This document shows, piece after piece, positions 1 to 25,413 of a stretch of DNA of 25,413 bases. The DNA lies in the IMG/VR virus record IMGVR_UViG_3300046825_000024, positions 1-25,413 of that record; one strand, written 5' to 3'. Under the pieces are notes generated by a model. That model saw nothing but the letters and a program-made list of their open reading frames with translations. It made no database searches and had not been told where the DNA came from. The stretch comes from a virus. The translations under genes were made by a program, and so were the position numbers. Positions within the stretch are counted from its first letter, which is position 1. Each line of letters starts with the position of its first letter.

Positions 1-127
1 CGCCTTTGTTGCTGATCGCGGCCATCGCGTTGACCGTGAACCGTTTCCCGGTCTTCGGCACGACCGGGGTCTGCCCGACCGGTGCCCAGGTCGCGGCGAC
101 CGCCGCGTCCGAGCGCAGCCCGGTCTG
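1..127 (-). pseudogene. IS630-family transposase fragment (partial)
   Basis: Read on the minus strand, about 42 codons give a stretch with TWAPVGQTPVV, then KTGKRFTVNA and AAISNKG. This resembles the central part of actinobacterial IS630-family transposases, where a tryptophan-containing WAP.GQTPV segment precedes a G.RF..N...A.S..G strand. The match starts abruptly near position 127. Upstream of it on the minus strand the frame no longer resembles a transposase, so the 5' half seems lost; the 3' part runs out of the window on the left. No terminal inverted repeat is visible. It lies directly upstream of the operon and points to past insertion activity at this edge. The family assignment is from memory of the motif, not from a search. 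Confidence 0.5.
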
Positions 128-274
128 CGCCGGGACCAAAGTCCGGCCGTGCCCGCGCGATGAGGCAGAGCCCCGTTCCCCTTCGGCCGCCTCTTTTGCA
201 CTGCCTGCACCCCACGCGCCAGGCCTTTACTCATTGCGGACCGGGGAGCCCGAGCGACGTTGAGGTGAACACGC
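128..274 (+). other. Operon leader region with RBS for the first gene
   Basis: This stretch between the transposase fragment and the first operon gene should hold the promoter. I see no convincing -35/-10 pair. TTGCAC at 196-201 has no matching -10 at 16-19 bases. The only clear signal is GAGGTG at 262-267, a ribosome binding site seven bases before the ATG at 275. If the left flank is an insertion, the original promoter could have been displaced. Confidence 0.4.
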
Positions 275-1564
275 ATGTCGAGTGCTATGGTGCACGGGTT
301 CGAGAACGGATGGTCGTCCTCGAACCCTACCCTGCTCGACAGCTCTGTCTCCGCGTTTCGGATACAGGGCACCGGAAGTCTCCAGCTCACGGCCCACGCC
401 GGGGCCGCAGGGGTGGCCGCCGGCTTCACCCCGGCAACCCCGCTGGACTTGAGCGCGTACGACGAGCTGCGGCTGTGGACGTACGCGTCCCGCGCCGCCG
501 ACGGCACACCACGTGCGCCGTTCCTGCTGGAACTGTCTTATCTGGACGCCGCCGACATCCCCGGCGAGAAGCACCAGTGGCTCGTACCGGTCAACCGCAG
601 GCGTACGTGGGAACAGCACCGCTTCGGCATCGCCGGCGACCGGCGCGGCCAGATCACCAGCCTTTCCCTGCGGTGCCTGACGAACGAACCGTTCCAGATC
701 CGCCTCGACGAGCTCCTGGCCGTCAATGAGGAGCCGCTGTCCGATGTGGAGTCCGCGCTGACCGGCCTGCTCGACGGGCTGCCTCTACCCGGCGTGGCCG
801 CGCTGCCGGTGCCAACCGCCGCCGTCGGCGCCAACACCCTCGTCGTCGGCCTCAATCACAGGCTGTGCGCGGGAAACCGGATCACGATCGACGGCACGAG
901 CACCCACCACTCGGTGATCGAGGTGGTGCACGACGAGGTCACCGGAACCACCACCCTCACCGTCCAGCCCGCCCTGGCGACGGCCATCGGCCCGGGGGCG
1001 AGCATCACCGTCACCGCCCCCGTTCTTTTCGAAGAGACCCCGTTCAACGAGGCCGCGACCGCCGACGACCTGCCCGACCCGGTCCTGCTGATCTCGCTGA
1101 CGGACCAGCGCGAGGAGCCCGAGCGAGGGTGGAACATCCCGCAGCGCGACTCTTTCCGCGTTCGCGGCGGACTCACCGTGTGCAGCCTGCGGCCGCCACC
1201 GCGGCCCGTCCTGGCCGAATACCAGATCCTGCCCGCGGCAAGCGATCGCGCGCATTCACTAGCGCTGCGTACGGAGATCCTGCGGCGCATCGGGGTCGAC
1301 ACCGGCCTGCGCGTCAATGGCACCGTCCTGCCGGTGCAGACGCTGCTGCCACCGCCGCTGGACATCCGGGCCCGTGCCGTACCCGCCCCCGTCTACCTGC
1401 ACATCGGCACCCGCATCGAGCAGGGCGAGCGCACCGAAGTGCCGTGGGTGCGTCAGGGACAGGTGCTCTCCGGCCCGCTGGATACCCCCTGGGATCCCAG
1501 TGGACCCGAGCCGCCGCCGGCACCCGGCCCCGACGACCAGGAAGGAATCGTGCTGCGGATATGA
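275..1564 (+). CDS. Unrecognised eCIS-associated protein with jelly-roll-like N-terminus
   Basis: A 429-residue protein, first of the operon. The ATG at 275 is supported by GAGGTG seven bases upstream. Residues 7-150 are beta-rich, begin with HGFENGW and include aromatic strands (LRLWTY, FLLELSYL, QWLVPV). This resembles carbohydrate-binding jelly-roll domains, but I cannot name a family. Residues about 182-248 form a small all-beta module (LVVGLNHRLCAGNRITIDG) that recurs inside the first sheath protein. Residues 255-400 are a separate domain containing YQILPAASDRAHSLALRTE and VYLHIGTRIE. The tail is Pro-rich (PEPPPAPGPD). There is no signal peptide or membrane segment. The stop overlaps the next start (ATGA). 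The position before the sheath genes suggests a structural or accessory part of the particle, perhaps a cap or adaptor. That role is inference only. Confidence 0.75.
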   Translation: MSSAMVHGFENGWSSSNPTLLDSSVSAFRIQGTGSLQLTAHAGAAGVAAGFTPATPLDLSAYDELRLWTYASRAADGTPRAPFLLELSYLDAADIPGEKHQWLVPVNRRRTWEQHRFGIAGDRRGQITSLSLRCLTNEPFQIRLDELLAVNEEPLSDVESALTGLLDGLPLPGVAALPVPTAAVGANTLVVGLNHRLCAGNRITIDGTSTHHSVIEVVHDEVTGTTTLTVQPALATAIGPGASITVTAPVLFEETPFNEAATADDLPDPVLLISLTDQREEPERGWNIPQRDSFRVRGGLTVCSLRPPPRPVLAEYQILPAASDRAHSLALRTEILRRIGVDTGLRVNGTVLPVQTLLPPPLDIRARAVPAPVYLHIGTRIEQGERTEVPWVRQGQVLSGPLDTPWDPSGPEPPPAPGPDDQEGIVLRI

Positions 1565-2436
1565 CCACCTACCGACTCACCGAGGGCACCACCCTCGTCC
1601 TGCGCGTCGACGACGGACCGTGGCAGACTCTCGTGTTCGACGGAGCGAAGCTCCAGGGCGCGATCACCACCGTCGCCGGGGAACTCCAGACCACCGGTGA
1701 GGACCTCGCCGAGACGATCAGCGTCCTCGATGGGATCACCGGTGCCGTGGACGGCGAGGGCAAGCTCATCCTGTCCACAGTGGACACCGGTGAGACCACG
1801 GTACTCGAAGTGGACCCGGTGGCCTCCACCGCGGCCGCCACCCTCGGGCTCGGCCCTGGCAGCACGGTCACCGCCCGCGGCCGCGGCCCCGGCTCGGCCA
1901 GCCTCACCAGCGTGCACAGTGGACCGTACGCGCTGCCGCCCGCTGTCTCCATGACCGTCCAGGTGGACGGCAAGGCCCGCAAGGTCAGCTTCGGCGACGA
2001 AGAACACCAGCAGTGGACCGCCGAAAACGTCGCCGCGCAGATCAACCGCCAACTCCGCCGCCAGGTCGCAAGAGCCACTGGCGACGGGCGCGTACGCATC
2101 ACCTCGCCCACTCAGGGCGTCGGCTCCCGCCTCACCGTCACCAAACCGGCCCCCGACATGCCCGACACCGCGGCTGTACTCGGCTTCACCGATGAGGCCG
2201 CGCACAGCGAGCCCTACCGCACCGAGCCCGCCCGGCTCGCCTGCGTGCCAGCCGCCGAAACCGTCGCCGTGGAGAACCTCACCTCGGCCCCCATCGAACT
2301 GCAGTTGCCCACCGGCCGCCGTGTGCTGCCAGCCCGCGGACGCCTCGTCGTCGCCCGCGACATGGCGGCCGATGGTCTGCTTCTTCGCCTCGTCGCGCAA
2401 GGAACGGTACGGATGTCGCCAGAAAGGAATTCGTAG
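1561..2436 (+). CDS. Unrecognised protein with two Flagellin_IN-like modules
   Basis: A 291-residue protein. The open frame extends far upstream, but ATG 1561 overlaps the previous stop as ATGA and starts a sensible sequence, MTTYRLTEGTTLVLRVDDG. Residues about 8-98 and 122-210 are two copies of one module: strand-rich start, VSFGDEEH-type strand, helix TAENVAAQINRQL, strand DGRVRITSPTQGVGSRL and an ending AAVLGF or AATLGL. This resembles Flagellin_IN-type repeats of flagellar hook-associated proteins. The same module occurs in the second sheath protein and the 1032-residue wedge protein of this operon. Residues 225-285 form a third small beta domain. There is no signal peptide. Its place before the sheath genes suggests a particle component. 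The exact role is unknown. Confidence 0.75.
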   Translation: MTTYRLTEGTTLVLRVDDGPWQTLVFDGAKLQGAITTVAGELQTTGEDLAETISVLDGITGAVDGEGKLILSTVDTGETTVLEVDPVASTAAATLGLGPGSTVTARGRGPGSASLTSVHSGPYALPPAVSMTVQVDGKARKVSFGDEEHQQWTAENVAAQINRQLRRQVARATGDGRVRITSPTQGVGSRLTVTKPAPDMPDTAAVLGFTDEAAHSEPYRTEPARLACVPAAETVAVENLTSAPIELQLPTGRRVLPARGRLVVARDMAADGLLLRLVAQGTVRMSPERNS

Positions 2437-2438
2437 CG

Positions 2439-4256
2439 ATGTCACTTCAGGTAGGCGTCAACGTCACCGAGGTCGATGGGCGGGCCAGTCCCGCGCTGCA
2501 GGCCGCTCCCACATCGGTCGCGGCGTTCGTTGGACGCACCCGCCGGGGCGTGCCGAACCAGGCCGTGCGCGTGAGCAGCCTCGACCAGTTCGCCGTGCGC
2601 TTCGGCGGCCACCACTCCGATGGTTACCTCCCGCAGTCGGTCACCGGGTTCTTCCTCAACGGCGGCCGCGAGGCGCACATCGTCCGCGTCACCGGTGCCG
2701 GGAGCCTGTCGGCCGGGGCGACCCTCAACGACCGCCAGGGCACCCCCACCGCCTGTCTGCGCGTCACCGCCGGGTACCGCGGCGCCGCCGACCCGGGAGT
2801 GTGGGCGCACGCGCTGCGCATTGACGTACGCGACGACCCCAGGGCCACCACGACCGTCAGCGCCGCCGCGACCTCCACCGCAACGGCCCTCCAGCTGGCC
2901 TCCACTTCCGGCGTCGGCGCCGGCACCGTCCTGCGCATTGCCTCGACGACGACGCTGTTCCGCGTCGTCACCGCCGTCGACCCGGCGACCCGCACGATCA
3001 CCATCGGCACCGCCACCGGTGAGGCCGTCGCCGCGGGCGTCGCCGTCACCAGTGCCGAATTCCGCCTGCTCATCAGGCAGCAGGACCCCGCCACCGGCGC
3101 CTTCAACGTCGCCGAGACCTGGCCGAACCTGTCGATGCGGCCCGGCTCGGCCGACTACGTCCTCGACCGCCTCAACCACCCCGTCACCGGCTCCAGGTAC
3201 GTCACGGTCGCCGAACTGACCAGCGCCGGGCCCGGAGTGGACCTCCCGGCGGTCATCAGCGGGGTCGCGCTCACCGGAGGAAATGAGACCGCCGCCGCGG
3301 CTGGCGACGTTCTCGGCGACACCGCGGCGCGCACCGGCCTGCACGCCTTGGACACCGCAGCCGTGCAACTGCTCGCCGTACCCGACGCGCACCTGCTCGC
3401 CCCGGTGAGCCGGGCTCTGGCGACCAGGGGCGCGCTCGACTACGCCGCCGCACGCGGCGACTGCATGTACGTCGGTTCGGCGCCCGACCGCGGCTCCCCA
3501 GCCGGGGTGACCCCGAAGTCCGCTTCGGACTACAACGAGACCGTCGCCCACTACACCGAGACCGTCAAGGGATACTCGGCGCAGTTCCAGGGCTCGAAGG
3601 TCTACGGGGCCATGTACGCGCCGTGGATTCTGGTCGCCGACCCCGCGGGGGTGGGGCCCGCGCCGGTCAGGTTCGTACCGCCCGACGGCCACGTCATGGG
3701 TGTGTACGCGCGAACCGAGCAAGAACGCGGCATCCACAAAGCCCCCGCTGGTGACGCGGCCACCGTACGCGGCGCCATGGCGCTGTCGGCCGGGTTCAGC
3801 GCGGGCGAACACGACGATTTGGTCCGAAACGGCCGTACGAACGGCATCTTGTCACCCGGTGGGCGCAGCCCCGCCGTCGCCGCTTCGCGGACCCTGTCCA
3901 CCGACACCCGTTGGCAGTTCGTGAACATCCGGCTGCTGTTCAACTTCGTGAAGACGACCCTGCGGGACGGACTGCGCTTCGTACGGCAGGAACCGCACAC
4001 GGAGCCGCTGCGCAAGATGGTGCGCTTCAACGTGATCACACCGTTCCTGCTGGGACTGTGGCGGCAGGGCGCCTTTGGCTCGGATCCGGCCGAGCAGGTG
4101 TTCACCGTCAAATGCGACGCCGAGAACAACCCACCATCCGATGTGGACCTCGGGCTGTTCAAGGTGGAGGTCTACTTCTACCCGGTCCGCCCGGCCGAGA
4201 CCGTCCACATCATCGTCGGTCAGCAGCCCGGCGGCGGCTCCGCCGCGGAAGCCTAG
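2439..4256 (+). CDS. Contractile tail sheath protein 1
   Basis: A 605-residue sheath subunit of the T4 gp18/eCIS family. The N-terminus (GVNVTEVDGRASPALQAAPTSVAAFVG) is the typical sheath start, followed by FGGHHSDGYLPQSVTGFFLNGG. The C-terminal third carries the conserved sheath core: RTLSTDTRWQFVNIRLLFN, FVKTTLRDGLRFV, VRFNVITPFLLGLWRQGAF and FTVKCDAENNPP, then EVYFYPVRPAETVHIIV. Residues about 137-205 are an inserted beta module (LQLASTSGVGAGTVLRIAS) shared with the 429-residue protein of the first gene; it is probably displayed on the outer face. AGAAAGGA at 2421-2428 precedes ATG 2439. Sheath subunits assemble around the tube and contract to drive it into a target. Confidence 0.95.
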   Translation: MSLQVGVNVTEVDGRASPALQAAPTSVAAFVGRTRRGVPNQAVRVSSLDQFAVRFGGHHSDGYLPQSVTGFFLNGGREAHIVRVTGAGSLSAGATLNDRQGTPTACLRVTAGYRGAADPGVWAHALRIDVRDDPRATTTVSAAATSTATALQLASTSGVGAGTVLRIASTTTLFRVVTAVDPATRTITIGTATGEAVAAGVAVTSAEFRLLIRQQDPATGAFNVAETWPNLSMRPGSADYVLDRLNHPVTGSRYVTVAELTSAGPGVDLPAVISGVALTGGNETAAAAGDVLGDTAARTGLHALDTAAVQLLAVPDAHLLAPVSRALATRGALDYAAARGDCMYVGSAPDRGSPAGVTPKSASDYNETVAHYTETVKGYSAQFQGSKVYGAMYAPWILVADPAGVGPAPVRFVPPDGHVMGVYARTEQERGIHKAPAGDAATVRGAMALSAGFSAGEHDDLVRNGRTNGILSPGGRSPAVAASRTLSTDTRWQFVNIRLLFNFVKTTLRDGLRFVRQEPHTEPLRKMVRFNVITPFLLGLWRQGAFGSDPAEQVFTVKCDAENNPPSDVDLGLFKVEVYFYPVRPAETVHIIVGQQPGGGSAAEA

Positions 4257-4265
4257 GAGTAATCG

Positions 4266-6647
4266 ATGACCATCAATCTCGGTGTCACCGTCGTGGAGGT
4301 CGACGGCAAGTCATCGCCGACGATCAGCTCCGCGCCCACCTCGGTCGCAGGGCTCGTCGTCCGCAGCCAGCGAGGCGCGCCCGACAAGGCGGTGCGCGTC
4401 CGCGGCTTCGCCGACTTCGTGGCCAACTTCGGCGGCTATACCCCCGACGCCTTCGGCGCGTACGCGGTCCGCGGCTTCTTCGACAACGGCGGTTCGGATG
4501 CGTACGTGGTCCGGGTCGTCGGCGCAGGCGCCATTCCGTCCACAGTGGACGTCAGTGACCGGGCTGGCACCCCGTTGCCGACCCTGCGCCTGCGCGCCGG
4601 GGCGAGAGGCACCGCCGACCCCGGTGCCTGGAGCAACGCCTTGAGCGTCGCCATCGAATCGCACCCCCTGGGTGTGGCCTCGGTGCCCGCGCAGGCCGTC
4701 GGCGGCACCGCTGAACCTTTCACCCTCACCGACGGCGCCACCGCGCAGTTCACCGTCACCACCCGCGGCGCCGACCAGGTCAGCACGGTCACCTTCCGCA
4801 CCGCCGACTTCGCCACCATCGGCGCGGCCTCGGCACAGGAAGTGGCTGCCGTGATCAGCCGGCAGACCACCGCGGTACGGGCCGCGGTCACCCCCGACGG
4901 GCACGTCGCCGTCGCCGCGGTGTCCACTGACCCGCGTGTGTGGTCCCGCCTCGCGGTCACCGCCCCGGCGAGCCTCGGCTTCACCGGCGCCAACGCCAAC
5001 AGCGACGGCTCCCTGGCCGCGGGCCGGACCGTCGCGGCGCTGTCCTCGGCAAGCGGCTTCCGGATCGGCTCGGCCGTGCGCTTCGCCGTCCGCGGCCACG
5101 CCATCTCCACCACCGCGGTCGCTGCGACCGTCGCCGACGGCGCAGGGGCCCTGGTGACCACCGACGGCGGCGCAGGCCAGACGATCGTGTTCCACGCCGC
5201 AGACTTCGCCAACCCCGCCGCGATCACCGTCGCCGAGGTCGCCGCCGCCGTCAACCGGCAGGCCATCGCCTTCAGCGCGGAGATCACCCACAACAACCGC
5301 CTGGCACTGCTGTCCAACAGCGACGGCACCGGTTCCACGATCGCCCTGGCCGCTCCCGCTGTCGGCGCCGACGCCCGTACGGCTCTCGGGCTCGCGAGCG
5401 CCACCCCCGTCGCCGGTTCGCAGACCTTCCGCGAGCTCAGCGCGGCCTCGGAGACGTACCGGCTCATCGGCTGGGGCGTGCTCCCGGCGTTCCCGGCGAT
5501 GCCTGCCGCCGCCGTGCGGATCTCCACCGTGGAGTTCGACCTCGTGGTCCGCAAGGACGGCGACGAGGTGGAGCGCTTCGGGCCGGTCAGCATGGTCGAC
5601 AGCCATGACTCCTATGTGGAGGCCGTGGTCAACGACCCGCAGCGCGGTTCGGGTTACCTTGTCGTCACCGACCTCGACAGCGCCTCCGGCGTCGGCCTCG
5701 ACGCCCCCGCCACCGGGATCTACCCGCTCACCGGCGGCTCCGATGGCGCCGACCCGGCCGACACCGCCTTCCTCGGCGACCCCTCGCTGCGCACGGGTCT
5801 TGAGGCTTTCAACGGAGTCGCGATCCACCTGCTGGCCTGCCCCGAGACCACCTCGGTCGGCGTGGCCGCCGGCGCGATCGCCTACTGCGAACGCCGCGGC
5901 GACGCGATGTTCGTCGGAACAGTGCCCTACGGCTTCGACCGCGAAGGAGCCAAGGCGTACGCGGCGGCCCTGCGCGGCCGGAAGGTCTTCGGCGCCCTGT
6001 ACGGCCCATGGATCCAGGTCGTCAACCCCGACGTGGCCACCGCCGCCACGCAGCCCCTGGCGTGGATCCCGCCGGTCGGGCAGGTCCTCGGCACGTACGC
6101 GCGCATCGCCGACGCCCGCGGCGTGTGGAAGGCGCCCGCAGGGGACGAGGCCAGGCTCGGCGACGCCCTCGGCGTCGAGTACGACATGACCGACGCCGAC
6201 CACACCGACCTCGTACGCAACGGCGGCGTCAACGGCATCCGCGCCCTGCCCGGCGCCGGCATCGTCGTCGACGCGTCGCGGACCCTGTCCACCGACACGC
6301 GATGGCTGTTCGTCAACGTGCGCAGGCTCTTCAACTTCATCAAGAGTTCGCTGCGGGACGGCCTGACCTGGGTCGCCCAGGAACCGCACGACGAGGCCCT
6401 GCGCCGGATGGTGCGCTTCAACGTCGTCACACCGTTCCTGCTGGGACTGTGGCGCCAAGGCGCCTTCGGCTCCGACCCCGCCGAACAGGTCTTCACCGTC
6501 AAGTGCGACGCCGAGAACAACTCCCCGCAGGACGTTTCCAACGGGATGTTCACCCTCGAGGTCTATTTCTACCCGGCCAAACCCGCCGAGGCGATCCTCA
6601 TCGTCGTCGGCCAGCAGGACAGCGGCGCCACCGCGGCCGAACGCTAA
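4266..6647 (+). CDS. Contractile tail sheath protein 2 (long form)
   Basis: A 793-residue sheath paralogue. Both ends align with sheath 1: INLGVTVVEVDGKSSPTISS at the start and, near the C-terminus, RTLSTDTRWLFVNVRRLFNF, VRFNVVTPFLLGLWRQGAFG and FTVKCDAENNSPQ. The roughly 190 extra residues lie in the middle. They comprise two Flagellin_IN-like modules at about 150-240 (helix SAQEVAAVISRQ) and 283-378 (helix TVAEVAAAVNRQ, ending ARTALGLA). These replace the different insert of sheath 1. AGGAG at 4255-4259 precedes ATG 4266. Some eCIS, such as the Photorhabdus virulence cassettes, have several sheath genes; here the two differ mainly in outer decoration. They may form one mixed sheath, or one may serve the baseplate-proximal or terminal ring. 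Confidence 0.95.
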   Translation: MTINLGVTVVEVDGKSSPTISSAPTSVAGLVVRSQRGAPDKAVRVRGFADFVANFGGYTPDAFGAYAVRGFFDNGGSDAYVVRVVGAGAIPSTVDVSDRAGTPLPTLRLRAGARGTADPGAWSNALSVAIESHPLGVASVPAQAVGGTAEPFTLTDGATAQFTVTTRGADQVSTVTFRTADFATIGAASAQEVAAVISRQTTAVRAAVTPDGHVAVAAVSTDPRVWSRLAVTAPASLGFTGANANSDGSLAAGRTVAALSSASGFRIGSAVRFAVRGHAISTTAVAATVADGAGALVTTDGGAGQTIVFHAADFANPAAITVAEVAAAVNRQAIAFSAEITHNNRLALLSNSDGTGSTIALAAPAVGADARTALGLASATPVAGSQTFRELSAASETYRLIGWGVLPAFPAMPAAAVRISTVEFDLVVRKDGDEVERFGPVSMVDSHDSYVEAVVNDPQRGSGYLVVTDLDSASGVGLDAPATGIYPLTGGSDGADPADTAFLGDPSLRTGLEAFNGVAIHLLACPETTSVGVAAGAIAYCERRGDAMFVGTVPYGFDREGAKAYAAALRGRKVFGALYGPWIQVVNPDVATAATQPLAWIPPVGQVLGTYARIADARGVWKAPAGDEARLGDALGVEYDMTDADHTDLVRNGGVNGIRALPGAGIVVDASRTLSTDTRWLFVNVRRLFNFIKSSLRDGLTWVAQEPHDEALRRMVRFNVVTPFLLGLWRQGAFGSDPAEQVFTVKCDAENNSPQDVSNGMFTLEVYFYPAKPAEAILIVVGQQDSGATAAER

Positions 6648-6688
6648 GCCGCAGGTCGCGGCCCGAGAGCACAGGAAGGCAGAGGTAC

Positions 6689-7150
6689 ATGGCAGAGCTG
6701 ACGTTCCAGGAGTCATACCGCACGCACGGTTTTCTCGTGGAAATCGAGGGCACCCAATGCCCCGTCACGAAGGTCACCGGCCTCAACGAGGGCATGACCG
6801 AGACGATCGACCAGCCCGACGGGGGCTCCCCGACGGTGCACAAGATCGCCAGCGGCGTCATCAAGTTCGACCCGCTGGTCCTTGAACGCAACATGGACGG
6901 CAGCCGCTTCGACGGGTTCTTCAAAGACTGGTTCGGCGAGATGTTCCAGCTCAACGGGAACAGCCAGACCTCATCGGTCCGCCGCAACGGCGCGGTCATC
7001 AAACTCGAGAACGGCCAGGAAGTACTCCGGTTCGCCTTTTACGGCGCCTGGGTCAAGTCCTCGAAGTTCTCCGATCTCGAGGCCGGGTCCTCGGGCCTGT
7101 TCAAGCAGACCCTCGAACTCGAGCACGAGGGCCTGGAGCGTGTCTCGTGA
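6689..7150 (+). CDS. Inner tail tube protein (gp19/Hcp-like)
   Basis: A 153-residue tube subunit. The open frame runs in from upstream, but ATG 6689, preceded by AGGAAGG (6673-6679) and AGAGG, starts the typical MAELTFQESYRTHGFLVEIE. Features of the phage T4 gp19-like/eCIS tube family are KVTGLNEGMTETI, then the HKIASGVIKFDPLVLERNMD strand, and the final strand FKQTLELEHEGLERV. Length fits the family (about 145-155). The protein forms stacked hexameric rings inside the sheath and is the projectile of the machine. It is the only canonical tube gene in the window; several eCIS have two or more. The stop overlaps the GTG of the next gene (GTGA). Confidence 0.93.
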   Translation: MAELTFQESYRTHGFLVEIEGTQCPVTKVTGLNEGMTETIDQPDGGSPTVHKIASGVIKFDPLVLERNMDGSRFDGFFKDWFGEMFQLNGNSQTSSVRRNGAVIKLENGQEVLRFAFYGAWVKSSKFSDLEAGSSGLFKQTLELEHEGLERVS

Positions 7151-7953
7151 CGCTGGCCGAGGTCGAAGCCCGGCCGCGGCGGGCACGCGAGTACGAGGTC
7201 CGGCTTCCCGTCGGCTATCTCGACCCCGACGGGCGGCTGCACCGCACGGCCAAGCTCCGCAAGATGACCGGACACGAAGAGGCCCTGCTCGCCGACCGCA
7301 AGCTGCGTGCCAACGGTGGCAAGCTCGTCACAGAGCTGCTCAACGGCTGCGTACGCGGCCTCGGTGAGATCACCCAGGTCAACCGCCGGCTCATCAGCGA
7401 GCTCACCTCACCGGACCGCAACTTCCTGCTGCTGGAACTGCGCAAGCTCACCTTCGGGACCGAACTGGAAGCCAACTACACCTGCCCGTCCTGCCGGGAG
7501 ACCACAGTGTCCATTGAGGACCTTGACACCTTCCCGGTACGCCTGAGTGACGGAACCGGGATCCCTGGGATCGTGGTGGAACTGGAAGACGGGTACGAGG
7601 ACCAGGCCAAGGACGCTTGGTACGACGTGCTGCGGTTCCGGCTCCCGATCGGCTCCGACGAGGAGCGCGTGTCGCTGATCGCCAAGGACAACGCGGCCAA
7701 GGGCACCAACGCGCTGCTGGCGCGCTGCCTGACCAGCGTCAGCAGCGATGGCGAGGAGATGCCCGACAACCGCAGGGAAGCCCTCGGCACGAAGATCCTT
7801 TCGGACCTGACGATGGGCGACCGCGGCCGCATCGAACGGGCGTTTCGCGAGGAGATGCCGGGCCTCGACCTCAGCCGCGAGTTCGACTGCGGCAGCTGCG
7901 GCAGACCCATGCGGACCTCGTTGGACCTGACCAGTTTTTTTACCCCGAACTGA
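7147..7953 (+). CDS. T4-family baseplate/tail assembly chaperone-like protein
   Basis: A 268-residue protein between tube and tape measure, the position of tail assembly chaperones in phages. GTG 7147 overlaps the tube stop (GTGA), so translation is probably coupled. Residues 1-110 contain LPVGYLDPDGRLHRTAKLR and a helical core (MTGHEEALLADRKL, LVTELLNGCVRGLG). Cysteine pairs C113-P-S-C116 and C248-G-S-C251 look like a zinc ribbon. This layout fits proteins annotated as T4 family baseplate hub assembly chaperone in eCIS loci. The last codons are AGT TTT TTT ACC CCG AAC TGA: Phe264-Phe265 sit on a seven-T slippery run, and a conserved-looking extension follows in the -1 frame. Two products, of 268 and about 328 residues, are therefore plausible. 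Family placement is from memory. Confidence 0.8.
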   Translation: MTLAEVEARPRRAREYEVRLPVGYLDPDGRLHRTAKLRKMTGHEEALLADRKLRANGGKLVTELLNGCVRGLGEITQVNRRLISELTSPDRNFLLLELRKLTFGTELEANYTCPSCRETTVSIEDLDTFPVRLSDGTGIPGIVVELEDGYEDQAKDAWYDVLRFRLPIGSDEERVSLIAKDNAAKGTNALLARCLTSVSSDGEEMPDNRREALGTKILSDLTMGDRGRIERAFREEMPGLDLSREFDCGSCGRPMRTSLDLTSFFTPN

Positions 7954-7996
7954 CCGAGACCGACCGGCTCCGTCAGGAAATCTTCGCTCTCGGTTA
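7935..7996 (+). promoter_or_regulatory. Candidate programmed -1 frameshift signal
   Basis: Seven T residues at 7935-7941 lie in exact X XXY YYZ phase of the chaperone frame (T TTT TTT), 12 bases before the TGA at 7951-7953. Downstream, 7951-7959 (TGACCGAGA) can pair with 7988-7996 (TCTCGGTTA) to form a 9-bp stem with one G-U pair. It starts about nine bases after the slippery run, a suitable spacing for a stimulator. A -1 slip gives TTT TTT TAC CCC and continues into the reading frame ending at 8132. In DNA this GC-rich a seven-T run is itself unusual. The layout is that of lambda G/GT tail chaperones. Frameshifting itself is inferred. Confidence 0.65.
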
Positions 7997-8132
7997 CCAC
8001 CTGCACTGGAGTTATTCGGAGGCGATGGGACTGGAGATCGACGAGCGGCAGGCGTACGTGCGGCTCCTCGCCAACGTCCTCGCCGAACAGAAGGCCGAAA
8101 TGGACCGCGCCCGTGCACAGACCCGGCATTGA
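7941..8132 (+). CDS. DUF6760-like small protein, probably the -1 frameshift extension of the chaperone
   Basis: The -1 frame after the chaperone encodes YPELTETDRLRQEIFALGYH, then LHWSYSEAMGLEIDERQAYV and a charged helix ending RARAQTRH, 63 residues in all. The pattern R...E...L.YHLHW...E...L...ER..YV resembles the small DUF6760 proteins of eCIS loci, from memory. No ATG or GTG with a proper ribosome binding site precedes the conserved part. A CTG at 7950 overlaps the chaperone stop (CTGA). An ATG near 8023 would remove the YHLHW half and has its GGAGG too close. The most economical reading is a C-terminal extension made by -1 slippage, giving about 328 residues in total. Reinitiation from CTG is the main alternative. 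Confidence 0.7.
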   Translation, partial: YPELTETDRLRQEIFALGYHLHWSYSEAMGLEIDERQAYVRLLANVLAEQKAEMDRARAQTRH

Positions 8133-8154
8133 GCGCGCGATGCGTAACAGGAAG

Positions 8155-8163
8155 GGGAGGTGA
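8155..8163 (+). promoter_or_regulatory. Strong RBS deciding the GTG start of the tape-measure candidate
   Basis: GGGAGGTGA at 8155-8163 is close to a full anti-16S match and lies six bases before GTG 8170. It supports GTG as the true start and suggests independent, strong initiation after the low-level frameshift product upstream. Confidence 0.7.
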
Positions 8164-8169
8164 TCCACT

Positions 8170-10173
8170 GTGGACGGTGTGCTGCCCATCTCGCTATCAC
8201 TGACTGACAACAGCGCCCGGATCGTCGGCGCATACGTGCGCAGCGGCCTCGTCGACGTGGTACGTCCGCCCCTCGACCGGATCGAGGCGCACCTGCTGGA
8301 GTTGAACAACGGGCTGCGGATGCTGAGCATCGACGTGGTCGACGTGTTCAACGGCATCACCGACCGACGCCTCAAGGTCCAAGTGATGAACGAGAGCCTG
8401 CTCGACCATATCGAGGCCACCCGCTGGGCCGTGGCGTACTTCAGCTACAACACCTTCCTTGAACTGCTTGACCACATCCGCTACATGCGCTGGCTGGACG
8501 GGCGCTCACACCTGCACCTGCACCAGATCATCGAGGGCCTCACCCGCATCGAGAGCCTCGTGGCGGCCTTCGCCACCGAGGTCAGCGGAATGGGCTCGAT
8601 CATCATCGGGCTGCTACAGGCGATCCTGGACAAGCTGAACCAGGGCATCGGGCTCACCGGCACCATCCAGATCATCGTCACCGGCGCCGACCCGCTCGCC
8701 GAGATCGACCTGTGGAAGCTCCTGGGCCTGCTCGGGCTGCTGTTCCTCGGACTGGCGATCATCGTCGCCTTCCTGTTCGGAGTCAGCGCCGCCCTGGCCA
8801 CCTTCGGCGCAGGCGCCCTCAAAGCCGCGGCCGCGGTCGTAGTGCTGTCACTCGGCCTCATCCCGCTGATCAACGCCCTCGCCAAGTTCGAACTCGGCGA
8901 GATGCTGATGATCGCGGCGGGCTTCTTGGCCATCACCTTGTTCGTGGCCGGCCTTGGCCGGGCGTTCCAGGAGTTCAAGACGGACCTGGAGAAGGTCATC
9001 CCGCCGTTGAACACTTTCTTTGACTCGATCGCGAAGTTGATGACGACGCTGTCGAAGTTCAAGCCCGGTGAGATGGCGACGATCGCGGTGGGTTTTGCGG
9101 CGATCGCGGGCTTCGTCGCCCTCCTCGGCCTGGCCTTCCAGCAGGTCACTTCGGACCTGGAGAAGATCGTCCCGCAGCTGGACACCTTCTTCACCTCGAT
9201 CAGCAACCTCATGACCGCGATTTCGAGGTTCACTCCGGGCCAGATGGTCACCATCGCCGTGGGCTTCCTGCTCATCGCCGGTTTCGTCTGGCTGCTCGGG
9301 ATGGCTCTCGACACCCTCAGTCAGAAGGCGATCTCCGCGCTCGAGCCGCTCGCGGCCTTCTTCACCGCCATCACCGCGCTGATGATCGCGATCTCCAAGT
9401 TCACCCCCGGCGAGATGTTCCAGATCGCCGTCGGGTTCATCATGATCGCCGGCTTCGTATGGCTGCTGTCCATGGCCATCAACACCCTCACCGCGCAATC
9501 GGTCGCGGCCCTGCCTGGGCTCGCGGCGCTGATCACCGCACTCACCGGCCTGGCCTCGACCCTCGGCAACATGACCGCCGGCCAGATGTTCACCATGGCC
9601 ATCGGCCTGATCCTCATCGCCGCGTTCGTCTGGGCCATCGCCGCCGCTCTGGTGTACGCCGCCGGCCCACTGGCCACCCTGGCGACCTTGTTCGGGAGCC
9701 TCGGCGGCGTCCTGTCCACCGTCGCCGACATCGGCAGTGGCCTGTGGGGCGTGCTGTCCGACATCGGTGGGGTCATCGGTGACATCGGCGGCGGCATCGG
9801 CGACTTCTTCGGCGGGGTCGGCGACACCCTGTTCGGCTCGCTCGACGTGACGGCCATGGTCAACCAAACCGCGTTGGCCGCGGCCGCCCCGCCCCCGCCG
9901 CCACCTGTGGCGGCCGCTCCGGCAGGGCTGCCCGGCGGGCTCGGCGCCCTTGCTCCCGGCGGTGCGCTGGCCGCGGCCCCCGTTGGCAGCGCCACCACAG
10001 TGGATCAGACCGTCAACGCCGGTGGCATCAGCGTCAGCATCAGCGCCGACCGGCTCGAAGCCGACTCGGCTCAACTCCTCACCGACGACATCGTGGCCCA
10101 GCTCCAGTCCCGCCTCGGCGCCCTGCGGTCCACTCAGGACTTCCAAGCAGGCGCCCGCCCGGCCGTGACGTGA
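8170..10173 (+). CDS. Putative tape measure protein with 57-residue hydrophobic repeats
   Basis: A 667-residue protein starting at GTG 8170. Residues 1-180 are amphipathic and helical (HLLELNNGLRMLSIDVVDVF). Residues 180-235 are strongly hydrophobic (LLGLLGLLFLGLAIIVAFLF). Residues 226-510 contain five repeats with a KF.PGEM...AVGF..IAGFVWLLG core. Residues 515-555 are Gly/Asp/Ile-rich (SDIGGVIGDIGGGIGDFFGG), 573-605 are Pro/Ala-rich with six consecutive prolines, and 611-660 form a small domain (VDQTVNAGGISVSISADRLE). It directly follows tube and chaperone, the standard place of the tail length ruler. Hydrophobic helical stretches are common in tape measure proteins, which sit in the tube lumen and may enter the target membrane. 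An integral membrane anchor is the alternative, but there is no signal peptide. Confidence 0.72.
   Translation: MDGVLPISLSLTDNSARIVGAYVRSGLVDVVRPPLDRIEAHLLELNNGLRMLSIDVVDVFNGITDRRLKVQVMNESLLDHIEATRWAVAYFSYNTFLELLDHIRYMRWLDGRSHLHLHQIIEGLTRIESLVAAFATEVSGMGSIIIGLLQAILDKLNQGIGLTGTIQIIVTGADPLAEIDLWKLLGLLGLLFLGLAIIVAFLFGVSAALATFGAGALKAAAAVVVLSLGLIPLINALAKFELGEMLMIAAGFLAITLFVAGLGRAFQEFKTDLEKVIPPLNTFFDSIAKLMTTLSKFKPGEMATIAVGFAAIAGFVALLGLAFQQVTSDLEKIVPQLDTFFTSISNLMTAISRFTPGQMVTIAVGFLLIAGFVWLLGMALDTLSQKAISALEPLAAFFTAITALMIAISKFTPGEMFQIAVGFIMIAGFVWLLSMAINTLTAQSVAALPGLAALITALTGLASTLGNMTAGQMFTMAIGLILIAAFVWAIAAALVYAAGPLATLATLFGSLGGVLSTVADIGSGLWGVLSDIGGVIGDIGGGIGDFFGGVGDTLFGSLDVTAMVNQTALAAAAPPPPPPVAAAPAGLPGGLGALAPGGALAAAPVGSATTVDQTVNAGGISVSISADRLEADSAQLLTDDIVAQLQSRLGALRSTQDFQAGARPAVT
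8845..9699 (+). repeat. Five tandem 57-codon repeats in the tape-measure candidate
   Basis: The anchor F/M-x-x-G-E/Q-M recurs at residues 240, 297, 354, 411 and 468, always exactly 57 residues (171 bases) apart. Each unit reads roughly as amphipathic helix (FFTSISNLMTAISRF), PGEM turn, then hydrophobic helix (TIAVGFLLIAGFVWLLGMAL). Units 2-4 are most alike; units 1 and 5 have drifted. The protein-level period is exact, while the DNA copies clearly differ, so this is an old duplication under length constraint and not a recent slippage product. Confidence 0.85.
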
Positions 10174-10186
10174 GGGAGGGGGAGCG

Positions 10187-10273
10187 ATGAGCTGTGCACA
10201 AACAGGAGCCGCAGGAAACCGCACGGCCCTGATCCACACCACCCAACCCACCCAGGAAGGCGGCCCGCGATGA
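10187..10273 (+). CDS. Possible 28-residue small ORF coupled to the tube-initiator gene
   Basis: ATG 10187 is preceded by a strong purine-rich site (GAGGGAGGGGGAG, 10172-10184). The frame runs 28 codons: MSCAQTGAAGN, RTALIHTTQPT and QEGGPR. Its TGA at 10271-10273 overlaps the next ATG at 10270 as ATGA, the coupling used at many joints in this operon. Together these features suggest translation, either as a functional micropeptide or as a coupling leader for the following gene. I recognise no family, and the composition (Thr, Gln, Gly) is not membrane-like. It could be a chance ORF in the 96-base spacer, because the next gene also has AGGAAGG at 10254-10260. Confidence 0.4.
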   Translation: MSCAQTGAAGNRTALIHTTQPTQEGGPR

Positions 10274-10848
10274 GCAACCTCCAGCTGCGCAACCCGGTCC
10301 GTGGCTTCCTGGTCAGTGTCGGCCTCGATCCGGAGATCCTCGTGGAGTTCCAGTACAACCCCGAGAAGATCACCGACAAGCGTTCGGTCAGCTACGCCAC
10401 TCTCAACGCCCCCGGCATGCTCATGCCGATCCGGCAGTACAGCGCAGGCGGCGAGCGCACCCTGTCGTTCACCGTCATCGTCGACGGCTTGTTCAAAGGC
10501 CCCGCCGACGACGAGATCGACATCGCCCGCGACGAGCGCGGCGGTATCGGTCCCGAGCTCAACAAGTACCGCGCGTTCGTGCACCCCCAGACCGAGCGCT
10601 GGCAGGACGCCAACGGCGCCCCCGACGGCTTCACCGGTCTGTACACCGACTTCGAGACCGTCTTCGCGGCCCCACCGGCCTGCCGCTTCGGCTTCGGCGA
10701 CCGCGTCACCGACTGCGTCGTCACCGAGGTCAGCATCACCGAGCAGCTCTACAACCCCGACCTCGACCCGATCCGCGCCGAGGTGCAGGTCACCTGCGTC
10801 GAGCTGACGCCGTACAACCCCGATCCCGCGGCCGGAGGTACGTTCTGA
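10270..10848 (+). CDS. CIS tube N-terminal domain protein (Afp7/Pvc7-like tube initiator)
   Basis: A 192-residue protein of the contractile injection system tube-N-terminal family. The typical core is near the start: EILVEFQYNPEKITDKRSV, followed by a beta-rich body (GERTLSFTVIVDGLFKG), PACRFGFGDRVTDCVVTEVS and a final strand, TEQLYNPDLDPIRAEVQVT. In Photorhabdus and Serratia systems this domain links hub and tube and is fused to a LysM domain. Here the LysM-like part is the next, separate gene. ATG 10270 has AGGAAGG ten bases upstream and overlaps the stop of the possible 28-codon ORF. Its own stop overlaps the next start (TGATG), so the two halves of the usual fused protein remain translationally linked. 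Confidence 0.88.
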   Translation: MSNLQLRNPVRGFLVSVGLDPEILVEFQYNPEKITDKRSVSYATLNAPGMLMPIRQYSAGGERTLSFTVIVDGLFKGPADDEIDIARDERGGIGPELNKYRAFVHPQTERWQDANGAPDGFTGLYTDFETVFAAPPACRFGFGDRVTDCVVTEVSITEQLYNPDLDPIRAEVQVTCVELTPYNPDPAAGGTF

Positions 10849-11159
10849 TGCCAGTCCCACAGGGTTCCCGTTTCGCCGGTCTCCCGGTCTTCGAGGTCGC
10901 CGCGCCCGACGGCGGCCGCCGCCATGTCCTCGGTTTGCGGCTGCGCGCCACCGACAAGGCCAGTGGCGAGACGCACCAGGTGCGGCAGGGCGAGTCGATC
11001 GACCTGATCGCCCGGCGGCGGCTCGGCGACGAACAGCTGTGGTGGCGCGTTCTGGATGCCAACCCGTTGCGGTACCCGCTCGACCTGGCCCCCGGCGAGC
11101 AGTTGCGGCTGCCCGATCCGGGCCAGGCGACGCGGGCGAACAGGGCGAGGAGTTTCTAG
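10848..11159 (+). CDS. LysM-like tail/hub protein (gp53/gpX-like)
   Basis: A 103-residue protein. Residues about 42-90 form a LysM-like unit: HQVRQGESIDLIARRRLGDE, then LWWRVLDANPL and LDLAPGEQLRLPDP. This fits the small phage tail X/gp53 LysM proteins that attach the tube to the baseplate hub. In such proteins the LysM fold acts as a protein-binding clamp and not as a peptidoglycan binder. The start overlaps the previous stop (TGATG), and the next gene begins immediately after the stop. In better-known eCIS this domain is the C-terminal part of the tube-initiator protein. The last residues (QATRANRARSF) are basic and probably flexible. Confidence 0.87.
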   Translation: MPVPQGSRFAGLPVFEVAAPDGGRRHVLGLRLRATDKASGETHQVRQGESIDLIARRRLGDEQLWWRVLDANPLRYPLDLAPGEQLRLPDPGQATRANRARSF

Positions 11160-12287
11160 ATGACGGCTCCAGGACTGCCCGCACGGGTCCCGTACTTCTC
11201 GGTGGTGGTCGAGGGACACGACATCACCCCGTGGGTCACCTCGGTACAGGTCGTCGAGGACGACCGGCTCGCCGACAGCACCACGATCACCGTCAACGAC
11301 CCCCGGATGATCTACGCGGACGCGCTCATGGAGGGCTGCGTCGCCGAGATCGATCTCGGGTACGCCGAACCCGGCCAGCACGCGTTGTTGCTGCGGGCGC
11401 TGATCACCAAGGTCGAGTTGACCTATCCGGAGAACGGCGTGCCCCAAGTGAAGATCAAGGGCGAGGACAAGTCCATCGAGATGGGCCTGGCCGAGAAGAA
11501 GAAGAACTGGACGAGCACGACCGTCAACGCACTCGTCAAGAAGATCGGCAAGCCGTATCACTTCGCCGACATCGTCGCCTCCCTCAACCCCGACCCGCGG
11601 GTCACCAGGGAGAACCAGGACGCCAAGACCGACCTCGCGTTCCTGCAGGACCTGGCCAAGAAGTACACGGCAAAGTGCTTCGTGGAGCTCAACGAGGATG
11701 AGGAAGAGGTGCTCTACTTCATCCCGGACCGCCGGATCCTGCACCTCAACCGCGCCGACACGCTGGTGCTGCGCTATCGGCAGGGGCTTGGCAGCAACCT
11801 GATGACCTTCAGCCCGGCCTTCGACGCGAGCTTCATCGACCGGGCCAAAGAGGTCAACGACATCGACGGCGGCGGCCAGGCCGTCAAAACCCCGCCGCAG
11901 CCACCGGTGGATGTGTTCATCTGGCAGCTCGCAGCCGACCTGGGCAGCCGTGCCAAACGCACCGACCTCGACCGGATCCACGCGCTGTACGAGGTCGGCG
12001 TACAGGCCCGGGAGAAGCTCCAGCAGGAACTGGCGGCGCCCAGGCCCACGACCGGGGCGGTCGCGGCGACCCAGCAGCAACTGGACGACGAGACCGGCGT
12101 GCTGGAATCACGGCGGCTCGGGATGTCCGCCACCGGCACCACCGTCGGCTCGATCTGGATGCGCGCCAAATGCAATGTCTCGATCACCGGGGTGCACGAG
12201 CGCTTCGCCGGTGACTGGTACGTCACCAGTGTCACCCACACGATCGACACGAGTGGTTACAAGACCGACTTCAAAGCCGTGCGGTGA
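11160..12287 (+). CDS. Baseplate hub protein (gpD/gp27-like)
   Basis: A 375-residue hub protein of the phage late control D/VgrG N-terminal type. ATG 11160 directly follows the previous TAG and has GAGGAG at 11147-11152. Recognisable parts are YFSVVVEGHDITPWVTSVQV, DSTTITVNDP, the GEDKSIEMGLAEKKKNW stretch, DLAFLQDLAKKYTAKCFVEL and the final strands GDWYVTSVTHTIDTSGYKTD. Residues about 240-320 (VKTPPQPPVDVF to LQQELAAPRPT) look like a helical insertion. The hub forms a trimer that adapts the sixfold tube to the threefold spike. In many eCIS, hub and spike are fused VgrG-like; here the spike domain is the next gene. Confidence 0.9.
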   Translation: MTAPGLPARVPYFSVVVEGHDITPWVTSVQVVEDDRLADSTTITVNDPRMIYADALMEGCVAEIDLGYAEPGQHALLLRALITKVELTYPENGVPQVKIKGEDKSIEMGLAEKKKNWTSTTVNALVKKIGKPYHFADIVASLNPDPRVTRENQDAKTDLAFLQDLAKKYTAKCFVELNEDEEEVLYFIPDRRILHLNRADTLVLRYRQGLGSNLMTFSPAFDASFIDRAKEVNDIDGGGQAVKTPPQPPVDVFIWQLAADLGSRAKRTDLDRIHALYEVGVQAREKLQQELAAPRPTTGAVAATQQQLDDETGVLESRRLGMSATGTTVGSIWMRAKCNVSITGVHERFAGDWYVTSVTHTIDTSGYKTDFKAVR

Positions 12288-12296
12288 GGGGGACTC

Positions 12297-13040
12297 GTGG
12301 CTGACCAGTATTTCGGCAAGTACAGCGGCATCGTCAAGGACAACAGGGACGCCGACAAACTCGGCATCCTCCAGGTCTCGGTGCCCACCATCTTCCCGGA
12401 GGACGAGCAGGTCCCCGCCCGGGCCGCCCTGCCCTACGGAATGTTCTTCGTACCTGAGAACGACACGCACATCTGGGTCGAGTTCGAAGGCGGCGACACC
12501 GCGGCCGCGCTGTGGACCGGGGTGCAACACATCGCCGGCACCTGGGCCGACGAGGCGGCGAAGAACCCGCCGACCGTACGCGCGTTCAAGACCGCCTCGG
12601 GGCACCTCCTGATCTTCGATGACACCGACGGCAGCGAGTCGATCGTCCTCACCGACGGCAAGAACGCCCACGAGCTGAAGTTCAACGCCGACGGGATCAC
12701 GCTCACCGACGGCAAGAACAGCCACGTGATCACCTTGGACTCCAGTGGCATCAAGGTCACCGACGGAGAGAACCGGCACGAGATCGAGATGAGTTCGAGC
12801 GCCGTGAAGGTCAAGCACGGAGGCGGGGTGGCGAAGGTGACCCTGGAGGCCGCGTCGGTCAAGGCCGAGGCTGGGGCGTCCAAAGTGGAGCTCGGTGCGG
12901 CCACCGCGACCGTCGACGGCCCGGTGGTCATGCTCGGCGCCGGCGCCGCACCGGTCCTGCACCTGGGCGATCAGGGCATCGGCAACCTGGGCGCGCCGGT
13001 CCCGATCACCATCACCACCCAGACCAAAGTGCTGGCGTGA
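12297..13040 (+). CDS. Central spike protein (gpV/gp5 OB-fold plus beta-helix)
   Basis: A 247-residue spike protein with GTG start and GAGGGGGA at 12286-12293. Residues 5-90 are an OB-fold (KYSGIVKDNRDADKLGILQV, then HIWVEFEGGDTAAALWTGVQ). Residues 101-175 are beta-helix rungs with an exact 18-residue period: TDG starts at 119, 137 and 155 (VLTDGKNAHELKFNADGI, TLTDGKNSHVITLDSSGI, KVTDGENRHEIEMSSSAV). Residues 175-225 continue as shorter Val/Ala/Gly-rich strands. It trimerises under the hub to make the membrane-piercing needle. No PAAR tip gene is seen next to it, so the beta-helix end may itself be the tip. Confidence 0.92.
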   Translation: MADQYFGKYSGIVKDNRDADKLGILQVSVPTIFPEDEQVPARAALPYGMFFVPENDTHIWVEFEGGDTAAALWTGVQHIAGTWADEAAKNPPTVRAFKTASGHLLIFDDTDGSESIVLTDGKNAHELKFNADGITLTDGKNSHVITLDSSGIKVTDGENRHEIEMSSSAVKVKHGGGVAKVTLEAASVKAEAGASKVELGAATATVDGPVVMLGAGAAPVLHLGDQGIGNLGAPVPITITTQTKVLA

Positions 13041-13050
13041 AGGGGCGGTC

Positions 13051-13452
13051 ATGACTCTAGGCCCGGACAAGACGACCTGCGCGACGGAACTGCGCGAGGC
13101 GATGCGCGCCCAGCTCAACACCCTGATCCCCCCACTGGGCTCCAATGTGGACAACCCACAGGTGAAGCCCAACTTCGACGCCCTCGGCGACGGGGTGTGG
13201 CGGATCCTCACCCTGGACGCCGAGACGATCAGCGCCGCCGCGCAGGACCCGGTGTTCTGGGCCTTCATCGCTAACCTGCGGACCGAGATCGAGCAGCTGC
13301 GCGCCTTCGACGCCGGGCTCAAGACTGCCTTCGCGGCCTGGGATCCCACCCTTCCGGCCAGCGGCACCACGCTCAAAGCGGCGCTCGCCACGCTCGCTGT
13401 ACCCGGCTCCACTCCGGCCGCGCCGGCCAGGCTGAACGGGAAGGTCCAATGA
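13051..13452 (+). CDS. Unrecognised small baseplate-region protein
   Basis: A 133-residue protein. Frame continuity upstream is accidental: ATG 13051 has AAGGGGCGG just before it and follows the spike stop by ten bases. The sequence is mostly helical (TCATELREAMRAQLNTLIPP, AFIANLRTEIEQLRAFDAG) with a Pro/Ala-rich end (VPGSTPAAPARLNGKVQ). The motif DNPQVKPNFDALGDGVWRIL is distinctive. There are no Cys or His clusters, signal peptide or membrane segment. Its place between spike and gp25-like gene, where some eCIS have a PAAR tip or small baseplate adaptors, suggests a baseplate part, but it lacks any PAAR feature. Its stop overlaps the next start (ATGA). I do not recognise the family. Confidence 0.8.
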   Translation: MTLGPDKTTCATELREAMRAQLNTLIPPLGSNVDNPQVKPNFDALGDGVWRILTLDAETISAAAQDPVFWAFIANLRTEIEQLRAFDAGLKTAFAAWDPTLPASGTTLKAALATLAVPGSTPAAPARLNGKVQ

Positions 13453-13820
13453 CCACACTTCGGGGGATGTCCATGCCGTTCCGGGTCTCCGGCGGGCGCA
13501 TCCGGCAGAGCACGGGACCGCAGAAGGTCGCCGACGACCTGCGGCACCTGCTGTCCACCAGGCTCGGTGAGCGCCTGCTGCGGCGCAGCTACGGCGGCGG
13601 GGTGCAGCACCGGCTCCAGCAGCCCAATGACCACACCCTGCGCACCCTGATCCGGCACGAGATCGAGCAGGCCCTGCGCAACCACCTGCCGCTGGCGCGC
13701 CTGACGAGCCCGATTCGCCTAACGCACAACGAATCCGAACTCACCGTCACCTTCGACTACGCCATCGACTCAAGTCAGCTGGCGCAGCGCGTGGCGCTCA
13801 AGCTGCCGAGGTCGTCATGA
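13449..13820 (+). CDS. gp25/gpW-like baseplate wedge protein
   Basis: A 123-residue protein with the gp25 core: KVADDLRHLLSTRLGERLLR, RSYGGGVQHRLQQPND and LIRHEIEQALRNHLPLARL. In the family, the L.T..GER....YG.G region binds the sheath handle strand and starts sheath assembly on the baseplate. The first 20 residues include two further Met codons (MTTLRGMSMPF). The first one, at 13449, is preferred because it overlaps the previous stop and has GGGAAGG at 13438-13444. Length agrees with eCIS homologues (about 120-150). The stop overlaps the start of the baseplate J-like gene (ATGA). Confidence 0.92.
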   Translation: MTTLRGMSMPFRVSGGRIRQSTGPQKVADDLRHLLSTRLGERLLRRSYGGGVQHRLQQPNDHTLRTLIRHEIEQALRNHLPLARLTSPIRLTHNESELTVTFDYAIDSSQLAQRVALKLPRSS

Positions 13821-15310
13821 GCGAGGTACGCGGGATTCCCATCGACTACACCAATCTCGGGTACGAGGCGCTGCGCGAGTCGATGCTGTCCATCGCCCGC
13901 CAGACCCTGCCCGAGTGGACCGACCACTCCGAGAACGACCTGGGCGTCCTGCTGATCGAACTGTTCGCGTACGCCAGCGACATCACCTTGTACTACCAGT
14001 CGAGGATCGCAGCGCAGCTGTTCCCGGCGACCAGCGACGAGCCGGAGTCGCTGGTGCAGTTGCTGCGGCTGCTGGGGTACGAGCTCCGGTCTGCCCCGCC
14101 GTCCACTGTGGAGCTCTCGGTTGCGGTGGACGCCGCGCAGGTGCTGCCGCTGACGATTCCGGCAGGCACGGCGTTCCTGGCCCAGACCAACACCGATGAG
14201 CGAGAGCAGTTCGAGTCCGTCCGGGACGTCACGATCACCGCGGCGGGGCTCGGGCCGGTGGTGGAGGAGAATTTGCGCTGGTTCCTGCCGATCAGCGCGG
14301 TCGAGGGCCGCACCGTCACCGGGGAGCTTCTCGGGATCTCCGACGGGAGCCCCAACCAGCTCTACAAACTCGGTGAACGCCCGGTCATCAGCGGCTCGAT
14401 CAGGGTCACGGTGAACGGTCCGGGCAGTGCGACGCTCTGGCGCGAGGTGCGTTCGCTGGCCACCGCCGGCCCGGTGCAGCGCTGCTTCATGGTCCAGCGT
14501 GGCGTGGACGGCGGTGTGACACTGCTGTTCGGCGACGGCGTCAACGGCGCGGTCCCGCCCAAGGGCAGCGCCCTCGACCAGGTCGAGGTGCTGGCGACGT
14601 ACCGGGTTGGCGGCGGGCCGCAGGGCAACGTGCCGCCGGGTACGACCTTCACCTCCTCGATCAGCGCGTTGCGCGAGATCCTCGCCGCGGCCGGGGGCAG
14701 TGGCGGAGCCGGGGCCGAGAGCATCGAGAGCGCCCGCGATCTGGCCCCGCGCCTGTACCGCGCGCAGGATCGGGCGGTCACCGCCGACGACTACGTCGAG
14801 CTGGCCCTGCGTACGCCGGGGGTCGGCAAGGCCCGAGCCGTCGCACTGAACTGGAACGACGTGCTGCTGTACGTCGCGCCCAGCGGCCGGGTCGAGCAGC
14901 CGTCGGAGTTGCTGCGCCGGGATCTGCTGGCCGCTTTCGAGCTGTCCCGGATGGCCACCAGCGTGTTGCGGGTCCTTGGCCCCGAACCGGCTGACATCTA
15001 CCTCAAGGCCGTTGTGCGCGCCGAACCGTACTACCTCCAGGAGGACGTGCGCGCGGCGGTGACCGAGGCCGCGGCGGGGCTGATCGCCTTCGACCGCGTC
15101 GAGTTCGGTGAGCCGATCTATCTGAGCCGCCTGTACGACGCCTTGCAGAGTCTGCCGCAGGTCGCCTCGCTGACGGTGACGCAGTTCAGCCGGACGCAGG
15201 ATGGCGGGGTCGACGCCGACGGGGTCATCGAGCTGGAGCCCTTCGAGCTGGCCCGGGCTGGTTATGCCGAGATGATCCGGCTTGTGATCGGGGGTGGGGT
15301 CGCGAGATGA
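13817..15310 (+). CDS. Baseplate J-like protein (gp6/gpJ, Afp11-like)
   Basis: A 497-residue baseplate wedge protein. The N-terminus (IPIDYTNLGYEALRESMLSI, then DLGVLLIELFAYASDITLYY) is typical of J-like proteins. The middle contains IPAGTAFLAQ, LLFGDGVNGAVPPKGS and YRVGGGPQGNVPPGT, signature strands of the family. The C-terminal domain (DDYVELALRTPGVGKARAVA, VYLSRLYDALQSLPQVASL-like strand order) is also typical. J-like wedges form the ring around the hub that triggers sheath contraction. Length is shorter than some eCIS homologues. The start is ATG 13817, in an ATGA overlap with the gp25-like gene; the stop overlaps the next start at 15307. Confidence 0.93.
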   Translation: MSEVRGIPIDYTNLGYEALRESMLSIARQTLPEWTDHSENDLGVLLIELFAYASDITLYYQSRIAAQLFPATSDEPESLVQLLRLLGYELRSAPPSTVELSVAVDAAQVLPLTIPAGTAFLAQTNTDEREQFESVRDVTITAAGLGPVVEENLRWFLPISAVEGRTVTGELLGISDGSPNQLYKLGERPVISGSIRVTVNGPGSATLWREVRSLATAGPVQRCFMVQRGVDGGVTLLFGDGVNGAVPPKGSALDQVEVLATYRVGGGPQGNVPPGTTFTSSISALREILAAAGGSGGAGAESIESARDLAPRLYRAQDRAVTADDYVELALRTPGVGKARAVALNWNDVLLYVAPSGRVEQPSELLRRDLLAAFELSRMATSVLRVLGPEPADIYLKAVVRAEPYYLQEDVRAAVTEAAAGLIAFDRVEFGEPIYLSRLYDALQSLPQVASLTVTQFSRTQDGGVDADGVIELEPFELARAGYAEMIRLVIGGGVAR

Positions 15311-18300
15311 GTCCGGTGACCGTCAGCAGAGCCCCCGGCCAGGTACGCGCCGTATCCCGTTTGCTCGGCAGGGGGATCGAGCTGACGTGGGTGAACCCCC
15401 CGGTGTCGGCGTTCGAGGGCGGCTTCCTCCTGGGTACCCGCGTGGTGCGCCGCGAACGCACCTTCCCCTTGGACCCAGGCGACGGCGAACTCGTCTACGA
15501 CGACGCCGGCCCGGTCGTCGACCGGTTCACCGACACCGGCCTGACTCCGCTGACCCGCTACTACTACACGGTTTTCGCGTACGACGGCTCCGGCTACCAC
15601 TCCGGCGAGGGCTCCCGCGCCAGTGCGCTGGCCACCGACGACTACGGCCTCGCCGAACGCCTCTACCGGCTCCTGCCGGCCGTGCACCAGCGCGAGGACC
15701 GTCCACTGAGGCCGGACGAGGTGCACGCCCTCGATCCGCGGGTGCAGGAAGGGCTGCGGATCCTGCCACCGGACCTGCGGGGCACCGGTCAACTGCGCCG
15801 CTTCCTCGCCGCGGCGACCGCGCCTGTGGCGTTGATGCGCAGTACGGCCGAGGCACTGCGGCAGCTCCACGACATCGACCGCGTGCCACCGGAATACCTC
15901 TCCCTGCTAGCGGCGTTCCTCGACTGGCGCACCGACCGGACCTTGCCGGTCTACTCACAGCGCAACGAGGTGCGGGCCGCTCCGCAGCTCTACCGCACCG
16001 TCGGGAGCATCCCAAACCTGCGGTCCATCGTGACCCGCTACACCGGCTGGCAGGTCAAGGTCGCCGAGTACGCGCAGCACATCAACCGTTCGCATCAGGC
16101 CCCGCAGCAGAACGTGTTCGCGCTGCGGGAGACCGGCGCCGGCTGGTTCCCGGCGTCCGATGCCGGCGACTTGCTGGGTTTCGCGCCGCCCAACACCGGC
16201 GCCGGACTGTCCACAGTGACCGGTACGACCACGGGGCCGTTCGCGCTCGCCCCCAGCATGGAGCTGACGGTCGGTACGGACGGTGCCGGGCCGGTCACCG
16301 CCCGCTTCGCCCGCAAGGACGCGGTGAACCTGGCTGCGGCCACCACCGCGGAGGTCGCTGCGGCGTTGAACCGGCAGTTCATCGACCTGACGGCAACCGC
16401 CCTGCCCGGCGGACAACTGCGTCTGGACGCGCACGGCGGCACCCTGCGGGTCGAGACCCCTGGATCGAGCCTGGTCACCCTCGACGGTGCCCCGCGCGGA
16501 CGGCTCTCGGTCGTACTGGCCGACGCCTCGGCGTTCTGGGTGTTCCACACCGCCGCCGACCCGCTCGGCCCCGTCGAGGACCGCGCCGCCCGCCGCGCGG
16601 TCTCCGGGCACGCGTTCCCCAGGCCCCCAGTGCCCGGTGAACTCGGCGTGCCCGCCAACGTCCTGGACGCGTCCCCGTGGCTCCCGGCCGAACCGGTCGG
16701 GCAGATCCAGGTCAAGCCGTACCGGGGCGGACAGTGGGGCGACTCAATGCCGCTGTTCCCCGGCGGCGAACCGGCCGCGGCGGCCCTGCCGCCGGCAGGA
16801 CCCGGACTGCCCGGCCGGATCCTGCTCACCTGGGTCCAGCGGCCCGGTACGCCGGAGTCCCGAATTCTGTTCAGCCTCGGCGTGACACGCCAGCCGAGCC
16901 CGGCGGTGCTCACCGGCCAGAACGGAACCCCGTTCCCGATCCCGCACGGCTCCTTCCTGCTCGTACGCGACGGCGGCGGGCGGGCCCGCGCCGCCCAGTT
17001 CGCCCGCACGGACTTCACCGACCCCGACGCCCCGGGCATCGGCGACGTCGTCAACGTCCTCAACACCCGCCTCGCCGGGCTGCTGACCGCCTCGGCCGCC
17101 CCCGGCGGAGCACTGCGGCTGACCTCCGCCCTCACCGGCGGCGCCGCCCGCCTCGAAGTGGACCTGAGGAACTCCACGGCCGCCGTGGCCCTCGGTTTCG
17201 GCCCGGACAACAACGTCGCGACCGGTGACTGGGGCGACCAGATCGATTGGGGTGCGGCGCAACCGCTGTCCGCCGTGGCCCCCGGACGCCTCGCCGACCT
17301 GGCCGCGACCCCTGATGACACGGTCGGCGCCGTCCGATTGGCGTACGCGAGGCACGACGGCTCCGCCTGGCAGGTACGCACCATCCGCTTCGACGGCGCG
17401 GCCTGGACCGGCGACGAGGCGCTCACCACCGGACCGCTGTCCAGCCGCGAACCGAGCCTCGGCCGCGACCCCGACGGCCGGATCTGGGCCGTGTGGGCCC
17501 GCCAGGGCGCCGTCGGCGCCGCCGGATGGTCTCTGCGGCAACGGAACCGGCCCGCCGCCGGGGTATGGAGCGCCGAGGCGGCGCTGACCCCCGCGCCCGC
17601 GCCGGCCATCGCCGGGGACCGCGAGCCGGGGCTGACCGTACGCCCAGGGCTCACCCCACGCGTGTTCTTCCGCACCGACCGCAACGGCGGCGCCGACCTG
17701 TGGTCCATCCCCATTGGCGGTCCCGCCGCCGAGGTCACCACCGGAGCGCCAGGGGACACCTGGCCCGCGCCCGTCACCGTCGGCGGCTCGCAATGGCTCC
17801 TGCACCGCAGTGACCGTTCCGTCGGCCACGCCGCCGTCGGCGGTGCGGGTGCTCAGGACACCGGAACTCTGCGCCGGTACGCCGGGTCGACCACCGTCGT
17901 ACTCGGCGACATCGACCGCCTGCGACGGCTGCGGACCTGGGACGACCTCGTCTCGTACACGCCACACCGGCCCGCCGGGGAGACCGCCACCGACCCGCTC
18001 CGCGAGGAAGAGGTCTACACCCGCGGCACCATCGGCCTCTACCTCACCCAGGCCGTCTCCGGGCTCCTCGACGACAGCATGGCCGAACGCCTGCGCGCCG
18101 TACTGCGCCGCTTCCTACCCATCAACGTCCGGGCCGTGGTCTGGCTCGCCCCCCGCGCCGAGCTCGAATACGTCTACCCGGCCGCGGCGGACCTGACCGA
18201 CACGTACCTGGACAAACACCCCGACATCGACCATCTCACGGTCACCGAGGGCCTCAACACGGTCTTGCTGCGCGGTTGGGGGGTCATCGGAAGCGCGGCG

Positions 18301-18405
18301 CTGTCCACCCCGCCACCGGCCGATCCCGAGGCCACCGGGATCACCGCCGACTCCGCCGACCTGACCAGCTTGCGCTGGCGCTCCCACCACCCACCGCTCC
18401 AGTGA
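15307..18405 (+). CDS. P2 gpI-like wedge protein with FN3, Flagellin_IN-like and propeller-like insertions
   Basis: A 1032-residue mosaic. Residues 5-110 resemble a fibronectin type III-like sandwich (LTPLTRYYYTVFAYDGSGYH). Residues 112-262 resemble P2 tail protein I (ERLYRLLPAVHQRED, LRRFLAAATAPVALM, LLAAFLDWRTDRTLP, LYRTVGSIPNLRSIVTRYTG). Residues 312-392 and 545-632 are two Flagellin_IN-like modules (TTAEVAAALNRQF; IGDVVNVLNTRLA, ending VALGFG). Residues 655-840 have blade-like repeats with aromatic strands (RIWAVWARQG, RVFFRTDRNGGADLW). Residues 895-960 return to a helical piece, MAERLRAVLRRFLPINVRAV, that looks like the end of the gpI-like fold, so the middle may be inserted into it. In eCIS this protein lies next to the J-like protein and links wedges to fibres; the insertions may be surface-binding. 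Propeller and FN3 calls are by pattern only. Confidence 0.82.
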   Translation: MSPVTVSRAPGQVRAVSRLLGRGIELTWVNPPVSAFEGGFLLGTRVVRRERTFPLDPGDGELVYDDAGPVVDRFTDTGLTPLTRYYYTVFAYDGSGYHSGEGSRASALATDDYGLAERLYRLLPAVHQREDRPLRPDEVHALDPRVQEGLRILPPDLRGTGQLRRFLAAATAPVALMRSTAEALRQLHDIDRVPPEYLSLLAAFLDWRTDRTLPVYSQRNEVRAAPQLYRTVGSIPNLRSIVTRYTGWQVKVAEYAQHINRSHQAPQQNVFALRETGAGWFPASDAGDLLGFAPPNTGAGLSTVTGTTTGPFALAPSMELTVGTDGAGPVTARFARKDAVNLAAATTAEVAAALNRQFIDLTATALPGGQLRLDAHGGTLRVETPGSSLVTLDGAPRGRLSVVLADASAFWVFHTAADPLGPVEDRAARRAVSGHAFPRPPVPGELGVPANVLDASPWLPAEPVGQIQVKPYRGGQWGDSMPLFPGGEPAAAALPPAGPGLPGRILLTWVQRPGTPESRILFSLGVTRQPSPAVLTGQNGTPFPIPHGSFLLVRDGGGRARAAQFARTDFTDPDAPGIGDVVNVLNTRLAGLLTASAAPGGALRLTSALTGGAARLEVDLRNSTAAVALGFGPDNNVATGDWGDQIDWGAAQPLSAVAPGRLADLAATPDDTVGAVRLAYARHDGSAWQVRTIRFDGAAWTGDEALTTGPLSSREPSLGRDPDGRIWAVWARQGAVGAAGWSLRQRNRPAAGVWSAEAALTPAPAPAIAGDREPGLTVRPGLTPRVFFRTDRNGGADLWSIPIGGPAAEVTTGAPGDTWPAPVTVGGSQWLLHRSDRSVGHAAVGGAGAQDTGTLRRYAGSTTVVLGDIDRLRRLRTWDDLVSYTPHRPAGETATDPLREEEVYTRGTIGLYLTQAVSGLLDDSMAERLRAVLRRFLPINVRAVVWLAPRAELEYVYPAAADLTDTYLDKHPDIDHLTVTEGLNTVLLRGWGVIGSAALSTPPPADPEATGITADSADLTSLRWRSHHPPLQ

Positions 18406-18419
18406 CCAGGAGAAACAGC

Positions 18420-18977
18420 ATGAATCTCGATGACAACGCCGAACACCCGGCAGGCGGGCTGTACGGCCAGTTCCGGGACGTCCTCTACGACGCCGAAGGC
18501 GGGCGCGTGTGGGACCGCGGCTGGGTGCGCAACACGATCGTGGCCGACTGCCGCCGCCTGCTCGCCGGATACGTACGCGGCACGCCCACCGCCGCTGAGG
18601 CCGTCTTCGGGCTCGCCGTCGGTGCCGGACTCGGCGCGTGGGACACCAGCGGCCCACCGCAGCCCTCGCCGAACCAGGCCGCTCTCGTCGACACCCACCA
18701 GCACCTGGTGCCGCGGGCGCAGCTCCAGTTGGAGTACATCAACCCGGCCAACGGCACCATCTCCGCGCAGCCCACCGGGACCCTCCAGCTCAAGGCTGTG
18801 CTCGGGCCGGGTGTGCCGACCTGGCCGGACATCGACCACCCCACCAGCACCCTCCGCGAGTTCGGCCTGGTCGCCAAGCTCAACGGCACCCAGATCCTGA
18901 TCAACTACCGCACCCATCCCGCCATCGCCAAAGACCCCGCCAGCACGCTCGAGCGGACCATCTGGCTGGTGTTCTAA
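18420..18977 (+). CDS. Short tail-type/fibre-like protein of unknown family
   Basis: A 185-residue protein. ATG 18420 has AGGAG at 18408-18412, just after the previous stop; the longer upstream frame is ignored. Residues 38-75 (NTIVADCRRLLAGYVRG, then FGLAVGAGLGAWD) match a pattern often seen in phage tail-fibre-associated proteins, where N.IV..GR..LA..L precedes a GxAVGxG turn. The rest is beta-rich (LQLEYINPANGTISAQPTG, LKLNGT-like strands, a final RTIWLVF). There is no signal peptide. Its place between the wedge protein and the DUF6519-like protein suggests a fibre or adaptor role. The assignment rests on motif resemblance only. Confidence 0.65.
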   Translation: MNLDDNAEHPAGGLYGQFRDVLYDAEGGRVWDRGWVRNTIVADCRRLLAGYVRGTPTAAEAVFGLAVGAGLGAWDTSGPPQPSPNQAALVDTHQHLVPRAQLQLEYINPANGTISAQPTGTLQLKAVLGPGVPTWPDIDHPTSTLREFGLVAKLNGTQILINYRTHPAIAKDPASTLERTIWLVF

Positions 18978-18998
18978 GACCCGCAAGGAGCCGACTTC

Positions 18999-20912
18999 AT
19001 GGCCACCATCACGCCGAGCACCTTCGATCCGCTGCTCGCGCACGTCAACGTCCGGCTCCAGCAGGGCGTGCCCATTGTGGACGCCGACTGGAACCTGCTG
19101 GACGACATCCGCAAGTTCGAGCTGCGCGCCTTCCTCAAGTGGTACGTGGGCGACGGCGTGCCCGACGGGAACGACGGATTCAAGATCACCGGCGGGCCGT
19201 CCAACGACTTCACCATCCGGGCGGGCACGCAGGGGCCGCCAGGCAGCCTGCCCAATCAGGAGACCGCACTCCGGCAGGTAGGACGGTACATTGTGGACGG
19301 TCTGGATGTTGTTCTGCGGAAGGACCTGGCGTTCACCGCGCAACCGCTGCACCAGAGTCAGCCGGGCTCGGCGGCCCTGTCCGCCAAACTCGGGGTGCCG
19401 GTCATCGCGCCGCTGACCACTCCAGCGTCCGACCACCGGGTCATCGTGGAACTCGACGTGTGGGAGCGCTTGCTCACTCCCGATGAGGAACCGGCGCTGG
19501 TACACGCAGGACTGGGCGTGGAGACCTGCGCCCGGACCCGTCGCGAATGGGTGGTCCGGGCCTACCCCGAGTCCGCACCCGGCACTCACCTGGCTGGTCA
19601 TTCGTACACGACTCTTGCGCTCCTGCTGCGCTTCAACGGGCAGCCCGTCACCTCTGACGGGCAGATCATCGACCGCCGTCAGCGACGACTGCTGGTGCCC
19701 CCGGCGAACCTGGTCACCGACATGCTCGGAGTGGACCCGTACGAATACCGCGCCGGGCAGGGCCGCCCGCCGATCAGCATCCGCGAGGCCGTCAACGCGC
19801 TCCTGGCCGGGCAACTGCCCACCACCGCGGACCTGTCGGTGTCCCCTGGCCCCGGCTCGGACACCATCCGCCGCGCCTTCGTCCTGGACTCCCAGAACGG
19901 GCTCGCCGCGTTCTGGATCTCCCCGCGCGTGGGCAGCGTCAACCAGATCTTCGGCACCAGACTCGACCTGGCCACGCCCGAGGCGGGATTCGCCCCCGAG
20001 GTCGCCGTGACCAGCGGCACCACCCACGTCGAACCGACCGCGGTGCCGCTGCCCAACGGCGAGTTCCTCGTCGCGTACCAGAACGGGCTGCTCAGCAGCG
20101 CCGCCACCGACGTCGTCTTCAAACGCGCGACCCTCGCCGGCCTGCCCGGCGCGGCCGAGCAGACCCTGTCGGCTACCGCCGGAACGGCCGACGAGACGCC
20201 CTTCGGAGTGCTCGCCGGGGACATCGTCACGTTCTTCGTACGACAGGCCGCCACGAACACGTGGTTTTTCCGCCGCTACCGCCACACCGACAGCACCTTT
20301 GTGGACGCCATCCCCGTGGCGCTCCCCGCGCCTGCCGCCGCGGGCGTCGCCGGTGGGCTGCACGCGTCCGCCTCCGGGGGAGTGGTGTGGTTCGCGTACG
20401 TGACCACCGCCGGGAACACGATGACGCTCGCCAGGCTGACGCCCACCGCACCGGCGGCCTCGGCCGTCGACCACATCATCGCCTCGCCGCTGGCCGGGGC
20501 CGACCCCTTCGTGGTCGGCGTCAGCGCCACCGAGGCGATGGTCTTCTACAAGGACACCCAGATCAAAGTGGTCAACGCCCTCGGGGGCACCTGGCAGACC
20601 GGCTTGATCGACCCCATCGTCGGTAGCGACACCGACACCCAGCCCGCCGCGGCCAGGGACGCCAACGGCACCTGCTTCCTGCTGGCCACCCGGCCGGTCT
20701 CGGGCGCGGGCAACGAGGTGTTCCTGCGCAGACGCGATCCGGCGACGCGGGTCTGGGGCTCGGCGCAACAGGTCATCTCCAACCCCTCCAACGACCAGAA
20801 CCCTCACCCGGTCCTCGTGCCAGGGCAGGGGATCTGGGTCCTGTGGCGCAGCGACCGGCCGGGTGCCGGGAACTTCGACCTCTTCGCCAAACGGATCGTC
20901 ACCGCCATCTAG
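18999..20912 (+). CDS. DUF6519-like protein with C-terminal propeller-like region
   Basis: A 637-residue protein with AAGGAG at 18985-18990 before ATG 18999. Residues 9-60 carry the hallmark of DUF6519-like proteins found near eCIS and phage baseplates: VNVRLQQGVPIVDADWN, in which QQG...DADWN is the conserved core. Residues 60-280 are a beta-rich body (VIVELDVWERLLTPDEEPAL, RRQRRLLVPPANLVTDML). From about 290 to the end, at least six aromatic-basic strand repeats (NQIFGTRLDL, TDVVFKRATL, TWFFRRYRHT, MTLARLTP, EVFLRRRDPA, FDLFAKRI) look like blades of a beta-propeller. Such a domain could bind a surface ligand. The exact role in the particle is not established. Confidence 0.8.
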   Translation: MATITPSTFDPLLAHVNVRLQQGVPIVDADWNLLDDIRKFELRAFLKWYVGDGVPDGNDGFKITGGPSNDFTIRAGTQGPPGSLPNQETALRQVGRYIVDGLDVVLRKDLAFTAQPLHQSQPGSAALSAKLGVPVIAPLTTPASDHRVIVELDVWERLLTPDEEPALVHAGLGVETCARTRREWVVRAYPESAPGTHLAGHSYTTLALLLRFNGQPVTSDGQIIDRRQRRLLVPPANLVTDMLGVDPYEYRAGQGRPPISIREAVNALLAGQLPTTADLSVSPGPGSDTIRRAFVLDSQNGLAAFWISPRVGSVNQIFGTRLDLATPEAGFAPEVAVTSGTTHVEPTAVPLPNGEFLVAYQNGLLSSAATDVVFKRATLAGLPGAAEQTLSATAGTADETPFGVLAGDIVTFFVRQAATNTWFFRRYRHTDSTFVDAIPVALPAPAAAGVAGGLHASASGGVVWFAYVTTAGNTMTLARLTPTAPAASAVDHIIASPLAGADPFVVGVSATEAMVFYKDTQIKVVNALGGTWQTGLIDPIVGSDTDTQPAAARDANGTCFLLATRPVSGAGNEVFLRRRDPATRVWGSAQQVISNPSNDQNPHPVLVPGQGIWVLWRSDRPGAGNFDLFAKRIVTAI

Positions 20913-20932
20913 CCCACTCGAAAGGCCACACC

Positions 20933-23596
20933 ATGCCTGCCATCTCTCCGAACACCTCGGCATCCCTGAGCTACAGCATCACGGGCTCCAAGGCGTTCGT
21001 GGTCAACTCCTTGCTTGACTTCAACGCAGTACCGCGCACCTGCACCATCACGTACCCGGACCCAGTTCCGGCCGGGCTGGCCATCGTGCTCACCCGCGTC
21101 TCCGACGGCGAGTCCATCGACCTCGCCGCGCAGCCCGACGACACGGTGAACAGCACCGACATCGGGGACACCGACCCGGCAGGCGACAACCACCGCGACG
21201 TCACCGTGCACCGCACCCCCGGCGTGGGGACCATCGCGCTCAACTGCAACATCCAGGACCCGTCCGAGATCGGCGTCCTCGATGAGCACTACGAGCTGAA
21301 GGTCTCGGCGACCACCGCGGTCAACTGGACCTACGCGGTGGACAACCCCTTCAACTCCAACGTGATCCGGCTCGTGTGCGACCCGGTGGCCGGGTACGCC
21401 AGCCTGCCGCCGAGCCTGCTGGAGAAGGAGCTGCTGACGGTCACCGCGCAGGGCGCGGGTGGGCCGCTGCTGACCCCGACCGTCGTACGCAACACCAACC
21501 CGGCGAACGGGCTCGTCCTGCCCGCTCCGGTGCCGACCTACAAGTTCGACCACGAGGGCTTGATCGCGATCCACGGCCTGCCCTCCGCCGCCGGTACGAG
21601 CCAGACGTACCAGCTGGTCGACAACTTCGCCAACCCGGTGCCGCTGCCGGGCGTGTACGCGGCGACGCCGGTGACGTTCACCGTCGATACGGTCTACCCA
21701 GGCATCGGTGGCCCCGCGTTCCTGACCGGGCACGGCACCGGTGCGACCGCGATCCACTCCCGGCCGCAGCGGGTCCAGCTTGTCCTGGACCGCTCCGGCA
21801 GCATGGGCCTCGAAAACCGCTGGGACAACGCCAAGACCGCAGCACGGATCTTCATCAACTTCTTCGGCGAGTTCCGCGGCGGTGTCAACAACGGTGACCG
21901 GATCGGCGTCACCGTCTTCGAGGACAACAACTGCGCGTTCCGCAACTCCGGTCCGGCCGGGCCCCCGCAGATCACCGACATCGTGCCCCTCGACACGCCC
22001 GCGGCGGTCGCCGGGAGCGACCTGAGCGGGCCGGTCTTCGGTCTTCCTGGGGGCTGCACGCCCATCGGCGACGGCCTGTTCTTCGGCCTGAAGAAGCTGC
22101 AGGCGCTCGACGGGGGTGTCTTCCCCGCGAACGTGCAGTTCACCGTCGTACTGCTCACCGACGGCGATGAGAACGCCGGGACCATCAAGATCGGCCCGGG
22201 CGCCGAGCCGGGCAACCCGAAGAGCTGGGCGGTGGCCAAGGCGGATCCGGACATCAGCGCGATCACCGCGGCCTCCACGGATCTGAACCTCTTCACCATC
22301 GGTTTGGGTTCGGCCCCGAACCACGCGGTGCTCAACAGTCTGGTGGCCGCCGGGCACTTCGCCGCGGCGTTCACGGTCGGGACGCTCATCGACCAGTTCG
22401 CGACGATGTTCTCGCTGTCGCAGGAGGCCAACAAGCTGGGTACCGTCGTCACCGCTCCGGTCGGGCCCACCACCGCCAACGCGGTGTACTTCCAGACCAG
22501 CAGCGCGCAGCGCTTCGGCGTCGCGTTGCTGAAGACCTTCGCCCCGGCGACCGTCATCGACGGCATCGAGATCGCCCGCTACGACGGCACGACGTACCAG
22601 GTCGAGAATATCGTGCCCGCGGAGTTCGAAGGGCACTTCTACCTCGGAGTACCCGACGCCACCGCGTTCGGCGGGGGCACGGCGACCTGGCGGGTCCAGC
22701 GCTTCAACGGCGCGACCGCCCAGCCGATCACCCTGGAGGACGTGTTCGCGTTCGAGGACCTGCATGTGAAGTCCTCCCTGGCGATGGACAAGAAGGACTA
22801 CCTCACCGGCGAGGAGATGCAGCTCGCCGTCGAGATCCGGCACGACTTCGCGCCGGTGCGCGGCGCGACCGTAAGCGCCGTACTCGACGCGCCTGAGGAG
22901 GGCATTGGCACGCTCCTGGCCGGCCTCGACCCGGACGACGTGGCGCGGCAGCAGCGGCGGAACCGAGACGGGAAGGACCGGCCGCGAGGCAGGGCCGCGT
23001 TGATCGAAGCGGTGCAGGAGAAGTACGACTGGGACGGCATGCCCCGCTGCAGCCGCGGACCCGGGCTGTTCATCGACGGCACGGACCTCCTGCACGACGT
23101 GAACGGCGACGGCATCTACACCAACACCTTCGCGAAGGTGACCAAGGAAGGCGTATACAACTGGACGCTGTTCGCATCCGGCAACGACTCCAATGGCAAC
23201 CCGTTCAGCCACCGCCACGACAGGTCGACCCTCGCTGCGATCAGCGTCAGCCGCAAGTCGACCACAATCCGCAAGGAGACCCTGAAGGACTTCCCGCCCT
23301 CGTACACCGCGGTGAAGATCACCATCACCCCGCAGGACGACTTCAAAGAGAAGCTCGGCCCCGGCTTCGACGGCACGGTGATCTGGGCCGTACGCGACGA
23401 CGGCGTGTTCGAGCATGTGCAGAAGCAGGAGCCGGCACCGGTCAACACCGACGGCACCTACACCCGCACGGTGGTGTTCAAGCGCGGTGAGCGGCCGACG
23501 GTACGGGTCTCTGTGAACGGCGTGATCCTGCCGAAGATCTACCTCACCCACACCCGGCCGCCCCACGAGACCCCGGACCCGGAGACCAAGGCGTGA
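20933..23596 (+). CDS. von Willebrand factor A domain protein, candidate particle-associated adhesin
   Basis: An 887-residue protein. ATG 20933 has GAAAGG at 20920-20925; the frame opens further upstream but inside the preceding gene. Residues 1-280 are beta-rich and Ig-like (SASLSYSITGSKAFVV; TVHRTPGVGTIALNCNIQ). Residues about 281-480 form a VWA domain with a complete metal-ion-dependent adhesion site: D286-R-S288-G-S290, T376 and D410 (in LTDGDEN). Residues 520-887 contain further beta domains, a charged helical insert (DDVARQQRRNRDGKDRPRGR) and D722-V-N-G-D-G, an EF-hand-like calcium loop in a strand-turn segment typical of VWA/CLCA-type proteins. There is no signal peptide or membrane anchor, unlike most surface VWA proteins. 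Last gene before the terminator. Binding of a target surface or assembly partner is plausible but inferred. Confidence 0.85.
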   Translation: MPAISPNTSASLSYSITGSKAFVVNSLLDFNAVPRTCTITYPDPVPAGLAIVLTRVSDGESIDLAAQPDDTVNSTDIGDTDPAGDNHRDVTVHRTPGVGTIALNCNIQDPSEIGVLDEHYELKVSATTAVNWTYAVDNPFNSNVIRLVCDPVAGYASLPPSLLEKELLTVTAQGAGGPLLTPTVVRNTNPANGLVLPAPVPTYKFDHEGLIAIHGLPSAAGTSQTYQLVDNFANPVPLPGVYAATPVTFTVDTVYPGIGGPAFLTGHGTGATAIHSRPQRVQLVLDRSGSMGLENRWDNAKTAARIFINFFGEFRGGVNNGDRIGVTVFEDNNCAFRNSGPAGPPQITDIVPLDTPAAVAGSDLSGPVFGLPGGCTPIGDGLFFGLKKLQALDGGVFPANVQFTVVLLTDGDENAGTIKIGPGAEPGNPKSWAVAKADPDISAITAASTDLNLFTIGLGSAPNHAVLNSLVAAGHFAAAFTVGTLIDQFATMFSLSQEANKLGTVVTAPVGPTTANAVYFQTSSAQRFGVALLKTFAPATVIDGIEIARYDGTTYQVENIVPAEFEGHFYLGVPDATAFGGGTATWRVQRFNGATAQPITLEDVFAFEDLHVKSSLAMDKKDYLTGEEMQLAVEIRHDFAPVRGATVSAVLDAPEEGIGTLLAGLDPDDVARQQRRNRDGKDRPRGRAALIEAVQEKYDWDGMPRCSRGPGLFIDGTDLLHDVNGDGIYTNTFAKVTKEGVYNWTLFASGNDSNGNPFSHRHDRSTLAAISVSRKSTTIRKETLKDFPPSYTAVKITITPQDDFKEKLGPGFDGTVIWAVRDDGVFEHVQKQEPAPVNTDGTYTRTVVFKRGERPTVRVSVNGVILPKIYLTHTRPPHETPDPETKA

Positions 23597-23695
23597 CCTC
23601 GGGGCCGTGCGGATGAACGGGCGCCCGGCCGCGGTCCTCGGCGGAGACAATGCGACCACCGGCCTGGGATCGGGCGCCGACCGTACCCGGTAGGA

Positions 23696-23727
23696 ACGGG
23701 TGGCATCGCTTCGGCGGTGCCACCCGT
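23696..23727 (+). terminator. Likely operon terminator, 14-bp stem with TTCG loop
   Basis: 23696-23709 pairs with 23714-23727 (ACGGGTGGCATCGC / GCGGTGCCACCCGT, one G-T wobble) around the tetraloop TTCG at 23710-23713. It lies 100 bases after the VWA gene stop. No T tract follows, as is common for actinobacterial terminators. The stem is symmetric and could also act on transcripts coming from the right. Confidence 0.8.
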
Positions 23728-24020
23728 CGTCAGGTCCCAGCTCGCCTCTCATCTCGGTCGCTCCGGCTGGACGGGTGAGACGCCGCCGGGACGTACTACG
23801 CCGAAGGTCCATTTTGGACCGATAGCTGCTGGCGAGATCGTGCAGAACTCCCGAATCTCGGACGAGTGTTCGAGGGGGCCGGCTTCGACCTGGCCCGCAG
23901 CGGGCAGAGCGAATAGAGTGATCAGCGCCCTGTGGCCCGCCGCCCGCCGAATTCATCGGTATTTCATCGCGCACCGCTAACGTTGGCACGACGCTTCCAC
24001 AAGTCGAGTTTGGGGGAAGA
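23728..24020. other. Gene-free stretch after the operon, with one small inverted repeat
   Basis: I see no credible gene here; a plus-strand open frame at 23717-23980 has no family-like sequence or good start. GGTCCA-TTT-TGGACC at 23806-23820 is a perfect 6-bp inverted repeat that could be a small hairpin or operator. The stretch ends with GGGGGAAG at 24012-24019, the ribosome binding site of the truncated ORF at 24021. Confidence 0.4.
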
Positions 24021-24100
24021 ATGTTCGTGACGGCAAAGAGGATCCTGGCCGCCGTTGCGGCCTTACCGCTGCTGGTCAGCCTCGCCGGCACGGCTCAGGT
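24021..24100 (+). pseudogene. Truncated secreted-protein start
   Basis: ATG 24021 has a strong ribosome binding site (GGGGGAAG) and encodes a classic signal peptide: MFVTAKRILAAVAALPLLVS then LAGTAQ. There is a basic start, a hydrophobic core and an Ala-rich end. After about 27 residues the frame becomes a meaningless basic tail and stops at 24215. From about 24100 onward the DNA is a decayed methyltransferase read on the other strand. The likely reading is a secreted-protein or lipoprotein gene cut off at a recombination junction, keeping its start but not its body. Confidence 0.5.
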
Positions 24101-24340
24101 CGGTAAGCTGGCGCGCAAACAGTCCACGTTGTCGACGTGGCACAGCATGTGCATGGCCAAACTGCGCCTGCGGACCGGTCAGTCACCGGCACCGCGGCGG
24201 CGTCCGCCACGGTGACGGGTGGCAGAACGTGGCTCAGGATGCCCTGCGAGATGTCCAGCCCGACGACCGTGGATCCGGGCGCTGCGAACGGATTCGCGTG
24301 ACGTACTTGCCGTTCCCTCAGCCAACGTCCAGGAGCGCAC
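24100..24340 (-). pseudogene. Decayed SAM-dependent methyltransferase fragment
   Basis: Read on the minus strand across three frames, this is a class I methyltransferase core. ALLDVG (24321-24338) is followed by TGA where the motif I cysteine codon is expected (24318-24320), then GNGKYVTRIR. After a frame change comes GSTVVGLDISQG (motif II, about 24245-24278), then VADAAAVPVTDRSAG. A second one-base frame change near 24165 restores LAMHMLCHVDNVD. Intact relatives read LLDVGCGNG, VVGLD.S, ADA..LP and a final H..YH/CHVDD. One nonsense change and two frameshifts, with no N-terminal or C-terminal parts, make this clearly a pseudogene. Confidence 0.75.
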
Positions 24341-24412
24341 CGGGAACGTCCGGTGTGGTCGGCGATGACCAGACACCCGCACGGTCCGGCGAGGTTGGAA
24401 GGGGTGGCCGCC

Positions 24413-24829
24413 ATGGGGCGGCCACCCGCCTCACCCACCGATCCGCAGGAGACGAGGCACGCGCGACCGACGCGAGCGCAGCGGCTCGCGCAGGACGCCG
24501 CCGACGCTGCGGAGGTCCGCAAGTACCAAACCCACCCCGATGTGGTCGCGTTGCGCGTCGAGCGTGTCCGTACCCAAGTCGACCGGCTCTGTTGGGCGGG
24601 CATCGTCCTCGGTCTGGCGTTCACGATGACCAATGTGCAGTGGTTCGCCGCCGCCGGCTCGTCGCCGTGGTCGCTGCCGTGGCTCGCCGCGTGGCTGCTG
24701 GACCCGACCGTTTCCTTGGTGCTGCTGGCGATCCTTCGAGCCGAGCAGGTCACCGCGCGCTATCGGGTCCACACCGGACAGTGGGCGCGGGCGGCAAATG
24801 GGCGCGCTCGGATGCCGCTCCGAGCGTAA
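24413..24829 (+). pseudogene. Truncated membrane protein resembling DUF2637/mobile-element transfer proteins
   Basis: ATG 24413 (GGAAGGGG nearby) starts MGRPPASPTDPQETRHARPT, a charged helix (RAQRLAQDAADAAEVRKYQT), VVALRVERVRTQVDRLCWAG and two hydrophobic segments (IVLGLAFTMTNVQWFAAAG and WLLDPTVSLVLLAILRAEQV). This resembles DUF2637-type or Spd-like membrane proteins of actinobacterial plasmids and integrative elements, which usually continue well past this point with more membrane helices. Here the frame ends soon after RVHTGQWARAA with an odd basic tail at 24829. I read it as the 5' part of a broken gene. It could still be a short expressed membrane protein of 138 residues. Confidence 0.55.
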
Positions 24830-24968
24830 CCGCATCACCGGCAAGGACGGCCGCACACGGCAGGTTCGCGGCTACTTCACCGCCGACATCCGGGCTGCCG
24901 TCGACGCCTGCCGCGCCGGCAGCGGAGCCGACGTCCTCAACGCCGAGATAATCGAGGACGACCTGTAA
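24830..24968 (+). other. Coding-like 3' fragment of unknown gene
   Basis: A plus-strand frame ending at 24968 reads RNRITGKDGRTRQVRGYFTA, DIRAAVDACRAGSGADVLNA and EIIEDDL before a TAA. The end is acidic and protein-like, but there is no start codon or ribosome binding site of its own, and it is out of frame with the membrane-protein fragment before it. It may be the tail of the same or a neighbouring mobile-element gene after an internal deletion. No family is recognised. Confidence 0.35.
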
Positions 24969-25396
24969 CGCGGTCGGGTGCGCAAACAACACTCTCAACA
25001 GGTCAAGATCAGCACACCCCACAGCGTGACCAACTAATCGTCCGTGACCACTCCTTCATTACACTTGGTAATCGGGGTAAATCACGCTAAATCGCAATCC
25101 GCTCATTCTGTTGGTCTATCGCAGTTTTAGACAATTAAGCCCTATGGTGAAGGTCATATGACTGATTACCGCTTGAGTTGAGAACAGGGAAGGCATCTGA
25201 CGTGCCGACACCCTGTTGCGGGATGGATGCTCGGTGGCGGCGATGGCCGGGTCGTGGGCGAAGCCTGGGTGTGGCTGTGGCCGCGCCGGCACTGGCAACC
25301 ATGTCCGATGCCAACGCGACGCCGAGACTCCTCAGTCGTCTCCATGACATCGCATGATGTCGCCGTGTGTTAAGGAAAGCAGTAGGAGGAACTGGC
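24969..25396. other. Gene-free, lower-GC stretch before a new gene
   Basis: 25020-25200 is markedly richer in A and T than the rest of the window (for example ATTACACTTGGTAATC and TTTTAGACAATTAAGC), suggesting a promoter region or foreign DNA. 25200-25396 returns to high GC but shows no protein-like frame on either strand. No tRNA, attachment repeat or insertion-sequence end is visible. Confidence 0.4.
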
Positions 25397-25413
25397 ATGA
25401 ACCTTGTAAGGGC
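25397..25413 (+). CDS. Start of a gene cut by the window end
   Basis: AGGAGGA at 25384-25390 lies six bases before ATG 25397, which opens MNLVR and then leaves the window. The near-perfect ribosome binding site makes this a likely true start. Nothing can be said about the product. Confidence 0.55.

Follow-up and report, generated by a model that had tools for sequence, protein, structure and literature searches.

Probable programmed -1 frameshifting of a T4-type tail assembly chaperone in a chromosomal contractile phage-tail-like particle

Introduction

In phage T4, gp26 and gp51 are homologous tail assembly chaperones encoded near the tube and tape measure genes; gp26 is the short form, and gp51, the long form, carries the same domain followed by a C-terminal tail. 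T4 26 and 51 were reportedly named as short and long forms by Vladimirov, Gautam and Davidson in 2022. According to PMC12846349, the tail assembly chaperones of T4-like phages were identified by Vladimirov, Gautam & Davidson (2022, Virology 566:9-15; its ref. 76), and short and long forms, frameshifting in some groups and poly-T slip sites are already published for these phages. The T4 gp26/gp51 short/long pair is accordingly not a new idea, given the 2022 paper cited there. A two-gene tail chaperonin, gp143/gp144, is known from phage 0305phi8-36 (PMC2147016). A typical tape measure has been reported absent from the Streptomyces contractile injection system (CIS; PMC10066040).

Here we analysed a window, meaning the whole stretch of DNA under study (25,413 bp, 69% GC), taken from a virus-collection record. 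Sequence comparison indicates that it encodes a T4-type chaperone whose short and long forms come from one gene through programmed -1 ribosomal frameshifting, a reading to which we give a probability of roughly 0.88.

Results

Gene content of the window

Family searches with the open reading frames (ORFs) identified the window genes as those of a contractile phage-tail-like particle (Table 1). Sheath, gp19 tube, gp25 and Baseplate_J genes are present, and no capsid genes were found among the window ORFs and the Phytomonospora flanks scanned. The genes run in the order tube, chaperone, -1 extension and tape-measure-like gene, as proposed in an earlier reading of the window from its letters alone (the original prediction); the last is recognised by position, size and composition, and a family search with it gave no informative match. 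The two sheath genes are paralogous, each matching homologues of the other. These tandem paralogues encode 605 and 793 aa, and a single copy occupies the examined stretch of several relatives. A large ORF at the cluster end (20843-23596) has a Phytomonospora counterpart (L153:1401-4247) with a von Willebrand factor A domain.

The chromosome of Phytomonospora endophytica contains the same cluster, where ordinary genes flank it: a GDT1 antiporter, TetR, a LigD primase domain and ABC transporters; nine Phytomonospora proteins scanned around it gave no match to capsid, terminase or AAA+. Although the record is catalogued as viral, the same cluster occupies bacterial chromosomes, with capsid genes not found nearby. 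The original prediction had placed the system among the eCIS. However, family searches of the window gave no match to AAA+ ATPase (PF00004), Pvc16_N (DUF4255), eCIS_core (DUF4157) or PAAR. In Phytomonospora, the last three all map to a locus of the split class described below, and the frameshift class lies elsewhere in the genome. Since the four markers are absent from the window and those of Phytomonospora fall in its split-class locus, the window is not a canonical eCIS.

Table 1 Coordinates of the features in the window.
Feature	Position	Strand	Evidence or remark
Two tandem paralogous sheath genes	2439-4256 and 4266-6647 (span 2439-6647)	+	Phage_sheath_1C, E 0.0019 and 1.5e-6
Tail tube, T4 gp19-like	6689-7150	+	PF06841, E 5.9e-16; overlaps chaperone start
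gp26-like tail assembly chaperone, short form (TAC-N), 268 aa, GTG start	7147-7953	+	PF12322 T4_baseplate, E 1.8e-17; phrog_150, E 3.1e-16
Slippery heptamer T TTT TTT	7935-7941	+	Window sequence; T TTT TTN kept in 24/26 distinct loci
Zero-frame TGA stop, 9 nt past slip site	7951-7953	+	TGA, TAG or TAA among relatives
-1 frame extension (TAC-C; T4 gp51 C-terminal/DUF6760-like)	7938-8132	+	phrog_634, E 5.8e-4; ends with TGA 8130-8132
Predicted frameshift product TAC-NC, 328 aa, 37 kDa	7147-8132	+	Base 7941 read twice; junction TSFF/YPEL
CTG overlapping the stop (CTGA), candidate re-initiation start under a rival reading	7950-7952	+	No Shine-Dalgarno match
9-bp stem, 7951-7959 with 7988-7996	7951-7996	+	Proposed in the original prediction; not conserved
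Tape-measure-like protein, 667 aa, hydrophobic	8170-10173	+	Position, size and composition only
CIS_tube, Phage_tail_X-like, GPD, base V, gp25 and Baseplate_J genes	10270-15310	+	Family searches

The slip site and the open -1 frame

At the end of the chaperone gene the zero frame reads AGT TTT TTT ACC CCG AAC TGA, which bears out the seven-T run in T TTT TTT phase. Nine nucleotides separate the run from the stop, so the "12 bases before its stop" given originally are true only when counted to the end of the stop codon. The T7 at 7935-7941 is the sole A/T run of at least six in the window; under a first-order Markov model, 0.037 sense-strand T7 runs would be expected. Phe codons across the window genes comprise 10 TTT and 203 TTC, and among the 12 Phe-Phe pairs only the one at 7935-7941 is written TTT TTT.

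Well upstream the -1 frame is already open, and it stays so through 8132, with no ATG or GTG start near the beginning of the extension domain; the original prediction had noted the continuation to 8132 and the lack of a usable start. The only nearby candidates are ATG 8025, which falls within the domain with GGAGG just 2 nt upstream, and CTG 7950, which overlaps the stop. A -1 slip would add 63 residues to 265 and join Phe265 to Tyr266, in agreement with the fusion of about 328 residues calculated earlier; the predicted junction peptide is TSLDLTSFFYPELTETDR in the window and TSLDLTSFFYPELTDADR in Micromonospora sp. HK10.

The window pair in the T4 gp26/gp51 family

PF12322 matches the short form of the window, and both T4 gp26 and gp51 are full-length matches to the same family (E 8.8e-64 and 3.9e-52). 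The phrog_634 tail occurs in gp51 only, at residues 147-246, and is absent from gp26; the window extension matches this same profile, as a gp51-type C-terminal extension does. We utilized AlphaFold2 to model the short form (pLDDT 88). Fold searches of BFVD with this model placed T4-like baseplate hub assembly proteins among the best matches (E about 1e-19), the best match of any name having an E-value of 3.5e-21, and searches of solved structures with the chaperone returned no relative by sequence or by fold. The window pair belongs to the T4 gp26/gp51 tail assembly chaperone family.

The jumbo phages XacN1 (T TTT TTT) and Atu_ph07 (T TTT TTC) carry a heptamer at the same junction, also with a -1 relation. 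More widely, a gp51-like tail lies out of frame in phages L084-L089, L091 and L092 (Mel-JY01, immuto, vB_SagM-GXN1, SP-15, LIS04, XacN1, Atu_ph07), where annotations mostly show it as a short hypothetical protein or omit it; the shift looks like +1 in some of them and -1 in others.

Coding status of the extension

Across eight close loci, 13, 9 and 37 of the variable columns past the stop are first, second and third positions of -1-frame codons, so that third positions predominate. Synonymous and nonsynonymous codon changes number 91 and 60 in the -1 frame, against 10 and 134 and 24 and 122 in the other two. The extension is thus coding and under purifying selection in the -1 frame. Its match to DUF6760 stays below the gathering score (15.2 versus 27 bits, E 0.022), and the tail of an in-frame fusion (L020) scores 27.7 bits against the same family. 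An NCBIfam search returned nothing for chaperone or extension. At present the extension is missed or truncated by annotators.

Conservation of the heptamer among relatives

The original prediction proposed aligning this junction in many loci for a conserved heptamer and frame relation. We compared 26 distinct loci with a long gp26-like gene and an out-of-frame extension. The extension lies in -1 in all 26, and a T TTT TTN heptamer (T7, T6A, T6G, T6C, T8 or T9) is present in 24, exactly at -16 from the stop in 21 of these 24; since the loci are related, these counts are not independent events. The stop codon (TGA, TAG or TAA) and the surrounding codons vary between loci. Exactly T7 is found in relatives at 78-87% identity from Micromonospora, Phytomonospora, Actinorhabdospora and one metagenome contig, and also in genomes L015 and L016. 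At greater distance (about 45-65% identity to the window protein), relatives have T TTT TTA, T TTT TTG, T TTT TTC, T8 or T9. In a gp26 tree, the slip site persists through deep divergence while its seventh base changes. The two loci without the heptamer, sisters L075 and L079, have the non-canonical T TTC TTG and are still -1 and startless.

Codon usage sets the slip site apart. Slip codons in 21 GC-rich loci comprise 31 TTT, 9 TTA and 2 TTG; outside the slip site, the same gene has TTT at 5 of 121 Phe codons and TTA at 1 of 696 Leu codons. In most GC-rich loci the slip site is the only run of T6 or longer on the sense strand of the sequence examined. Actinobacterial loci L017, L018 and L122 have T TTT TTA slip sites, and TTA is almost absent elsewhere in these genes. 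The TTA codon is developmentally regulated in Streptomyces. Synteny with the neighbouring genes of the window supports the comparison, L120 and L121 apart, and most frameshift loci with a readable next gene are followed by one of tape-measure size. L120 and L121 carry the heptamer with little or no match to these neighbouring genes and may be phages.

RNA structures or Shine-Dalgarno-like elements stimulate many, though not all, programmed frameshifts of tail assembly chaperones; we found no conserved one here. The 9-bp stem originally proposed downstream of the slip site does pair in the window (z -1.7), but in relatives only 4 of its 9 pairs are invariant, 3 fail in most or about half of the loci, and 78% of cells pair. 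Fold z-scores are near background in most loci. The stem is thus an unlikely stimulator, its pairs not being conserved and no general fold signal having been found. No upstream Shine-Dalgarno-like stimulator or ribosome site was consistent across frameshift-class loci, and an Rfam search of 7600-8400 gave no match.

Three architectures of one protein pair

The two protein families occur in three arrangements. The frameshift class, as in the window, has a long gp26-like gene and a -1 extension. In-frame fusions are found in L019, L020, L053, L062 and L068; the joint of L020, FDIQRFFLGQLRTDGRLLYQEVHYLAYHYHW, is colinear with the predicted window joint LDLTSFF-YPELTETDRLRQEIFALGYHLHW, and the predicted 328-aa product is also colinear with L019. 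Canonical actinobacterial eCIS instead have a short gp26-like gene followed by a DUF6760 gene that starts within GTGA, ATGA or CTGA, in most loci with GGGGGAAUC just upstream of the start. Judging from the actinobacterial samples examined, the Streptomyces CIS loci would be of this split type. In L044, L126-L129 and L139, CTG (as CTGA) is the only overlapping start of the canonical eCIS DUF6760 gene, mostly behind a GGGGGAAUC-like site, which makes these candidate conserved CTG starts.

The eCIS do contain homologues whose DUF6760 gene has a start and ribosome site of its own, named in the original prediction as evidence that would count against it, but they have a shortened gp26 and another architecture, and they leave the frameshift of this lineage unrefuted. 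The proposed G/GT-like -1 frameshift joining chaperone and DUF6760-like extension finds strong support in the comparative evidence and the in-frame fusions; the weak match of the window extension to DUF6760 speaks against it.

Discussion

Other routes to the extension have to be weighed against frameshifting. By termination-reinitiation, the main rival, the extension would be a separate protein started from CTG 7950 over the stop, as DUF6760 is in canonical eCIS. The canonical eCIS loci of the same genomes do have overlapping starts with the same -1 relation, CTG-T-E-T-D-R-L of the window aligns with the canonical M-T-Y-A-T-D-R-L, and a CTG over the stop recurs in the window's own clade. However, the site GGGGGAAUC upstream in canonical loci has no comparable counterpart in frameshift-class loci, and in ten loci the stop is TAG or TAA, which cannot overlap NTGA, yet the -1 frame is kept and 8 of the ten retain the heptamer. 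These TAG/TAA stops, together with the missing ribosome site, weaken re-initiation, which also leaves the conservation of T6-9 and the use of TTA unexplained; we regard it as unlikely.

The run of T could also act at the level of the transcript. If RNA polymerase added one U at the T run, an in-frame fusion mRNA would result, and a homopolymer in which one extra T joins the frames is what this requires. In many homologues, however, the run is just T6 before an A, G or C, and it holds its codon phase with the zero frame. T6 is short for slippage by bacterial polymerases. Transcriptional slippage is accordingly a very improbable source of the long form. The junction could also be an artefact of sequencing or assembly, or a gene fusion in decay: with one T added there would be a single ORF, and true fusions are found in relatives. 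Against this, seven other loci (from Micromonospora, Phytomonospora, Actinorhabdospora and a metagenome) have exactly T7, further loci have other run types, and the -1 frame is under purifying selection. Sequencing error is excluded because independent genomes carry exactly T7, which disposes of the miscount of six or eight T raised earlier as a possible refutation; error or decay together can be given almost no credence.

Under programmed -1 frameshifting, the gp26-like gene and the -1 ORF would be a single gene yielding two products. The majority of ribosomes would stop at 7951 and release the 268-aa TAC-N, and a minority would move back by one base on T TTT TTT by tandem re-pairing of two Phe-tRNAs; in relatives with T TTT TTA or T TTT TTG, a Phe-tRNA and a Leu-tRNA would slip together. 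Slipped ribosomes would yield the 328-aa TAC-NC with its DUF6760/gp51-like tail. We infer slippage itself, and its efficiency, from these sequence features. By analogy with lambda gpG/gpGT and T4 gp26/gp51, many short and few long copies may cover the tape measure made from the next gene, with tube subunits recruited by the tail of the long form, so that the pair would serve as tape-measure chaperone in the particle of the window.

A more tentative proposal joins these observations. In an ATPase-less chromosomal particle, the short:long ratio set by frameshifting might load a true tape measure and set its length. After the loss of a typical tape measure, canonical eCIS might have split the tail off as free DUF6760 and kept a shorter gp26. 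Where actinomycete relatives have T TTT TTA, the rare UUA codon could link the ratio to development through its tRNA. Taken together, we consider this combination possible but doubtful.

The mechanism and the protein family are known in phages; their use in a chromosomal contractile particle looks new. Among the papers that our searches listed, we found none on frameshifting or tail assembly chaperones in contractile injection systems, none that mentions DUF6760, and no link between DUF6760 and the gp51 tail; the wider literature could already describe the chromosomal use or this link. The earlier remark was that such frameshifting is not known to be described for eCIS, and we found no report for a chromosomal injection system; the T4-like phage chaperone family, with frameshifting in some groups, is published (PMC12846349). 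With these results, programmed frameshifting of this chaperone type would no longer be confined to phages but reach a chromosomal contractile particle. They also suggest a likely identity for eCIS DUF6760, as a T4 gp51-type C-terminal tail that has become detached from its chaperone. Because the same pair is encoded in three ways (frameshift, fusion and split coupled genes), bacteria amenable to genetics can serve to test the need for the long form and its ratio.

Among known systems, lambda gpG/gpGT shares with the window the gene order, a -1 slip near the 3' end and the logic of a short plus an extended product. The slip site of lambda differs from that of the window. Phage 0305phi8-36 gp143/gp144 shares the short and long chaperone forms, but encodes them in separate genes with no frameshift. 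In T4, the two forms come from two divergently transcribed genes, whereas the window has one gene, in a chromosomal cluster with capsid genes not found nearby. Canonical actinobacterial eCIS have the same two protein families in the same -1 relation at the same site after the tube gene, but with a gp26 of about 130-150 aa and a DUF6760 that has its own start and ribosome site.
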